From NCBI RefSeq assembly GCF_000024765.1, contig NC_013422.1:2359501-2423500 (forward strand): a stretch of DNA of 64,000 nt. Reading direction: 5' to 3'. The notes below the pieces were generated by a model. The model made no database searches, was not told the DNA's origin, and worked only from the letters and a program-made list of their open reading frames with translations. A program made the translations under genes and the position numbers. The DNA comes from Halothiobacillus neapolitanus c2. GTDB lineage: Bacteria; Pseudomonadota; Gammaproteobacteria; Halothiobacillales; Halothiobacillaceae. Every line of letters begins with the position of its first letter. Position 1 is the first letter of the stretch. Positions 1-64,000 of the stretch are shown here, one piece after another.

Positions 1-179
1 ACGGGCCGGGCGAAGCACGCGAAGCGGCCATTGGCTTGACCGGCGGGCAACCCAATCTGTTGTACATCAACGGCAAACCGGCAGGGAAACTGACCGAAGC
101 CGAACTGGTCGATGGTGTAGAGCGCGCAATTCGTGAACGGATCGCCGCCAACAAAGCCACGGAATCCAGCCCTACCTAA
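1..179 (+). CDS. ispG: 4-hydroxy-3-methylbut-2-enyl diphosphate synthase, C-terminal end
   Basis: This is the 3' end of a gene that enters from the left edge; about 58 residues are visible, read from base 3 to the TAA at 177-179. The start of the fragment (GPGEAREA, then GLTGG and LLYINGKP) matches the conserved C-terminus of IspG (GcpE), the iron-sulfur enzyme that makes HMBPP in the non-mevalonate isoprenoid pathway. hisS follows 36 bases downstream, and ispG-hisS is a common gammaproteobacterial order. The catalytic and Fe-S cysteine regions lie outside the window. The last enzyme of the same pathway, IspH, is encoded separately at 40406-41350. Confidence 0.9.
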   Translation, partial: GPGEAREAAIGLTGGQPNLLYINGKPAGKLTEAELVDGVERAIRERIAANKATESSPT

Positions 180-215
180 CTTTTCAAAGCACGATTATTA
201 AAGCCCGACTACTCG

Positions 216-1508
216 ATGAGCAAAACCATTAAAACCCTGCGCGGCATGCACGATGTGTTGCCCGGACAGACGCCCGGCTGGTCCCGGCTGGAATCGACCT
301 TGAGCCAGACCGCCCGTCACTACGGTTATCAGGAAATCCGGATGCCGATCGTGGAACAGACAGCGTTGTTTTCCCGCGGGATTGGTGAAGTCACCGACAT
401 CGTCGAAAAGGAAATGTACACCTTTGACGATCGCAATGGCGACTCGCTCACCCTTCGACCGGAGGGCACCGCCAGTTGCGTGCGCGCCTGTCTGGAACAC
501 GGCCTGATTCACAACCAGCAACGCAAACTCTGGTACATCGGCCCGATGTTCCGCCACGAGCGCCCGCAAAAAGGTCGCTACCGCCAATTTCACCAGTTCG
601 GCGTCGAAGCCTTTGGCGTGAACGGTGCGGAAATGGATGTCGAGCTCATGTTGATGGCATCTCGCATCTGGCAACAGCTGGGCATCACCGATGTTCAATT
701 GCAAATCAATACCCTGGGCAGCAGCGACGCACGCGCCGCCCACCGGGCCGTGTTGATCGAGTATCTCAAAAGCCATGCCGACGACCTGGATGAGGAAGCC
801 CGCGCACGTCTCGAAACCAATCCCCTGCGGATTCTGGACAGCAAAAACCCCGCCGTGCAGGCGGTGGTTGCCCATGCCCCGGCGCTTGCAGACTATCTCG
901 ACGAGGCCGACCGCGAGAACTTTGCCGAAGTGCAGCACTTGCTGACCGCAGCCGGCGTGTCGTTTGTCGTCAATCCACGACTGGTGCGCGGGCTGGATTA
1001 CTACAACCGAACCGTTTTCGAATGGGTGACCGAATCACTCGGTGCCCAAGGCACGATCTGCGCGGGCGGACGCTATGATGGTCTGGTCGCGCAACTGGGC
1101 GGCAAGGCGACCCCTGCGGCCGGGTTCGCGATGGGACTGGAACGCCTAGTCGAACTCATCGGACAGGCGGACGATGAATCCACCGCCGACATTTACGTAC
1201 TTTGGCCGGAGCCTTCCGCCAAAGGTGCGGCTCTTGCGGCAGCCGAAGGCTTGCGGCGCGCCTTGCCCGATCTGCGCATTCAATGCGCGCTTGATGGCGG
1301 TGCGCTGAAAAACCAGCTCAAGCGGGCCGATCGCAGCGGCGCCCGATTCGCGGTTATCATCGAGGATACGGCGGACGCCGACTCATGGCGCGTGAAGTCG
1401 TTGCGTCTAAATGCGCCGCTCGAGCCCATCCCTGAAGCCCCGTTGGAACCGGCCGCTGCAACAGCCCTGCTTCGCGCCGAACTGGCTGCGGACAGGCGGA
1501 CAACATAA
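216..1508 (+). CDS. hisS: Histidyl-tRNA synthetase
   Basis: Class II aminoacyl-tRNA synthetase that charges tRNA-His in the cytoplasm; 430 residues, the normal bacterial length. Motif 2 is visible as [14 protein letters not shown] with the following QFGVEAFG. The histidine-specific signatures [15 protein letters not shown] and AGGRYDGL are intact, and the C-terminal anticodon-binding domain occupies roughly the last 95 residues. The ATG at 216 opens [17 protein letters not shown], the standard N-terminus of the family. It lies between ispG and yfgM in a conserved housekeeping order. Confidence 0.97.
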
Positions 1509-1595
1509 TCTGTATGATCTGAACATCCAACAACCTCGATCTTGGCGATTTTGGATAAGAATCGCACCCATGAACCATGAATAAGGTGATGAGCC

Positions 1596-2261
1596 GTGAC
1601 CGCAACTGACGACGAACAACTCGACAAACTCCGCGAATTCTGGACGCAATATGGCAAGACCATTATCGCCGGCATCATCCTTGGTCTGGCTGCCTTGGCT
1701 GCTTGGGCAGGCTGGCAAAGCTGGCAGGCGAAAAATCAGACAGCGGCCGCCATCGCCTTTCATCAGATCGAGCAGTTGAGCGCCGCCAATCAGCCGAATC
1801 AAGCCATGGAGGCCGCACGTAAGCTCGCCGAATCCGATCAGGGTTCGGTGTACGCCACACTGGCCCTGATGATCGGCGCACATGAAGCCATGTCGCAAAA
1901 CGACCCGGCCAAGGCTGCCATCTACCTGAATGACGCCATGCAGCACGCGAAACAGCCGTCTCTCGCCGCTCTGGCCCAGCTTCGTCTGGCTCGGGTTCAA
2001 TGGGCGCAGAACAAACCGGAACAAGCGCTGACCACCTTAAAGGCCAAAACCCCGCCCAAAGCCTATGAGTCCATGTTCACCGAATTGACAGGCGACATTC
2101 AGGCCAGCCAGAAAAACTGGGCCGCGGCCCGCGCCGCCTATGAACAGGTACTCGCGGCACCTGACTCGGCAAATACCATGGTACAAATCAAACTGGACAA
2201 CCTGCCGGCAGCCTCTGTCGCCACTTCCTCACCGACAGCATCCGGCAAGGAGAAATCGTGA
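1596..2261 (+). CDS. yfgM: YfgM-family TPR protein, ancillary SecYEG translocon subunit
   Basis: A 221-residue protein with a short cytoplasmic N-terminus, one membrane segment at about residues 21-38 (TIIAGIILGLAALAAWAGW) and a periplasmic region of TPR-like helices. In E. coli, YfgM associates with PpiD and SecYEG and helps pass secreted proteins to periplasmic chaperones. The start is a GTG at 1596 preceded by an AAGGTGAT-like ribosome site. The stop overlaps the GTG start of bamB by four bases, so the two are probably translationally coupled. Family assignment rests on topology, size and conserved position between hisS and bamB. Confidence 0.88.
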   Translation: MTATDDEQLDKLREFWTQYGKTIIAGIILGLAALAAWAGWQSWQAKNQTAAAIAFHQIEQLSAANQPNQAMEAARKLAESDQGSVYATLALMIGAHEAMSQNDPAKAAIYLNDAMQHAKQPSLAALAQLRLARVQWAQNKPEQALTTLKAKTPPKAYESMFTELTGDIQASQKNWAAARAAYEQVLAAPDSANTMVQIKLDNLPAASVATSSPTASGKEKS

Positions 2262-3421
2262 TCATGACTTCATCAAATGTCTTCCAGCACGCCGCGCGCC
2301 TGCTGCTAATCCCACTTGCCATTGGCGTGCTCGCCGGGTGCTCATCCACGCGGGAACTGGTCAAGCCAACGCCCTTGACGCAAATCGACAACAAGTTCCC
2401 GCCCAAAATCCTGTGGGAAGCGAGCGCGGGCAGTGATCAAAAAGATGATCTGCTGCGAATTGCCCCGGTTGAATCCGGCGATCGCGTGATCGTTGCCGAT
2501 GCCAAGGGCGATGTTTTTGCCTACAACCTCAAATCCGGCAAACGGCTGTGGGAAGCCGAACTGGATATGCCCATCAGCGTTGGCGGCGGCGCGAACGACT
2601 CGATAGTGGTGTTCGGTTCGGATACCGGCAAGGTGGTTGCGCTCGCCGTTGATAGCGGCAAAAAACTCTGGCAGGCAACGGTATCGACTGCCGTTGAAGC
2701 GGCACCCTCGGTGGGCGACACCCATGTGGCCGTTCGATCAAAAGACGGCAGCATTACCCTACTCAACTCAAAAGACGGCAGCACGGTCTGGTCCGTCAGT
2801 CATAACGAGCCCGATATGACGCTTCAGGGGCAAAGCCGTGCCCTGTTGTTCCCGGATGCGATTGCCGTCGGTTACGACGATGGCGAGCTTGCGATCCTGT
2901 CGCGGGCCGATGGTCGTCAACTATGGAAAAACCAGGTTGCCCTTCCCATGGGCCGTACCGAGATCGACCGCATGGTGGATATCGATGCCACGCCGTTGTT
3001 CGCGGATGCCGTTTTTTATGTCGCAACTTATCAAGGCCGGATTGCAGCCATCAATGCCAAGGGCGGACAAACCATCTGGAGTCGCAAGTTCTCCGGCTTC
3101 ACCGACATGAGCATCGACCAGAATGCGCTGTATGCCACCGATGCGAGCGGTATCGTCTGGGCGCTGGATCGCCGTACAGGCGAGCCACTCTGGCGTCAGT
3201 CCGCTCTGGCTTATCGCGGTGTCACCGGGCCTGCGCTCAGTAACGGCAAGCTCGTGGTGGGCGACAAGGAAGGCTATCTGCATGTACTCGACCCGCAAAC
3301 CGGTGCCATCGTTGGCCGTCTGCGCGTCAGCGGCGGGTTGATCGACCCGATGCGGACCGAAAACAATGTGGTGGCCGCTGTCACTCGTGACGGTGATCTG
3401 ATCGTATTTGATCTGCCCTAA
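2258..3421 (+). CDS. bamB: Outer-membrane assembly lipoprotein BamB
   Basis: A lipoprotein of the BAM complex that supports insertion of beta-barrel proteins in the outer membrane. The first ~30 residues form a lipoprotein signal ending in the lipobox LAGC. The rest is a PQQ-like beta-propeller with repeated blades of the form G-LWE / G--YALD / G---W (for example SGKRLWEAELDMP and TGEPLWRQSAL). At 387 residues it has the usual length. The annotated GTG overlaps the yfgM stop; an in-frame ATG two codons later (2264) is an equally possible start. A terminator-like hairpin follows. Confidence 0.94.
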   Translation: MIMTSSNVFQHAARLLLIPLAIGVLAGCSSTRELVKPTPLTQIDNKFPPKILWEASAGSDQKDDLLRIAPVESGDRVIVADAKGDVFAYNLKSGKRLWEAELDMPISVGGGANDSIVVFGSDTGKVVALAVDSGKKLWQATVSTAVEAAPSVGDTHVAVRSKDGSITLLNSKDGSTVWSVSHNEPDMTLQGQSRALLFPDAIAVGYDDGELAILSRADGRQLWKNQVALPMGRTEIDRMVDIDATPLFADAVFYVATYQGRIAAINAKGGQTIWSRKFSGFTDMSIDQNALYATDASGIVWALDRRTGEPLWRQSALAYRGVTGPALSNGKLVVGDKEGYLHVLDPQTGAIVGRLRVSGGLIDPMRTENNVVAAVTRDGDLIVFDLP

Positions 3422-3446
3422 AGCCCTTTCGCGAACGCGAATAGAC

Positions 3447-3482
3447 ACAAACAAAGGATCGCTCAGCGGTCCTTTTTGTTTG
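3447..3482 (+). terminator. Rho-independent terminator after bamB
   Basis: The bases AAAGGA (from 3453) pair with TCCTTT (to about 3475) around a short loop. Outer CAAACA/TGTTTG bases extend the stem and the right arm is T-rich. It lies 30 bases after the bamB stop and just before the next gene, so it probably closes the hisS-yfgM-bamB unit. Because the A-rich left arm mirrors the T-rich right arm, some function on the other strand is possible, but no minus-strand gene ends here. Confidence 0.7.
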
Positions 3483-3499
3483 TACGGTATGCTTGCCTC

Positions 3500-4873
3500 A
3501 TGGAAACCCTCCGCACAACACCCGAGCTCGAACAAACGCCTGCCGCACCGCGACGCAGCAGGTTATGGCTATGGCGTGGGCTGACGTTGACTGGGTTGCT
3601 GGTTGCCCTGTGGTTGTATGTGCTGCCTTACCAGACTGGTGTGCGGCTGGATAAATCCTTAAGTGGCTGGGTTTCCGATCACCCGGACTGGACACTGGAG
3701 CGTGAAGAACGCAGCCTGTACCAACGCCATTATCGGCTTTACTGGCAACCTGACTGGGCGACCGAGCCCGTGGTACTCGACGCACGGGTTTTTCCCCGAC
3801 CTTTCGGCTGGTCCAGTCCGGCGGGCAGGCAATGGGGCTGGGCGACCTTCGCCGTGCAGATGGATCCAGATAGCCCGGTGCAGATCAGAAATTTGCCGGA
3901 TCGAGCCATCGAAATCACAGGGCAAGTGGAAAGCCTGGGCCTCGTCCGTTTCAATTGGGCCGCCGGCGATGCCGACAGCAACCAACTCGTTTACGACCGA
4001 TCAGGCCGCGCTTGGCAAGGCACACTGAATCTGCCCGGCTGGCAAGTAATCACCCCCAGTCATCGTTTTTTGTTCGGTCGGACCTTGATTGACCTTCGTC
4101 TGCACCAACGCGCCAAGGCCAAAGATGCCTTCTGGCATGGGCTGGATGGTGAACTCGGCATCGATATCCGGCGAATCGGTTGGGGCAAGATCTCGTCCGC
4201 GATGGCCGCCTCAACCGAGACATCCATCCCCTCGTCCATGTTCATCGGTTCGTCCACCAGTGGCTTGATCGATCATTTCCAGTGGCGCATCCGCTTAATG
4301 CCGGATTTATCCGGCGGCCAGTGGGATGTGATCGGTTCCGGTGCGCTGGACGCACTTCAGCTCAATGGCCGGCACCTCGGGGGCGGACAACTGGCCTTTG
4401 CCGTCTACGCGGCCGATCCCGATTTTGCAGAGCGCTTTGCCGCTCTGGGGCGACACCTGCTGTTCAGCACGGAAACAATAACCAGCGGACAGGTTCTGGC
4501 ACCCGTACTGAGTTCCTTGCAGTCGGCCGAAATTCGCCTCGATGCCCTGCGGTGGCAAACGCCCACGGGCAACATGGATATAACCGGCAAGGCATTCGGG
4601 CCTCAGTTCGCCGGACTGGACCCGCTGACAAGTCGCCAGCAGCACAAGCAGTCACAAGCCGATTGGCAGGCTCAGGTTCAACTTCAGTTCGGGGGTGCCA
4701 TCATGCAAGCACCGCTTATCAATCCAATGGTCGACTGGCTGAATTCATGGCTTCCAGAACCGATACCCAGTTTCACTCAGACGGATAAGACGCCCGTTCG
4801 TCTCATTTTGGCCTACTCGCCTGAAGGCTGGGTGCTTCATCGCCCCGAAGCCCAACGCCCACCCGCCCCCTAG
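3500..4873 (+). CDS. Membrane-anchored protein of unknown function (possibly DUF945/YdgA-like)
   Basis: A 457-residue protein that I do not firmly recognise. Residues 1-24 are polar with an RRSR stretch; residues 25-45 form one hydrophobic helix (LWRGLTLTGLLVALWLYVLP). The rest is a long periplasmic-type beta-rich region with many W and Q residues. The phrase SLSGWVSDHPDWTLEREERSLYQRHYRLYW after the anchor is reminiscent of DUF945/YdgA proteins, but this is a weak resemblance. The ATG at 3500 is preferred over an upstream TTG that lies inside the terminator. It is separated from bamB by that terminator and from the doe genes by about 120 bases. Confidence 0.55.
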   Translation: METLRTTPELEQTPAAPRRSRLWLWRGLTLTGLLVALWLYVLPYQTGVRLDKSLSGWVSDHPDWTLEREERSLYQRHYRLYWQPDWATEPVVLDARVFPRPFGWSSPAGRQWGWATFAVQMDPDSPVQIRNLPDRAIEITGQVESLGLVRFNWAAGDADSNQLVYDRSGRAWQGTLNLPGWQVITPSHRFLFGRTLIDLRLHQRAKAKDAFWHGLDGELGIDIRRIGWGKISSAMAASTETSIPSSMFIGSSTSGLIDHFQWRIRLMPDLSGGQWDVIGSGALDALQLNGRHLGGGQLAFAVYAADPDFAERFAALGRHLLFSTETITSGQVLAPVLSSLQSAEIRLDALRWQTPTGNMDITGKAFGPQFAGLDPLTSRQQHKQSQADWQAQVQLQFGGAIMQAPLINPMVDWLNSWLPEPIPSFTQTDKTPVRLILAYSPEGWVLHRPEAQRPPAP

Positions 4874-4992
4874 ACCCTTTCGGGTTGCCATTGCATTGCT
4901 GCTGTGCTTAAGTAAAAAGGCGCATGGGTCGTCATCTTGCTCAATGAAGCGGCTCATCCGGCACCATGCACGCTGTACCACCAAGGAAATTT

Positions 4993-6180
4993 ATGTCGTC
5001 CACTTGGGCTCAAAACGTTCAGGAAGCCACGCTGCTCCGGCATCGGTTACACCGATCACCGGAGCTGAGCTGGCAGGAACACGGCACGGCGCAAATCATC
5101 CGATCGGAACTCAAGGCGCTCGATATTCCATGGCGCGCCTGCGCGGGCACCGGCACGGTGGCCACGCTGGCACCGAATGCGTCCGGCCGACACATCGCGT
5201 TGCGCGGTGATATCGATGCGCTGCCCATTACCGAGCAAACCGCCGTTGATTGGATCTCCCAAACGCCCGGTGTGATGCATGCCTGTGGGCATGACGGCCA
5301 CACCGCCACCTTAATGGCCGTAGCGCGCTGGCTCAAAACCAACGAATCGGCGCTGGCAGGGCCGGTGAGCCTGTTGTTTCAACCCGCTGAGGAAGGCGGC
5401 CATGGCGCCCGGGTGATGATCGAGGACGGCGCGCTCGATGGGGTGGACTGGATTTTCGGCTGGCACAACTGGCCCGCCATTGCCTTCGGGCAGGCCCTGT
5501 GCCCGGATGGCCCCGTCATGGCGGCCAACGGCATATTCGAGATTGAACTGACCGGACGGGGCGGTCATGCCAGCCAACCGGAGTTGTGCCGCGATCCGGT
5601 CGTGGCGGCGGCGGCGCTCACCCTGAATTTGCAACAGATCGTCTCGCGTCGCCTTCCTCCGCAATCTGCCGCGGTAGTGAGCGTGACCTCGATCGACGCA
5701 CCGAGCGGCATCACCGTGATCCCCCAAACCGCTCGGCTGGCAGGCAGTATCCGCGTCGGCGATACCGCGCTACGTGCCGAGATCGGCGGCATGATCGGGG
5801 AAATCGCCCAAGCCACCGCGCAAAGCTACGGTGTTCAGGCGAACGTGACGGTCATGCCGCGCTATCAGGCCACCGTCAATCACGCGGCACCCGCCGCGCA
5901 CTATCGTGGCACGCTCGAACAGGTGCTTGGCCCACATTGGTGCGATCACCGCTTGCCGACCCCGATCATGGCCTCCGAAGATTTCAGCTATTACCTCGCG
6001 CATATTCCGGGTGCCTTCGCGCTCGTCGGCGCGGACGATGGACAAGGTCATCACGCCCCCTGCCACAGCCCGCAGTACGATTTCAACGACCGCTTGATCG
6101 ATCCGGTTGGTCGCATTCTTGCTTCACTAGTGGGTGTGCCGCCCGAATACGGGCCACGAGGGAACGACTGCGACCGTTGA
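4993..6180 (+). CDS. doeB2: M20-family amidohydrolase, probable N-acetyl-diaminobutyrate deacetylase DoeB2
   Basis: A 395-residue zinc amidohydrolase of the M20 (hippurate hydrolase/IAA-amino-acid hydrolase) type. Metal and catalytic motifs are seen as LRGDIDALPI, MHACGHDGHT and QPAEEGGHGA. In ectoine breakdown the acetyl group of N-alpha-acetyl-diaminobutyrate must be removed; some bacteria use an AstE-like DoeB, others an M20 enzyme called DoeB2. The three following genes match DoeD, DoeA and DoeC, which favours this role over a general hippuricase. The ATG at 4993 is chosen because AAGGA lies 4 bases before the TTT preceding it; an ATG at 4966 is also open. A 241-base gap to doeD makes it uncertain whether it shares one transcript with the others. 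Confidence 0.75.
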   Translation: MSSTWAQNVQEATLLRHRLHRSPELSWQEHGTAQIIRSELKALDIPWRACAGTGTVATLAPNASGRHIALRGDIDALPITEQTAVDWISQTPGVMHACGHDGHTATLMAVARWLKTNESALAGPVSLLFQPAEEGGHGARVMIEDGALDGVDWIFGWHNWPAIAFGQALCPDGPVMAANGIFEIELTGRGGHASQPELCRDPVVAAAALTLNLQQIVSRRLPPQSAAVVSVTSIDAPSGITVIPQTARLAGSIRVGDTALRAEIGGMIGEIAQATAQSYGVQANVTVMPRYQATVNHAAPAAHYRGTLEQVLGPHWCDHRLPTPIMASEDFSYYLAHIPGAFALVGADDGQGHHAPCHSPQYDFNDRLIDPVGRILASLVGVPPEYGPRGNDCDR

Positions 6181-6421
6181 GTGTCGCACTTTACTGTAAT
6201 CGCGCAATTACTGCTCATCCGCCATTAGTCAATGGCTGCTCAGGAATCGTCAGGAAAACCTGAAATTCCACCGCTATCGGTGTGGTCCCCGCCACCCAAC
6301 ACCAACCAGGACAACTGGAACACCAGGGGAACACACCACGCCCATCGTCGATGGGCCTGCTCGTGGTGCGTCCGGAATCTCCCCGCATGCACCGACATTC
6401 ACCCCTGTCCAGGAGAGTCAC

Positions 6422-7720
6422 ATGCAAATTTTTGAGGAATGGGAATCCGAAATCCGCGCCTACTGCCGGGCGACGCCCACCGTATTCAAAACCGCCAGCA
6501 ATGCCCGTCAAACCGACGAATCAGGCAAAACTTATCTTGATTTTTTCGCCGGTGCCGGCGTCCTCAATTTCGGTCACAACAACCCCAAGATGAAAGAAGC
6601 GCTGATCGAGTACATACAGAACGACGGTGTGGCCCACAGTCTGGATATGTACACCACGGCCAAGCGCGCGTTCATCAAAAAATTCGTGGATACCATTCTC
6701 AAACCCCGTCAGATGGATTATCGGCTCCAGTTTGTCGGGCCAACTGGAACCAACGCGGTCGAGGCCGCGCTCAAACTGGCCCGACGCGTGACGGGGCGAG
6801 AAAATGTAGTCGCCTTCCATCACGCGTTTCATGGCATGACGCTCGGCTCGCTGGCCGCCACCAGCAACGCGCATTTTCGCAATGCCGCGGGCGTACCGCT
6901 CAATAACATCACGCACATGGCCTTTGGCTGCGAAACGCTGTGCCCCGGTTGCAAACTGGGATGCGGCATGAGCTCGCTCGAACGCATGCGCGACATTTAT
7001 ACCGACCCCGCCTCGGGCGTGGCCAAACCGGCCGCATTTTTGGTAGAAACCATTCAGGCCGAAGGCGGCGTGCGCATCGCCAGCCAAGAATGGCTGCTCG
7101 GGGTGCAGCAATTGGCTCGGGAACTGGGCGCACTGTTCATCGTTGACGATATTCAGGTCGGCTGTGGACGCACTGGCCCATATTTCAGTTTCGAGTCGTT
7201 CGGGCTGGACCCAGACATCATCACGCTGGCCAAGGGCATTGGTGGTTTTGGCACGCCGATGGCGATGAATCTCAACAAACCCGAACACGACAAACACTGG
7301 GCGCCCGGCGAGCACACCGGCACGTTCCGAGGGCAGGATTTATCGTTTATCGCCGGCACGGTCGCGCTGGGTTATTTTGATGATCCCGCCTTCATGGCGG
7401 ATACCGAACGCAAGGGCAACATCATTGCCGAAGCGCTGATGGCCATTGCGAAAAAATACCCCGTTTGTGCGGTGCGTGGGCGCGGCATGATGCAGGCCAT
7501 CGAGTTTCCAAGCGGCGAGCTGTCGAAAGCCATTGCCAGCGCCTGTTTTGAACGCGGCTTGCTGGCCGCCGTGTGCGGTTCACGCGGGCAGGTGATCAAG
7601 CTGATCCCGCCGCTGACCATCCCCGATGACGATTTGCACGAAGGTCTGGCCCTGTTCGCACAGGCCGTGGACAGTCAGATGGCCGAAGAACCGGCCAAAC
7701 AAGAGGAGCTCGCCTCATGA
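6422..7720 (+). CDS. doeD: Diaminobutyrate-2-oxoglutarate aminotransferase, DoeD type
   Basis: A class III PLP aminotransferase of 432 residues, closely resembling EctB/DoeD. Seen are DFFAGAGVLNFGHNN near the N-terminus, the FVGPTGTNAVEAALKLAR segment, the HAFHGMTLG motif, the VDDIQVGCGRTG cofactor pocket and the PLP lysine in ITLAKGIGGFG. In ectoine catabolism DoeD removes the 4-amino group of 2,4-diaminobutyrate to give aspartate semialdehyde; EctB does the reverse in synthesis. No ectA or ectC is in the window and doeA/doeC follow immediately, so the catabolic reading is favoured. A GGAGAG ribosome site precedes the ATG. The stop overlaps the doeA start as ATGA. Confidence 0.85.
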   Translation: MQIFEEWESEIRAYCRATPTVFKTASNARQTDESGKTYLDFFAGAGVLNFGHNNPKMKEALIEYIQNDGVAHSLDMYTTAKRAFIKKFVDTILKPRQMDYRLQFVGPTGTNAVEAALKLARRVTGRENVVAFHHAFHGMTLGSLAATSNAHFRNAAGVPLNNITHMAFGCETLCPGCKLGCGMSSLERMRDIYTDPASGVAKPAAFLVETIQAEGGVRIASQEWLLGVQQLARELGALFIVDDIQVGCGRTGPYFSFESFGLDPDIITLAKGIGGFGTPMAMNLNKPEHDKHWAPGEHTGTFRGQDLSFIAGTVALGYFDDPAFMADTERKGNIIAEALMAIAKKYPVCAVRGRGMMQAIEFPSGELSKAIASACFERGLLAAVCGSRGQVIKLIPPLTIPDDDLHEGLALFAQAVDSQMAEEPAKQEELAS

Positions 7721-9015
7721 GACAACGCGATGACATGACTTTTCCGATGGGGGAATACACTCGTCGGCTGAACGAATTGCGCACCCGGATGCAGGAACGA
7801 TTGCTTGATGCCGTCATCATCACCGACCCGGAAAACCTGATGTATCTGACCGATTATCAGACCACGGGCTATTCCTTTTTCCAGGCGCTGGTCGTGCCGC
7901 TGGAAGACGAGCCGTTCATGATCACCCGCAACATGGAAGAATCCAATGTGATCGCCCGTACCTGGGTCGAACTGACGCGCCCCTTCCCCGATGGGGGCGA
8001 CGCGATCCAGATGCTCGTTTCCAGCCTCAAGGAATTCGGCCTGTCGCACAAGACGCTGGGTTACGAGCGCAACAGCTATTTTTTCCCGGCCTACCAACAG
8101 GATTCGCTGCGGACCAGCCTGACCGATGCCCGATTGCAGGACTGCTTTGGCATTGTCGAATGCGGTCGGCGCACCAAATCCAGCGTTGAGATCGAGATCA
8201 TGCGCAAAGCAGCTATCGCGACCGAGGCGGGCATGAAAGCCGGGCTTGATGCTTGCCGCGCCGGGGTCACCGAAAACGAAATCGCCGCGGAAATTTCGGC
8301 GGCCATGTTCCGTGCCGGTGGCGAAGCGCCTGCGGTGATGCCCTATGTCACCTCCGGGCCGCGCACCATGATCGGTCATGCCACCTGGGAAGGCCGCGTG
8401 GTGCAGCCCGGCGAGCATGTGTTCATGGAAGTCGGCGGCTGTTACCGGCGCTATCACACAGCCATGATGCGCACCGCCGTGCTGGGCGAACCGACCGATT
8501 ACATGATGCAGGCACAGGAACGAATGAAGCTGGCACTCGAGCAGGTCAAGGCGCTGATCCGCCCCGGCGTGACGGTTTCCGATGCCGACAACCTCGTGCG
8601 CAGCATCATGACGGTCGACGACAAGCACGGCAAACTCATTACCCGCTCCGGCTATTCGATTGGCATCGCATTTCCGCCGAGCTGGGACGAGGGCTACATT
8701 TTAAGCCTGATGCACGGCGACAAAACCGTCCTGCGCGAGGGCATGACCTTCCACATCATCCCCTGGGCATGGGGCGTGGACGGCGACAAGACATGCGGCA
8801 TCTCCGATACCATTTACATCACCAAGGATGGGTGCGAATCGTTCTTCACGCTGGATCAGGACTTTGTGATCAAACCGGAGGAAGGCAAGAAAGCGCTGCC
8901 ACCATCGCCGCCACTTGAAATCATGGTGCCGCAAAACGTCACCCCCATCGCCAGCAAAGAAGGCAAAAACAAGAAGAGCCGCTCTACCGGCAAAAAGGAG
9001 CGTGAAGCCGTATGA
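7717..9015 (+). CDS. doeA: Ectoine hydrolase (M24-type) DoeA
   Basis: A 432-residue protein with the creatinase/prolidase N-terminal domain and the pita-bread M24 fold. The N-terminal part reads PENLMYLTDYQTTGYSFFQAL and the C-terminal part has GHATWEGR, GEHVFMEVGGCYRRYHTAMMRT and the closing IPWAWGVDGDKTCGISDTIYI. DoeA opens the ectoine ring to N-acetyl-diaminobutyrate. The last ~25 residues form a lysine-rich tail (KEGKNKKSRSTGKKEREAV) that seems additional to the catalytic domain. It overlaps doeD and doeC by four bases each, so all three are probably translated in a coupled way. The enzyme could also be another M24 amidinohydrolase; the neighbours decide. Confidence 0.85.
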   Translation: MRQRDDMTFPMGEYTRRLNELRTRMQERLLDAVIITDPENLMYLTDYQTTGYSFFQALVVPLEDEPFMITRNMEESNVIARTWVELTRPFPDGGDAIQMLVSSLKEFGLSHKTLGYERNSYFFPAYQQDSLRTSLTDARLQDCFGIVECGRRTKSSVEIEIMRKAAIATEAGMKAGLDACRAGVTENEIAAEISAAMFRAGGEAPAVMPYVTSGPRTMIGHATWEGRVVQPGEHVFMEVGGCYRRYHTAMMRTAVLGEPTDYMMQAQERMKLALEQVKALIRPGVTVSDADNLVRSIMTVDDKHGKLITRSGYSIGIAFPPSWDEGYILSLMHGDKTVLREGMTFHIIPWAWGVDGDKTCGISDTIYITKDGCESFFTLDQDFVIKPEEGKKALPPSPPLEIMVPQNVTPIASKEGKNKKSRSTGKKEREAV

Positions 9016-10382
9016 GTTTTCAAGTAATCAACCCAACCACCGGACAACCGCTGCATTCATTCCCGTTCTTGAACGCCACCGAGCGTGATGCCGCCATATC
9101 CGCCTCAGCCGAGGCGTACACACACTGGCGCAAAACCAGCATGGCAACGCGTGCCGACTTGCTGCGCCGCGTCGCTCAAATCATGCGCGAAGAGGTCGAA
9201 TCGCTGGCCCTGCCCATGGTCGAAGAAATGGGCAAACCACTCCGCGAGGCCCGAGGTGAAGTGCTTAAATCGGCCTGGTGTGCCGAGCATTACGCCAGCC
9301 ACGCCGAAGGCTATCTGGCGCCCGAGATGGTGCCTTCAGACGCGCTGATCAGCTACGTGCAATACTTGCCGATTGGCCCCGTGCTGGGCATTTTGCCGTG
9401 GAATGCACCGTTCTGGCTGGCCTTCCGGTTTGCCGCGCCCGCCTTGATGGCAGGCAACACCTGCCTGATGAAACACGACGGCCATGTGCCTGCCTGCGCC
9501 GCTGCCATCGCGGATGTTTTCACGCGTGCCGGTGCGCCCGATGGTGTGTTTCAAAACCTGCCGCTCGATACGCCGGATATCGCCGCCGCCATCAATAATG
9601 AACAGGTGCGCGCGGTCTCGTTCACGGGTTCCGACCGGGCCGGTTCCATCGTCGCAGCCACCGCCGCCGCGCAGATCAAACCCGCCGTGCTCGAACTCGG
9701 TGGCTCTGATCCTGTGATCGTATTGGCCGATGCCGACCTCGACAAAGCCGCCGACACCATCGTGCTCTCGCGCATCATCAACGCCGGGCAATCCTGCATT
9801 GCCGCCAAGCGGATCATCATCGAGCAATCGGTGTACGAATCGTTTCTGGACAAACTCAAAACCCGTTTTGAGCGGTTAAAACTCGGCGATCCGCATCTGG
9901 AAACCACTGATGTCGGCCCCATTGCCCGCACCGATTTACGAGATAACCTGCACCGCCAAGTCACCGCATCCATTGAAGCGGGCGCGCGATGTTTGCTGGG
10001 CGGCACACTACCCGAAGGCGAGGGTTTCTTTTATCCGGTCACCCTGCTGGCCGATGTGGGCCCGGATATGGTGGTCAGCTGCGAGGAAACCTTCGGCCCG
10101 GTTGCCGTCGCCATGGCCGCAAAAGATGCCGATGAGGCTTTGCGCATCGCCAACGACACGCCCTATGGCCTGGGCGCGGCCATCTGGACAGCCAACACAG
10201 CGGCGGCAATTGCCATGGCCGCCGACATCGAATCGGGCCAAGTTGCGATCAACGGCATCGTTAAAACAGACCCTCGGCTGCCGAGCGGCGGCACCAAACG
10301 TTCCGGCTATGGCCGCGAGCTCGGCGCGCACGGCATCAAGATGTTCGTGAATGCACAGCAAGTTTGGGTGGGGCGGAGTTAA
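9012..10382 (+). CDS. doeC: NAD(P)-dependent aldehyde dehydrogenase, probable aspartate-semialdehyde dehydrogenase DoeC
   Basis: A 456-residue aldehyde dehydrogenase-superfamily enzyme. Seen are the Rossmann-fold segment with FTGSDRAGS, the catalytic glutamate motif LELGGSDPVIV, the catalytic cysteine in NAGQSCIAAKR and the EETFGPVAVAM segment. In the Doe pathway this enzyme oxidises aspartate 4-semialdehyde to aspartate, feeding central metabolism. The sequence also resembles succinate-semialdehyde dehydrogenases, so the substrate is inferred from its neighbours. It is the last gene of the unit and starts inside the doeA stop (ATGA overlap). A heptamer repeat follows immediately. Confidence 0.82.
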   Translation: MSFQVINPTTGQPLHSFPFLNATERDAAISASAEAYTHWRKTSMATRADLLRRVAQIMREEVESLALPMVEEMGKPLREARGEVLKSAWCAEHYASHAEGYLAPEMVPSDALISYVQYLPIGPVLGILPWNAPFWLAFRFAAPALMAGNTCLMKHDGHVPACAAAIADVFTRAGAPDGVFQNLPLDTPDIAAAINNEQVRAVSFTGSDRAGSIVAATAAAQIKPAVLELGGSDPVIVLADADLDKAADTIVLSRIINAGQSCIAAKRIIIEQSVYESFLDKLKTRFERLKLGDPHLETTDVGPIARTDLRDNLHRQVTASIEAGARCLLGGTLPEGEGFFYPVTLLADVGPDMVVSCEETFGPVAVAMAAKDADEALRIANDTPYGLGAAIWTANTAAAIAMAADIESGQVAINGIVKTDPRLPSGGTKRSGYGRELGAHGIKMFVNAQQVWVGRS

Positions 10383-10392
10383 GCCACCCCAA

Positions 10393-10448
10393 GCCATAGG
10401 CCATAGGCCATAGGCCATAGGCGATAGGCGATAGGCGATAGGCGAATG
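10393..10448. repeat. Tandem heptamer repeat (GCCATAG / GCGATAG)
   Basis: Eight consecutive 7-bp units: four GCCATAG, three GCGATAG and a final degenerate GCGAATG. It begins 10 bases after the doeC stop and lies about 135 bases before der. A 7-bp unit is not a codon multiple and no reading frame uses it. The two clean blocks that differ by one base look like expansion by strand slippage. No protein or RNA role is visible. Confidence 0.9.
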
Positions 10449-10582
10449 GAAGCGCAGGGCAAGGATAATTCAGCATTATTTGCCCAAGGCTGCGATAATC
10501 GCGCGCAATATCCGGATCATGGGCGCAAGTGAGCGCGGCATGATTCGGCCTGAATGTGCCTGGCGAGATTGATGGATTCCCC

Positions 10583-12286
10583 ATGAAACCTGTGATTGCT
10601 TTAGTCGGACGGCCCAATGTCGGCAAGTCCACCCTGTTCAACCAGATGACGCGTTCGCGCGCGGCGCTGGTGGCCGATTACGCCGGGCTGACACGTGATC
10701 GCCAATACGGTTCGGCCGAACACGAAGGACGCGACTTCATCGTCATCGACACCGGCGGGCTGACCGGCGAGCGCGGCGGCATCGAGGCATTGATGCAGGA
10801 TCAAGCCTGGGCAGCAATCGAGGAAGCCGACTGCGTGGTGTTCATGGTCGATGCGCGGGCGGGCCTGACGGTGGCCGATCAGGAAATCGCGGAGAAGCTG
10901 CGCCGTTCGAGCAAGCCGATTCAACTCGTGGTCAACAAGGTCGATGGCGTGGATGAATCGCTAGTGCAGGCCGAATTTGCGCGCCTCGGCTTGGGCGAGC
11001 CGGTATTCACCACAGCCTCGCACGGTCGCGGCATCAGCACCTTGTGGGATGCGGTTCTGGTGAGACTGGCCGATAAATTGGCCGTGATGGATGAAGAGCC
11101 GGAATACGACGAAAAAACCATTCGCGTGGCGCTGATCGGCCGACCGAACGTGGGCAAATCCACGCTCACCAATCGCCTGCTTGGTGAAGATCGCGTGTTG
11201 GCCTTCGATCAACCCGGCACCACGCGCGACAGCATCTACATTCCCTTCGAGCAGAACGGCAAGGCATACACGCTGATCGACACCGCGGGCGTGCGCCGCC
11301 GGGCGCGCGTCAACGAGATGATCGAGAAATTCAGCATCGTCAAAACCCTGCAAGCGATCGAAGCGGCCAATGTGGTCATTTTGGTCTGCGACGCCCACGA
11401 AGGCATCAGCGAACAGGATCAGCATCTGCTCGGCTTTATCCACGACCGGGGCCGCGCACTCGTTATCGCCATCAACAAATGGGACAACCTGACCGACTAC
11501 GCGCGCGCCGAGGTCAAACGGCAGATCGACCTGAGGCTCGATTTCATCAACTACGCCGAGATGCATTTCATCTCGGCATTGCACGGCACCGGCGTGGGGC
11601 ATTTGTTCGAAAGCGTGGACAAGGCTTACTTGGCCGCCATGCGCGACATCAGCACCAATGTGCTCACCCGCTCGCTGGAAGCCGCTGTGTTCGCGCATCA
11701 ACCGCCATTGATTCATGGCCGCCGCATCAAGCTGCGTTATGCCCATCAAGGGGGCAGCAACCCGCCGATCATCGTCATCCACGGCAAGCAAACCGACCGA
11801 TTGCCGGGCAACTATTCACGTTACCTCGAGGGCTGGTTCCGCAAGGAATTCCAACTCATGGGCACCCCGATTCGGCTGGAATTCCGCACCGACAGCAACC
11901 CCTATGAAGGCAAATACGATATCCGCACGCCGCTGCAACGCTTCAAGGCCAAGAAAGAAGAACGTCAGATTGCGGGCATGAAGCGCAAATCGGCCGCCAA
12001 TGCCGAACGGCGCGCCCGCGACGAAGCCGCATCGGGCAACACGCCGCCCGCGACCTCTGTTAAAGCAGGCAAGCCTGCGGCCAAAGCCACCACCACTAAA
12101 ACCACAGCCAGAAATTCGGCCAAAGGTGCAGCAAAAAGTACGGCCCGTCCGGCAGCCAAAACCGCTGCCCCCAAAACCGTCGCCAAAGCCAACAGCCGTA
12201 AAAGCGCCCTTTCGGCCCGGCCCGCGGCCAAAGTTGCCCCTCGCAAACCCGGCGGTGGCCGGGGTGGGCGTTCGGGCGGCAAATAA
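10583..12286 (+). CDS. der: Ribosome-assembly GTPase Der (EngA) with a long basic C-terminal tail
   Basis: A double-GTPase needed for 50S ribosome maturation. Two G domains are clear: GRPNVGKST at about residue 8 and again near residue 186, with DTGG and DTAG G3 motifs and NKVD and NKWD G4 motifs. A KH-like domain follows to about residue 465. The ATG at 10583 gives the family N-terminus [12 protein letters not shown]; an in-frame GTG at 10556 is less likely. The total of 567 residues is some 80-100 longer than usual. The excess is an Ala/Lys/Pro/Arg-rich, low-complexity tail resembling histone H1, ending RGGRSGGK. Confidence 0.95.
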
Positions 12287-12297
12287 ACTTAGACGGC

Positions 12298-13164
12298 TTA
12301 TGCTGTCGCGAGATTCATCGGCCTGATCATCGGTGGGTGCTGTGGATCGTAATTCTCTGGCAAATCGCCCTCGGCAATCTTGTGTGAACGGCTAACCAGA
12401 AAATCGACCATATGATTCCGCAGGGTATAGAAATGCGGGTTATGGTGCATTTCTGTGCGCAAACGCGGACGTTCCAGTGGATTCTCCACGATTTCGGCTA
12501 TTTTGGCATATGGTCCGTTGGACATTAGAAGGATTTTGTCCGCCAGTAAAATAGCTTCATCGACATCATGGGTGATCATGAATACGGTCTGCCGAGTCGC
12601 TGCACAGATCTTCACGAGCTCATCTTGGATTACGCCGCGTGTCAATGCATCAAGTGCACCGAAGGGTTCATCCATCAGCAGCATTTTAGGTTCGATAGCA
12701 AAGGCGCGGGCAATACCCACACGTTGTTTCATGCCACCCGAAAGTTGGTGCGGTTTTTTATTCAGCGCATGCTTCAATCCGACCAATTCCAGATACTTAA
12801 CACAATGCGTCTGAACTGCCTCCTTGCCCCACTGCGGCCAGCGAGATTTCACAGCAAATGCCACGTTTTGCTCTACGGTAAGCCAAGGCATCAAGGCATG
12901 ACTTTGGAATACCACCCCTCGGTCGAGGCTGGCGCCGGAAACTTCCCGTCCATCCATGAATACGTTGCCCCCGCTGGCTGAGTCAAGACCCGCTAGCACA
13001 TTGAGAATCGTCGATTTGCCGCAACCCGAGTGGCCGATGATGCAAATAAACTCACCGCGCTGCACCTCGAAATGGATATTGTCGAAAACCGTCACGTCGT
13101 CACCACCCGAAACTCCAGGAAATATTTTCTTGAGTCCTTCGACTTTAAGGAAAGCTTGGCTCAT
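12298..13164 (-). CDS. ABC transporter ATPase, NrtD/CynD type (cyanate/nitrate family)
   Basis: A 288-residue ATPase with Walker A GHSGCGKST, signature LSGGMKQRVGIARA, Walker B MLLMDEPFGALD and the switch histidine in ITHDVDEA. The extended C-terminus (MHHNPHFYTLRNHMVDFLVSRS) is typical of the nitrate/cyanate/bicarbonate subfamily. The ATG at 13164 is preferred over an upstream start inside the permease end. It is the last gene of a three-gene importer operon read leftwards. Linkage to a cyanase at 24153 and a NifA-like activator suggests a nitrogenous substrate such as cyanate; sulfonates remain possible because SsuB-type ATPases are related. Confidence 0.82.
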   Translation of the reverse strand: MSQAFLKVEGLKKIFPGVSGGDDVTVFDNIHFEVQRGEFICIIGHSGCGKSTILNVLAGLDSASGGNVFMDGREVSGASLDRGVVFQSHALMPWLTVEQNVAFAVKSRWPQWGKEAVQTHCVKYLELVGLKHALNKKPHQLSGGMKQRVGIARAFAIEPKMLLMDEPFGALDALTRGVIQDELVKICAATRQTVFMITHDVDEAILLADKILLMSNGPYAKIAEIVENPLERPRLRTEMHHNPHFYTLRNHMVDFLVSRSHKIAEGDLPENYDPQHPPMIRPMNLATA

Positions 13165-13168
13165 GTTA

Positions 13169-14011
13169 TTACTCCTGGTAGGCCACAAAACGAGTTAGCG
13201 CACCAAATATTGCATCCAGCAACATGCCGACGACACCTATCATGAAGATGGCAAAAATCACATTGGCCAGATTAAGGTTATTCCATTCGTTCCAGACGAA
13301 GTAACCGATTCCGGTACCACCGACCAGCATTTCTGCCGCGACGATGACGAGCCAGGCAATGCCCATAGAAATACGCATCCCGGTCAGGATAGTGGGTGCG
13401 GCGGCAGGCAGGATCACCGTTATTGCTGTCTTGAGGGGGGTAACTTCAAGGGTTTTGGCCACGTTCAACCAATCTTTTCTAACTGAGGCCACGCCATGCG
13501 CGGTATTGATCATCATCGGCCAGATGGAACATATGAAAATCACAAAAATCGACGATGCATTGGCATCCTTGATGGTATAAAGCGCGAGCGGCATCCATGC
13601 CAGTGGCGAAATCGGCTTAAGCAATTGAATGTAAGGGTTGAGCGCCTTGAACACCAGTGGCGACATACCAATCAAAAAACCAAGCGGAATGGCCACAATC
13701 ACTGCGAGCAGAAAACCCGCCAGAACCCGCCCCAAAGACCAAGACAGCTGGATGCCGATTCCCTTGTCGTTGGGGCCGTTATCGTAAAACGGGTTAGCGA
13801 GTTGATGCAGCAGGGTCTGGCCTACAGCATCTGGCGTGGGTAATCCGGCGGCCTTCGTAGTTGCCGTACCCATCATCGCGGCATATTCCGGATCAGCATA
13901 GGCTGGCGCACTTGACGCTTTGGGTTGGGTAGCCAGTTGCCAAACGCCCACAAATGCCAATAACAGCACGATGGATACCAGCCCGGCGCGCAGGTTCAGG
14001 GACGGGCTCAT
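13169..14011 (-). CDS. ABC transporter permease, NrtB/CynB type
   Basis: A 280-residue inner-membrane permease with an N-terminal hydrophobic helix, a periplasmic stretch and about five further helices. The binding-protein-dependent transport loop is seen at EVTPLKTAITVILPAAAPTILTGMRI. The segment PISPLAWMPLALYTIKDANAS is typical of the nitrate/cyanate/bicarbonate permease group. It ends 4 bases before the ATPase start and begins 2 bases after the binding-protein stop, so the three genes form a compact operon. Confidence 0.85.
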   Translation of the reverse strand: MSPSLNLRAGLVSIVLLLAFVGVWQLATQPKASSAPAYADPEYAAMMGTATTKAAGLPTPDAVGQTLLHQLANPFYDNGPNDKGIGIQLSWSLGRVLAGFLLAVIVAIPLGFLIGMSPLVFKALNPYIQLLKPISPLAWMPLALYTIKDANASSIFVIFICSIWPMMINTAHGVASVRKDWLNVAKTLEVTPLKTAITVILPAAAPTILTGMRISMGIAWLVIVAAEMLVGGTGIGYFVWNEWNNLNLANVIFAIFMIGVVGMLLDAIFGALTRFVAYQE

Positions 14012-14013
14012 GT

Positions 14014-15387
14014 TCAGGTTCTCCGAATACTAAATGAATCGAGGTAGGCCTTAGGCTGACTGGGGTCGAAAACTTTGCCCATGATGGTATGGTTTTCATA
14101 GTTCGAATCTGGTGCGCTCAGGCCCATTTCCCGCAGACGAGTACGGGCATCAGTGGCCAAAAAAACCTGTTCGGCGATTTGTTTGTAGTCGATGTCCTGC
14201 TTGATATACCCCCAGCGCTTAAGTTGGGTCAGCATCCAGACCCCCATCGACTGCCAGGGGAACGGGTCAAAATCGGCCCGCCCGGGTACGTCCCGAATGT
14301 TACCCAGACCATCCGCAAACTTGCCGGTCATAACCTGTTGCAGCACGGGAATTGGCTGATTCAGATAATTGGCAGGTGCAATAGCCTCAATAATAGCCGG
14401 CCGGTTTTCCTGCTTGTGGGCATACACCGTAGCATTGGCAATCGCTCGAAACAGCGCAGAGAAGGTATTGGGGTTTTCCTTGACGAAACTCTCGGTTACC
14501 CCAAAAGCACAGCAGGGGTGACCGTCCCAGATGTCTTTTGATAAAACCTGGATAAAAGCAAAGCCTTCGTATACAGCCCGTTGATTAAATGGCTCAGGCC
14601 CGAGGAAGCCATCTATATTGCCTGCACGCAGGTTGGCAACCATGTCGGGCGGAGAAATGATGGTGAGTTGAACATCTTTGTCTGGATCAATGCCATGCTC
14701 GGCGAGGTAGTAGCGTAAGAGCATGTTATGCATGGAATAATCAAAGGGAATCCCGAATTTCATACCCTTCCAATTTTTAGGGTCGCGGTTGTCTTTGTGC
14801 TTAATGTGCATGGTAATCGCCTGACCATTGATGTTCTGGATGGTAGCGACAAAGGTTTCATTCGTTTTGGAACCCAATCCCATGCTAGCGGCGATAGGCA
14901 TGGGTGAGAGCATGTGCGAGGCGTCATATTCATTATTCAAAACCTTGTCCCGCACTAATGCCCAACCGGCCGTTTTGATAATGTCGACATTCAGGCCTTC
15001 CCGCTCATAGAAACCCATGGGTTTGGCCATGATGATTGGCGTAGCACAAGTAATAGGAACAAAACCTACCTTGAGATTTTTTTTCTCCAATGGACCGCCC
15101 TCGGCAGCCAAGGCTTGTGCGGCGCCGAGGGGAAACAGGCTGGATAATGCAGCCATGGCGGTTCCCGCACCAACCGCCTTCAAGAAGTTACGCCGTGTTT
15201 CATCGTGGGGGAAAATCGAGCGCACGAGCGTCGATTCTATTACACGGTTGAGCGCGGATTCTTCTTCCCTAGGTTCTGGTGTGGAGGCGGCTTGCGCATC
15301 ATGCTCTGACTGACTGGCATGTTGGCCGCATGAGCAGCCTTTCTTGAAGCGAATGGTCGGATCGAAGGGGTTTTTAAAAGCAGACAT
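14014..15387 (-). CDS. NrtA/CynA-type substrate-binding protein with Tat-like signal and Cys-containing N-terminal extension
   Basis: A 457-residue solute-binding protein of the CmpA/NrtA/CynA family. Two arginines at residues 65-66 followed by NFLKAVGAG form a Tat-like signal, preceded by an unusually long ~60-residue leader containing GCSCGQH (Cys18, Cys20). The mature part has KVGFVPITCATPIIMAKPMGFYEREGL and the ligand-pocket segment FLGPEPFNQRAVYEG. It heads the importer operon. A GGGAG ribosome site precedes the ATG, and a strong sigma-54 site lies about 44 bases upstream. Cyanate, nitrate or nitrite are the likely substrates; cyanate is favoured by the nearby cynS. The leader's function is unknown. 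Confidence 0.82.
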   Translation of the reverse strand: MSAFKNPFDPTIRFKKGCSCGQHASQSEHDAQAASTPEPREEESALNRVIESTLVRSIFPHDETRRNFLKAVGAGTAMAALSSLFPLGAAQALAAEGGPLEKKNLKVGFVPITCATPIIMAKPMGFYEREGLNVDIIKTAGWALVRDKVLNNEYDASHMLSPMPIAASMGLGSKTNETFVATIQNINGQAITMHIKHKDNRDPKNWKGMKFGIPFDYSMHNMLLRYYLAEHGIDPDKDVQLTIISPPDMVANLRAGNIDGFLGPEPFNQRAVYEGFAFIQVLSKDIWDGHPCCAFGVTESFVKENPNTFSALFRAIANATVYAHKQENRPAIIEAIAPANYLNQPIPVLQQVMTGKFADGLGNIRDVPGRADFDPFPWQSMGVWMLTQLKRWGYIKQDIDYKQIAEQVFLATDARTRLREMGLSAPDSNYENHTIMGKVFDPSQPKAYLDSFSIRRT

Positions 15388-15430
15388 GAGCGGTCTCCCG
15401 ATGGGTTATGAGTCAGTCAACACATAAGAA

Positions 15431-15447
15431 CGCAATCCTCATGCCAA
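15431..15447 (-). promoter_or_regulatory. Candidate sigma-54 promoter of the ABC importer operon
   Basis: On the minus strand the bases read TTGGCATGAGGATTGCG. This matches the sigma-54 consensus TGGCAC-N5-TTGCW at TGGCA and TTGC with correct spacing. The expected start site is about 11 bases further left, leaving a leader of roughly 33 bases before the ATG at 15387. The neighbouring gene encodes an activator of the sigma-54 class. Confidence 0.72.
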
Positions 15448-15604
15448 ATAAGCACCGGTCATTAAACCCTCTGAAAAGAATTTGTCAAAAGCGCCCCAAA
15501 CCAGGATTTAACAATATTTAAGAACCAATATGGTGCGTAAACAAAACCATTTGACAATTATCAGTGCGGGTCGAATTGAACATTGAACCAATCCAAGTCA
15601 TCAC

Positions 15605-15621
15605 ACATTGTCGAACAATGT
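15605..15621. promoter_or_regulatory. Perfect inverted repeat, candidate activator-binding site
   Basis: ACATTGT-CGA-ACAATGT, a perfect 7-bp inverted repeat with a 3-bp spacer, in the divergent region between the binding-protein gene and the activator gene. It lies about 160 bases upstream of the importer -24/-12 site, a usual enhancer distance for NifA/NtrC-type activators. The half-site ACAATGT recurs twice between osmC and cynS. Confidence 0.55.
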
Positions 15622-15641
15622 CTTACAAAGCAATCAACTCT

Positions 15642-15658
15642 TTGGCCTGCATCTTGCT
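15642..15658 (+). promoter_or_regulatory. Candidate sigma-54 promoter of the activator gene
   Basis: TTGGCCTGCATCTTGCT carries TGGC and TTGCT with the sigma-54 spacing (TGGC-N7-TTGCT). It sits about 37 bases before the ATG at 15695, which would give a leader of about 25 bases and suggests autoregulation. The inverted repeat at 15605-15621 is very close upstream, so direct repression or shared use with the divergent promoter is equally possible. Confidence 0.5.
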
Positions 15659-15694
15659 CAATGTTTAGTATTGTTTTGAGGAACACAGCCAATA

Positions 15695-17314
15695 ATGACT
15701 ATCTCAATCAAACCAACCACGACAACAAATGCAGATGAAGATGTCGAACTCCTGATCATCTACGAAGCTTCGCGCTTGATGACGCACAATGGCACTGCCG
15801 ATGAGGCCATTAACGGCATCCTGCGGCTGATGTCACAGATGATCGGCCTGAATCGTGGGCGCGTCACGCTGAAAGACGACGACATGGACACCCTAAGCAT
15901 TCGCTATTCCTATGGGCTAACCCCGCCAGAGCGAGCGCGGGGGCACTATGTCATCGGCGAAGGCGTTACCGGGCGTGTCATGCAGACCAGACAAGTCGCC
16001 GTCGTCCAGAATATTGACGACGAACCGGTCTATCTGACACGAGCCGTGGAACGCGGTACCCTACCACAGGAAACTGTAGCCTTCTTGGCCGTTCCCATCC
16101 TCTATAACAACACACCACTTGGTGTGCTCGGGGCCCACCGACTTCGCGGACGCAAACGCCCCTTCAGTAGAGATATCAATCTGTTGCAGGTATTAGCGAC
16201 ACTGATTGCACAAATTCTGAGCCTGAGTCGACTCATTGAAGAAAAGACCGCTCTGCTGGCCGACGAGAACCGTGCCCTTAAACAAGCGTTGGATCAGAAG
16301 ACCGAAGGCACCCACGGCATCCTGGGCGAAAGCCCAGCTCTACGTCACGCACTACGACAGGCCCTGCATGTTTCCCCGACTCAGGCGACCGTGCTTCTCA
16401 CCGGCGAATCAGGCACCGGCAAAGAACGCTTCGCTCGCTTAGTGCATATCACCAGTCAGCTGCGCGACGGACCGTTCATGGCCATTAACTGCGCGGCCAT
16501 TCCAGAGGCATTGCTCGAATCGGAATTATTCGGCCATGAGAAGGGCGCCTTCACCGGTGCGGTGGTCAAGAAACAAGGGATCATCGAATTGGCCAACAAT
16601 GGAACATTGTTCCTCGACGAAATCGGTGATCTGGCGCTCGATTTACAGTCTAAGCTGCTGCATGTGCTTGAGAAACGGGCAATAAAGCGCGTGGGCGGTA
16701 CTCAGGATATACCGGTTAATGTTCGTATCATTGCGGCCACACATAAAAACCTGCAGAAGGCTGTCAATGAAGGGCAATTCCGAATCGATCTGTTTTATCG
16801 CTTGAATGTGTTCCCCATCCATCTGCCACCGCTGCGGGAACGAGGGGGTGATGTAAGTCATCTGGCACGGCACTTCCTGCAACGGGCCAATCATGAATTT
16901 GACCGTAATACGGTATTCGGCCCCGGCGTGCTGGAGCGACTGGATGGCTACAACTGGCCTGGCAACATACGCCAGCTGGAAAATATTGTTAAACGAGCCG
17001 TTCTGATCGCGCAGAACCGAGAGATCACAATCGACGATGTGATTTTGATCCTGCAGCACGAATCGCATATCGGAGAGCATCTGGAAGCAGGCTCGACAAA
17101 ATCTGTCGCACCGATCGAGCCCCCATCACTGCCTTCAAAATCGCATCAACCGACTCAGCGTGGTTACGGTTGGGTGCGTGCCGATGAAACCCAAGGCCTG
17201 CTCGACGCCTTGCGTCAAACCGGTGGAAACAAGACTCGGGCTGCAATGACGCTTGGCATGACGCCACGTCAATTCCGCTATCGGCTGGAACGCTTGGGGC
17301 TGCTGGCTCAATAG
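15695..17314 (+). CDS. Sigma-54-dependent transcriptional activator, NifA-like (GAF-AAA+-Fis)
   Basis: A 539-residue enhancer-binding protein. Residues ~20-180 form a GAF sensor domain (GEGVTGRVMQT, FLAVPILYNNTPLGVLGAHR). Residues ~206-440 form the AAA+ domain with Walker A GESGTGKE near residue 237, the sigma-54-contacting GAFTGA loop near residue 284 and Walker B GTLFLDEIGDL. The C-terminal Fis-type helix-turn-helix is seen in GGNKTRAAMTLGMTPRQFRYRLERLGLL. The architecture is that of NifA/AnfA. It is transcribed divergently from the ABC importer and lies beside genes with -24/-12 promoters, so it is the probable regulator of this block. The GAF ligand is unknown. Confidence 0.9.
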   Translation: MTISIKPTTTTNADEDVELLIIYEASRLMTHNGTADEAINGILRLMSQMIGLNRGRVTLKDDDMDTLSIRYSYGLTPPERARGHYVIGEGVTGRVMQTRQVAVVQNIDDEPVYLTRAVERGTLPQETVAFLAVPILYNNTPLGVLGAHRLRGRKRPFSRDINLLQVLATLIAQILSLSRLIEEKTALLADENRALKQALDQKTEGTHGILGESPALRHALRQALHVSPTQATVLLTGESGTGKERFARLVHITSQLRDGPFMAINCAAIPEALLESELFGHEKGAFTGAVVKKQGIIELANNGTLFLDEIGDLALDLQSKLLHVLEKRAIKRVGGTQDIPVNVRIIAATHKNLQKAVNEGQFRIDLFYRLNVFPIHLPPLRERGGDVSHLARHFLQRANHEFDRNTVFGPGVLERLDGYNWPGNIRQLENIVKRAVLIAQNREITIDDVILILQHESHIGEHLEAGSTKSVAPIEPPSLPSKSHQPTQRGYGWVRADETQGLLDALRQTGGNKTRAAMTLGMTPRQFRYRLERLGLLAQ

Positions 17315-17337
17315 ATTATGCGTGGAGCGGGCGCCTT

Positions 17338-17790
17338 TCAGAGAATCGGACCGGCCACGCCGATCAGGATGATCAGAATGCCCAGCGCCAGGTTGATCGC
17401 CATGATCTGGCGGATGGGCTTCATGGCCGCAGCGGCATCCGGCCAGCGCTGCTCACTGACGGCCCGATGCAACCTTACAACCAGCACAAACGACAGCCAG
17501 GCAAACAGCAAGATCATGATCCAACCAATCACCTGCATCGCCACAAGATATGCTTGCGTTAGAGAGCCGTCAAAACGAGTGAACAAATCAACATAACCGG
17601 TGGTTACCAGTATCACGATGAAGAACCAGACCCAAGGAAAAAACCGTGCGAAGACAGTGCTCCAAAGTTGCAACCGCTGGGGCGGTTCGAACATCGTGCT
17701 CACCGGCCGCAGCACCATGAAAGCGAAGAAAATGCCGCCTATCCAGAGAACGGCGGCCAAGTCGTGCATAATCGTTATGAGCATGTTCAT
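17338..17790 (-). CDS. CopD-like four-helix membrane protein
   Basis: A 150-residue integral membrane protein with four hydrophobic helices. The N-terminal histidine in ITIMHDLAAVLWIGGIFFAFMVLRP and the conserved RQIMAINLALGILII near the end resemble small CopD-superfamily proteins, some of which bind heme or copper. The ATG at 17790 has an AGAGGA ribosome site; a longer frame starts at 17826. It lies 148 bases downstream of the rhodanese gene on the same strand and converges on the activator gene. It may be the last gene of the osmC operon or stand alone. Confidence 0.65.
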   Translation of the reverse strand: MNMLITIMHDLAAVLWIGGIFFAFMVLRPVSTMFEPPQRLQLWSTVFARFFPWVWFFIVILVTTGYVDLFTRFDGSLTQAYLVAMQVIGWIMILLFAWLSFVLVVRLHRAVSEQRWPDAAAAMKPIRQIMAINLALGILIILIGVAGPIL

Positions 17791-17938
17791 CACTGATTCC
17801 TCTTGCGATAGAACACCCTCAATCATAAGCCAAGGGCGGTTCTCTTAGGGCCGTTTCACCCAACCCTACCAACCACTAATCGCTCAACGGTGCGCAACCT
17901 GGGTTCTGCACGAATGACGCCAATCAAGGACTCCCCGT

Positions 17939-18796
17939 TCAGGCGACGGCGTATGGCAAGCCTTCCTCGATTGGCAGGGACGGATCGCGAGACCATTCGT
18001 TCCAAGATCCGAAGTAAAGTTTCACGTTCTCGATACCGGCTGACTTCAAAGCGACCAGGGTATTGGATGCGCGCGCACCTTTGAAGCAGTAGAGATACAC
18101 CGGCGTATCCTTAGAGATACCGACGGTGGCACACTCTGCCAGCACTTCTTCCGGCGCCTTGAACATCGGTACGGCGCCCGGCTTCATGAGGCGATACCAC
18201 TCTATCCAGACCGCACCCGGCAGTCGTCCCTTGCGCGGGCAAAAATCTTTGCCGTAGGGGGAGGAACTGGTCCCGATCCACTCATCGATGTCCCGTACAT
18301 CAAGTAAAACGGGGCTCTCGCTGTCCAGAGCAGCCAGAATCTCATCCTTACCGATCATAAGATCAGTGCCCGTATCGATCAGCGGGAAGCTAGCGGGGAT
18401 AGGTGTCGGCACCTCCGTTGAGACTGGCAGCGATTCTGCGAGCCAGGCTTGATAACCGCCATGCAGAATATTCACCTTCGGATAACCGAAGTAGCTCAAC
18501 AGGAAATAACCACGGCACGACATGCCAAAACCTGTATTCATTGCATCTTCGTAGATGATCGCCGTTTCTTTGCCAGACAATCCAGCCTTGCCGAATGTTT
18601 CGGCGAATTTCACTTTCAATTCTTCCAATCCCTCGGGCGAGGACGTTGCCAGAAAGGTAAAAATGTCATGGATATTGACCGCACCGGGAATATGGCCGGC
18701 GGCATAAGCGTCTGGGTTTCGGGCATCAATGACCACTGTTGGCTCGGTATCCATCAGGGTCTTCATTTGGGGGGCGGTTAGCAGGACAGAACTCAT
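17939..18796 (-). CDS. Two-domain rhodanese (thiosulfate/thiol sulfurtransferase)
   Basis: A 285-residue tandem rhodanese. The inactive N-terminal domain reads VVIDARNPDAYAAGHIPGAVNI; the catalytic domain has VLLDVRDIDEWIG and the active-site loop CFKGARAS with Cys237. Such enzymes move sulfane sulfur between donors such as thiosulfate or persulfides and acceptors such as cyanide or thiols. The loop differs from the CRKG-VT loop of classic TST and the CGSGVT loop of mercaptopyruvate sulfurtransferase. The ATG at 18796 follows an AGGAGA ribosome site. It lies 60 bases after the rubredoxin reductase start-to-stop unit, in the operon read from osmC. The acceptor is unknown; cyanide or thiocyanate chemistry would fit the neighbouring cyanase. 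Confidence 0.85.
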   Translation of the reverse strand: MSSVLLTAPQMKTLMDTEPTVVIDARNPDAYAAGHIPGAVNIHDIFTFLATSSPEGLEELKVKFAETFGKAGLSGKETAIIYEDAMNTGFGMSCRGYFLLSYFGYPKVNILHGGYQAWLAESLPVSTEVPTPIPASFPLIDTGTDLMIGKDEILAALDSESPVLLDVRDIDEWIGTSSSPYGKDFCPRKGRLPGAVWIEWYRLMKPGAVPMFKAPEEVLAECATVGISKDTPVYLYCFKGARASNTLVALKSAGIENVKLYFGSWNEWSRDPSLPIEEGLPYAVA

Positions 18797-18856
18797 GGCA
18801 AATCTCCTATGAATCAATGAACAAGAAAGATAATAAGGCATTGTTTTGAATATAAT

Positions 18857-20299
18857 TCATGCTGCGGTGGTAGCCCCAAACAAGGAATCAATCACGATAG
18901 GATGCAGGTACTCGCTTTGCGGCGTGCACCGTCCGGTCAATGCATAGCCCATCAATTGGTTACGAACCAGAAAATCCATACGACAGGCTCCTTTGTCTGC
19001 CTCATTCACCTCATCCGGGGTGTGAACATGCCAGTTGCCAAAATCAGCCACACTCCGATCGGGCGGGCAAACGTTGATTGGAAGGCTGGGGGTTTTGACT
19101 CTTATGGCTGTTGGAAGATGCTCAAATGGTCTGTGCTTTCCAACAAGCGCAGCCGCAACGGTTGCCGCCTGGCGACGAATAGGCTCGATGTAAAAGTAGC
19201 TCCGCCCATCGACCTCAACACAATCACCAATGGCGTAGATGTGCGGATCGCCGGTACACATATTGTCCGCGTTCGCGACGATGCCGCGATTCACATTCAA
19301 CCCCGCCTTTCTGGCCAAATCGGTGTTCGGCACCAGGCCCACCGCAGAGATCACCAGATCCGTGGTCAGTAACTCGCCATCGCTCAAGGTCGCGCGCAAG
19401 CGATTACCGTTTGTGTTCAGCGCCGCGATGCTAATACCGGGCATAAACTCGGTACCGCGCTCACGCAGCGAGGATAATAAGAGACGGGCAACCGGCGTTG
19501 GCACCAACCGTCCAAGAAGTTGTGCCCCAAGATCAAGTAAGGTGACCCGATGCCCGCCCGCTTGAAGGTCTTCAGCGAACTCGACCCCAATCAATCCCGC
19601 CCCGATCAAGGTGACGTGCTGAGGTCCCCTTGAGAGTTTTTCTCGCATCTTGCGATAGCTTGTCAAATCATTAACCCGCAGGATCTGGTCGGCTGCATCG
19701 CCTTCACAGGCAAGGCGACGTTGTGAGGAACCCAGCGCCAGTACCAAGTCGCCATAGGCTACCTTGCCCTTGGTCGTCATCAGCCGCTTATCTTTGGGCT
19801 TGATGCTCAAAACACGCGTGTTTGCCTGCAGGGTCACACCAAGCGCTTCTGCCTTGTCCGGCCCGGATTGTTCGATCAAGTCATCCGCGCTGCGCCCCTG
19901 ACCAATGGCCATGGATAATGATGGCTTGGGATACACACAACCATCATCGGCGGTGATCAACGTGATTTGTCGATCCAAATCCTGCGCACGAAGCTGCTCT
20001 ACAGCAGTCCAACCGGCAATGCCACTGCCGACAATGACGACGGCATCCTCACCACCGATCTGACCCCGCGCACGACGTGGACGAGTCATCGGACCACTGG
20101 ACGCGCGTTGAGCCGCGTATTCTTCCATCGTGATGAAATCAGCCTTGGTTACCCCGCACAACGGGCAGGACCAATCCTCGGGAATGTCTTCAAAGCGGGT
20201 GCCCGGAGCGATGCCACTATCCGGATCGCCCTTGACCTCATCGTATATCCACCCACATATCAGGCAGATCCAACGCGGCGTGTCGTCATTTATGGTCAT
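18857..20299 (-). CDS. Rubredoxin-NAD(P)H:rubredoxin reductase fusion
   Basis: A 480-residue fusion. Residues ~9-55 are a complete rubredoxin with cysteine pairs CLIC (12, 15) and CPLC (45, 48). Residues ~80-480 are a FAD/NAD-linked oxidoreductase with [11 protein letters not shown] near residue 90, a second dinucleotide fold at [16 protein letters not shown] and the closing [16 protein letters not shown](P)H electrons would pass via FAD to the rubredoxin iron and then to a partner enzyme. The best candidate partner is the flavoprotein encoded immediately upstream (31-base gap). Rubredoxin reductases commonly supply alkane hydroxylases or oxygen/ROS-reducing enzymes; none of those is present here. 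The ATG at 20299 is chosen because the longer frame runs into the upstream gene. Confidence 0.88.
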
Positions 20300-20330
20300 G
20301 CGCCCAACCTCACTCTCCTGCTCGATTCGC

Positions 20331-21467
20331 TTAGAGAGCCGCCATGGCATCGATTTCTTTGCGGAGGTGTTTGGTAGCCGGGGTCACGATAGCGACGAAG
20401 TAGGCTTCGCGCAGCTTTCGTTGTGCTGGGGCGTCGTGCAAATAACCACTGGCTCCCGTGTGCAACATGGCGGAATTTGCCGCGCGCAAGGAGAGCTCGG
20501 ACCCGAGCAGCCGCGCCTCCAATACCGTACGCATGAATTCCGCATCCTTGTTGAAAATATCTTCACCCAAACTGGAGATAAGATCGCGCGCATCTTCCAG
20601 CTCCTCGCGCAATTCGTCAGGGCGATCATCCAAATAACAATTCACATGGCCGAGCTTGGGCTCTACGTCCTCGCACAGTTTGATGCACCCTTCAACCAGA
20701 CCAGTCGCCATGCCGGTTTGCATCAGCACAAAACCAGCCTTCATCTTTTTGATATAGGGTATCAGCGGATCACCGAGAACATGGTTCTTGGGTACGAATA
20801 CCTCTTTGAAAGACAACGCATAAGTACCTGTGCCTTCCATGCCACAGAACTTGGCCAGTTGTTTCAATGTCACACCGGGCCAGGAGGTGTTAACCATGGC
20901 CATCACATCGCGCGGCTGATTGCCACCAACCTTGAAAATGGAGCCAAACCAATGATCCGGACCGAGATTCGACACCCATGGCAAGGTACCGTTGAGAAGA
21001 TAGCCGTCTTCTGTTTCGACTGCAGAGAGCAGTAAGGGCTCAATACCGGCTAGATATTTCATGGGGTTGGAGAGTGCAGTACCACCTAAAACCTCACCAC
21101 GGGCAAGCTTGGGCAAAAGAGTTCGCTTGAGATAATCGTTGGCTGACATTTCGACGTACCATGCCGCCACATTCTGAGCCCAGACCATAAAGCCTGTAGA
21201 CATGCACTCCTGGGAGACAATATCCATCGCCTTCAGGGCAGAATTGATATCAAATTCACCGCGGCCATTTTGCGAGGCCAGATGCTGGCAGAAGGCGCCG
21301 GTTTCGCCCAGAGCCCTAAGGACTTCAGCCGGGTAATAACCCTCGTCAATTTTGACAGTCAAAGGAGCAAGCTTATCGCGCACAACATCTCGAACCTGAT
21401 TGAAGAGCAGCTCGCCCTCGGGGATGCCTAGCGGTGGGTTGTTAAGAGTCGCAGCTACTGCGGTCAT
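20331..21467 (-). CDS. Acyl-CoA-dehydrogenase-fold flavoprotein of unknown substrate
   Basis: A 378-residue protein with the acyl-CoA dehydrogenase fold: N-terminal helical domain, middle beta domain ([29 protein letters not shown]) and C-terminal helices ending in LRKEIDA. At the C-terminus, where true acyl-CoA dehydrogenases of the MCAD type carry the catalytic glutamate in YEGTSQIQ, this protein reads [12 protein letters not shown], so that base is missing. The same fold is used by flavin monooxygenases such as DszC and by SfnB-like proteins. With a rubredoxin reductase next door, an oxygenase or other redox role is plausible. Substrate unknown; cyanide-, thiocyanate- or organosulfur-type compounds are guesses from context. 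A TGACATTCTCCTAG-type stretch upstream (read on the plus strand) includes an AGGAG ribosome site. Confidence 0.75.
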
Positions 21468-21999
21468 GACATTCTCCTAGAGTAATGAGGCTGCACGACG
21501 AAGCATGCAGCGTAAATCGGCATCAGATCAGCGCGCAGTCCAGAGCAACCGGGCGCGTCATGGTGTTCGCAACAGGTGACCATTTCTTCGCATGTTGCAA
21601 CAGTGCATCTTTTTCAGACTCACTCATCGGATCGACAGTTTCGAGATCGAACTTCACGCGGATGGCGGTGAAACCCAGCGGCTTGTCGTCGTCCAAATCG
21701 CCAGTACCCCACACCGCTGTGACGTTGATGTCACCCTCGATATGGAGTTCGAGTTTCGTCAGCTTGATACCCCGTGCTGTCGCGTTGGCATGGACCCCAA
21801 CCGCCAGGCAAGCGCCCAGTGCGGCCATCAGAGCTTCGGATGGGTTGGGTGCCGTATCCTCACCCAACAGATGCGGCGGTTCGTCCACAATGACCGGATC
21901 GAGGCTCCGGATGTAAGTCAGGTTGCGAAATTGGCCCTCGCAAACGGTCTTGGCTTTCAGGGTAACGATCGTATTCGGGTTGGCCTTACCTTTTTCGGC

Positions 22000-22262
22000 C
22001 AATATAGTTAGTCCATCTCGCTTTCTGTGATACTGATCACAGCCGGCAGGTAGCTGTCGGTGGAAGTGGGATATGCGCCTGCGGATTACGAATTTCTCGG
22101 CCAAATCACCCGATGATCACCGCTTTGGTTTCGAATCTGCAGGTGCGCTTGAGTGCGACAACGAATACTCAGGGCTTGCCGTCACACCGGCTCTCTATAT
22201 TGCCTTCGCAGCGCCCAAGCACGCACATCCCGTGCCTTCAGTCTAGCAGTCCGGAGGTCATC
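22000..22262 (+). ncRNA. Non-coding left end of the IS110 element, candidate bridge RNA region
   Basis: In IS110-group elements such as IS621, the non-coding left end upstream of the recombinase gene is transcribed into a structured bridge RNA that pairs with target and donor DNA. The equivalent region here is 263 bases long and contains short palindromes such as TGTGAT-ACT-GATCACA around 22025-22042. The RNA itself is an inference from family knowledge; promoter and folds were not computed. Confidence 0.4.
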
Positions 22263-23555
22263 ATGAAATCTCAACTCACACTTCAATCTGACGGCGAATT
22301 TGCCGCCTTTATCGGTATCGACTGGGCAGATACCAAGCATGACATTTGTCTGCAGGCTGCGGACGGCGTCCAGCGAGAGTTTGCTGTCCTGCCGCATCGC
22401 CCGGCTGACATTGATGACTGGGTGGTTACCCTGCGGCACAGATTCCACGGCCGACCCGTGGCTATCTGCATCGAGACATCCCGTGGCGCACTGGTCTATG
22501 CACTGCAAAAGTATGATTTCCTGGTCCTGTTCCCGATCAATCCGGCCACACTCGCTAAATACCGGCAAGCCTTCAAGCCCAGCCGTGCCAAGTCAGACCC
22601 AACGGATGCACAGATCGCCCTGGAGATTCTCATGAATCACCGGGATAAGTTGAAGCCACTTCGCCCGCAAAGCTCCGGCATTCGCACGCTGACGCTGCTT
22701 CTGGAGGAGCGCCGCCAGATCGTAGACGAACAGCGGCGCCTCACCAATCGCCTGATCAGCAACCTCAAGCAATACTATCCCCTGGCTCACGAGTGGTTCG
22801 AGAATAAGAACACCACATTGTTCTGTGAGTTCATGGCCCGTTGGCCTACCTTGAAGCAGTTGCGGCAAGCCCGCCGCAAAACCCTGGAAGCCTTCTTCCG
22901 GGAGCACAACTGCCATCACCACAAGCTGGTCGAGGAACGGCTTGCCAGCATCAAGAATGCGGTGCCGTTGACCGAGGATCCCGCCATCATCAGGCCCAAA
23001 CAACTGCTGGTTGAAAGTCTGGTGGAACAGTTGCGGATAACACTCAAGTCCATTGCCCGCTTCGATGCTGAAATCGACGCGCTGGCTCCAACGCTTCCTG
23101 ATTATGACCTGTTCAGGTCATTGCCTGGCGCCGGACCGACACTGGCTCCGCGCTTGCTGGTTGCCTTTGGTGAACAGCGCGACCGCTATTCAAGCGCCGC
23201 CGAAATCCAGATGTATGCCGGCATCGCTCCGGTCACAGAGCGCAGCGGCAAGCAACATTGGGTGCACTGGCGAATGCAATGCCCGACATTTATGCGCCAG
23301 ACCTTTGTTGAGTGGGCCGCATTGACTATTCCCCGCTCCTACTGGGCCAATGCCTACTATCGTCAGCAGCGCGCCAAAGGCGCAGCCCATCAGGCCGCGT
23401 TACGCGCTCTGGCGTTCAAGTGGGCCCGCATCCTGTACCGCTGCTGGCTGACGCGTACACCGTATGATGAGTCGAAATATCTGACTGCACTTAAACGCCG
23501 TGGCTCGACATTGCTGTCGCTGCCGGTCCTCACGGAGGCCGCCCAAACAGCATAA
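22263..23555 (+). CDS. IS110-family transposase (recombinase)
   Basis: A 430-residue recombinase. The N-terminal RuvC-like DEDD domain begins AAFIGIDWADTKHDI, with the later acidic motif SDPTDAQIAL. The C-terminal Transposase_20 domain has LPGAGPTLAPRLLVAFG, IQMYAGIAPVTERSGK and a conserved serine candidate in that segment. The ATG at 22263 is preceded by GGAGG and is preferred over an upstream start at 22113. The gene is intact, so the element could still be active. It is transcribed against osmC. I see no second copy in this window. Confidence 0.92.
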   Translation: MKSQLTLQSDGEFAAFIGIDWADTKHDICLQAADGVQREFAVLPHRPADIDDWVVTLRHRFHGRPVAICIETSRGALVYALQKYDFLVLFPINPATLAKYRQAFKPSRAKSDPTDAQIALEILMNHRDKLKPLRPQSSGIRTLTLLLEERRQIVDEQRRLTNRLISNLKQYYPLAHEWFENKNTTLFCEFMARWPTLKQLRQARRKTLEAFFREHNCHHHKLVEERLASIKNAVPLTEDPAIIRPKQLLVESLVEQLRITLKSIARFDAEIDALAPTLPDYDLFRSLPGAGPTLAPRLLVAFGEQRDRYSSAAEIQMYAGIAPVTERSGKQHWVHWRMQCPTFMRQTFVEWAALTIPRSYWANAYYRQQRAKGAAHQAALRALAFKWARILYRCWLTRTPYDESKYLTALKRRGSTLLSLPVLTEAAQTA

Positions 23556-23730
23556 AAAACACTTGACGACCATCTCAGGGCACAAAGCCGCCAAGCCTTG
23601 TTTGTCGATTTCACGCAATGCCTGGCGGACACAAGCGGGGGCTACGGGTTCTAAAATTGGGGTACTCATGAAATTTCTCCTAGTCTTTGGTTGATGGTAT
23701 CAAGTACAAAACGCTTCTCTGGACTAACAA

Positions 23731-23747
23731 TGCACACCCTGTGCCAA
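23731..23747 (-). promoter_or_regulatory. Candidate sigma-54 promoter of the osmC operon
   Basis: On the minus strand the bases read TTGGCACAGGGTGTGCA: TGGCAC and TGCA with the correct N5-type spacing, a near-consensus -24/-12 element. The expected start site is about 12 bases further left, giving a leader of about 50 bases before the osmC ATG at 23669. Since the IS110 insertion, this promoter drives only the first 29 codons of osmC before reaching the element. Confidence 0.75.
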
Positions 23748-23816
23748 CCAAGCTAAATACCTAATAAACATGTCGTTAAATGAATTAACCCAGTCCTTGC
23801 AGATAAAAACACCCTG

Positions 23817-23890
23817 ATTGTCATCGCTCTATGTCCGACAATGTCAAGTATTAATCGGACAATGTTGCCATTTGATTAGCCGCTTGTCGG
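23817..23890. promoter_or_regulatory. Cluster of activator half-sites between osmC and cynS
   Basis: Two direct repeats, CCGACAATGT at 23835-23844 and CGGACAATGT at 23856-23865, are offset by 21 bases (two helical turns). Inverted partial copies are ATTGTC at 23817-23822 and TTGTCGG at 23884-23890. The core ACAATGT also forms the perfect inverted repeat at 15605-15621. The cluster is about 90-120 bases from the osmC -24 site and about 210 from the cynS one, both suitable enhancer distances. Binding by the NifA-like protein is an inference. Confidence 0.55.
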
Positions 23891-24075
23891 AAACGGAACT
23901 CTATACGCAGTCTCTTAGGAAAATGTTTGGCCTCCCGCGTAGTTTGCTTGCATTCCTTCATCGGGTCGCCCGCAAGATAGTGCAAGGCACAACGTCATGT
24001 ATTGGAAGTAAATTCAATAAACGAAAAGACACGACCGCACAATTAACCGCGTGAGCCGATGTTGCGTGAATCAAC

Positions 24076-24092
24076 TTGGCAGGATTCTTGAT
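24076..24092 (+). promoter_or_regulatory. Candidate sigma-54 promoter of cynS
   Basis: TTGGCAGGATTCTTGAT has TGGCA and TTG at sigma-54 spacing, with the -12 GC changed to GA, so it is weaker than the osmC and importer sites. The predicted start is near 24104, about 50 bases before the cynS ATG. Confidence 0.5.
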
Positions 24093-24152
24093 GTGTATTG
24101 AAATGCGTGCACACGAAGCGCTTTAATAACCACACTAAACGGAGTGATCATT

Positions 24153-24596
24153 ATGATGACCAAAGAAGCCTTGACCGCCCTGATTTTGGAAAAGAAAGCC
24201 GCTCTCTCACTGACTTGGGAAGCCATCGCAGCAGGCATGAGTCTGTCGCCCGTATTTGCCGTTTCGGCTTGTCTCGGCATGAACAGCCTTAAAGAAGAAC
24301 CCGCACAGAAACTGGTGACGCTACTGGATCTGCCTGCCGAAGCCAAAACCATACTCATGGCTTGCCCGACCAAGGTCTGGGACAAAGCCATCCCGACCGA
24401 TCCCTTGATTTATCGCTTTTATGAAGTGATCGGCGTGTATGGCCCGACCATCAAATCGCTGATCCACGAAAAATTCGGTGACGGCATCATGAGTGCCATC
24501 GATTTTTCCATGCACATCGACAAGGAAGAAAATCCGGCGGGCGACCGCGTCGTCGTCACCATGAACGGCAAATTCCTGCCCTACAAATCCTGGTGA
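24153..24596 (+). CDS. cynS: Cyanase (cyanate hydratase)
   Basis: Converts cyanate and bicarbonate to ammonia and carbon dioxide in the cytoplasm, supplying nitrogen and detoxifying cyanate. The 147-residue protein has the N-terminal helical domain and the C-terminal catalytic domain with Arg88 and Glu91 in YRFYEVIG and Ser114 in GIMSAIDF, matching the known catalytic Arg/Glu/Ser set. The end AGDRVVVTMNGKFLPYKSW is standard. GGAG at 24141 favours the ATG at 24153; ATG at 24156 and GTG at 24144 are also in frame. It diverges from the osmC operon and has its own candidate sigma-54 promoter. A weak hairpin follows the stop (about 24596-24631) without a clear T tract. Confidence 0.94.
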   Translation: MMTKEALTALILEKKAALSLTWEAIAAGMSLSPVFAVSACLGMNSLKEEPAQKLVTLLDLPAEAKTILMACPTKVWDKAIPTDPLIYRFYEVIGVYGPTIKSLIHEKFGDGIMSAIDFSMHIDKEENPAGDRVVVTMNGKFLPYKSW

Positions 24597-24819
24597 GCGA
24601 ACCCGTTCTCACGCGTACGGGCAAGTTCGCCCATCGGCCTTTTAGTTTTTGCGTGAGGGGCCTGAACGCGACCGTCCCAGGTAGCCTGTATCCCTGTCAT
24701 AAGTGCCATGCCGCCTGTGTTTCATGAGCGGCCGTCTTTCCGTCTGCTTGGTATTGAGTCCGACCCCATTGATTACGCAGAGAGACTCTCAGGATAGTTA
24801 AATACGTATCCAGAAACGG

Positions 24820-25551
24820 TCACGCATGTGAGCCGAGCTTGCTTGTGTCGGCAAGTACGATCTGGGCGCGGATCGGGCGGTGATCGGATGCGATACGCAC
24901 CAGGGGGTGATCGATGGCATCCTGACGAATGAATTCGATCGCGCCGGCCAGCCAGATGGCGTCGAGCGCCATGAACGGACGGTGAGCCGGAAAGCTGGCC
25001 GGTGTGTTCAAGCGGCGGAATGATTGATGCAGCGACCTGAGGGTGCCCGGGCCGGGCCACCATTCATTGAAATCGCCGATCAGGAGACGATGGGTCGGGT
25101 GATCTCCTGCGCGATGGGCGTGGGCATGGGCATGGATGCGTTCGACCTGGTACCTGCGCTCCCATCTTTTCAATCCCAGATGCGCAACCCAGATGGCCAA
25201 TCGTTGGGATTGATGCGTCACTTCGGCACACAGTAATTGACGGCGCTCGCGGCCGGGCACGGAGAGGTCAAGGCTAGGCTGTTCGGTCAGCGGCAGGCGG
25301 CTGAGCAACATGTTGCCAAAATAGCTGCCGGGCAGCGGGCCGGCACGCGTGGTCACAAAGTGAGTCGCATAGCCTGCTGCCTGCGCCCATCGGATCAGCA
25401 GATCGTCGTGCAAATCGGTCAGCACGACTTCCTGCAGACCGATCAGATCGGCATCGATCAGTTCGATGACCCGCCAGATGCGCGCCAGATCAAGGCGCCG
25501 ATCACGACCGATCCCCGCGTGTATATTCCAGGTGGCGACCGTAAGTATCAC
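24820..25551 (-). CDS. Endonuclease/exonuclease/phosphatase-family hydrolase
   Basis: A 243-residue protein of the EEP superfamily with the metal-binding motifs TWNIHAGIG near the start, GLQEV, the central GDFNEWWPG and the C-terminal SDHRPI. Substrates in this superfamily range from nucleic acids to phospholipids. The ATG overlaps the last codons of the upstream PLD-VTT gene by four bases, so the two are probably coupled. The pairing with a phospholipase-D-like membrane protein suggests phospholipid or phosphodiester turnover at the membrane. The 223 bases between it and cynS show no gene. Confidence 0.82.
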   Translation of the reverse strand: MILTVATWNIHAGIGRDRRLDLARIWRVIELIDADLIGLQEVVLTDLHDDLLIRWAQAAGYATHFVTTRAGPLPGSYFGNMLLSRLPLTEQPSLDLSVPGRERRQLLCAEVTHQSQRLAIWVAHLGLKRWERRYQVERIHAHAHAHRAGDHPTHRLLIGDFNEWWPGPGTLRSLHQSFRRLNTPASFPAHRPFMALDAIWLAGAIEFIRQDAIDHPLVRIASDHRPIRAQIVLADTSKLGSHA

Positions 25552-27689
25552 GAACCGGAGGCTTGATTGCGCTGCGCAAGCAGGTAGGAGAGCCCCCAGC
25601 CGATCGCAACAAACACACCCGCCATTAACAGCAAAAGCCCCGTGGTGGCCAGACTGGGGTGGCGGATCGTTTCAAGGAGTTGATGGGAAAAGAAGGTCAG
25701 CGCAAAGGTGCCCGGAAACAGTCCCGCCAGACTGCCGATGAGAAAGTCCCGGAATTTCAGTCGCGAGGCACCGGCGACCAGATTGATCAGCGCGAACGGT
25801 GCGATCGGCAGCAGGCGCAGGGAGAAGACAGTGAGAATTCCTTTGCGGGCAAGGCGTCGGCTGATGCGATCGAGCTTCGAACCCGCCAGTCGGCGCATGG
25901 TCCCGGCGCCCAGCAACTGACCGATGACAAAGCCCAGCACGGCCGCCAGCACCGCCCCGATAAAAGCAATACCAAACCCCGTCCAGGCACCAAAAATCAA
26001 CCCCGTGGCGATCACCAGCGGCGTGATGGGCATACCCGCGACCGACGCGACCACAAATAGGCCAAAGGCGGCCAGCGGTCCCCAGCTTTCGGCGCGCAGC
26101 GTGTGAAGATGCGCCAGAAGCGCGCGTGGATCCAGAAATTGTTGCAACGGCGTGAACCGCCAGATCAGCGCAAGCGCCAGCATACCGGCGATAAGCACGG
26201 CCATGCCGAGTGCGCGCTTGCCCAGTGGGCGGCGATATTCGGACTCGATGAACAGGTCGATCAGCTCGTCCGGCGGCAGCGGCCGTTCGGGATCGATGAC
26301 GGCGGCATCGGGCACCTGCCGCTCCAGAGACTCATCCAGCGTGATGACCAGGGGTTCGAGCCAGCGATCGCCAACCTGCGGCCGGTTGAGGGCATCGATG
26401 GTTTGGATCAGCGAACCGGTGCGCTGTTCTGTCTGTGCGACAACCTCGATCGACGTGCTCAGGTGTTCCGCCAGAAGACGTCGGCGAACGGTGTCGATCG
26501 CGGCCTGACTTGCCGGGTCCGTGCCGAGCAGCGACAGGTTGAGTTCGCTGTCGAGCCCCATCGAACGGTTGGAGATGTTGGCCGAGCCGACGTTGAGGTG
26601 ACGATCGTCGGCAATCAGCAGCTTGCTGTGCAGACTGAGCATCTGCGGGGCCAATCCACGAATCTCGGGATAGTAAATCCGCAGCCGATCATGCCTGTCG
26701 GCGGCCTGTAGCCGGCGGATGAGTCGGGCCCGCAGGACATCCATCGTAACCCGCTCGAGCCAGCCATCTTTCGCGCGCGGCAGCACCAGCACAATCTCTG
26801 GGCCCTTCGCCGCGGTCAGCCGATCGATCAAGGCCTGACCGATGACGTGGCTGGTGAAATACTGATTCTCAATGTAGATGAACCGACGAGCCGACGCGAT
26901 CAGGGCCAGCAAGGCGGCCTCTACTTCACGAGCTTCCTCCTGCTCTTCGTGGGCCGGCAGGGTGCGGGCAATACCGATCAGCGCCTGGGTGACCAGCAAG
27001 GACAAATTCGTCGGCCAGGGCGTGGGCGCATTCGGATCGATCGATACCGGTGCCACCTTCCCGCCGGTCGCCAGCGCCCAACGGTTGCGCGCAAGGGTGG
27101 CGACATGCGCCGCCGGTGCGCCACTGACGGCCAGTGCCACATCATGGAAAGGCGGGTAGGCATCGCCACTCGGATCGTGTCGGCGCGGATCGCCCGGTGC
27201 GTGCGCCGTACTGTCCCACCGCCATTTGGAGGGATCGAATCCACCAACCAACGCAGTGCGATCATCGATGACGAGCGTCTTCTGGTGCTGCGAAGCGGCC
27301 AACGGATGATGGTTATCGAAGGCCACGTGCAGCCGAGGGTGCGCGCACTGGGGCAGGCTGAACAAGGGGCGCCACTCACGCTCAAGCGCGTAAATCATCG
27401 AGTAGTCCCAGGCCAGCAGATAGATATGCAGATCGGGGTTGCGGTTGAGTGCGTCGTGCAGCACATCAATCAGACGACAAGGCACGTGCGCGTCGTCGCA
27501 GGGCCGGATCAGCGCCATGCGGCTATCAACGTCCCAGCACAGAACCCATGCCTGATGACGAGCCTGCAAAAGCAAGTCGGCAAAAGCCCGGTAGTAGTCT
27601 TCGCCGTCGATCAGGACGCCGACCTGCTCGGCCGTATCAAGCCGCCAGAACAGATCGGTTTGTCGCTCGGTGGGTTCGTGTTCGGTCAT
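25548..27689 (-). CDS. Phospholipase D-like protein fused to a DedA/VTT membrane domain
   Basis: A 713-residue two-part protein. The N-terminal ~470 residues hold two PLD motifs: HQKTLVIDD and HSKLLIADDRHLNVGSANISNRS. After a linker, residues ~500-700 form a polytopic VTT/DedA (SNARE-associated) domain with VASVAGMPITPLVIATGLIFG and SLRLLPIAPFALINLVAGASRL. The first part probably transfers or hydrolyses phosphatidyl groups; DedA proteins are linked to lipid scrambling. The ATG at 27689 is preferred over a TTG at 27722. It is the first gene of a two-gene unit with the EEP hydrolase. Related fusions exist in other proteobacteria, as far as I recall; the precise function is not known to me. Confidence 0.85.
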   Translation of the reverse strand: MTEHEPTERQTDLFWRLDTAEQVGVLIDGEDYYRAFADLLLQARHQAWVLCWDVDSRMALIRPCDDAHVPCRLIDVLHDALNRNPDLHIYLLAWDYSMIYALEREWRPLFSLPQCAHPRLHVAFDNHHPLAASQHQKTLVIDDRTALVGGFDPSKWRWDSTAHAPGDPRRHDPSGDAYPPFHDVALAVSGAPAAHVATLARNRWALATGGKVAPVSIDPNAPTPWPTNLSLLVTQALIGIARTLPAHEEQEEAREVEAALLALIASARRFIYIENQYFTSHVIGQALIDRLTAAKGPEIVLVLPRAKDGWLERVTMDVLRARLIRRLQAADRHDRLRIYYPEIRGLAPQMLSLHSKLLIADDRHLNVGSANISNRSMGLDSELNLSLLGTDPASQAAIDTVRRRLLAEHLSTSIEVVAQTEQRTGSLIQTIDALNRPQVGDRWLEPLVITLDESLERQVPDAAVIDPERPLPPDELIDLFIESEYRRPLGKRALGMAVLIAGMLALALIWRFTPLQQFLDPRALLAHLHTLRAESWGPLAAFGLFVVASVAGMPITPLVIATGLIFGAWTGFGIAFIGAVLAAVLGFVIGQLLGAGTMRRLAGSKLDRISRRLARKGILTVFSLRLLPIAPFALINLVAGASRLKFRDFLIGSLAGLFPGTFALTFFSHQLLETIRHPSLATTGLLLLMAGVFVAIGWGLSYLLAQRNQASGS

Positions 27690-28623
27690 GGGCACAACTA
27701 CTGAATTTGAAGATGAAATCAATCAAGGGGCAGCTCGAAAAACCGTTCAAGATGCCCATTCGCCCCATGGAAGGAGTCGTTCTACTAAGAACAATACCAG
27801 ATTTACGCTTTGCAGAAGGCGGGGCACACAGACCGAGGTTGCGTCGCTGGCGCAGCTTCGGGTACCGATCGAACTGTTGATCCGGGTGATGGCCGCTGGC
27901 TTAACTGAATCACAGGGTCCGAAGACCCAAGAGATTCCTTGGAGAAGATTATTTGGCGTATTTTGCTTGAACTTGACGCTCGTTGCCAAAATCATGCCCA
28001 GCGAGCAAAGGCCCGTTCGAGGGCAGACCTACCTGAATTTGGATGCGAAAAATAGGAAGATGCAGCGAGTTCGTGTTTCAGGGGCCAAGTCCGAGGGACG
28101 CAGGCTGGATACCCCCTCATTTTATGCCTGAGACGGGGGCGGCCTGGTTCTGACTATTCTTGGGTCGCCGGGAGGTGATGATTGGTGTTATAGCGGCCGC
28201 TGTGATAGGTAAAGCAACTGATTACATGGGTGGGTTCTTAGCTGGCGGGTTTAACGTGCTGGTCACGCACATCACGGTGGTTTTGGGTCGCTTTCAGGTG
28301 AATAAACAGCTGCGCATCAAAGATGCCGGCAAGGTTGCCGCCAATAGTGGCGAAATCGCTTCCAATGGAATAAAGCGCTACGGGCGCCAGTCTGAACGCA
28401 AATATGGGGCGATCCGTGTGCTATCTGATTGGGCTTGTGCTGCGCACAATGCACCGTTCAAGGGCACTGGTTCCGCCCTATACCCGCCTAGTGGTGTGAA
28501 AGGCGGGTGGTGTGGATATTGCTTGAAAACCTTCGCAGGGCGCGATTTCTGTCGACCTCGGGACGACCCGACCCACTGCTTGTCTGGACGACCAGGTAAC
28601 TCACTTATTCAAGGGAGATTTAC
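27690..28623. other. Region of about 0.9 kb without a convincing gene
   Basis: The open frames here have unlike-protein composition and no recognisable domain. It contains a short relic of the MITE-like family (27733-27757) and a perfect inverted repeat, ACCCGCC at 28482-28488 with GGCGGGT at 28502-28508, whose loop is 13 bases and which lacks a T tract. Degenerate remains of a lost gene or an untranslated leader of the oxygenase gene at 28624 are both possible. Confidence 0.6.
27733..27757. repeat. Centre-deleted copy of the CTCGAAA MITE-like repeat
   Basis: GCTCGAAAAACC is joined directly to GTTCAAGATGCCC. These match the left end and the right end of the ~98-bp elements at 35934-36030 and 60874-60971, with the two central hairpins absent. 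It lies just upstream of the PLD-VTT gene. Confidence 0.55.
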
Positions 28624-29649
28624 ATGGCGCATACCCATTTCAGATCCATTCCTCTAATCGATATATCCGGGTTATATGACGATAGCCTGGTCGAACGCCA
28701 ACGCGTTGCCGATGAGCTGGGCCGAGCGGCACACGATGTCGGCTTCCTGCAGATTACCGGGCACGGCATTTCCCGCTCGTTACGCGATGGATTGATCCGA
28801 CAGGCGCGCAGATTTTTCGAGCGCCCGCTGCACGAGAAGATGCGCTTCTACATCGGCCAGTCGAGTAACCACAGTGGTTATGTGCCGGAAGGCGAGGAAC
28901 AGTTCGCGGGCGGCGGCAAGGATCTCAAGGAAGCTTATGATGTCAATTACAACTACACAGAGGCAGCACAGATCTATCCGCTGCTGGGCCCGACTCAATG
29001 GCCTGATTCGGCGGATTTCAGGCTAGAGGTGGGTGCCTATTACCGCGCGGCGCTGGCGCTGGGCGACACGCTGTTTCGTGGTTTTGCCCTGGCGCTGGGA
29101 TTGGCGGAGGAGACCTTCGCCAAGATCACCCGTCACCCCACCAGCCAGTTGCGACTGATCCACTACCCGCTCGACCCTGATCCGGTGGCGGACCGTCCCG
29201 GTATTGGCGCGCACACCGACTATGAGTGCTTCACCATTCTTTTACCCACAGCTGAGGGGCTTCAGGTACTCAATGGGAATGGTCAATGGATCGATGTGCC
29301 ACTGGTGGAAGATGCCTTCGTGATCAACATCGGCGACATGCTCGAAGTGCTCAGCAACGGCCATTTCGTGGCTACCTCGCATCGCGTACGCAAGGTCAGC
29401 GAGGAGCGCTTCGCCTTCCCACTATTCTGCGCCTGTGACTACACGACTCGTATTGCTCCGATAGCCGGACTTCCCCCGCGCGGTGAGCGCCGATACGAGC
29501 CGATCAACTGTGGCGACCACCTGTTCGCCCAGACCGCGCAGACCTTCCGTTATCTGCGCGAGCGGTTGGAGGATGGTTCGCTGCAACTGCCCGATGGCGC
29601 GGCAGGCTTGTCCAGTTTCGGTCATGGATACCGTGCGGAGAAGGCATGA
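28624..29649 (+). CDS. Isopenicillin-N-synthase-family 2-oxoglutarate/Fe(II) dioxygenase
   Basis: A 341-residue oxygenase. The N-terminal DIOX_N part reads IPLIDISGLYDD and VGFLQITGHGIS. The catalytic double-stranded helix carries the iron triad HTDYE (His, Asp) and SHRVRKV (His), with a downstream arginine for 2-oxoglutarate. Such enzymes hydroxylate or cyclise small molecules; the substrate is unknown. AGGGAGA precedes the ATG. The stop overlaps the ATG of the next gene (ATGA), so it works with, or is co-produced with, the unknown protein that follows. Confidence 0.88.
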   Translation: MAHTHFRSIPLIDISGLYDDSLVERQRVADELGRAAHDVGFLQITGHGISRSLRDGLIRQARRFFERPLHEKMRFYIGQSSNHSGYVPEGEEQFAGGGKDLKEAYDVNYNYTEAAQIYPLLGPTQWPDSADFRLEVGAYYRAALALGDTLFRGFALALGLAEETFAKITRHPTSQLRLIHYPLDPDPVADRPGIGAHTDYECFTILLPTAEGLQVLNGNGQWIDVPLVEDAFVINIGDMLEVLSNGHFVATSHRVRKVSEERFAFPLFCACDYTTRIAPIAGLPPRGERRYEPINCGDHLFAQTAQTFRYLRERLEDGSLQLPDGAAGLSSFGHGYRAEKA

Positions 29650-30578
29650 ACCTGCTGGCATTGGCCGCAGATTATCCAACACGTGCGAAGACAGGTGTGC
29701 CGGACTGGATGCTCGGCCATTTTCGTCGACGCACCATCAGCTTCGCTGATGGCCGAAGCGACCAACGCACCCAGGTACATTGGCTGCAAAGTCGCAACTT
29801 CACCATCGACCTACGCCTACCGGACACGCCTGTACTGCCAGTGCGCGCTTGGCAAGACTACACGGCCGCCGAGCTGCGCCAACTCGCCAACCATGAAGGC
29901 TGGTTGGCCGAGAGCGTCTGGGAGGAAGGCATGCTCAGCTGGCGTGATGGCGTATCCCTGCAATTGCACAACCGCTGGCCGGAGCCGGCGCGCCTGCAGC
30001 GTATCGGCAACTGCATGATCGAGTTCGGCACTACTGGGGCCTATGTCGAGGACTGGCGTTTGCAGGCCAGCGGCGGGCCGTTGGTCGGCCTACGACTGGT
30101 GGATGAATGCGATGCCGCAACCGGCGAAGTACTGCAACGCGGGGGCGGCCTGATCGTCTGTGGTGATCGGCTCGGCTGGGTGCAGGGTCGGACGGCGGAC
30201 ATAGGCATTTCGGTACAGCAACTGCGCGAGCAGGCCGAGCAGGCTCAGGGTGATGCCTGGACCTTGGCCGGATTGTTCGATTTTGAGACCTCGCTGGCCT
30301 ATGCCGATGAGCGGGGCCGTTATCGGGTGGCGTTGTCCACGGCACCAGCACGGGTGGGACAGGAATTCTCCCTGGAAGGATTCGAACTGTTAGAGCCCGG
30401 CTACGTCTGCCAGCACCTGCAACGCTCGGATAATCGCACGGTGGTGCGAACCTTCATCATCGACACGCTGGAGCCAGATTGGCGGGCGAATCTCACCACG
30501 CCGAGCAGCGCAGAGGCACAGATCTGGTTTGTCGCAGAAAATGAGACCCTGTCACGTTACCTGGAGGTATTGAGCTAG
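29646..30578 (+). CDS. Uncharacterised protein coupled to the 2OG dioxygenase
   Basis: A 310-residue soluble protein that I do not recognise. It has no signal peptide or membrane segment and is rich in Trp, Arg and Glu. Segments such as WLQSRNFTIDLRLPDTP, DWRLQASGGPLVGLRLVDE and GGLIVCGDRLGWVQGR look like strands of a beta-barrel. It is translated from an ATG inside the stop of the dioxygenase gene and is closed by a strong terminator, so the two form a complete bicistronic unit. A substrate-binding or partner role is a guess from coupling only. Confidence 0.7.
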   Translation: MNLLALAADYPTRAKTGVPDWMLGHFRRRTISFADGRSDQRTQVHWLQSRNFTIDLRLPDTPVLPVRAWQDYTAAELRQLANHEGWLAESVWEEGMLSWRDGVSLQLHNRWPEPARLQRIGNCMIEFGTTGAYVEDWRLQASGGPLVGLRLVDECDAATGEVLQRGGGLIVCGDRLGWVQGRTADIGISVQQLREQAEQAQGDAWTLAGLFDFETSLAYADERGRYRVALSTAPARVGQEFSLEGFELLEPGYVCQHLQRSDNRTVVRTFIIDTLEPDWRANLTTPSSAEAQIWFVAENETLSRYLEVLS

Positions 30579-30603
30579 CAGCCAGTCAGAATTCAGAGAG
30601 CAG

Positions 30604-30645
30604 TGGGGCATTTCACTCTGACATGGGTGATATGCCCCATTTTTC
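30604..30645 (+). terminator. Strong rho-independent terminator after the dioxygenase pair
   Basis: TGGGGCAT pairs with ATGCCCCA, with additional TTCAC/GTGAT pairing inside, and a run of five T follows. It separates the dioxygenase unit from the copper-receptor gene. Confidence 0.85.
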
Positions 30646-30763
30646 GCACGATACCTCAGCTTTTATTTACTTTTATATCAATGCGTTACGTGTTGGCAAC
30701 AAACTTGCTCATGGGTCTGGCTTTCTTTTTAACCAGCTCATAAAACCAACAGTAACAGTCACG

Positions 30764-33004
30764 ATGAAATTCAAATTAAATCCGCTCGCGATTCTGATTG
30801 CCGCCGCCCCATTGACGGCGTTTGCCGCAACCGAACTGCCGCCGGTTGAGGTCACCTCGACCAAAGCGGCGACCGTACCTGCCGGGGCCCAAGAACTCAC
30901 CTCGGAACAAATCAAGGCTGCCCGGGCCGCGACCAGCGATTCGGCCCGTCTGTTGGCCGATTTCCCCGGTGTGAACCTATTCAGCGCGGGCGGTGTGTCT
31001 GCCCTGCCGATCATTCATGGTCTTGCCGATGATCGCCTGCGCACGCAGGTCGATGGCATGGATTTGATCGCCGCCTGCCCCAATCATATGAATTCGCCGC
31101 TGTCGTACATCGATCCGACCAATGTCGGTCGGGTGCGTGTGTATAGCGGCGTGGTGCCGGTTTCCGTCGGCGGGGACAGCATCGGCGGCACGATTGCAGT
31201 CGACTCGCCCGCGCCCGTCTTCGCTCAGCCCGGCGAAGGCACGATCACCCAAGGTGAAATCGGCGGGTTTTACCGCAGCAATGGCAGCGCCTATGGCGGC
31301 AATCTGGCCGCGACGCTGGCCACGCGCAATTTCAGCCTGAGCTATCGGGGTTCGAAGGCACAATCCGACAACTACAAGGCAGGCGGCGATTTCAAGCCGG
31401 GGGGCCTGTCTTCCGCCGATCCGAAGGATATTTCCACCGGAATCAGCCACTGGCTTGAAGGCGACACGGTCGGCTCTTCGGCCTACAAATCGCAGAATCA
31501 CGAACTGAGCGCCGCCTATCAAAACGATGCGGGCACGCAGATGGTCGAACTGGGTGTCGGCATCCAGCGTATTCCCTACGAGAACTATCCCAATCAGCGC
31601 ATGGACATGACGCAGAACAACAGCACGCAGTTCAACCTGCATTACAAGGGGCTGTACGACTGGGGCACGCTGGACGCCCGCGCCTATAATCAGCACGTGC
31701 GTCATGAAATGGACTTTAACGACGACCGCCAGTTCTGGTACATGACCGCGGCGGGCATGCCGATGAACACCGAAGGTAAGAACACCGGCGCCAAGCTGCA
31801 AGCCAATATCGATCTCACAACGCGAGACGTTTTGAAGCTCGGCGCGGAATTGCAGAAATACCGCCTGGATGACTGGTGGCCACCATCCGGCACGGGCGGC
31901 ATGTCACCCGGCACGTTCTGGAACATCAACGACGGCCAGCGCGACCGCTTCGACCTGTTTGCCGAATGGGACGCGCACTGGACGCCGCAATGGATGACGC
32001 AGATTGGCGTGCGCAGCGATACCGTCCGCATGAATGCAGGCCCGGTTTCCGGTTACAGCACCCAGATGGGCGTCACCAGCCAGAGTATGACAAGCTATGG
32101 GATGACGGCCAAGGATGCCGCCACCTTCAATGCCAGCGACCGCGAAAAAACCGATCACAACCTCAACTTCAGCGCGCTGGCTCGCTACACGCCGGATGCG
32201 ACCCAATCCTACGAATTCGGCTTTGCGCGTCAGGCCCGCTCGCCGAATCTGTACGAGCGCTACAGTTGGTCGACCTGGCCGATGGCTGCGATCATGAATA
32301 ACTTTGTCGGCGACGGTAACGGCTATGTCGGCGACATCAACCTCAAGCCGGAAAAAGCCAACACGATCAGCGCCACCGCCGATTGGCACGACGCAACCGG
32401 CCAGCAATGGGGCGTGAAAGTCACGCCGTACTATTCCTATATTCAGGATTACATCGACGCCCAGTGCCTGCCCGGCACAGTATGCAAAACAGGCCAGTTC
32501 AACGTGCTGCAATACGTAAATCAGAATGCACGCATCTATGGTGCGGACTGGTCCGGTCATTACCTGCTGGCCGAAACACAGAACTTCGGGCGTTTCACTA
32601 CTACAGGCATGGTCAGCTACACGCACGGCAGGAACACCACCACCGACGACAGCCTGTATAACGTGATGCCATTGAATGCCAAACTGGCACTGGTGCAGAA
32701 CATCGGTACGTGGCAAAACACCGTGGAAACCGTCCTCGTCGCGGCGAAAACGGATGTCTCCAGCGTGCGCAGCGAACAGGAGACCGGCGGCTTTGCCCTC
32801 GTCAACCTGCGCACCAGCTACACCTGGAACAAACTGCGCATCGATGTGGGCATCGACAACCTGTTCAACCGTTACTACGCCCTGCCCCAGGGCGGTGTTT
32901 ATGTGGGTCAAGGCAAGACGATGTCGATCAATGGCGTTCCCTTCGGCGTGCCTGTTCCAGGCCCGGGTCGCTCGATTTACACCAGCCTGAATTACAGCTT
33001 CTAA
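30764..33004 (+). CDS. TonB-dependent outer-membrane receptor, OprC/NosA-like (copper)
   Basis: A 746-residue TonB-dependent receptor: signal peptide to about residue 22, a plug domain (LPPVEVTS..., ADFPGVNLFSAGGVSALPIIHGLADD) and a beta-barrel ending in the terminal LNYSF. In OprC from Pseudomonas aeruginosa copper is bound by a CxxxM motif in the plug and an HxM motif in the barrel. Both patterns are present here: Cys105 and Met109 in AACPNHMNSP, and His314 and Met316 in RHEMDF. This supports copper, or a copper-related ligand, rather than a siderophore. The ATG at 30764 gives the proper signal peptide; a 47-codon upstream extension is rejected. A terminator follows. Confidence 0.85.
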   Translation: MKFKLNPLAILIAAAPLTAFAATELPPVEVTSTKAATVPAGAQELTSEQIKAARAATSDSARLLADFPGVNLFSAGGVSALPIIHGLADDRLRTQVDGMDLIAACPNHMNSPLSYIDPTNVGRVRVYSGVVPVSVGGDSIGGTIAVDSPAPVFAQPGEGTITQGEIGGFYRSNGSAYGGNLAATLATRNFSLSYRGSKAQSDNYKAGGDFKPGGLSSADPKDISTGISHWLEGDTVGSSAYKSQNHELSAAYQNDAGTQMVELGVGIQRIPYENYPNQRMDMTQNNSTQFNLHYKGLYDWGTLDARAYNQHVRHEMDFNDDRQFWYMTAAGMPMNTEGKNTGAKLQANIDLTTRDVLKLGAELQKYRLDDWWPPSGTGGMSPGTFWNINDGQRDRFDLFAEWDAHWTPQWMTQIGVRSDTVRMNAGPVSGYSTQMGVTSQSMTSYGMTAKDAATFNASDREKTDHNLNFSALARYTPDATQSYEFGFARQARSPNLYERYSWSTWPMAAIMNNFVGDGNGYVGDINLKPEKANTISATADWHDATGQQWGVKVTPYYSYIQDYIDAQCLPGTVCKTGQFNVLQYVNQNARIYGADWSGHYLLAETQNFGRFTTTGMVSYTHGRNTTTDDSLYNVMPLNAKLALVQNIGTWQNTVETVLVAAKTDVSSVRSEQETGGFALVNLRTSYTWNKLRIDVGIDNLFNRYYALPQGGVYVGQGKTMSINGVPFGVPVPGPGRSIYTSLNYSF

Positions 33005-33042
33005 GGCTCAATCCAGCCCGTACCCCGGCGAGCGCCAAAACC

Positions 33043-33073
33043 AAAGCCCGGCACAATAGGTCGGGCTTTTTTA
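33043..33073 (+). terminator. Rho-independent terminator after the TonB receptor gene
   Basis: AAAGCCCG pairs with CGGGCTTT across an 11-base loop, followed by further T residues. It lies about 40 bases after the receptor stop. Confidence 0.88.
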
Positions 33074-33086
33074 TTGATTCAAAGGC

Positions 33087-33108
33087 ACCTTGAAAAACCT
33101 TTCGAGGT
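33087..33108. repeat. Centre-deleted copy of the CTCGAAA MITE-like repeat
   Basis: ACCTTGAAAAACC joined directly to TTTCGAGGT, that is, the two ends of the 98-bp element without its hairpin core. It sits between the receptor terminator and the diguanylate cyclase gene. Confidence 0.5.
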
Positions 33109-33268
33109 AGCTTCTCGTGGATTTGGAGGAACGTTCAACGACCAATCCGGCAAACGCAACACGCCGAGCAAGGGATCGACGTATCAATGGGCAAGACAAA
33201 TCGCCAATTTACCTTGATACTTGTTCCATGCTCACTCCAGTTCAGACCGATGTACTGATTTCCAATCC

Positions 33269-35812
33269 ATGAACCAAGCGCCCATCATTCCGTTCATCTC
33301 GCTCAAAAGTAAATGGCCTGTATTTTGGCCCTTATTCTGGCTGGTGGTCGCGTATGTCATAGGTGGCAAGTTGAGCACGCTGCTTGCCATCAATCCGGGT
33401 TATGCAGCACCTTTATTCTTACCGGCGGGTATCGCCATTGCTGCCGTGTTTCTCGGTGGCATACGCTTCTTGCCTGGGGTATTTATCGGTGCTGCGATCC
33501 TGAATGTCTGGATCGGTCTGGATGCATCGAATCCGGTGTATTGGCAGGTGGCGGTAAGCGCGTTTCTGATTGCGCTCGCCTCGACACTACAAGCCGGTGT
33601 CGGTGGGCTGGTTTTTCGCAGGCTCGCGGAGCGCAGCGACTTAACACAGGGAGCCTCACGATCATTCCTTCTAACCGTTTTGCAGCTGACGCCGCTGATT
33701 TGCCTTATCGGTTCGAGCGTGGCGGTGTCTGGCCTGTGGGCCATCGGCTCGATTGAGTCGACTTCGGTTCAAACCAACGGCTTCTACTGGTGGACGGGCG
33801 ATATGCTCGGTGTGGTGGTGATGTTTCCGCTGGTGTTGACCACCCTCTCGGGCCCGCGCAAGCAATGGTCCAAGCGCGCATTCACCATCACCCTGCCGGT
33901 CTTGCTGGTGTTGGTCAGTGGTCTGGTGGGGCTGTATTTTATGCAGAATGCGGCCCTGAACAATGCGCAGTTAAGGCTTGCGGACGAGTTCGGCAAACAA
34001 AGCCAGAAGATCCGGCTGCGGATTGAACAGCGGTTGAACGCGTATGAGCAGGTGCTGCGCGGTTTGCGCGGGCTCGAAGCGGCTTCCAATTCACTGACCC
34101 GCCAGCAGTTCAATGCCTATGTGTCCGCGCTGGATCTTGGCCAGCACTATCCGGGTTTCCTGGCGGTGGGCTTCGCGCCTTGGGTCAGCCAGAGCAAAGC
34201 CGCCGGCCTAACGCAATCGATCCGCCAGAGCGGTTTTCCTACCTTCGAAATCCTTCCACCCGGCAGCCGTGCCCAATACGCACCCATCGTGTACCTTGAA
34301 CCGTTTTCAGGTCGAAATCTGCGGGCCTTTGGCTATGACCTGTATACCGAACCCGTTCGGCGTGCAGCAATGGATCAGGCCCGTGATCTCAATCAGGTCG
34401 TCATGTCGGGCAAAGTTCGACTGGTGCAGGAAAATGGCCAGCAAGAGCAGTCCGGCGTTCTGCTGTTCTTGCCGGAATACCGCCACGGCAAGGTGCCGCA
34501 AACCATTAATGAGCGCCGTCTTCAGCTCGCCGGCTGGGTTTATGCGGCCTTTCGTATGAACGATCTGATGAACGGTTTGCTCGGCGATCAACAAGACGAT
34601 TTCGGCCTTGCGATTTTTGATGGTACCACCCCGGCCGCCGAAAACCTTTTGTATCAGAGCGATACGGCCAAGCCCGCGGTAAACCAGGCCGCATTCGACT
34701 ACACCCGAACGGTGGATATCGCCCATCGGAGCTGGACGATTCAAATTGTTTCGCTACCCGCCTTCGATCAACAGCTCAACACTCAAACAGTCGATCTGAT
34801 TCGGTTTGGTGGGCTGGGCACCACCCTGCTGCTGGCGCTGATGGTCTGGCAATTGGCCAGCGGGCGCGAGCGAGCGGTCAAAATCGCACACAATATGACC
34901 CGCGAAATGAAGCAAAAACAACAGCAGTTGGTCGAAGCGCAACGAATCGCGCACATCGGTAGCTGGGAACGTGACCTGCGCACTGGGACGTTGGTCTGGT
35001 CGGACGAGCTGTACCGAATTCTGGCGCTTGATCCGCAAGCGGCGGGTTCCGTTCATACCCAATTGCTGCGCTGGGTGCACCCCGATGACCGCCGCATGGT
35101 GGCAGAAGCCTGCCAGCAGCTTGAGCAGGACGGCACGCCCTTTTTTCTCGAACACCGGCTGCTGCTTCCGGGCGACGTGATCAAATATGTGCGCCAATCC
35201 GGCGAGCAATTCACTGATGATGAAGGGGTTGCCTTAAAGATCATCGGCACGCTTCAGGACATCACCACTCAAAAACAGGCACAGGCCGCAGTCGAGCAGA
35301 TGGCGCACTATGATGCCTTGACCCAACTACCCAACCGGGCGCTGTTTTTCGATCGCCTGCGCATGGTCTTGACCCAATCGAAGCGGAACAAAAGGCCACT
35401 GGCACTATTTTATATGGATCTCGATGGCTTCAAGCACGTGAATGATTCGCTCGGGCATCAAGCCGGTGATCTCCTCTTGATCGCCGTGGCGGACCGGCTC
35501 AGGCAAATCGTTCGGGCCTCCGATACGGTCGCGCGGCTCGGTGGGGACGAGTTCACGGTGATTCTGCCCGACCTGCGACAGCCAGAAGACGCGATCAAGG
35601 TCGCCGAAAACATCATTCAGTCGATTGAACAACCCTTCATGATTGAGGGGCGTATCGTGGAGATCGGCATCAGTATCGGCATCACGCATTGCGTTGAAAA
35701 TCGCTTTAAGGAAGACGAACTGGTTCAACTGGCCGATCAAGCCATGTACGAGGCCAAACAGGCGGGGAAAAACACCTATCGTGTCCGGATTGGAGCGAAT
35801 CGCCCCCATTGA
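33269..35812 (+). CDS. Diguanylate cyclase with MASE1, CHASE, PAS and GGDEF domains
   Basis: An 847-residue inner-membrane sensor that probably makes cyclic di-GMP. Residues ~10-225 form a multi-helix MASE1 domain. A helix near 230 and another near 515 bracket a periplasmic CHASE domain (RIEQRLNAYEQVLRGLRG, GFLAVGFAPWV). A PAS domain with PAC lies at about 555-675 (RIAHIGSWERDLRTG). The catalytic domain follows with RLGGDEFTVIL near residue 759 and an inhibitory I-site RASD five residues before it. No EAL domain is present. The ATG at 33269 is preferred over a start at 33221. The gene is monocistronic; a 12-bp minisatellite begins 14 bases after the stop. Confidence 0.92.
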   Translation: MNQAPIIPFISLKSKWPVFWPLFWLVVAYVIGGKLSTLLAINPGYAAPLFLPAGIAIAAVFLGGIRFLPGVFIGAAILNVWIGLDASNPVYWQVAVSAFLIALASTLQAGVGGLVFRRLAERSDLTQGASRSFLLTVLQLTPLICLIGSSVAVSGLWAIGSIESTSVQTNGFYWWTGDMLGVVVMFPLVLTTLSGPRKQWSKRAFTITLPVLLVLVSGLVGLYFMQNAALNNAQLRLADEFGKQSQKIRLRIEQRLNAYEQVLRGLRGLEAASNSLTRQQFNAYVSALDLGQHYPGFLAVGFAPWVSQSKAAGLTQSIRQSGFPTFEILPPGSRAQYAPIVYLEPFSGRNLRAFGYDLYTEPVRRAAMDQARDLNQVVMSGKVRLVQENGQQEQSGVLLFLPEYRHGKVPQTINERRLQLAGWVYAAFRMNDLMNGLLGDQQDDFGLAIFDGTTPAAENLLYQSDTAKPAVNQAAFDYTRTVDIAHRSWTIQIVSLPAFDQQLNTQTVDLIRFGGLGTTLLLALMVWQLASGRERAVKIAHNMTREMKQKQQQLVEAQRIAHIGSWERDLRTGTLVWSDELYRILALDPQAAGSVHTQLLRWVHPDDRRMVAEACQQLEQDGTPFFLEHRLLLPGDVIKYVRQSGEQFTDDEGVALKIIGTLQDITTQKQAQAAVEQMAHYDALTQLPNRALFFDRLRMVLTQSKRNKRPLALFYMDLDGFKHVNDSLGHQAGDLLLIAVADRLRQIVRASDTVARLGGDEFTVILPDLRQPEDAIKVAENIIQSIEQPFMIEGRIVEIGISIGITHCVENRFKEDELVQLADQAMYEAKQAGKNTYRVRIGANRPH

Positions 35813-35825
35813 TTATCCCGGCAAT

Positions 35826-35909
35826 TTTCCTGGTGAATTTCCTGGTGAATTTCCTGGTGAATTTCCTGGTGAATTTCCTGGTGAATTTCCTGGAGAATTT
35901 CCTGGAGGA
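35826..35909. repeat. Seven-unit 12-bp minisatellite
   Basis: Seven tandem units of TTTCCTGGTGAA; the first five are identical and the last two have drifted (TTTCCTGGAGAA, TTTCCTGGAGGA/T). It starts just after the diguanylate cyclase stop. The unit is a codon multiple, so a frame reading PGEF repeats exists, but that frame has no ribosome site and overlaps the cyclase gene. A slippage-generated repeat is the simplest reading. Confidence 0.92.
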
Positions 35910-35933
35910 TTCCTCGGAGATACCGCTGGGAAT

Positions 35934-36030
35934 CTCGAAAACCCATCATTCCCGCGTAGGCGGGAATCCAGCGCCTTGATTTTTCTGGGTTCCCGCCTAC
36001 GCGGGAACGACGAATCACGGGTCTTTCGAG
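35934..36030. repeat. MITE-like element, full copy 1 (about 97 bp)
   Basis: Ends are CTCGAAA and TTTCGAG in inverted orientation. The core has two perfect hairpins, ATTCCCGC-GTAG-GCGGGAAT and TTCCCGCC-TAC-GCGGGAA type. A nearly identical copy lies at 60874-60971, sharing GAATCCAGCGCCTTGATTTTT between the hairpins. Small palindromic repeats of this kind are widespread in proteobacteria; no gene is encoded. Confidence 0.85.
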
Positions 36031-36081
36031 GTGCCCCGCTGAAATTCTCGTAGAGAATGCACAGCCCACAACCGGGCAGAC

Positions 36082-36645
36082 TCACCACATCAGATCATCC
36101 GGCACATCGAATTGGGCGTAGTAATCCTTTTCTTCTTTTGAGAGCGCTGCTTCGGCTTGCGGCACTGCAATCAATACGTCGGGATCGCGCTGCTCGATCT
36201 TTTCCGCAGCAATGGCAGGAATCAGGGCATAGCCGCCATCAAACCGGGCAATGCGAACCTGTGCGCAACCCAATCGCTGATGCGTTTGGTGGTTTACGCC
36301 CAATGTTTTCACTGTGCCGTTATCGGCAAAATGATAGCGGACGGAACCCTCATAACCGCTTAAGCGGTTGGATTCGATGATCTGCCGCACTTCGGCCTGC
36401 ATGGCCTTCTTCGCAAGCTGTTGTTGCCGTTCCAGATTCAGTTGCCGGGCTCGTTCGGCTTTTTCCTCGGCGGCTCTGGCCACTGGGTCATCGCTTGCGC
36501 TGGGCAAGGCTTCTTGGCTCTTTTGCGCTTTGCTCTGTTTGGTTTGCTGAAACTGGGCCTTGCCCTTGGCTTTTTTGGCTTGCTTTGCTTTTTGCTCGCT
36601 CACAAGGCCCGATTTTTTCAGTTGATCGAATAAGGACTCTGCCAT
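36082..36645 (-). CDS. DUF2058 family protein (YaiL-like)
   Basis: A 187-residue soluble protein beginning MAESLFDQLKKSGLVSEQKAKQAKK, followed by a highly charged Lys/Gln/Ala-rich helix to about residue 90 and a compact C-terminal domain ending YYAQFDVPDDLMW. This matches DUF2058 proteins, sometimes annotated nucleoprotein/polynucleotide-associated. The ATG at 36645 gives the family N-terminus; a 20-codon extension upstream is rejected. It ends 62 bases before the next minus-strand gene begins reading through, and both may share a transcript with the DUF1415 gene. Confidence 0.85.
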   Translation of the reverse strand: MAESLFDQLKKSGLVSEQKAKQAKKAKGKAQFQQTKQSKAQKSQEALPSASDDPVARAAEEKAERARQLNLERQQQLAKKAMQAEVRQIIESNRLSGYEGSVRYHFADNGTVKTLGVNHQTHQRLGCAQVRIARFDGGYALIPAIAAEKIEQRDPDVLIAVPQAEAALSKEEKDYYAQFDVPDDLMW

Positions 36646-36707
36646 CTCGTGTACTCGTGATTTCTGTTGGGTTCGTTCGCAGATCGGGGGCTTATCTACG
36701 GGCAATT

Positions 36708-37286
36708 TTACCGGCTAAAACAATCTTCCAGCAGCCGTCGCAATCGATCCGAACCCATCAGCTTTAGCTGCTCGATATTGCGCTCGGGGATGGATTCGGC
36801 GTCTGGGTAGTTCTCGATCGCCTCATCCAGGCTCGCTTCTCGCAATAGATGCAGTACAGGGTAAGGCGATTTATTGCTGTAGTTTTCGGCATCCTCAAGC
36901 TCGGTGCCGCCAAACTGGTAATCGGGGTGGAAGCTCGCGAGCTGAAACACGCCCTTGAGTTTTAATTGCGCCACGCGCTGATCGGCTCGACCCAGAAACT
37001 GGTTGAAATCGAAAAAATCCTGCAAAACCTGCGGAGTGATGAGCAAGGTGGTTTCAATACCTTCATCCGCGCTCAGCAAGGTCAGTTCGTTTTCCAGATC
37101 GACGAGCAGTTGCTCTTCATCCTGCGCCTGGCTCACGAAGAAGCGAACACGATCGCGGACGAGTTCGCGCTTGGCAAAGGGGCAGAGGTTGTAGCCGATG
37201 ACGAGCTGCTCAACCCATTGACGGACAGGAGCGATATAAGGTTCGTGATTCAAACGGGGCCTGCATGATGATCGTAAAAGACCCAC
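36708..37286 (-). CDS. DUF1415 family protein
   Basis: A 192-residue cytoplasmic protein matching DUF1415 by its segments QWVEQLVIGYNLCPFAKRE, FFDFNQFLG, FHPDYQFGG and YSNKSPYPVLHLLRE. The function is unknown. The annotated start is a GTG at 37286; a TTG at 37250 (giving NHEPYIAPV) would place the conserved part closer to the N-terminus and cannot be excluded. It precedes the DUF2058 gene on the same strand. Confidence 0.82.
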   Translation of the reverse strand: MGLLRSSCRPRLNHEPYIAPVRQWVEQLVIGYNLCPFAKRELVRDRVRFFVSQAQDEEQLLVDLENELTLLSADEGIETTLLITPQVLQDFFDFNQFLGRADQRVAQLKLKGVFQLASFHPDYQFGGTELEDAENYSNKSPYPVLHLLREASLDEAIENYPDAESIPERNIEQLKLMGSDRLRRLLEDCFSR

Positions 37287-37420
37287 ATGCTAACAGCCTT
37301 CCTCCAATCGGTTTTTTGAAAACCTAGGAATATGGCCAAAACACTTCGACCAATCGCACCACAGTCATTTTGAAAGAATATGCTGATAAGGTTTATAGAT
37401 ATTTTTTCAAGGAAGTCCGT

Positions 37421-38497
37421 ATGAACAGAACAAAACGCGCAACCGCACTGGCCAGCATCATAGCGGGCACATTAACCCTGGGCATGATGGCGACCACGCC
37501 TGCCGATGCCTGCACCCGCATGGTCTACCACGGCCTGGATAATTTGGTGATGACCGGGCGCTCGATGGATTGGCGCGACCCCATTCCAGCGGATATGTGG
37601 ATTTTCCCACGCGGCATGACGCACGATGGCGGTACGGGCCCCCGTTCCGTGCACTGGACATCCAAATACGGCAGCTTGTTGGTCACATCCTTCGGCATTG
37701 CGGCCAGCGACGGCATGAACGAAAAAGGGCTGGTTGCCAATCTGTTATGGCTGGCGGGCAGCGATTACCCCAAACCGGATAAGCTGGAACACACCCTGAG
37801 CATTGCCGCCTGGGCGCAGTATTTTCTTGATAACTTCGCGACCGTCGATGAAGCCGTTAAAGCCATGCAAAAGCAACCGCTGGGTGTTGTTTCGGACGTG
37901 ATTCCCGGCACGGATCGCTTCACCACGCTGCATCTTTCGCTCTCCGATGCGAACGGTGACAGCGCTATTTTCGAATACATTGATGGCAAGCTCGTGATTC
38001 ATCATGGTCGGCAATACCAAATCATGACGAACGACCCGAGTTACAACGAACAACTCGCGCGGCAGCAGTATTGGTCAGAAATTGGCGGCACCGCGTTTTT
38101 ACCCGGCACGAACCGCTCCTCAGATCGCTTTGCCCGCGCCAGCTTTTACATTCACGCCATCCCCAAAACCGCCGATCCGGCTGAGGCCGCAGCCGCTGTG
38201 ATGAGCGTGGTGCGCAATGTATCCGTACCGTTGGGCATCAGCACGCCCGGCCAGCCGCACATCTCCAACACGCGCTGGCGCGTAGTGGCCGATCAAAAAG
38301 ACTTGCGCTATTTCTATGAATCCGCCCGTTCGCCCGACACGTTTTGGGTGGATCTGAAAGACGCCGACTTCAAAAAAGGCGCGCCGGTTTTGCGCTTGCC
38401 TCTGGCGCACGAGGAAGTTTACTCCGGCATGGCGCTCAAGTTTTTCAAGCCGGCCAAGCCGTTTCAGTTCTTAACCGTTGAAGGCATGGGGCAATAA
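37421..38497 (+). CDS. Secreted linear amide C-N hydrolase (choloylglycine hydrolase/penicillin V acylase family)
   Basis: A 358-residue N-terminal-nucleophile hydrolase. A signal peptide ends in ADA, directly before Cys28 in ACTRMVYHG, which would become the catalytic N-terminal cysteine after cleavage. The following MTGRSMDWRD arginine/aspartate segment and the later NDPSYNEQL asparagine segment are family features. Such enzymes cleave linear amides including bile-salt conjugates, penicillin V or acyl-homoserine lactones. A periplasmic location and lack of bile context favour quorum-signal or other amide substrates, but that is inference. The ATG at 37421 is chosen over an upstream ATG because it starts the signal peptide. 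Confidence 0.88.
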   Translation: MNRTKRATALASIIAGTLTLGMMATTPADACTRMVYHGLDNLVMTGRSMDWRDPIPADMWIFPRGMTHDGGTGPRSVHWTSKYGSLLVTSFGIAASDGMNEKGLVANLLWLAGSDYPKPDKLEHTLSIAAWAQYFLDNFATVDEAVKAMQKQPLGVVSDVIPGTDRFTTLHLSLSDANGDSAIFEYIDGKLVIHHGRQYQIMTNDPSYNEQLARQQYWSEIGGTAFLPGTNRSSDRFARASFYIHAIPKTADPAEAAAAVMSVVRNVSVPLGISTPGQPHISNTRWRVVADQKDLRYFYESARSPDTFWVDLKDADFKKGAPVLRLPLAHEEVYSGMALKFFKPAKPFQFLTVEGMGQ

Positions 38498-38628
38498 TCA
38501 CGGTGATCGACGATGCCCGGCAAGCGCACAACGACGACCGACTGGTCGACCGAAAAATTAAATTCATTGGTGAATAATTGTCTATGCTCTTGATGGCTGT
38601 TTTTGGCCATCATTGACAGGAGCGCACC

Positions 38629-39027
38629 ATGAATCGTCGTCACTTTATCAGCACCGCGACACTCGGCACCGCCGCATTGGCACTGGGCTCACAAGCCGCG
38701 CAAGCGGGTGAAGAGAATTATCAAAATGTGGTTTTCGATGCTCAAAACCCCGGCCACTGGAAAGCGGTAGAATCACTTCATGTGCCGGATACAGAAGTTA
38801 AAGACGGCAAACTGCATATCCATACCCCGCACCCGATGAGCGAGGCGCATTACATTGTCAGCCACACGGTCGTGCTAAAAGACGGCAAGTTCCTGGATCG
38901 CAAAACCTTCAACTGGAAAGACAAGCCCGCCTCGGTTCATACCCTGCCGGAAGGCTACAAGGGGCTCGTCAGAGTCACCAGCACCTGTAATCTGCATGAT
39001 TTCTGGGTCAAGGAAATTAACGTTTAA
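38629..39027 (+). CDS. Exported desulfoferrodoxin/neelaredoxin-like protein (superoxide reductase fold)
   Basis: A 132-residue protein with an RR-containing export signal (MNRRHFISTATLGTAALALG, Tat-like) and a single superoxide-reductase domain. The iron ligands His, His, His, Cys and His appear in SLHVP, HPMSEAHYI and CNLHDFW. The usual EKHxP motif is altered (SLHVP), so the catalytic lysine is missing. Superoxide reductases remove superoxide without making oxygen; a periplasmic copy would guard against external superoxide, or the protein may have another redox role. GGAG precedes the ATG. The 3' end overlaps the convergent cysZ by 11 bases. Confidence 0.8.
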   Translation: MNRRHFISTATLGTAALALGSQAAQAGEENYQNVVFDAQNPGHWKAVESLHVPDTEVKDGKLHIHTPHPMSEAHYIVSHTVVLKDGKFLDRKTFNWKDKPASVHTLPEGYKGLVRVTSTCNLHDFWVKEINV

Positions 39028-39742
39028 CCGGGTCATGGGTTAGCCGCGGACGCCGCTCCACCCACAATGCGGTCGCGCCGCATACACCAACCGGCAAGGC
39101 AAAAAAATTCAATACCGGCACCATCGTCATGCCGGTCATAGCCGTGCCGAATGCCAAACTCGTGGCTGGTATGGTTTTAAGCCAGCTTTTTTGTGCCTCG
39201 AATTCCAAAAGGTGGTTTCCTGCCGGGGCATCGACGTACTGGAGCGTCATCATCCAAGCGGAGAAGGCAAACCACAAAAACGGTGCGAGCAGGTTCAGCC
39301 CCGGCACGAAGGAAATCAGCAACAGCGGAATCGCGTAGGCCAGAAAATAGCGAAACTTGCGCCATTCGGCGGCCACGGTTTTCAGCGTGAGTTGCCATAG
39401 CGAGGTGTCGTCTTCTGGCGTGGGTTGGCCGGTTAGAAGCATTTCCAGCTTTTGCGCCAGCAGGGCATTGAACGGCGCGGCAATAAAATTGGCAATGATG
39501 GTGAAGCTGAAATAAGCCACCAGCATCAGGCCGATGAACAGCAACGGGATCAAAATCCAGTTGAGCCATTCGAGCCAGCCGGGCAGCAAGCCATCGAGCC
39601 ATTGGTGGGCATAATGCACGCCGGCCCACATGCCCAGACCAAATAACACGATGTTGATGAGCAAAGGGATCAGCACGAACCGGCGAATGCCCGGTCGCCA
39701 CATCAGGCTAAAGCCCTGCCATACATAGGAAAATCCGTTCAT
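39017..39742 (-). CDS. cysZ: CysZ/EI24-family membrane protein, putative sulfate transporter
   Basis: A 241-residue inner-membrane protein with the features of CysZ: N-terminal FSYVWQGFSLMWRPGIRRFVLIPLLINI, long hydrophobic helices, and FIAAPFNALLAQKLE in the middle. CysZ passes sulfate for cysteine synthesis in E. coli. It overlaps convergently with the superoxide-reductase-like gene and lies 22 bases downstream of the DsbG-like gene. Confidence 0.85.
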   Translation of the reverse strand: MNGFSYVWQGFSLMWRPGIRRFVLIPLLINIVLFGLGMWAGVHYAHQWLDGLLPGWLEWLNWILIPLLFIGLMLVAYFSFTIIANFIAAPFNALLAQKLEMLLTGQPTPEDDTSLWQLTLKTVAAEWRKFRYFLAYAIPLLLISFVPGLNLLAPFLWFAFSAWMMTLQYVDAPAGNHLLEFEAQKSWLKTIPATSLAFGTAMTGMTMVPVLNFFALPVGVCGATALWVERRPRLTHDPVKR

Positions 39743-39764
39743 GCCCGTTGGGATCGCTCGTCAT

Positions 39765-40391
39765 TCATGGAATGGGGTGTCCGCCACCGAACGGGCCAGG
39801 GGCGACATGAGCCAGCAGCTTGCGATAGAACTCGGCGGATTTGGTGCCGAACAGCATGAAGGGCTTGCCGTCGTCGCCCTGAAACACGATCAGAGGCATG
39901 CCGGGAATATGGTTGTTCTTCAAAATAGCGTAGTTCGCATCCAAGGCTTTCTGGGTGGCTGGCGAGATATCCTTGATCGGCTCGATGGCACCACCATCCC
40001 CTTGCGAGGAGAAGCCGTAACCTTCCTCCATACGGTGATACGCAGCCAGTGGATCGGCAGACTGTATGATGGCTGCCGCCTTGCCCGCAGAACTCGGCAG
40101 CAGCACACCCATCGGCACGTAGCGCATTTGGATGTCTTTATCTGCGGCCAGAATCGGCTTGATGCGCTCATAGGCTTCATTGCAATGCGGGCAGTTTGGG
40201 TCGAAGAAAAAATAGACGATTTTTTGACCGTCACCCTGCCCAATCCAAGTTGTCGTGGTTAGCTCGCTGGCAATAGCCACAGCAGTTGCACGGCTATCCG
40301 CCGCCTGCGTGGACGGCACAAGCATCATCGCGAGTAGCAATAAAAAAACCAGATGACGCAGTGGCAAATGATGGATAGTGCGACGAATCAT
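39765..40391 (-). CDS. Periplasmic DsbG/DsbC-like thiol-disulfide protein
   Basis: A 208-residue protein with a signal peptide (LVFLLLLAMMLVPSTQA) and a thioredoxin fold carrying CPHC in FFFDPNCPHCNEAYERIKP, followed by the cis-proline region HIPGMPLIVFQG. The CPHC centre and helical insertion match DsbG/DsbC-type proteins, though the N-terminal dimerisation domain is short. The ATG at 40391 is preferred over a start overlapping ispH. It may act in disulfide isomerisation or reduction of periplasmic sulfenic acids. Confidence 0.82.
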   Translation of the reverse strand: MIRRTIHHLPLRHLVFLLLLAMMLVPSTQAADSRATAVAIASELTTTTWIGQGDGQKIVYFFFDPNCPHCNEAYERIKPILAADKDIQMRYVPMGVLLPSSAGKAAAIIQSADPLAAYHRMEEGYGFSSQGDGGAIEPIKDISPATQKALDANYAILKNNHIPGMPLIVFQGDDGKPFMLFGTKSAEFYRKLLAHVAPGPFGGGHPIP

Positions 40392-40405
40392 GAGCGCCCC
40401 CGTGT

Positions 40406-41350
40406 TCAAGCCTTGGCCCGTAATGATTTAGGCAGTGCAAACACCATGTGTTCGATGATGTGCGGTGGTGTTTCGATCATTGTCGCATTGTGCTGCGTTT
40501 GAAGATGCGCCAGCACCTGCTGAACCAGAATTTCTGGTGCGGAAGCGCCCGCCGTCACCCCCACGCAGGCACAGTTTCCAAACCAGTCCTCGCTAATGTC
40601 TTCCACGCCATCAATCAAATAGGCCGCCTTGCCCGCCTGCTCGGCAATCTCACGCAGGCGATTGGAGTTGGAGCTGGTTTTGGAGCCGACGACAAGAATC
40701 ACGTCGCAGGTTGCCGTCATTTCGCGCACGGCATCCTGGCGGTTTTGCGTGGCGTAGCAGATGTCGTCCTTCTTCGGCCCTTCGATCTCTGGGAAACGCT
40801 GACGCAATGCGGCAATGATCGTTTGGGTTTCATCGACCGAGAGCGTGGTTTGCGTGGAGTAGGCCAAGCCATTGGGGTTTTCGACATGCAGATTCGCCAC
40901 GTCGTCGATGCGTTCGATCAGATGGATCTTGCCGCCGTGACGCGGATCGAAATGCCCCATCGTGCCCTCGACCTCCGGATGGCCTGCATGACCGATCAGC
41001 ACCACGTCCCGCCCGAGTCGCGCGTGACGCTCAACTTCCAGATGCACCTTGGTGACCAGCGGACAAGTCGCGTCGAAAATACGCAAGCCGCGCACGGCGG
41101 CTTCGTCCTCAATCGCGCGGGATACGCCGTGTGCGGAGAAAATTAACGTGGCATCGTCCGGCACTTCGGTTAATTCTTCGATAAAAATCGCGCCTTTGCG
41201 CTTGAGGTTTTCAACGATATAGCGGTTATGCACAATCTCGTGGCGCACGAAAATCGGTGCGCCGAACAGATCCAGCGCGCGATCGACAATCTCGACGGCC
41301 CGATCGACCCCGGCACAGAATCCGCGCGGGTTGGCTAACAAGATGTTCAT
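40406..41350 (-). CDS. ispH: 4-hydroxy-3-methylbut-2-enyl diphosphate reductase
   Basis: The last enzyme of the non-mevalonate isoprenoid pathway, converting HMBPP to IPP and DMAPP with a 4Fe-4S cluster. The 314-residue protein begins [20 protein letters not shown]; cluster cysteines are Cys12 in GFC, the cysteine in [12 protein letters not shown], and one in the [10 protein letters not shown] region. It overlaps fkpB by four bases in the conserved ileS-lspA-fkpB-ispH order. Confidence 0.96.
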
Positions 41351-41844
41351 GCTTTAGCCTCCTGAACAGACTGCTGGGCTGGCGGCTCAACCGCCAGCAC
41401 GTTGACGATGAACTGGATATTCATGCCCGCCAGCGGGTGATTGAAATCCACCAGCAGGGTTTCCTCGTTGATCGCGCACACGGTACCCGCCACGGTATCA
41501 CCGTTCGGCAGGTCGAATTCGACCAGATCGTCGACGCTGAGCGCCAGATCATTCGGCACATCCGCACGAGGCAGCTCATGGACCATCTCGGGATCAGGCG
41601 AGCCAAAAGCGAATTCCGGCGTCAGCAGAATACGGGTGCGCTCCCCTTCCGGCAGACCAAGCAACGATTCTTCCAGACGGGGATCGAGACTGCCATCACC
41701 AACCACGAATTGCATCGGTTCGGACTCGAATGTCGAATCGACCACGCGATCGTCCGCAAGGCGAATTTCGTAGTGCAGAGTGACCAAGGCGCCACGTGCG
41801 ATCACGGGCGCCGTGGCAGGCGATGGAGAGGACGAATCGGTCAT
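41347..41844 (-). CDS. fkpB: FKBP-type peptidyl-prolyl isomerase, SlpA/FkpB type
   Basis: A 165-residue cytoplasmic FKBP of the SlyD/SlpA type: [23 protein letters not shown], an IF (insert-in-flap) domain with [10 protein letters not shown], and [15 protein letters not shown] near the end. It helps proteins fold by proline isomerisation. It sits between lspA and ispH with four-base overlaps on both sides. Confidence 0.93.
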
Positions 41845-42410
41845 ACGGAAGAAGGCCCATTGCTCAGTTTGTCGGAGTTCGGTTTTTCGGGATTGGGGCG
41901 TAATTCGAACAGAATCAGCAGAACGACACCCACGACGATAGCGCTATCAGCCACATTGAAGGCGGGCCAGTGGTAGGCATGCCAGTGGAAATCCAGAAAA
42001 TCCACCACGTAACCCAGCGTCAGGCGATCGATCAGGTTGCCGACCGCCCCACCGATGATCAGTGCAATCGCGACCTTGACCACGCCTACGCCAGGGCGCA
42101 CCGCCACGCCCGGCAAGGCCCGCGGAATCCGTAGCAGCCAGGCCATCAATCCCAGCGCCACGATGAAGGCCAACACAGCGAAGCCCCAACGCTGCCAGCC
42201 ATCGGCATTCGCCAGAAAGGAGAAGGCCGCGCCATGATTGTGCAACAGGGTGAGATTGAAGAACCCGGTGAGCTCCACCGGTGTGGCGTACTGCAGAAAA
42301 TGGCTGGCGACCCACTTGGTACCGGCATCCAGGCCAACGACCAGCAGGGAAAGCCATAGCCAGTTGAGGTTTTGCCAATAGAACTGGCCGAGTTTTACCT
42401 GCATGTTCAT
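41841..42410 (-). CDS. lspA: Lipoprotein signal peptidase II
   Basis: A 189-residue four-helix membrane aspartyl protease that removes signal peptides from lipoproteins such as BamB. Catalytic aspartates are in [10 protein letters not shown] and FNVADSAIV; the conserved [11 protein letters not shown] is present. The ATG at 42410 overlaps the ileS stop. An upstream extension to 42524 lies inside ileS and is rejected. Confidence 0.94.
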
Positions 42411-45223
42411 GCCCAGACCCGCGCTTCGCCCGCGCCGTCGACGTTTTCGATGCAGCGTCCGCAGAGCGTCGGATGCGCGGCATGGCTGCCCACATCCGGC
42501 TGCAAATGCCAGCAGCGTTCGCACTTAGGCGCTTCGCTTGCGGCGATCTGCACGGCCATTTTTTCGCCGCTCGGCAAGGTCTCGACCGTGGCGGTAGTCG
42601 GTGCGTTCGCCAGCGGCAATACCTCCAGTTCGGAGACAATCAGCACAAATCGAAGCTCATCGCGGATGGGTTTGAGGAAGTCGGCCAGTGCGTCATCGAC
42701 AAATAGCGTGACCTTCGCAGAAAGGTTGGCTTTGATGATCTTTTCGTTTCGAGCTGCTTCGGCGTAGCGATTGACCACATCGCGCAGATCGATCAACTTC
42801 GCCCAAAATGCGCGCTGTGTGTCATCGAGCACGGCCGCCAGGTCATCCGTATGCGTTGCCAGAAACACCGAAGGCGCGCGCGGCTCGGCCAACGCGGGCA
42901 GATGCGCCCACAGCTCATCGGCGGTGAATGAGGTGATGGGCGCCATCCAGCGGGTGAGCGCTTCGATCACGCGCCACATCACCGTTTGCGCCGAGCGGCG
43001 CATCGGCGCGTTTTTCTGGCCGGTGTAGATGCGATCCTTGACGATATCGAGGTAGAACGCGCCCAGCTCAATGGAGCAGAAATGATGCACCCGCGTCACG
43101 AGGCTGTGGAAGTCGTAGGTTTCGAAATCGGCCAGCACGGCTTGATGCAGCCCTGCGGCGTGATCGAGCAGCCAGGCATCCAGCGGCAGCAAGTCTTCGT
43201 TCGCCACGCAATCGGTGTTCGGGTCGAAATCGTTGATGTTCGCCAATAAATAACGCGCCGTGTTGCGGATGCGGCGATAGGCATCGCCCGCCCGTTGCAG
43301 AATCTCATCGGAGACGGTCATCTCGCCAGAGAAATCGGTCGAGGCCACCCACAGGCGCAGCACGTCCGCGCCCATCTTGTCGATGACCTTTTGCGGCGCG
43401 ACCACGTTGCCGAGCGACTTGGACATCTTGCGACCCTGCGCATCGACCGTAAAACCATGGGTGAGCACACCGCGATACGGTGCCGCGCCCTTGAGCGCCA
43501 CACCGGTCAGCAACGACGACTGGAACCAGCCGCGATGCTGATCCGAGCCTTCCAGATACAGATCGGCCGGCCAGGTCAGCTCCGGGCGGCGATCGAGCAC
43601 GGTCGCGTGAGTAACGCCCGAATCGAACCACACATCCAGCGTGTCGGTGACTTTTTCATAGCGGTCGGCATCGGCACCAAGGATCTCTTTCGGGTCAAGC
43701 GAAAACCAAGCATCGATGCCAGTCTGCTCGATCCGGTCGGCCACGGCGCGCATCAAGCGTGGCGTTTCGGGATGCGGCTCGCCGGTTTGCTTGTCGACGA
43801 ACAGCGCGATCGGCACGCCCCAAGTACGTTGACGTGAGATACACCAGTCCGGACGATTTTCGATCATGCCCGCAATCCGGGCTTCGCCCCACTCGGGCAC
43901 GAAGCGGACGTTCTTGATCGCCGCCATGGCCTGCTCGCGCAGTTCGTTCTGTTCCATCGAGATGAACCACTGGCCGGTCGCGCGGAAAATCAGCGGCGTC
44001 TTGTGGCGCCAGCAGTGCGGATAACTGTGCGTGAAGCGACTGTGCGCCAGCAGTGCGCCGGATTCCTGAATGATTTCGAGGATTTTTGCGCCACCGTCCT
44101 TGAGGTTCAGACCACCGACCAACGGGGTGTTCGGCAGGAAGTGACCGCTGCCATCGACCGGGTTATCCACCGGCAGGCCATAACGCTGGCCGACCTTGAA
44201 GTCGTCCTCACCGTGCGCCGGTGCCGTATGCACCGCGCCCGTACCCGCATCGGTCGTCACGTGATCGCCCAGAATCAGCAGCACTTGCCGATTCAGGAAC
44301 GGGTGCTGTAAATGCAGGCCTTCCAGCTCCGCGCCCGGTGTGGTGCCCAGTACGGTCCCTTCGAGCTTCATTCGCGCCAGTGCCGGTACACGCAGGTCTT
44401 CGGCCAGGATAATGCGGCGACCGTCGCTCAATTCGATCAGGGCGTAATCCAGTTCGGGATTGATCGCCACCGCCTGGTTGGCAGGCAGCGTCCAGGGCGT
44501 AGTCGTCCAGATGACAACCGAAACCGGTGCACTGCTGTCAATGCCGAAGGCACGATGCACGGCGGCGGAATCCACGGCCGCAAAGGCCACGTCGATCTGG
44601 TCGGATTTCTTGTCCTGATATTCGACCTCCGCTTCCGCCAGCGCCGAGCCGCAATCCACACACCAGTGCACCGGCTTCTCGCCCCGATGCAGATGGCCGT
44701 TCTCGATGATGCCCGCCAACGCACGCACGATATCCGCCTCGGTGGCAAAATCCATCGTTTTGTACGGATTGGCCCAGTCACCGATCACGCCCAGCCGGAT
44801 AAAATCGGCCATCTGGCGGTCGATCTGGCTTTGCGCGTAAACGCGGCAGGCAGCACGGAATTCCTGCGCGGAAAGCTTGGCGCCCGGCTTGCCGTGTTCA
44901 CGCTCGACCATCAATTCAATCGGCAGTCCATGACAATCCCAACCCGGCACATACGGCGCATCAAACCCTGCAAGCTGCTTGGACTTGACGATCATGTCCT
45001 TGAGCACCTTGTTCACGGCGTGACCGATATGAATATCGCCGTTGGCGTAGGGCGGTCCATCGTGCAGCACGAATTTGGGCCGACCGGCACTGACGGCGCG
45101 AATCGCGCGATACAATTCCAGTTGCTGCCACTTGGCCAAACGCTCGGGCTCGCGCTGCGGCAGGTTGCCGCGCATGGGGAAAGGGGTATCGGGCAGGTTA
45201 AGCGTTGATTTGTAATCAGTCAC
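42407..45223 (-). CDS. ileS: Isoleucyl-tRNA synthetase
   Basis: A 938-residue class I synthetase that charges tRNA-Ile. The HIGH motif reads [10 protein letters not shown] and KMSKS reads [10 protein letters not shown]. The editing domain is complete, and the C-terminal zinc finger has [10 protein letters not shown] and CGRCIEN. The start is a GTG at 45223 giving [19 protein letters not shown], the family N-terminus; a longer open frame to 45364 is rejected. It is the first gene of the unit with lspA, fkpB and ispH. The ribF gene that often precedes ileS is absent. Confidence 0.97.
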
Positions 45224-45401
45224 GGAAAGATCGCCGAATGAAAAAATGGAGAAAATGGACCTTATTGTAGCAAGAGTCGATCGACCTGCGGCGGTTTGTG
45301 GCAAGGCAGCGGCGGATTCAATTGACCCGCTTCGACACAAACCGGCGCTTGGGCGCCCCTGCACGAAGTCAGAATTCCTCGAGCACAGGTTGCGAACGGG
45401 T

Positions 45402-45494
45402 AAATCCCCCCAACCCCCTTTTTCAAAGGGGGGAGTCGGGCTTTTTCGAGATTGTGCGCATCCCCCTTTGCAAAAGGGGGAACGAGGGGGATTT
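45402..45494. repeat. MITE-like palindromic element with AAATCCCCC ends (about 93 bp)
   Basis: Terminal inverted repeats AAATCCCCC (45402-45410) and GGGGGATTT (45486-45494) enclose two internal palindromes, CCCCCTTTTTCAAAGGGGGG and CCCCCTTTGCAAAAGGGGG. It is the main content of the 348-base gap between ileS and the glycerate kinase gene, which otherwise shows only the two divergent promoter regions. No gene is encoded. Confidence 0.8.
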
Positions 45495-45571
45495 GAGGGG
45501 TTATGTATTCGTGCTGAGGTTCCTTAGCACCGACCCATCCCCGTTCATGGACAGCCATGAGGAGAAGATTC

Positions 45572-46726
45572 ATGGGATTGCACATCGTTATCTGCCCGGA
45601 CAGCTTCAAGGGCAGCTTATCCAGCCCGGCCGCGGCCGAAGCCATGGCGCAGGGCGTCCGCCTCGTGGCGCCGGATGCCCGAATCGAATGCATTCCCATG
45701 GCCGATGGCGGCGAAGGCACGGCGGAGCGCATCACGCAGGCGTTGAATGGGCAATGGCGCCGTGACCGCGTGCATGGACCAGATGGTGCAATGGTCGACG
45801 CGTCGTGGGGCTGGATTCCGGCACAGAACATGGCCGTCATCGAAGCAGCCAGTGCCTGTGGCTTGAACCTTACCGCGCCGGAGCGGCGCGATCCGTGGCA
45901 GCTCGATTCGCGCGGTGTCGGTGAATTGCTGCGTTGTGCGCTGGATCACGGCGCGGAACATATCCTAATCGGCCTAGGCGGCAGCGGCACCAACGACGCG
46001 GGCGCGGGGATGCTTTCGGCCTTGGGCGTTCGATTTTTAGATGAGGATGGCAAGCCGCTCATCCCTTCGCCAGATGGCCTTAAAACGCTGGATCGAGTCG
46101 ATTTTTCCCAACTGGACGCACGACTCGGACAGATCAAACTTATCTGCCTGACCGATGTGGACAACCCGTTGACCGGCCCAACGGGTGCCACTGCGGTTTT
46201 CGGTCCGCAAAAGGGGCTTGCGGCAACCGACATCGCCGCCATGGATGCAAGGCTGGCACAGATCGCCAAATGCATTAAGGCGGCCAGGCCCTTACACTGC
46301 TCACCCGATACGCTCGGCATGGGCGCGGCGGGCGGCTTGGGATTTGCGCTCGGGGCGGTGCTGGGCGCGAGGCGGCAGCGAGGCAGCGAATATCTGGCCG
46401 ATCTGCTGGGGCTGGATTCGGCCATCGAACAGGCCGATCTCGTGCTGACGGGCGAAGGCGCGCTGGATACGCAGACCGCGCAAGGCAAAGTCGTCGCAGA
46501 AGTGATTCGTCGTGCCCAACGATTTGAGAAACCGGTCATCTGCATCGCAGGCAGCGTGCACATCACACCCGCACAAATCAAAACGCTGGGCTTGTGGACC
46601 GCTTGGCCGTTGTGCGGAGATAACGTTGATATTGACGCCGCCATCTCACGCGCGGCGGCAATGATTGCCGAGCGCACCGCGGAAGCCACGGCTGCGTGGC
46701 TCGATGCATCATCAAGAAAAGATTAA
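45572..46726 (+). CDS. Glycerate kinase (GarK/GlxK family)
   Basis: A 384-residue kinase phosphorylating glycerate. Seen are the N-terminal VICPDSFKGSLSSPAAAEAM, IPMADGGEGT, LGGSGTNDAGAGMLSALG, the acidic DVDNPLTGP and VLTGEGALDTQTAQGKVV. These are the family signatures. The product would be 2-phosphoglycerate in most relatives. GAGGAG precedes the ATG at 45572; the longer frame from 45557 is less likely. Its stop overlaps the convergent glycosyltransferase gene by four bases. Confidence 0.92.
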   Translation: MGLHIVICPDSFKGSLSSPAAAEAMAQGVRLVAPDARIECIPMADGGEGTAERITQALNGQWRRDRVHGPDGAMVDASWGWIPAQNMAVIEAASACGLNLTAPERRDPWQLDSRGVGELLRCALDHGAEHILIGLGGSGTNDAGAGMLSALGVRFLDEDGKPLIPSPDGLKTLDRVDFSQLDARLGQIKLICLTDVDNPLTGPTGATAVFGPQKGLAATDIAAMDARLAQIAKCIKAARPLHCSPDTLGMGAAGGLGFALGAVLGARRQRGSEYLADLLGLDSAIEQADLVLTGEGALDTQTAQGKVVAEVIRRAQRFEKPVICIAGSVHITPAQIKTLGLWTAWPLCGDNVDIDAAISRAAAMIAERTAEATAAWLDASSRKD

Positions 46727-47502
46727 CCGCTGCGGGAAAACAGTCGACGCACCAAAAGTTTAGGCAATCGCCACAGAAAACCCAGAAACAATCGGGTGTG
46801 CATCCCGGTCAGCAGCAGGTTGTCGCGCAGGTAGTTGAAGTGCGACACACCGCCTTCTTCCGCCGTGAAATAACGCACCGTCGTCGGCACGTTGATGGGT
46901 CGAACACCTGCCCAACAGAGCCGCACGACCGCTTCGGGGTCAAAGTCGAACCGGCGCATCCAGCGATGGCGCAACATGATCTTCTTGAGCGGCTCGATGG
47001 GGTAGACCCGAAAGCCGAACAGCGAATCGCCGATGCCCATCCACAGGGTTTCCAGATTCGCCCAGGTGTTGGAAACCTGACGCCCGTAGACACGCAGCTT
47101 GGGCGCATCGGCCGCAAAAACGGGCTTGCCCAGAATCATGGCCTCGGGCGCCAGCCGTGATTGCTGCATGAAATCGGGGATGCGCTCTGCCGGATGCTGG
47201 CCGTCGGCATCCATCGTGAGCACGTGGGTGAAGCCTGCCTTTTGCGCTTCGAGCAGCCCATACAGAATCGCCGCGCCCTTGCCCTGATTTTCTGGCAGCA
47301 CGAGCACACGCAAACCCGGATCGGTTTGTGCCAGGGCCAACAGGCGTTCGGTCGTGCCATCGGTACTGCCATCGACCACCACCCACACCGGTGACCATTG
47401 CGCGCGCGCCGCCGCCAGCGTTTCGAACACCTTCTCGCCGGGGTTGTAGCTCGGGATGAGCACGAGGTGCCCTGAAGGGTCAAACAGGGAAGAATCACTC
47501 AT
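46723..47502 (-). CDS. Family 2 glycosyltransferase of the pigment cluster
   Basis: A 259-residue GT-A glycosyltransferase: LIPSYNPGEKVFETL, VVDGSTDGTTE, the metal-binding DADGQHPAERI, and a C-terminal amphipathic region LFLGFLWRLPKLLVRRLF. The ATG at 47502 overlaps the acyltransferase stop as ATGA. It is the last gene of the minus-strand operon that carries chorismatase and acyltransferase, an arrangement like that of xanthomonadin/aryl-polyene loci, where it may glycosylate the polyene lipid. Confidence 0.82.
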   Translation of the reverse strand: MSDSSLFDPSGHLVLIPSYNPGEKVFETLAAARAQWSPVWVVVDGSTDGTTERLLALAQTDPGLRVLVLPENQGKGAAILYGLLEAQKAGFTHVLTMDADGQHPAERIPDFMQQSRLAPEAMILGKPVFAADAPKLRVYGRQVSNTWANLETLWMGIGDSLFGFRVYPIEPLKKIMLRHRWMRRFDFDPEAVVRLCWAGVRPINVPTTVRYFTAEEGGVSHFNYLRDNLLLTGMHTRLFLGFLWRLPKLLVRRLFSRSG

Positions 47503-48287
47503 GAGATGCTCGATCCGAGCTGTGCGCTCAATGCCATTCGCATGTCGCGTTCCATCTGGCGGGTGCAGGCCGTCACATCGGTGGGCCGGGGATAGCACGC
47601 GCCCATGCGGACAGACCAGCGCAACGGCAATTCGGGCCGTCGCCATAACGGCCAGTGTTTTCCGAGGTAGGGGCTGGAAAAACCGATCAGCAGGGATTGG
47701 ATCGACACGTTCGCCCGTCGGGCAATCAGCGCGGCGCTTTGACCGAAGGGATCCAGCGGAAACTCGACCGTGCGCCCGCCTTCGGGAAAAATCAGCACAT
47801 GCGCACCCTCGGCCAAAGCCGCATCGGCTTGCAGAATCATTTCCAGCGGGCCGTCGTTGCGAATGTAGCCCGCCATGCGTGCGGCGGCACCGAACAGGAT
47901 GTTGTTCATCAGCCCGGCCTTCATCACGCAAACCACATTCGGCAGGCGAGAAACGATCAGCAACACATCCAGCAATGAAGGATGGTTGGCTACCAGCACC
48001 TGCGGCGGCGTATTTCTTAACGCATCCAGCGCTGCAAGATCAAAACGGTTGGCGCAGAACAGTCGCAAGAAACCGAGATAAAGACGAAAGCCCTGATGAA
48101 TGAATCGACGCCCGATGCGGCGCCCGTGAGCACCAGATTCCGCCCCATCCGACAACAACGGCCGCAAAATCCAGGCGAACGGCAACCAGACCAGACACAA
48201 CACGGCGAAGGCAGACAACCCCAGCGCCATGACAATGGATGCGTAAAAAGCTCGAAAAAACGCGCGCAAGCGGCGCAGGGCAAGCAC
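47499..48287 (-). CDS. 1-acylglycerol-3-phosphate-type acyltransferase of the pigment cluster
   Basis: A 262-residue PlsC-family acyltransferase with a membrane anchor near the N-terminus, the catalytic NHPSLLD (HX4D) motif and FPEGGRT. A GTG at 48287 is chosen: it lies directly after GGAGG and overlaps the chorismatase stop by one base. A longer open frame from 48434 lies inside the upstream gene and is rejected. In aryl-polyene clusters such enzymes attach the polyene to a lipid scaffold. Confidence 0.82.
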   Translation of the reverse strand: MLALRRLRAFFRAFYASIVMALGLSAFAVLCLVWLPFAWILRPLLSDGAESGAHGRRIGRRFIHQGFRLYLGFLRLFCANRFDLAALDALRNTPPQVLVANHPSLLDVLLIVSRLPNVVCVMKAGLMNNILFGAAARMAGYIRNDGPLEMILQADAALAEGAHVLIFPEGGRTVEFPLDPFGQSAALIARRANVSIQSLLIGFSSPYLGKHWPLWRRPELPLRWSVRMGACYPRPTDVTACTRQMERDMRMALSAQLGSSIS

Positions 48288-49408
48288 TATCGGGCCTCCT
48301 GGTCGCCGTGTGTTCGAGGAACCCACCCGCTCGCTTCGATTTCGACAAGCAACTCCTGCCGGCATACATCGGCCTGCACAAAACAGACGTTGAGTTCTCT
48401 GACTTGGCGTTCGCCCGGGCCTGCACCAAGACAAACCCCCAACTCACGTCGCACGGCGTCGGCATCCTCAGGGTGGCGCACATATACGCGAAGCTGCAGA
48501 TCGGCAAGCATGAAGCCTGGCCCTTGTGTCAGGCGATCGTTTGCCCGAGCGGCACTCAGTTGGTCATTGGCTTGCGCGACGATTTCGGAGATGTTCGCCA
48601 GGGTTTCCCGCGTTTGCGCACGCACATTGCCGATATGTCGGCTCTCGTGACCGACAATGCTGGCCGTGCCGGAGATCAGCAGCAGAAAGGAGTCAACCAG
48701 CGGAATCAACGTGGCGCGAGAGAAGGTCGGACTGCGGGGACCGTAGGTATCGGGGTAATGATACGCGCTGACCTGACGGGGGTTTTCCAACAGGATCGGC
48801 GCCACACGCCCCGCAAGAAAGCCAACACAAAAGCCGCCATCGCGCATTCCCAGCGCACAGGCGGCAGGCGCTGTGCTTTCGACCATCTGCTGACGCGCGT
48901 CGTAGGCGGCCTGACGGCCAACATTGAATTGCCGGTAACGCTCAAGCCCTTGGTCATTGCCATGAATATCCGACAGAAAATTCCAGGTACGCCACAAATG
49001 CGGATACCCGGCCTGATCGAGCAAGCGGAACATACGTTCATACACCGACTGACTATCCACCGCCAAGTGACTGTCTTCCCCGCCGATGGTCAACGTGCCG
49101 AACAGCACATCGCCATCCGCTCGGTACCGAATACCCTCGAATTCCTTCGTTGCGGATACCGCCCCGCCCAGCCAGAGCTCACCCGTGCCCGTGCCATCCA
49201 TTTGCAGCAGAGGCATGGGTACGGACATGAACGGTACTTCGGCCATCTGGGGCGAACAGTCGGTGGGCGGCGCACCAAACCAGACCACACCCAGCGCCCG
49301 CTCAAAACCACCCTCATACTGCGAAGCAGGCGCAAGCCCACGACACGCCGCCGCATCAAGGCGGGCAAATCGTAGGCGTGGGTTATCGTTAGCAAAAAGA
49401 TTTTTCAT
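48287..49408 (-). CDS. Chorismatase (XanB2/FkbO-like)
   Basis: A 373-residue protein resembling XanB2, FkbO and Hyg5, which release pyruvate from chorismate and give 3- or 4-hydroxybenzoate or a dihydroxy derivative. The central YRQFNVGRQAAYD, the GCCxF-like CALGMRDGGFCVGFLAGR region and the RidA-like half (VGHESRHIGNVRAQTRETLANI) are in the family order. In xanthomonads XanB2 feeds xanthomonadin and coenzyme Q synthesis. The ATG at 49408 lacks a strong ribosome site; a TTG at 49426 is in frame. It lies in an operon with an FAD oxidoreductase upstream and acyltransferase downstream. Confidence 0.82.
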   Translation of the reverse strand: MKNLFANDNPRLRFARLDAAACRGLAPASQYEGGFERALGVVWFGAPPTDCSPQMAEVPFMSVPMPLLQMDGTGTGELWLGGAVSATKEFEGIRYRADGDVLFGTLTIGGEDSHLAVDSQSVYERMFRLLDQAGYPHLWRTWNFLSDIHGNDQGLERYRQFNVGRQAAYDARQQMVESTAPAACALGMRDGGFCVGFLAGRVAPILLENPRQVSAYHYPDTYGPRSPTFSRATLIPLVDSFLLLISGTASIVGHESRHIGNVRAQTRETLANISEIVAQANDQLSAARANDRLTQGPGFMLADLQLRVYVRHPEDADAVRRELGVCLGAGPGERQVRELNVCFVQADVCRQELLVEIEASGWVPRTHGDQEAR

Positions 49409-49479
49409 AAATATTAAATCGAGCAAAAATTGCTCTGCGCGCTTGCCTTACTTTGAGGAACGTCCCCACACGTCGGCCA

Positions 49480-50814
49480 TCACGCATCCAGTTCGGGACG
49501 AATATTAAACCTACGCGCCTGCCATGCCCGGTAGGCACGCAGGGGGTTTCTGAGCAGGGCGACGGTATAGATTACCTTCATCATACGCAACGAAGTCCAG
49601 ATGGGCGTCTTGCCGTAAATATCGCCCGCCAGCAGGGAAAGCAGCGCTTCCTTGACGCGGAAAATATTGCGCGGCCCCATGAACAGATCGCGCATCGCCG
49701 GATTGGTCACACGGTAAATGAACCACGAAAACTCGCGCGGCCCCATCCGTATCTGTTTATCGAACTTCTTCAGTGCCGCAGCCGCTTTGGCGGGGTGCTG
49801 CAAGGCCGTATCAATCGCATCGGTTGCCAAGACGGCACTTTGCATAGCGAGCAAAACGCCAGAGGAAAAGACCGGATCGATAAAGGCGAAGGCATCGCCC
49901 AGCAGCACGTAGTTGTTCCCATGCGTACGGTCGGACAGGTACGAATAATTGCCCGTGGCCTCGACGTTGTTCACAAATTCGGCACCGCGCAATTGTTCGG
50001 CCAGCGGTGCGCAGGACTCGATGTTGTCACGCAGGAACTGCTCGAGACTGCGGTCACCGCGCGATTTCATGTGGTAGGGCCAGGTCACCATGCCGATGCT
50101 CGTGATGCCGTCCATCAGCGGAATAAACCAGAACCAGCCGTGATCGAACCAGAAAATGGTGATATTGCCTTCGGCCTTGCCTTCATTGCGCAGCGCGCCA
50201 CGCATATGGCCGTACACCGCCGAACTGTTGTGCTTGGGGTTGCGCTGTTTGGACTGCATCTTGTTGGCAAGGAACGTGTCGCGCCCCGAGGCATCGACCA
50301 CGAACTTCGTTTTCCATTCGGTTTGGGTGCCATCGTCCATCACGGCGGTAACGCGCGCGCCAGGGCCACTCGGATGATCGTCCGGCAGGAACTCCACATT
50401 CTTGGCACGGCAGCCTTCGATCACTTCCGCGCCTTTTTGACGAGCATTGCGGATCAGAATTTCGTCAAACTGGGCGCGCGGCACCTGATAGGCCATCGGC
50501 ATGGACTTATCCCAAGCCTCGGCAAATTCAAACACCTGCTTGTGGTCGTGGTGCGGCGATACGAATTCCGCGCCCCATTTTTCCATGCCGACGGCACGAA
50601 TTTCTTCACCGACACCCAAGCGGTCGAACAAGGGCATATTGGCGGGCAGCAACGATTCGCCAATGTGAAAACGCGGGTGATGTGCCTTTTCCAGCACAAC
50701 CACCCGATAGCCTCGCTCGACCAATAACGGCGCGACGGTCGAACCCGCTGGGCCACCGCCAATGACCAATACGTCGCAATGGTGAACCGGTTCTGATGTT
50801 TCTACTCGTGGCAT
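49480..50814 (-). CDS. FAD-dependent oxidoreductase, tryptophan-halogenase-like
   Basis: A 444-residue flavoprotein: FAD-binding GGGPAGSTVAPLL near residue 18, HPRFHIGESLLP, the second motif VVDASGRDTFL, and GDAFAFIDPVFSSGVLLAM. This pattern fits the halogenase/geranylgeranyl-reductase-like group often annotated tryptophan 7-halogenase. The halogenase WxWxIP motif appears only as HGWFWFIPL. In xanthomonadin loci a related gene is thought to act on the aryl head; here halogenation or hydroxylation is possible. It is the first gene of the minus-strand pigment operon. Confidence 0.8.
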   Translation of the reverse strand: MPRVETSEPVHHCDVLVIGGGPAGSTVAPLLVERGYRVVVLEKAHHPRFHIGESLLPANMPLFDRLGVGEEIRAVGMEKWGAEFVSPHHDHKQVFEFAEAWDKSMPMAYQVPRAQFDEILIRNARQKGAEVIEGCRAKNVEFLPDDHPSGPGARVTAVMDDGTQTEWKTKFVVDASGRDTFLANKMQSKQRNPKHNSSAVYGHMRGALRNEGKAEGNITIFWFDHGWFWFIPLMDGITSIGMVTWPYHMKSRGDRSLEQFLRDNIESCAPLAEQLRGAEFVNNVEATGNYSYLSDRTHGNNYVLLGDAFAFIDPVFSSGVLLAMQSAVLATDAIDTALQHPAKAAAALKKFDKQIRMGPREFSWFIYRVTNPAMRDLFMGPRNIFRVKEALLSLLAGDIYGKTPIWTSLRMMKVIYTVALLRNPLRAYRAWQARRFNIRPELDA

Positions 50815-51030
50815 GATGGCGCCCTCCCTAGCTCAATGCGGTGTGTGAAGCGCGCCGACCTGGCCGCGCATCGAAATAATACCATCCCCGAATGCGCGGA
50901 TGGGCGCTCGATGCGTCCTCGTCATACCGAATGGGCATTTACACGATACACTCTATCGGTTTTGATCCTTCTGCCTTAGTGCGTTGGATGCCCGAACACA
51001 GCCAACCCGGAGAACGCTGCGATCAACGAC

Positions 51031-51759
51031 GTGAACAAAGCGCCAGTGCGCCAACCCAGTCACAAGCCTCTGGCTCCTGCCGACTGGCGGGTCGATATCG
51101 GCCATCGGCTCATCACGCTGATGCCCTACAAGGCCGTGGGCACGACTGTGTTCATGACGGCGTTCTTCGTGGTTTATCTGCACCTGCTCCATCATCCGGT
51201 CCACACGGTCACGCTGATGCCGCTGACTCCGATTGATCACTGGATCCGTTTTGAACCGTGGAGTCTTCTGATCTACCTCACGCTCTGGGTGTATGTTTCC
51301 CTGGCTCCCGCGCTGATCGAATCGAAACGGGTATTATTCGGCTATGCTGCGGCAATCGGCGGGGTGTGCATCGTCGGGCTGGTGATTTTCTGGCTGTGGC
51401 CGACGGCCGTTCCTGCGCCGCAAATCGACTGGGCGCAATTCCCCGGATTCGGCGAGCTAAAAAATGTAGACGGCACCGGCAATGCCTGCCCGTCCCTGCA
51501 CGTGGCCACGGCGGTGTTTTCCGGCTTCTGGTTGCATCGATTGCTCGGGCTGAGTCGGGCGCCATCCTGGCTGCTGATCTTCAATGCCCTGTGGTGCGCG
51601 GCCATCATCTATTCCACGATGGCTACCAAACAGCATGTCTTTCTGGATATCGCCGCCGGCGTCGTGCTGGGCGCCGTTGGCGCGATCTTTTCACTGAAGC
51701 TGCTTTTGCGGCATGAAAAGGCAATCTCACCACGTACAATAACCAAACCTTCCGTATAA
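51031..51759 (+). CDS. PAP2-family membrane phosphatase
   Basis: A 242-residue polytopic membrane protein with about six helices. The phosphatase motifs are CPSLHVATAVFSG and TKQHVFLDIAAG, with the catalytic histidines in both. The start is a GTG at 51031. It opens the plus-strand pigment operon 16 bases before the ketosynthase gene and diverges from the FAD oxidoreductase gene. A lipid phosphatase could supply the lipid acceptor for the polyene. Confidence 0.78.
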   Translation: MNKAPVRQPSHKPLAPADWRVDIGHRLITLMPYKAVGTTVFMTAFFVVYLHLLHHPVHTVTLMPLTPIDHWIRFEPWSLLIYLTLWVYVSLAPALIESKRVLFGYAAAIGGVCIVGLVIFWLWPTAVPAPQIDWAQFPGFGELKNVDGTGNACPSLHVATAVFSGFWLHRLLGLSRAPSWLLIFNALWCAAIIYSTMATKQHVFLDIAAGVVLGAVGAIFSLKLLLRHEKAISPRTITKPSV

Positions 51760-51775
51760 TGACCGATGCATTTCC

Positions 51776-53023
51776 ATGTCTGAGACCCTTTCGCCAATCA
51801 CGCCGCTTTCTGGTACCAAATCGTCGGCCATGATACCGCTGGCCATCAGCCACTTCACCCTGAGCAATGCGCTCGGATTCGGTAAGGCCGCAACGCTGAA
51901 CTCACTGCTGGAACGACGCAGCGGCCTGAAGCCCTGCGATTTTCCGGACGTCGCCCTCGACACCTACATCGGCCGCGTAACCGATCTGGAAAACCAGCCC
52001 GTTGTCGATCGCCTTTCGCCTTTCGATTGTCGCAATAATCGCCTCGCACAAGCCGCATTGCGCCAGGATGGGTTCGAGCAGGCGGTGCAGGCGGCCAAGG
52101 CCCGTTATGGCGCGGATCGCGTGGCCGTGATTGTCGGCTCCAGCACCTCGGGCATCCTGCATACCGAGCTGGCGTTTCGCGAACGCGATCCGGCCACCGG
52201 CGCGCTGCCTTCGCCGCTGCATTATCGCGAAACGCATGAGCTATCGTCCGCACCCGAATTCGTGCGCCAATATTTTGAGCTGACCGGCCCCGTGCTGTCG
52301 ATTTCGACGGCCTGCTCCTCCAGCGCCAAGGTGTTTGCCAGCGGGTGGCGGCTGCTGCAATCGGGTCTGTGCGATGCCGTGATCGTCGGCGGCGTGGACA
52401 GCCTGTGCCTGACGACGCTCTACGGATTTTCATCGCTCGAACTCGTCGCCAACGAGCCCTGCCGCCCTGCGGACGCACATCGTGGCGGCATTTCGATCGG
52501 TGAAGCGGCCGGATTCGCGTTGCTGGAACGGCAGGAAAATGCCCCCGATGCGACGCTGGGCTTGCTCGGTTACGGCGAAAGCGTGGATGCACATCACATG
52601 TCCACGCCCCATCCCGAGGGGCTCGGTGCGGAACTGGCGATGCAACGAGCGCTGGACCGTGCGGGTCTCGCCGCCTGCGACATCGACTACATCAACCTGC
52701 ACGGCACGGCTTCACGCACCAACGACAGCGCCGAGGACCAGGCCGTCAGCCGCCTGTTCGGCACCGATGTTCCCTGCAGTTCCACCAAGGGCTGGACGGG
52801 CCACACGCTGGGTGCGGCCGGCATTACCGAGGCGATCATCGGATTGCTGTGCATCGAACATGGTCTGATTCCCGGCAGCTTGAACACCCGGCAGATCGAT
52901 CCTGAATTTACCAGCCGCATCGTGCTCGACAACGAGACCCGTCCGGTGCGCCGCGTGTTGAGCAATTCATTCGGCTTTGGCGGCAACAATGTCAGCCTGA
53001 TCATGGGGCGACTCGACACATGA
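51776..53023 (+). CDS. Beta-ketoacyl synthase of the pigment cluster (FabF-like)
   Basis: A 415-residue ketosynthase. Active-site residues are the cysteine in STACSSS, histidine in HGTASRTND and histidine/lysine in STKGWTGHTLGAAG, so it appears active. The ATG at 51776 is 16 bases after the PAP2 stop. Its stop overlaps the chain-length-factor gene by four bases. The KS/CLF pair is typical of aryl-polyene synthases that extend an aryl starter with malonyl units. Confidence 0.88.
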   Translation: MSETLSPITPLSGTKSSAMIPLAISHFTLSNALGFGKAATLNSLLERRSGLKPCDFPDVALDTYIGRVTDLENQPVVDRLSPFDCRNNRLAQAALRQDGFEQAVQAAKARYGADRVAVIVGSSTSGILHTELAFRERDPATGALPSPLHYRETHELSSAPEFVRQYFELTGPVLSISTACSSSAKVFASGWRLLQSGLCDAVIVGGVDSLCLTTLYGFSSLELVANEPCRPADAHRGGISIGEAAGFALLERQENAPDATLGLLGYGESVDAHHMSTPHPEGLGAELAMQRALDRAGLAACDIDYINLHGTASRTNDSAEDQAVSRLFGTDVPCSSTKGWTGHTLGAAGITEAIIGLLCIEHGLIPGSLNTRQIDPEFTSRIVLDNETRPVRRVLSNSFGFGGNNVSLIMGRLDT

Positions 53024-53904
53024 ACCACCCGTCCGACGCGATTACTTCACTCAAGCCGGTTTATCTCGACGGCATCGGCGTATTCGGCCCCGGCATCGCC
53101 GACTGGTCGCAAGCCCGTGCCGTGCTGAATGGCAGCGCCGCATTCGACATCAACGCCGATATACCGCCGTTCAATGTCGCCGATTTGCCCGGCACCGAAC
53201 GCCGCCGCGCAGGAAAATCGGTGAAACTCGCCGTCGATCTGGCCGCACAGGCCGTGCTCGCCGCCCGGATCGATCCGACGCAACCTGCCGCCGTGTTCGC
53301 TTCCACCAGCGGAGACACCAACGTGCTGACGGATATCTGCGCTGCGCTGGCCACCGACGACCGACTGATTTCGCCGATGCGTTTTCACAATTCCGTACAT
53401 AACGCCGCCTCCGGCTACTGGACCATCGCCCAAAGCAATCGCCAACCCACCACGGCGGTGGCCCTGCACAACCTCACAGCTAGCGCCGGTCTGCTCGAGG
53501 CGGCCGTTCAGGTCGTGACTGAACAGATGCCCGTGCTCTTAGTGATTTACGATATTCCCTTTCCGCCGCCGCTCGATGCCGCCGAACCGATCGCAACCGT
53601 ATTTGGCGTGAGTTTTCTGCTCCGGCCAGCGCGAACCGAACACAGCGTTGCCCAACTCGCGCTTTCGCTCACAGCGGCCAGCGAGTCCCCCGTTGATACG
53701 CTGACCAATCCCGCGCTGGAAGCCCTGCGCACCGGTGTCGCCGCCGCGCGCATTCTGCCTCTGCTGGCTACGCTGGCGAACGAACGGAACGGAGCTAAGA
53801 GCGCAACGCACACCGTCACGCTCGATTACGTCGCGCCGCGCGTGCTGACGCTGGATGTCACTGCGCTCAAGAGCACCGCCGACAACATGAGGAGCCACTC
53901 ATGA
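53020..53904 (+). CDS. Ketosynthase-like chain-length factor, no active-site cysteine
   Basis: A 294-residue short ketosynthase-type protein (ketoacyl-synt_2 type). The region where a KS would carry cysteine reads FHNSVHNAASGYWTI, without a Cys nucleophile. It would pair with the active KS encoded just upstream and set chain length. Overlaps on both sides (four bases with KS, four with the reductase) make coupled translation likely. Confidence 0.82.
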   Translation: MNHPSDAITSLKPVYLDGIGVFGPGIADWSQARAVLNGSAAFDINADIPPFNVADLPGTERRRAGKSVKLAVDLAAQAVLAARIDPTQPAAVFASTSGDTNVLTDICAALATDDRLISPMRFHNSVHNAASGYWTIAQSNRQPTTAVALHNLTASAGLLEAAVQVVTEQMPVLLVIYDIPFPPPLDAAEPIATVFGVSFLLRPARTEHSVAQLALSLTAASESPVDTLTNPALEALRTGVAAARILPLLATLANERNGAKSATHTVTLDYVAPRVLTLDVTALKSTADNMRSHS

Positions 53905-54623
53905 AACGCGCTCTGGTTACCGGCGGCAGCGGTGCCATCGGCGCGGCCATCTGCGAACGTCTGGCCGCCGACGGGCTTGAGGTTCTGGTGCATGCCAATA
54001 GCGGTATCGCCCGGGCCGAAGCCGTCGTGGCGCGCATTCAGGCAGCGGGGGGAATAGCACGCGCCGTCTGTTTCGATCTTTCCGACTTTGCCGCGACCGA
54101 TCAGGCCATCGCCGAGCTCATGGACGAGGCGCACCCGATCCAGGTGCTCGTGAACAACGCGGGCATCCACGACGACGCTCCGCTCGCAGGCATGTCCGCC
54201 GAGCGTTGGCATCGCGTCGTCGATATTTCGCTCAACGGGTTTTATCACGTCACCCAACCCCTGTTGCTGCCGATGATTCGCACCCGTTGGGGCCGCATCA
54301 TCAACATCAGCTCCATTGCGGGCGTGATGGGCAACCGCGGGCAGGTGAACTATGCCGCCGCCAAGGCCGGGCTGATCGGCGCCACCAAGGCACTGGCGCA
54401 GGAATGCGCCTCACGGGGCGTGCTCGTCAATGCGATTGCCCCCGGCATTATCGAATCACCCATGATCGAATCGGCCTTCACGCCGGAACAGATCCGCCAA
54501 CTCGTGCCGATGGCGCGGGCGGGCAAACCGGAGGAAGTCGCCGATCTCGTGGCCTTTCTCGCCTCTGATCGGGCGGCGTACATCACCGGCCAGGTCATCG
54601 GCATCAACGGCGGCATGGCGTGA
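53901..54623 (+). CDS. 3-oxoacyl-ACP reductase (FabG-like) of the pigment cluster
   Basis: A 240-residue short-chain dehydrogenase with the NADPH motif TGGSGAIGAAI, NNAG, catalytic serine in NISSIAG and YAAAK. It probably reduces beta-keto groups of the growing polyene. Four-base overlaps couple it to the chain-length factor upstream and to the polysaccharide deacetylase downstream. Confidence 0.9.
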   Translation: MKRALVTGGSGAIGAAICERLAADGLEVLVHANSGIARAEAVVARIQAAGGIARAVCFDLSDFAATDQAIAELMDEAHPIQVLVNNAGIHDDAPLAGMSAERWHRVVDISLNGFYHVTQPLLLPMIRTRWGRIINISSIAGVMGNRGQVNYAAAKAGLIGATKALAQECASRGVLVNAIAPGIIESPMIESAFTPEQIRQLVPMARAGKPEEVADLVAFLASDRAAYITGQVIGINGGMA

Positions 54624-55312
54624 CGCCGCACAAACCCGCCCACACACCCCGTCCATTCATGCTGAGTTTCGACGATGGCCCGCTGCCAAGAAAAACCGAT
54701 GCGGTGCTCGATGCGCTGAGCCGATTTCGCGGCGAGGACGGCAAACCGCTGCGTGCCGGGTTTTTCATGATCGGCGATGCGCCGGCGCGTTTTCTGGCCG
54801 GGCGGCAGTATTTCGCCCCGTATGAACTGTGGTGGCGCAAGGGCAGCATGCGCCGCCACCCCGAACTGGTGGCACGCGCGCTGGCCGAGGGTCATATGAT
54901 CGGCAATCACACGGTGCATCACGTCTGGGCACGCTGGCCCGTCTACCGCGATATGGATGCGGTTCGTAGTGAAATCCACGGCTGGGAAGCGCACGCCGAG
55001 GCAGCGGGCTGGCATCCTGCAACCGCTCCCCGACTGTTCCGCGCTCCATACCTGCTGCACACCCCGACCATGACCGCCGCCGCGACGGAACTCGGCTACC
55101 GGATCGTTGGTGGGCAAACCGTGGGCGATGCGACGCCCGGCAATGGACTGCGCGCCATCGAGCAGCAGATCCGTCGCATCCTGAATACACCGGACACACA
55201 ACCTGCATTGCTTATTTTCCATGACATCCGTCCCGTCACCGCCCATCATCTGGGCACGCTTCTCGACCGATTGCAGCATGAGGGGCACGATTTACGGCAT
55301 TTTTCGGTTTAG
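54620..55312 (+). CDS. Polysaccharide deacetylase (NodB-like) coupled to the pigment operon
   Basis: A 230-residue carbohydrate esterase 4-type protein. Motif 1 is SFDDGP, motif 2 HTVHH, and the later RAPYLLHTP and FHDIRP are as in the family. No signal peptide is visible, so it appears cytoplasmic. The start is a GTG inside the reductase stop. This is an uncommon addition to an aryl-polyene operon; it could act on the sugar added by the GT2 enzyme. Confidence 0.82.
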   Translation: MTPHKPAHTPRPFMLSFDDGPLPRKTDAVLDALSRFRGEDGKPLRAGFFMIGDAPARFLAGRQYFAPYELWWRKGSMRRHPELVARALAEGHMIGNHTVHHVWARWPVYRDMDAVRSEIHGWEAHAEAAGWHPATAPRLFRAPYLLHTPTMTAAATELGYRIVGGQTVGDATPGNGLRAIEQQIRRILNTPDTQPALLIFHDIRPVTAHHLGTLLDRLQHEGHDLRHFSV

Positions 55313-55377
55313 CGTGAACCGGCCAGATTTTTGAATCAGTGCGCATGCCCTTTTTGTAAGCGGTTGGCCGAAGGGGA

Positions 55378-56031
55378 TTATTTCGGTGGGTCGATTTTTC
55401 CCGTCACGCTGGTGTTACAACGAAACCATCCGGCGATGCTGGTGCGCGGGTGTTGCGTGGGCAACACTTCATGGGGCATGGATTCGCTCATAAAGACGAC
55501 CAGCTTGCCCATTTCGGGCGTGATCACGGCCCGTATATCCCCAGAGTCCTCGGCGTTCTCGCCGTAGATCACCAATTCGCCGCCCCAATCAGCCTGCCAC
55601 TCTGGGTTCAGGTAACAAACGACGGACACCATTCGGCTGGCCCGCCCGCGAAAGCTGTCGAGGTGTTTTTTGTAGAAGCCGCCCGGCTGGTAGCGCGCAA
55701 AGTGGCATTCGTATTCGAACAAGCCCAAAAACAAACTGCGGTTGAGGTAGGTTTGCAGCTCGGCCATCTGGTCGAGGTACGCCTTTTGCGCGGCTGTGCG
55801 CCCATCGAACCATTTGATTTCATCACGACGAATGGTTGCGTTGACCTGATGGATCACCCCGCGGCCGACCCCGGCGGGTTCCAGATGGCCGTCGGCCTCG
55901 TGCTGCTCGGCTTCTGCTAGGAGGGCCTGACACAACGACGTGCTCAAGGCCCGTGGCCATTGATACCAACCGCGCGCCACGAGGGCATCAACCAGCGGCG
56001 CGTACCGCTCGGGCGTGTCGTTTTCGTTCAT
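55378..56031 (-). CDS. 2OG-Fe(II) oxygenase, prolyl 4-hydroxylase-like
   Basis: A 217-residue oxygenase of the P4Hc type. The iron ligands are in KKHLDSF (His, Asp) and PHEVLPT (His), with RTSIAGWF providing the 2-oxoglutarate arginine. The ATG at 56031 starts MNENDTPERY; an in-frame ATG at 56058 is also possible and neither has a strong ribosome site. It converges on the deacetylase gene. The substrate is unknown. Confidence 0.82.
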   Translation of the reverse strand: MNENDTPERYAPLVDALVARGWYQWPRALSTSLCQALLAEAEQHEADGHLEPAGVGRGVIHQVNATIRRDEIKWFDGRTAAQKAYLDQMAELQTYLNRSLFLGLFEYECHFARYQPGGFYKKHLDSFRGRASRMVSVVCYLNPEWQADWGGELVIYGENAEDSGDIRAVITPEMGKLVVFMSESMPHEVLPTQHPRTSIAGWFRCNTSVTGKIDPPK

Positions 56032-56187
56032 GAGGGAATCTTTCGTGGGGGTAGGCATAGCCGCCGCGCGGGGCCGCGCCGGCGGTGGTCGCCGGGCAAG
56101 ATGCTTTCAGCGAGCGAGCATTATAGTGAAGCCTGCTGCGAATGCAGCGCGTTTCATGCAGCGATTCGAGCGCAGTTTGATTGGAAA

Positions 56188-57093
56188 TTAAGGACAGCTG
56201 GCCAGCGTGGTCGCCAGATCCGGGTAGCGTGGTTGCCAGTCGAGCGCCAGCTGGATGGCGCGGGCGTCGATCCGCTTGGATTCGGTTAAAAATTCACGCG
56301 CCATCGGCGAGGATTGCGCCAGCACGTCCGCCAGCGGCAAACACGGGGGCGCGGGCAAATCAAAATGCGCCGCCGTGTTCACATAGAGCTCTGTCATCGG
56401 GCGGGGGTTGTTGTCGCTGACGTTGAACACACCGGCTACCGGCGCGGCCTGTTCCACTCGGGCGATCAGGCGTGTGTAGATATCGGCCAGATCATCGGCA
56501 TGAATGCGATTGGACCACGGCGATTCTTCGGGGCAAACAACCGGCGCACCTGCACGAATTCGCTCCAAAGGCAGGCGGTCGCAGGCGTACAGGCCGGTCA
56601 GCCGCAGCACGGTCAAGGGCACGCTATGAGCGGCACACCACTGCCCGAAGCGGGTTTCGGCATCCAGACGGCGGCGGCCCCGATCATGCGCGGGGTTGGG
56701 CGGCGTGTGTTCATCGACCCAAGCGCCGCCCTGATCGCCATACACGGCGGTGGTGCTGGCATAAATCACCGCGCTGGGGCGTTGATGATCGGGCACGGCC
56801 GCAAGCCAGTTGGCCACGCGGCTGTCCACCTCGCCTGATCGGGCGGGCGGTGCGAAATAGAGCCAGATGGCCCGAGCGGGGATATCAACTGTCGATGCCA
56901 TTTGATCGAGATCAATGGCCACGGACGCCCAATGGCCACGATGCGTGACCGGGCAAAACGGCACCTGTCGCGAGAAGGCGGTGATGGCACGCTGAGGGTG
57001 TCGTTCGGCCACGCGCCGGGCAATATCGCCATAACCGATGATGACCAAAGGCAAGGTGGCCCCGCTTGAATGCTGATCTTTTTCATTGGACAT
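56188..57093 (-). CDS. NAD-dependent epimerase/SDR family protein (YeeZ-like)
   Basis: A 301-residue protein with an N-terminal Rossmann-type motif (LVIIGYGDIARRVAE), YASTTAVYGDQGG containing the SDR tyrosine, LRLTGLYACDRLP and a C-terminal domain ending in LATTLASCP. It resembles the YeeZ group of NAD(P)-binding epimerase-like proteins. The ATG at 57093 overlaps the murJ end by 11 bases. No specific reaction can be assigned. Confidence 0.78.
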   Translation of the reverse strand: MSNEKDQHSSGATLPLVIIGYGDIARRVAERHPQRAITAFSRQVPFCPVTHRGHWASVAIDLDQMASTVDIPARAIWLYFAPPARSGEVDSRVANWLAAVPDHQRPSAVIYASTTAVYGDQGGAWVDEHTPPNPAHDRGRRRLDAETRFGQWCAAHSVPLTVLRLTGLYACDRLPLERIRAGAPVVCPEESPWSNRIHADDLADIYTRLIARVEQAAPVAGVFNVSDNNPRPMTELYVNTAAHFDLPAPPCLPLADVLAQSSPMAREFLTESKRIDARAIQLALDWQPRYPDLATTLASCP

Positions 57094-58648
57094 TTTTAAG
57101 TTGCTCCCACAGACGGCGCGGGTGAAGCCCAGCCAGCCAGCCACTGATGGCGTACACACCCGCCCCGCCGCCAATCAATAAAACAAGCCAGCCGATCCGC
57201 GTCAAGGCGTTGGCGTCGGTCCACTGTATCGCGGCGGGTCGCAACCAGAGCAACACTGCGGCCATCACGAGCGTCGCGGCCAGCACTTGGCGCAAGAATA
57301 ACCATAAGGCCGGATCGGGTTGCCAGGCATCGCGTTTTTTCAAAAAATACGCCAGTAAGCCGAAATTGACCCAAGCAGCCATCGCGGTGGTCAGCGCCAG
57401 GCCCGCATGGGCGGCATAACCGCCGAACAAAAACATCCACGGCAACACAATGATCGCCTTAAAGATCAGATTGGCGGCCACGGCGACCATGCCGATCTTG
57501 ACCGGCGTTTTGGTGTCTTGCCGAGCATAAAAACCCGGCGCGAACATCTTGATCAGCAAAAAGGCGGGCAAACCCAGCGCGTAGGCCGACATGGCCAAGG
57601 CGACCATGTGCGTGTCGAAGGCGTTGAACGAGCCGTATTCAAACAGCGTCGCCAGCATCGGTTGCGCCAGCACCACCAGCCCCGCGCAGATCGGCAGCCC
57701 CAGTAGCACGGTGAACTTGATGGCCCAGTTGAGCGTGCCGGAAAAATCGCCATGATCGGTGCGGCTGTAGGCGCGGGAGAGCTTGGGCAGGATGACGGTG
57801 GAAATCGCCACGCCGAACACGCCCAGCGGTAATTCCACCAGCCGATCACTGTAGTACAGCCACGAGACGCTACCCACCATCAGCATGGAAGCGAGGATGG
57901 TATCGACCAATAAATTGATCTGTGTGATCGAGGCGCCGAACATCGCCGGAATCATCAGGCGGATGGTTTTGCGCACCCCCGCGTGGCGGCCAAAGCGTGG
58001 GCGCGGCAACAAGCCCAATCGCGCAAGAAACGGCAGCAGGAAGAACAACTGCAGAATACCGGCAAAGAACACGCCCCAGGCCAGCGCCATCACCGGCTCC
58101 TTGAACCAGGGCGCAGCAACGAGGGTGGCAAAAATCAGCGAGATATTGAGCCAGATCGGCGCCAGCGCCGGCATGCCGAATCGCCCGAAGGCGTTAAGCG
58201 TACTGGCGGCGAAGGCCGTCAGCGAGATGAAAAACAGATACGGGAACGTGATCCAGAGCATGTGTGCCGCAAGCGCCCGTTGCGCCGGATCATCCGAAAA
58301 GCCCGGTGCAAAGACAGTAATGACCAGCGGCGCGGCACTGATGCCCAAGCCGACGACCACGATCAACACCGCCGCCAGTGTGCCGAACATATGATCGATA
58401 AAATCCTTGAGTTCCGCCCGGGTGTTCTTTTCCCGATATTCCGACAACACCGGCACGAAGGCCTGCTGGAATGCGCCTTCGGCAAACAGGCGACGCAGGA
58501 AATTGGGGATCTTGAACACCACGAAAAAGGCATCGGTGGCCGGGCTGGCACCGAAAACGCGCGCCAGCAGCATGTCGCGCACAAAACCGAGCACGCGCGA
58601 AATCATCGTCATGCTGCTGATCAGCGCGGTGGAACGCAGTAGGCCCAT
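57083..58648 (-). CDS. murJ: Lipid II flippase MurJ (MviN)
   Basis: A 521-residue polytopic membrane protein with about fourteen helices that flips lipid II for peptidoglycan synthesis. Family markers are MGLLRSTALISSMTMISRVLGFVRDMLLARVFGAS at the start and RRLFAEGAFQQAFVPVLSEY. The ATG at 58648 is chosen for this N-terminus; a longer frame from 58762 overlaps dapE and is rejected. It lies 28 bases downstream of dapE on the same strand. Confidence 0.93.
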   Translation of the reverse strand: MGLLRSTALISSMTMISRVLGFVRDMLLARVFGASPATDAFFVVFKIPNFLRRLFAEGAFQQAFVPVLSEYREKNTRAELKDFIDHMFGTLAAVLIVVVGLGISAAPLVITVFAPGFSDDPAQRALAAHMLWITFPYLFFISLTAFAASTLNAFGRFGMPALAPIWLNISLIFATLVAAPWFKEPVMALAWGVFFAGILQLFFLLPFLARLGLLPRPRFGRHAGVRKTIRLMIPAMFGASITQINLLVDTILASMLMVGSVSWLYYSDRLVELPLGVFGVAISTVILPKLSRAYSRTDHGDFSGTLNWAIKFTVLLGLPICAGLVVLAQPMLATLFEYGSFNAFDTHMVALAMSAYALGLPAFLLIKMFAPGFYARQDTKTPVKIGMVAVAANLIFKAIIVLPWMFLFGGYAAHAGLALTTAMAAWVNFGLLAYFLKKRDAWQPDPALWLFLRQVLAATLVMAAVLLWLRPAAIQWTDANALTRIGWLVLLIGGGAGVYAISGWLAGLHPRRLWEQLKNVQ

Positions 58649-58676
58649 GGTCGTCAGTGACCGGCGCGGCGCGGTA

Positions 58677-59828
58677 TCAAAGCGTCGCTGCCAGTTGATT
58701 AAGCAGGGCCTCATAAATGCGCGACAGATCGATAAGGTGCGCCACCGGCACTCGCTCGTCAATTTGATGGATCGTCGCGTTCAGCGGGCCGAGCTCCACC
58801 ACCTCTGCCCCTGTCGGTGCAATAAAGCGGCCATCAGAGGTGCCGCCCGCCGTAGACGGCAACGGTTTGACGCCCGTCACCTGCGCCACCGCTGCCTCGA
58901 CCGCCTGCACGAACGCGCCCTGTTTCGTCAGGAAGGGTTGCCCTGAAACAGACCAATTCAAGGTATGTCGCAGTTGGTGTTTTTCCAGTAAGGCTTCGAC
59001 GCGTGCCTGGATTTTTTCCACCGAGCTTTCGGTGTTGAAGCGCAGATTGAATTGCACGTGCAACGCACCGGGAATCACGTTGTTCGCGCCCGTACCGGCC
59101 TGAATATTGGCGATTTGCAGGGTCGAAGGCGGAAAATGCGCGTTGCCCTGATCCCATTCGATGGCCGTGAGTTCGGCCAGAAACGGCGCGGCGCGGTGTA
59201 CGGGATTATCCGCCAGATGCGGATAGGCGACATGGCCTTGCTTGCCGTGGACAACGAGATTGCCCGTGATCGAGCCGCGACGACCAATCTTGTATTCATC
59301 GCCCAGGCGCTCGCGACTGGAGGGTTCGCCCACCAGACACCAGTCGATTTTTTCATCGCGCGCGTTCAACCACTCGATGACCTTGACCGTGCCATCGACG
59401 GCCACGCCTTCTTCATCGCTGGTAATCAAAAAAGCCATGCGAAACGGTGGTTCGGGCGTCGTCTGCACAAAACGCTCGATGGCCGTGACCATCGCCGCGA
59501 TCGAACCTTTCATATCCGCGCTGCCGCGGCCGATCAGCACGTCATCGACGATGTTCGCGGCAAACGGCGGCTGGCTCCAGGCTGTGGCATCGCCCGTCGG
59601 CACCACGTCGGTGTGACCGGCAAAACAAAACAACGGGCCGGATGAGCCACGCACCGCCCAGAGGTTATCCACAGCACCAAACCGCAGCGGCGTGATCGTG
59701 AAATCCATTGCGGCAAGACGTTCAGCCAATAACGGCTGACAACCGGCATCTTCCGGCGTGACCGAGGCCCGGCGAATCAGATCTTGCGCCAGAGCAATGG
59801 TCGGGTCGGGATGGAACGCGTCGTTCAT
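58677..59828 (-). CDS. dapE: Succinyl-diaminopimelate desuccinylase
   Basis: An M20 zinc peptidase-fold enzyme of 383 residues in the lysine/diaminopimelate pathway. Metal and catalytic motifs are [34 protein letters not shown] and the late [12 protein letters not shown]. The ATG at 59828 gives the standard length. It lies 20 bases after the ArsC-like gene, the dapE-adjacent YffB arrangement common in gammaproteobacteria. Confidence 0.94.
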
Positions 59829-59848
59829 GAGGACACCTTGTTGATGGT

Positions 59849-60211
59849 TTATTGGTTGATGGCTTCTTGGATAAGGGCGTGTTGCCATTGCTCGGGGTCA
59901 AAACCGACCAGGGTGACATCATCGGACACCAGAATCGGGCGTTTGATCAGGCTGGGATTGTTCAAAGCCGCGGCACGTGCCAAAGTCGTAGTCATGGCGT
60001 CGCGTTCCGCTTGTGGCAACCGCCGCCAGCTCGTACCCCGACGATTGATTACCGTTTCCCAACCGAATTCAGCCAGCCAGCGATCCAGCAGATCTTCGGG
60101 CACACCAGCCTTTTTGTAATCATGGAACAGGTAATCCACACCGTGATCGACCAGCCAAGCGCGGGCTTTTTTAACAGTGTCGCATTGGGGAATTCCAAAT
60201 AAAGTCATCAT
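59849..60211 (-). CDS. ArsC/Spx-family protein (YffB-like)
   Basis: A 120-residue thioredoxin-fold protein of the ArsC superfamily: [17 protein letters not shown] with the redox cysteine, [10 protein letters not shown]-like [12 protein letters not shown] and [11 protein letters not shown]. The position just upstream of dapE is typical of YffB, whose function is uncertain. Start codons at 60211 and 60208 are adjacent. Confidence 0.88.
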
Positions 60212-60492
60212 GTTAATTAATTCACAAGGTAAGTGATTCGCATTGGTCAGGATAGATAAGTTTGATTCGTGACAGGCTCATCGCTGGCTAAACTGTTTTA
60301 TGTGACCTTCCGGCGCGTGCCGTCCTTAAGATTGCGACAGAAAATGACCCGCCCGAAAAAAAACCAATCAAATTAGGCTGTTATTTTCTACCGCTCGGTC
60401 GCTGGCCTGATGGGCCATGGCGACACGCAAGGAACGCCGATCCCGTGAGCAGAATCAAACGTTTTCCAGACAGATTTCATTGAGGAGCCACC

Positions 60493-60831
60493 ATGAATTC
60501 TACGCCATTTAATCAAAAACACCTCGCCTCGGCGCTGGTGGCAGCCTTTATGGTCACCGTTGCACCGGCTGTTCTGGCAGAGCCCCATGACGCACAATGG
60601 GGGCAGGAGCTGCACGCACAGCATTGTGCCGACTGCCATTCCGCGCCCCATGATGCTGCTTTTTACACGTCCAAACGCGGTGGCAAAATCAAGAGCCTGG
60701 CCGGCTTGAACACGATGGTTCAATCCTGCGCCAATCACTTCAATGTCCCCTGGTTCGATGAAGAGGTAAACGCGGTGTCGGCTTACCTGAATCAGACTTA
60801 CTATCAATTCGATCAGACCCGTGCCGATTAG
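60493..60831 (+). CDS. Small periplasmic monoheme cytochrome c
   Basis: A 112-residue secreted protein with a signal peptide ending at about residue 30 (AVLAEP) and one CxxCH heme site, CADCH. The segment NTMVQSCANHFNVPWFDEEVNAVSAYLNQTYYQF has the pattern of small SHP-like or DHC-associated cytochromes, with a second free cysteine. GAGGAG precedes the ATG. A PepSY protein and a cytochrome b561 are encoded about 530 bases downstream, so electron transfer between them is possible. The 281 bases upstream hold no gene I can see. Confidence 0.8.
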   Translation: MNSTPFNQKHLASALVAAFMVTVAPAVLAEPHDAQWGQELHAQHCADCHSAPHDAAFYTSKRGGKIKSLAGLNTMVQSCANHFNVPWFDEEVNAVSAYLNQTYYQFDQTRAD

Positions 60832-60873
60832 CAAGAAACCCTGACGTAATTATTCAGATCTTCATCAGGGAAG

Positions 60874-60971
60874 CTCGAAAAACCCGTCATTCCTGCGTAG
60901 GCGGGAATCCAGCGCCTTGATTTTTTTGGGCTCCCGCTTTCGCGGGAACGACGAACCATGGGTATTTCGAG
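60874..60971. repeat. MITE-like element, full copy 2 (about 98 bp)
   Basis: The same layout as the copy at 35934-36030: CTCGAAA / TTTCGAG ends, a first hairpin TTCCTGC-GTAG-GCGGGAA, the shared GAATCCAGCGCCTTGATTTT spacer and a second hairpin CTCCCGC-TTTC-GCGGGA. One arm base differs. It lies in the 528-base gap between the cytochrome c and PepSY genes. The rest of that gap shows no gene apart from the regulatory site at 61238-61260. Confidence 0.85.
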
Positions 60972-61237
60972 GTGCCCATCTTCATCAAGGATTGCCCTTC
61001 AAGTGCCCGCATCACTGTGCGGTACCTCGGTGTTGTTCCTTGCACGCTCCAGACGTCGTGTTATCTGGGCTACATGATTCCTGACGTGTTTGGTCGCAGC
61101 GCATTTCTTTCTGCGGCGCGAGCGCGCCTTGCGTCCAATCGGACAGCGACTCGCTGAGCATGCATCCAAGAGCGCAACAGTTCACTAGCGCTTAGCTCTG
61201 CGATTAGTCCGGCAATTAACTAGGCTGGGCATTCGAT

Positions 61238-61260
61238 ATATTTTGATAATCATTCGCATT
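61238..61260. promoter_or_regulatory. Possible Fur box upstream of the PepSY/cytochrome b genes
   Basis: The bases include GATAATCATT, identical to the core of the Fur consensus (GATAATGATAATCATTATC), followed by CGCATTA. The left arm is degenerate (ATATTTT). It sits about 100 bases before the PepSY ATG, in an AT-rich promoter-like region. Iron control of the two genes is an inference. Confidence 0.5.
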
Positions 61261-61359
61261 AGCGTTAATTTTATTCATGCATAAACCGCAATTCATCTTC
61301 TCCATCGATGATGAACCATGGTGATGCGCGTGATTCCACTAAGCATGAGGTTTTGAACA

Positions 61360-61632
61360 ATGAGACTGCGTTATTTTTTTATTGGATTGACCGCTGCGTT
61401 CATGAGCACCGCCGCTCAGGCAGGCCCGCAATGCACGCAAGAGCCGCGTTCGGCCTGGATGCCGGCAGACAAGGTGCTGGCCAAGGCCACCCAGGAGGTG
61501 CCCAAGCTCAAGTTGTTCAAGGTGACGGATGGCAACTGTTTTGAGATCTACGGTTGGGGCCAGGCTGGTGAAAAGCTGGAAATTTATTACCACCCGGTCA
61601 CCGGCGAGGTCGTCAAGCGCGGCAGCTGGTAA
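61360..61632 (+). CDS. Secreted PepSY-domain protein
   Basis: A 90-residue protein with a signal peptide ending AQA at about residue 20 and one PepSY-like domain (WMPADKVLAKATQEVPK, ... GNCFEIYGWGQAGEKLEIYYHPVTGEVVKR). Two cysteines remain in the mature form. It is followed within 7 bases by a cytochrome b561 gene, a pairing often seen in iron-regulated ferric-reductase-like or electron-transfer modules. Confidence 0.82.
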   Translation: MRLRYFFIGLTAAFMSTAAQAGPQCTQEPRSAWMPADKVLAKATQEVPKLKLFKVTDGNCFEIYGWGQAGEKLEIYYHPVTGEVVKRGSW

Positions 61633-61638
61633 TAGATT

Positions 61639-62145
61639 TTGTTCAAACCCCCGGCATCCGGCGTCCGGCGATGGTCGCGGCCTCAGCGCGCGATCCATTG
61701 GGGCTTGGTGCTGATCCTGCTGTTGGGGTGGTGGAGCGGATCGAACGATGAGGAGTGGCACGAATGGGTGGGCTATGGGGCCTTGGCCTTGCTCGGGCTG
61801 CGTTTTTTGCTCGGTTTTGGCAGCAGGCATCCGCATGCCAGATGGGGATTTTTCCTGCACCAACTGCTTGCCTTCCGTCGGTCACCGTCGGCGGATCATC
61901 CCGATGGGCGCCCTGTGCTCGGTCCCTTGGGCGCTTTTTCGGCCATGATGCTGTTGTTATTGATGACCGCTACCGCAGTCACGGGCTGGATGCTGACGCT
62001 TGAGCAGTTTGTTGGCGAGGATGCTGCCGAGGATCGTCATTACTGGGCATTCAATCTGACCCTGGCCTGGACGGCACTGCATGTGCTGACCCATGTCGTG
62101 CGCTGGCTGAGACGACGGCGCGTGCTGGGCTCGGACGGGGCGTAA
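61639..62145 (+). CDS. Cytochrome b561-family membrane protein
   Basis: A 168-residue four-helix cytochrome b561-type protein. Candidate heme histidines are in QRAIHWGLV, EWHEWVGYG, FLHQLLAF and ALHVLTHVVRWL. The start is the TTG at 61639 after the PepSY stop; no upstream ATG is in frame. It probably carries electrons across the membrane between quinol and a periplasmic acceptor, such as the small cytochrome c. Confidence 0.82.
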   Translation: MFKPPASGVRRWSRPQRAIHWGLVLILLLGWWSGSNDEEWHEWVGYGALALLGLRFLLGFGSRHPHARWGFFLHQLLAFRRSPSADHPDGRPVLGPLGAFSAMMLLLLMTATAVTGWMLTLEQFVGEDAAEDRHYWAFNLTLAWTALHVLTHVVRWLRRRRVLGSDGA

Positions 62146-62194
62146 AACACCCCGAATCGCGTGCAATCGTAGGCATGAGACCCCTCGATGGGGT

Positions 62195-63052
62195 TCAGGG
62201 CACGATCAGGTAGTCGGACGAAGGGGTGAAACGAAGCGACAGGTCGATGGCCTGAACGTGCTTGGTGATGGCGCCGGTCGAAATGAAATCCACACCGGTC
62301 AGGGCAACGTCCCGAACAGTGGACAAATCCACATTGCCTGAAGCTTCGAGTTTGGCCCGACCCTTGTTCGCCGCCACGGCGGCGCGCAATCCGGCCAGAT
62401 CGAAATTATCCAGCAGAATCCGGTCAACGCCCGCCGCCAATGCTTCTTCGAGCTGATCGAGGGTTTCAACTTCTACCTCAAGCGGAACATCCGGGTTGAT
62501 GGCCCGACTCGCCTGCACTGCTGCCGTGATCGACCCCGCCGCCATGATGTGGTTTTCCTTGAGCAAGACCATGTCATACAACCCCAAGCGATGGTTGAAG
62601 CCCCCACCACAGGTAACGGCGTATTTCTGCGCCATGCGCAAACCGGGGATCGTCTTGCGGGTGTCGAGAATGCGTGCCGATGTCCCGCTGATGGCATCGA
62701 CATAGGCACGGGTGATCGTCGCCGTGCCGCTTAAGGTTTGCAGAAAGTTCAAGGCCGTGCGCTCGGCCGTCAGCAGCGCGCGTGCCGGTCCATCGAGCGT
62801 GCAGATGACACTATCTGCCGGAACGGGATCGCCATCACAGTACAACCACTGAACCAGTGAGCGGTTCGATACACGGCGGAACGCGGTTTCCGCCCAGGCT
62901 GTGCCGGCCAACACGCACGATTCCCGCGCCACGATCCGCCCCTGCATCATCTGTTCGGCCGGAACGAGCCGCGCGGAGACATCCCCGCCGCCTATATCTT
63001 CGGTTAGCGCGCGCGTTACATCGTCGGCAATCTGCTGGGAATCAATCATCAC
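62195..63052 (-). CDS. nadC: Nicotinate-nucleotide pyrophosphorylase (quinolinate phosphoribosyltransferase)
   Basis: A 285-residue enzyme of NAD synthesis, making nicotinate mononucleotide from quinolinate and PRPP. Seen are ALTEDIGGGDVSARLV, the TLSGTATITRAYVDA segment, ILDTRKTIPGLRMAQKYAV, GGFNHRLGLYDMVLLKENH and EVEVETLDQLEEAL. The ATG at 63052 (or 63049) is near a GATTC-type upstream context. A small hairpin (ACCCC-TCGA-TGGGGT near 62180) lies in the convergent gap to the cytochrome b gene. It diverges from the ldh-like gene. Confidence 0.95.
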   Translation of the reverse strand: MMIDSQQIADDVTRALTEDIGGGDVSARLVPAEQMMQGRIVARESCVLAGTAWAETAFRRVSNRSLVQWLYCDGDPVPADSVICTLDGPARALLTAERTALNFLQTLSGTATITRAYVDAISGTSARILDTRKTIPGLRMAQKYAVTCGGGFNHRLGLYDMVLLKENHIMAAGSITAAVQASRAINPDVPLEVEVETLDQLEEALAAGVDRILLDNFDLAGLRAAVAANKGRAKLEASGNVDLSTVRDVALTGVDFISTGAITKHVQAIDLSLRFTPSSDYLIVP

Positions 63053-63243
63053 TTTATATTTTCCGGAATTTCAGGGCGTTTACCGTGGATCGCCAGGGGT
63101 ATAGAAGAGAACTCCCTAGTTTAAACCATCTCGCCATCACAGTCCGATAGGCCCCTATGTCGGCAATCGTACCGGAGCATCGGCACTCTTTGCGATAAGC
63201 TTGATGCGTTCCGATTCTTGATTCAGCAGTAGGAGATTTCGCC

Positions 63244-64000
63244 ATGCGTGTTGCCGTGTTCAGTAGCAAACCCTACGATAAGGAAAGTCTGACCCGAGCC
63301 AATGCGGCTTTCGGGCATGAACTGCAATTCTTTGAAGCGGCACTAAATCTCCAAACATGCAGCCTGGCAGAAAATGCCGAGGCCGTCTGTGTGTTTGTGC
63401 ACGATCAGATCGACGCGCATCTGCTGCGCTGTCTGGCGGGGCGGGGCGTCAAGGTCGTTGCCCTGCGTTATGCCGGCTTCAACAACGTCGATCTGCCAGC
63501 CGCGCGTGAAGTGGGCATTGATGTGGTGCGGGTGCCGGCGTACTCACCTTATGCCGTGGCCGAGCATGCGGTGGCGATGATGCTGACGCTCAACCGCCAT
63601 ACCCATCGGGCCTATAACCGGGTGCGCGAAGGCAATTTCGCGCTCAATGGCCTGCTCGGGTTCGATATGAACGGCAAGACGGTCGGCATCGTTGGCACCG
63701 GGCGCATCGGCACCGTACTGGCCCGCATCATGCTCGGCTTCGGCTGCACCGTGCTTGCATACGATCTGTATCCGAACGATGAATGCAAGGCGCTGGGCGT
63801 GCGGTATGTCTCGCTGGATGAACTACTGCCGCAAAGCGACATCATCAGCCTGCACTGCCCGCTCAGTGAGGAAACACGCCACCTCATCGATTCGAAGGCG
63901 ATCGGCAAGATGAAGCGCGGTGCCATGCTGATCAATACGGGTCGCGGGGCTTTGATCGACACCCGTGCAGTGATCGCAGCGCTCAAGCGCGGCCACATCG
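63244..64000 (+). CDS. D-2-hydroxyacid dehydrogenase (LdhA-like), 5' part
   Basis: About 252 residues are visible before the right edge; the stop is outside. The N-terminus MRVAVFSSKPYDKESL, the catalytic-arginine region ALRYAGFNNVDL, VRVPAYSPYAVAEHAVAMML and the NAD motif VGIVGTGRIGTVLA, then INTGRGALIDT, are as in fermentative D-lactate dehydrogenase (LdhA). Related D-2-hydroxyacid dehydrogenases share these motifs, so D-lactate is the likely but not certain substrate. The ATG at 63244 follows AGGAGATTTCGCC. Confidence 0.88.
   Translation, partial: MRVAVFSSKPYDKESLTRANAAFGHELQFFEAALNLQTCSLAENAEAVCVFVHDQIDAHLLRCLAGRGVKVVALRYAGFNNVDLPAAREVGIDVVRVPAYSPYAVAEHAVAMMLTLNRHTHRAYNRVREGNFALNGLLGFDMNGKTVGIVGTGRIGTVLARIMLGFGCTVLAYDLYPNDECKALGVRYVSLDELLPQSDIISLHCPLSEETRHLIDSKAIGKMKRGAMLINTGRGALIDTRAVIAALKRGHI

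Follow-up and report, generated by a model that had tools for sequence, protein, structure and literature searches.

An acyl-CoA dehydrogenase-like protein lacking the catalytic glutamate is linked to cyanase and may supply its cyanate in Halothiobacillus neapolitanus and relatives

The acyl-CoA dehydrogenase (ACAD)-like gene of Halothiobacillus neapolitanus c2 is linked to the cyanase gene cynS far beyond chance, and the proteins of its family have lost both catalytic bases known from the ACADs. Because cynS, a rhodanese, an OsmC protein and a cyn-type regulator and transporter occur together around the gene, the production of cyanate is indicated, and we consider it quite probable that the ACAD-like protein feeds cyanate to cyanase. 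If cyanate is indeed made, these proteins belong to a route for salvaging nitrogen (and sulfur) and are misannotated; 23 of the 28 matches in the plasmid collection are named acyl-CoA dehydrogenase, and the other 5 are unnamed.

Fold and catalytic positions of the ACAD-like protein

The window, that is, the whole 64-kb stretch of DNA that was analyzed, carries the gene at the following place:

20331 to 21467, minus strand: putative flavoprotein of ACAD fold without the catalytic Glu (P0001, 378 aa; from the open reading frame, Pfam, structure model and alignment)

P0001 scores above the Pfam cut-off for the N-terminal ACAD domain (PF02771, Acyl-CoA_dh_N) and below the cut-off for the middle domain, and its matches to the ACAD models of NCBIfam are weak (top 59.4 bits, cut-off 650). 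The structure model, built with a 59-row alignment (mean pLDDT 93.7, pTM 0.92), gave Z scores of 41.4 to 4kto over 351 residues, 40.9 to ColB1 and 40.7 to IVD (1ivh), and its top matches in Foldseek and in the Z-ranked comparison all belong to the acyl-CoA dehydrogenase family. According to this model, P0001 is predicted to adopt the ACAD fold. The closest solved structures by sequence are likewise ordinary ACADs.

The original prediction described such a fold without the usual catalytic Glu, which the wider alignment bears out. The segment IVTPATKH comprises residues 360 to 367, and phmmer places T362 opposite the catalytic Glu in an ACAD of known structure. In alignment A2, which consists of P0001 and relatives hand-picked from 58 of the 80 loci described below, near-copies being left out, this MCAD-Glu position is Thr in 58 of the 59 rows and Ser in 1, while P363 is Pro in all 59; being conserved over 58 relatives, the Thr-Pro substitution is not a matter of chance. 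At the column of the IVD-type Glu (M242), the residues are I, M, A, S and V, with an acid in 0/59 rows, and residues 234 to 258 of P0001 include no acidic residue, so that a catalytic Glu is absent at both the MCAD and the IVD position throughout the 59 rows. The ACAD segment EPxAGSD, which we take to be a CoA contact, is missing from all 59 rows as well: it is replaced by SNPMKxxxGIE, in which N134, K137 and E143 are invariant (59/59), and the model places a helix at 133 to 139, where this segment would be. In a mixed alignment with 48 outgroup rows, some of them duplicates and four of them faulty (L117, L140, L143, L144), Glu occupies the T362 column in 21 outgroup rows, the M242 column in 15 and column 134 in 42.

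Sequence models give the family a mixed affinity. PF08028 is matched by 28/59 members and PF00441 by 17/59 (E 0.01). P0001 itself reaches 19.5 bits against PF08028 (cut-off 22.7) and 18.4 bits against the SfnB model TIGR04022 (cut-off 430.9), and by these cut-offs it falls outside the SfnB/DszC-type monooxygenases. In a tree made by a quick method from 67 rows (exact duplicates removed, every second A2 row used), the 30 family rows form one clade with an SH-aLRT of 100, apart from the 30 rows retrieved with PF00441 or PF08028; the SfnB-like rows fall on the family's side with a support of 81, which is not strong. These SfnB-like oxygenase relatives have HDP in the same segment, the Pro at P363 being common to both. 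An IVD-type Glu together with clustering among genuine dehydrogenases, the outcome that would speak against the original prediction, was looked for, and the family has no such Glu and forms a clade of its own. In the genome of this strain, PF00441 has no match at E 0.001 and the P0001 gene is the sole PF02771 match; ordinary beta-oxidation is therefore unlikely here.

Gene neighborhood and linkage to cynS

The neighboring features of the window are listed below by position:

12298 to 13188, minus strand: putative ABC transporter ATPase (from reading and place; homologues lie beside the permease and substrate-binding protein in related loci)
13169 to 14011, minus strand: ABC transporter permease (ntrB model above cut-off)
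14014 to 15387, minus strand: ABC transporter substrate-binding protein of NMT1_2 type, here type A (family match)
15431 to 15446, minus strand: sigma-54-like site TGGCATGAGGATTGCG, 59 nt upstream of the transporter gene
15695 to 17314, plus strand: GAF-AAA-Fis sigma-54-dependent activator, NifA-like, likened to CynF by position
17338 to 17826, minus strand: CopD-like membrane protein (family match; present in 5/80 related loci)
17939 to 18841, minus strand: two-domain rhodanese/sulfurtransferase with active-site CFKGAR (family match, alignment)
18857 to 20350, minus strand: rubredoxin fused to an NADH:rubredoxin-reductase-like protein, 497 aa as listed (PF00301 and Rbx_binding PF18113 above cut-off)
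21523 to 22002, minus strand: 3' part of osmC, encoding a single-Cys OsmC-like protein, 5' limit approximate
22113 to 23555, plus strand: IS110-family transposase of the element interrupting osmC (putative element, known by its transposase ORF)
23583 to 23669, minus strand: 5' part of osmC, the first ~29 codons, severed by the IS element
23731 to 23746, minus strand: sigma-54-like site TGGCACAGGGTGTGCA, 77 nt upstream of the osmC ATG
24144 to 24596, plus strand: cynS, cyanase, 150 aa (above NCBIfam and Pfam cut-offs)

On the minus strand, the interrupted osmC is followed by the ACAD-like gene, the rubredoxin-reductase fusion, the rhodanese gene and the CopD-like gene, past which lie the plus-strand activator gene and, divergent from it, the ABC transporter; cynS stands on the opposite side of the operon, 2.7 kb from the ACAD-like gene. 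Thus cynS, an ABC transporter and a sigma-54 activator, the three parts by which we recognize a cyn cluster, are all present in the window. A rubredoxin reductase next to the ACAD-like gene had been proposed from the window's sequence, and the fused reductase-like gene downstream, with both of its domains above cut-off, agrees with this; an internal ATG at ~20299 may be its true start. The rhodanese Cys252, within CFKGAR, is kept in 37/37 aligned rows, the window included. Against the NifA model TIGR01817, the activator reaches 464.9 bits (cut-off 528.85) and so stays outside NifA, and nitrogen fixation was rejected on this ground.

The IS110 element has a near-identical second copy in the genome (G000:C1:1017850-1019295, one other copy), and its insertion in osmC therefore looks recent. 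Intact osmC genes occur among the relatives, and in this strain the ACAD-like gene is intact. The element cuts off the ACAD operon from the sigma-54-like site, and therefore the pathway may be silent in this strain. Elsewhere in the window, the amidohydrolase, aminotransferase, peptidase-like and aldehyde dehydrogenase genes at 4966 to 10382 resemble, by reading, an ectoine-degradation (doe) set, and a gene at 25548 to 27722, adjoined by an exo/endonuclease-phosphatase protein gene at 24820 to 25551, fuses phospholipase D-like domains to a VTT membrane domain.

A tblastn search of the genome collection (E 1e-3) returned at least 578 confirmed stretches encoding a relative, among which distant ACADs may figure and one gene may give two stretches. 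The neighborhood set is the best 80 of them, and the tallies on it (tblastn, E 1e-10, at least 40% of the query) are not independent, as these closest relatives include near-kin such as several Thioalkalivibrio and Guyparkeria. Of the 80 loci, 77 contain OsmC, 65 the reductase-like gene, 55 cynS, 48 the activator and 36 rhodanese. For the 55 loci flanked by 8 kb or more on each side, these counts become 55, 49, 43, 36 and 27, respectively, tblastn finding no cynS in 12, no rhodanese in 28 and no reductase in 6. A transporter of type A or B accompanies 52 of these 55 loci (27 B, 19 A, 6 both, 3 neither); in six Thioalkalivibrio loci, type A adjoins cynS and type B lies closer to the ACAD gene. 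Two loci carry the genes on a single strand, in the order transporter-OsmC-ACAD-rhodanese-cynS in Roseibium (L072) and OsmC-ACAD-rhodanese-cynS-transporter in an alphaproteobacterial locus (L101). Plasmids of Acetobacter and Marinobacter have a similar gene set with cynS annotated, and cynS is absent from the stretches seen of Methylocystis, Pseudosulfitobacter and Moraxella plasmids.

One Cys of OsmC is kept in 76/79 rows (the other 3 being gaps), and Ser-Pro stands at the expected second-Cys site in 76/79; the position holding Ser is presumably the second reactive Cys site of canonical OsmC/Ohr, and with its single conserved Cys the family does not have the makeup of a two-Cys OsmC/Ohr peroxidase. 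The rubredoxin motif occurs in 50 of 66 reductase matches, and the fusion is present in at least 50 loci. The 16 matches without the motif comprise 4 incomplete readings (L040, L041, L043, L060), 1 other protein (the second match of L061) and 11 remaining variants, ten of them alphaproteobacterial by name; the 3 of the 11 that were checked are ferredoxin-NAD reductase types with Reductase_C. Judging from these sequences, electron supply from a rubredoxin or ferredoxin-type reductase would be a recurrent feature of the loci.

Several smaller features accompany the family. A DUF302 small-protein gene lies beside the ACAD gene in 16/80 loci (e.g., L052 7897-8277), in 14 of these 16 between the ACAD and reductase genes. 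DSBA-family or GST genes stand beside rhodanese in some loci (L085 11932-12657, L113 10923-11528, L036 12562-13179), hinting at glutathione chemistry; the DSBA-family gene of L113 is annotated as 2-hydroxychromene-2-carboxylate isomerase. In Neisseria gonorrhoeae (L109 8416-10377, a chromosome-sized record filed as a plasmid), a stand-alone rubredoxin gene comes after the gene of a family member, a CMD-family (AhpD-like) gene stands before it in place of osmC, and tblastn found none of the other operon genes within 9 kb in this one record; in Moraxella, a CMD gene likewise takes the place of osmC. A phage or mobile origin of the ACAD-like gene was rejected: a scan of viral contigs gave no close relatives, and the 27% identical ACAD-like genes on OR849882.1 and OR845000.1 (unannotated, "Staphylococcus phage") are probably host DNA.

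The linkage to cynS was assessed in two sets of genomes. Among 369 class-level genomes, the ACAD-like gene is present in 14 (E 1e-30) and cynS in 51; cynS occurs in 13 of the 14 genomes with the gene versus 38 of the 355 without it (Fisher 2e-11, kinship ignored). The lone gene-positive genome without cynS, which is 85% complete, holds the most divergent match (36% identity), and in 11 of the other 13 both genes lie on one contig within ~10.3 kb. In the window's own family, Halothiobacillaceae, the gene is patchy (17/27 genomes), and cynS accompanies it in 17/17 genomes versus 1/10 without it, two of these ten being only 64% and 81% complete (Fisher 2e-6, kinship ignored). The distance to cynS is 1.27 to 2.98 kb in all 17 (about 1.3 to 3.0 kb). 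The sole family genome, of 27, that has cynS without the ACAD-like gene carries it at G385:C70:12895-13095.

Sigma-54-like sites recur upstream of osmC. The 64-kb window contains 27 sites at 9/12 or better, and either candidate site is thus weak alone. Over 73 loci (7 of the 80 were omitted, with OsmC missing or reversed or the flank too short), a site of at least 10/12 lies upstream of osmC in 31/47 activator-linked loci, versus an expectation of 0.91 derived from other parts of these loci, and in 6/19 loci with a TetR regulator, versus 0.22 expected; among loci with neither regulator, 2/7 have one.

Proposed function and competing explanations

The original prediction proposed an oxygenase or reductase acting on a small nitrogen- or sulfur-containing molecule. 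This proposal fits the gene context. Our own proposal, that P0001 is an FAD-dependent ACAD-fold oxygenase supplying cyanate to cyanase in a nitrogen-scavenging pathway, is in our judgment evenly balanced between right and wrong. Thiocyanate is favored as the substrate because, being an anion, it depends on a transporter for entry, and because it can be turned into cyanate, with sulfur left over for OsmC and rhodanese; we would accept it as readily as doubt it. The full version, a rubredoxin-dependent flavin monooxygenase converting thiocyanate to cyanate inside the cell as a further route beside thiocyanate hydrolase and the copper enzyme TcDH, is put forward somewhat more tentatively.

In this version, the ABC transporter would import a small anion, most likely thiocyanate, and electrons from NADH would pass through the fused rubredoxin reductase and rubredoxin to FAD. 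The reduced flavin would then form a flavin hydroperoxide with O2, which would attack the sulfur side of SCN- and release cyanate, and cyanase would convert cyanate and bicarbonate to ammonia and CO2. The sulfur would leave by way of the single-cysteine OsmC protein and rhodanese, which from their conserved residues could serve as sulfur carriers, and the whole operon would be under the control of sigma-54 and its activator. Since 6/55 loci have no reductase gene, the NADH supply may come from elsewhere or be unneeded. Also counting against the proposal are the full-flank loci in which tblastn found no cynS (12/55) or no rhodanese (28/55), the N. gonorrhoeae record, the plasmid stretches lacking cynS, the ordinary ACADs as nearest solved sequences and the PF00441 matches of 17/59 members. 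Thiocyanate is a pollutant of mining and metallurgy and a nitrogen source for many bacteria. Our literature search, mainly of open-access papers, found neither an assigned gene for a cytoplasmic thiocyanate-to-cyanate route nor a description of the ACAD-like gene as tied to cynS or in the proposed role; to our knowledge, the family would be the first ACAD-fold enzyme acting on an inorganic pseudohalide.

Cyanide is the main rival to thiocyanate as the substrate, although we regard it as unlikely. A cyanide monooxygenase would oxidize HCN/CN- to cyanate with its flavin hydroperoxide, cyanase would go on to ammonia, and rhodanese would be a parallel cyanide detoxification. The cyanase linkage fits this equally well, cyanide is the classical acceptor of rhodanese, and an NADH-dependent cyanide oxygenase activity reportedly exists in Pseudomonas fluorescens NCIMB 11764. 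HCN passes through membranes and needs no ABC transporter, yet 52/55 loci have one; moreover, the available text on P. pseudoalcaligenes describes cyanide and cyanate as assimilated by independent routes (PMC6627978).

Rather less probable is an oxygenase or reductase whose substrate is some other nitrogen- (and sulfur-) containing compound from which cyanate or cyanide is released; organic thiocyanates, isothiocyanates, thiocarbamates and cyanamide are examples. The cluster is served by transporters of two distinct types. Each matches the SsuA-family model but stays under the cut-off of 163.5 bits (type B 89.8 and 94.3, window type A 66.8), so that the ligand may be sulfonate-like or an organosulfur compound; GST and DSBA-family genes, as helpers of glutathione type at some loci, point the same way. 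In our judgment, however, a common simple anion better accounts for the broad host range and for there being two types of transporter. SfnB-type sulfur acquisition, weighed because of the sigma-54 activator, the rhodanese and the SsuA-like transporter, was rejected, as the SfnB score is far below cut-off and the cyanase linkage is stronger.

More doubtful still is a flavoprotein that works without O2, either a dehydrogenase releasing electrons as thiocyanate goes to cyanate and sulfur, or a reductase. CaiA, a reductase of ACAD fold, also has no Glu in this segment, and the 6/55 full-flank loci without a reductase gene would suit such an enzyme, but 49/55 have a reductase-like gene. For the dehydrogenase, there is the further difficulty that electron flow from NADH to rubredoxin runs downhill in rubredoxin-linked NADH reductases, and these would therefore supply electrons and not accept them. 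Finally, an ordinary acyl-CoA dehydrogenase with a moved catalytic base, standing beside cyanase by chance, has the ACADs as its best solved relatives in its favor and is ruled out, as very improbable, on residues (no acid at the MCAD or IVD position, EPxAGSD replaced), tree (a separate clade) and context (no PF00441 match in the genome, cynS linkage beyond chance).

Comparison with known systems

The P0001 model matches the acyl-CoA dehydrogenases SCAD, MCAD and IVD over nearly the whole chain, and W-[VI]-S-N stands in P0001 at the place of the ACAD W-[IV]-[TS]-N segment. The family differs from these three enzymes in having Thr-Pro for Glu, no IVD-type acid, a replaced EPxAGSD segment and a shorter stretch before the central helix. 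DszC and HsaA are flavin monooxygenases of ACAD fold that lack the Glu-Gly catalytic motif. This motif is absent both from the SfnB-type monooxygenases and from the P0001 family, and the Pro is shared; in contrast to the SfnB type, with which it is weakly grouped (support 81), P0001 is linked to a rubredoxin reductase, and the similarity is very low. The 3-sulfinopropionyl-CoA desulfinase of Advenella (5af7) uses the ACAD fold for sulfur removal and has a Z score of 38.0 to the P0001 model, and the C-terminal part of P0001 matches its NCBIfam model with 37.3 bits (cut-off 600). By its name, however, the desulfinase has a CoA substrate, and we know of no link between it and rubredoxin or cyanase.

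As described in the available text on Pseudomonas pseudoalcaligenes CECT5344, the cynFABDS cluster resembles the window in its sigma-54 activator divergent from an ABC transporter, in cynS, and in a sigma-54 promoter upstream of the transporter, where the window has a putative site (PMC6627978). The terms acyl-CoA, rubredoxin and rhodanese are absent from the main text of that paper. For Guyparkeria, the accessible part of PMC9032823 reports cyn in all genomes and two strains that do not use thiocyanate for energy, and its authors leave open how general thiocyanate oxidation is. The energy result counts against thiocyanate as the substrate, but nitrogen use is a different question. In the portions of PMC5733100 at hand, weak growth on thiocyanate is reported for Hydrogenovibrio thermophilus S5, for which a cyanate transporter and CynS are listed, and H. 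crunogenus does not use thiocyanate. In sulfur oxidizers, a copper enzyme, TcDH, converts thiocyanate to cyanate; the parts of PMC6504805 and PMC8061750 available to us present it as soluble, periplasmic and working with cytochrome c550, whereas P0001 has a flavoprotein fold and a putative supply of electrons from NADH through rubredoxin.
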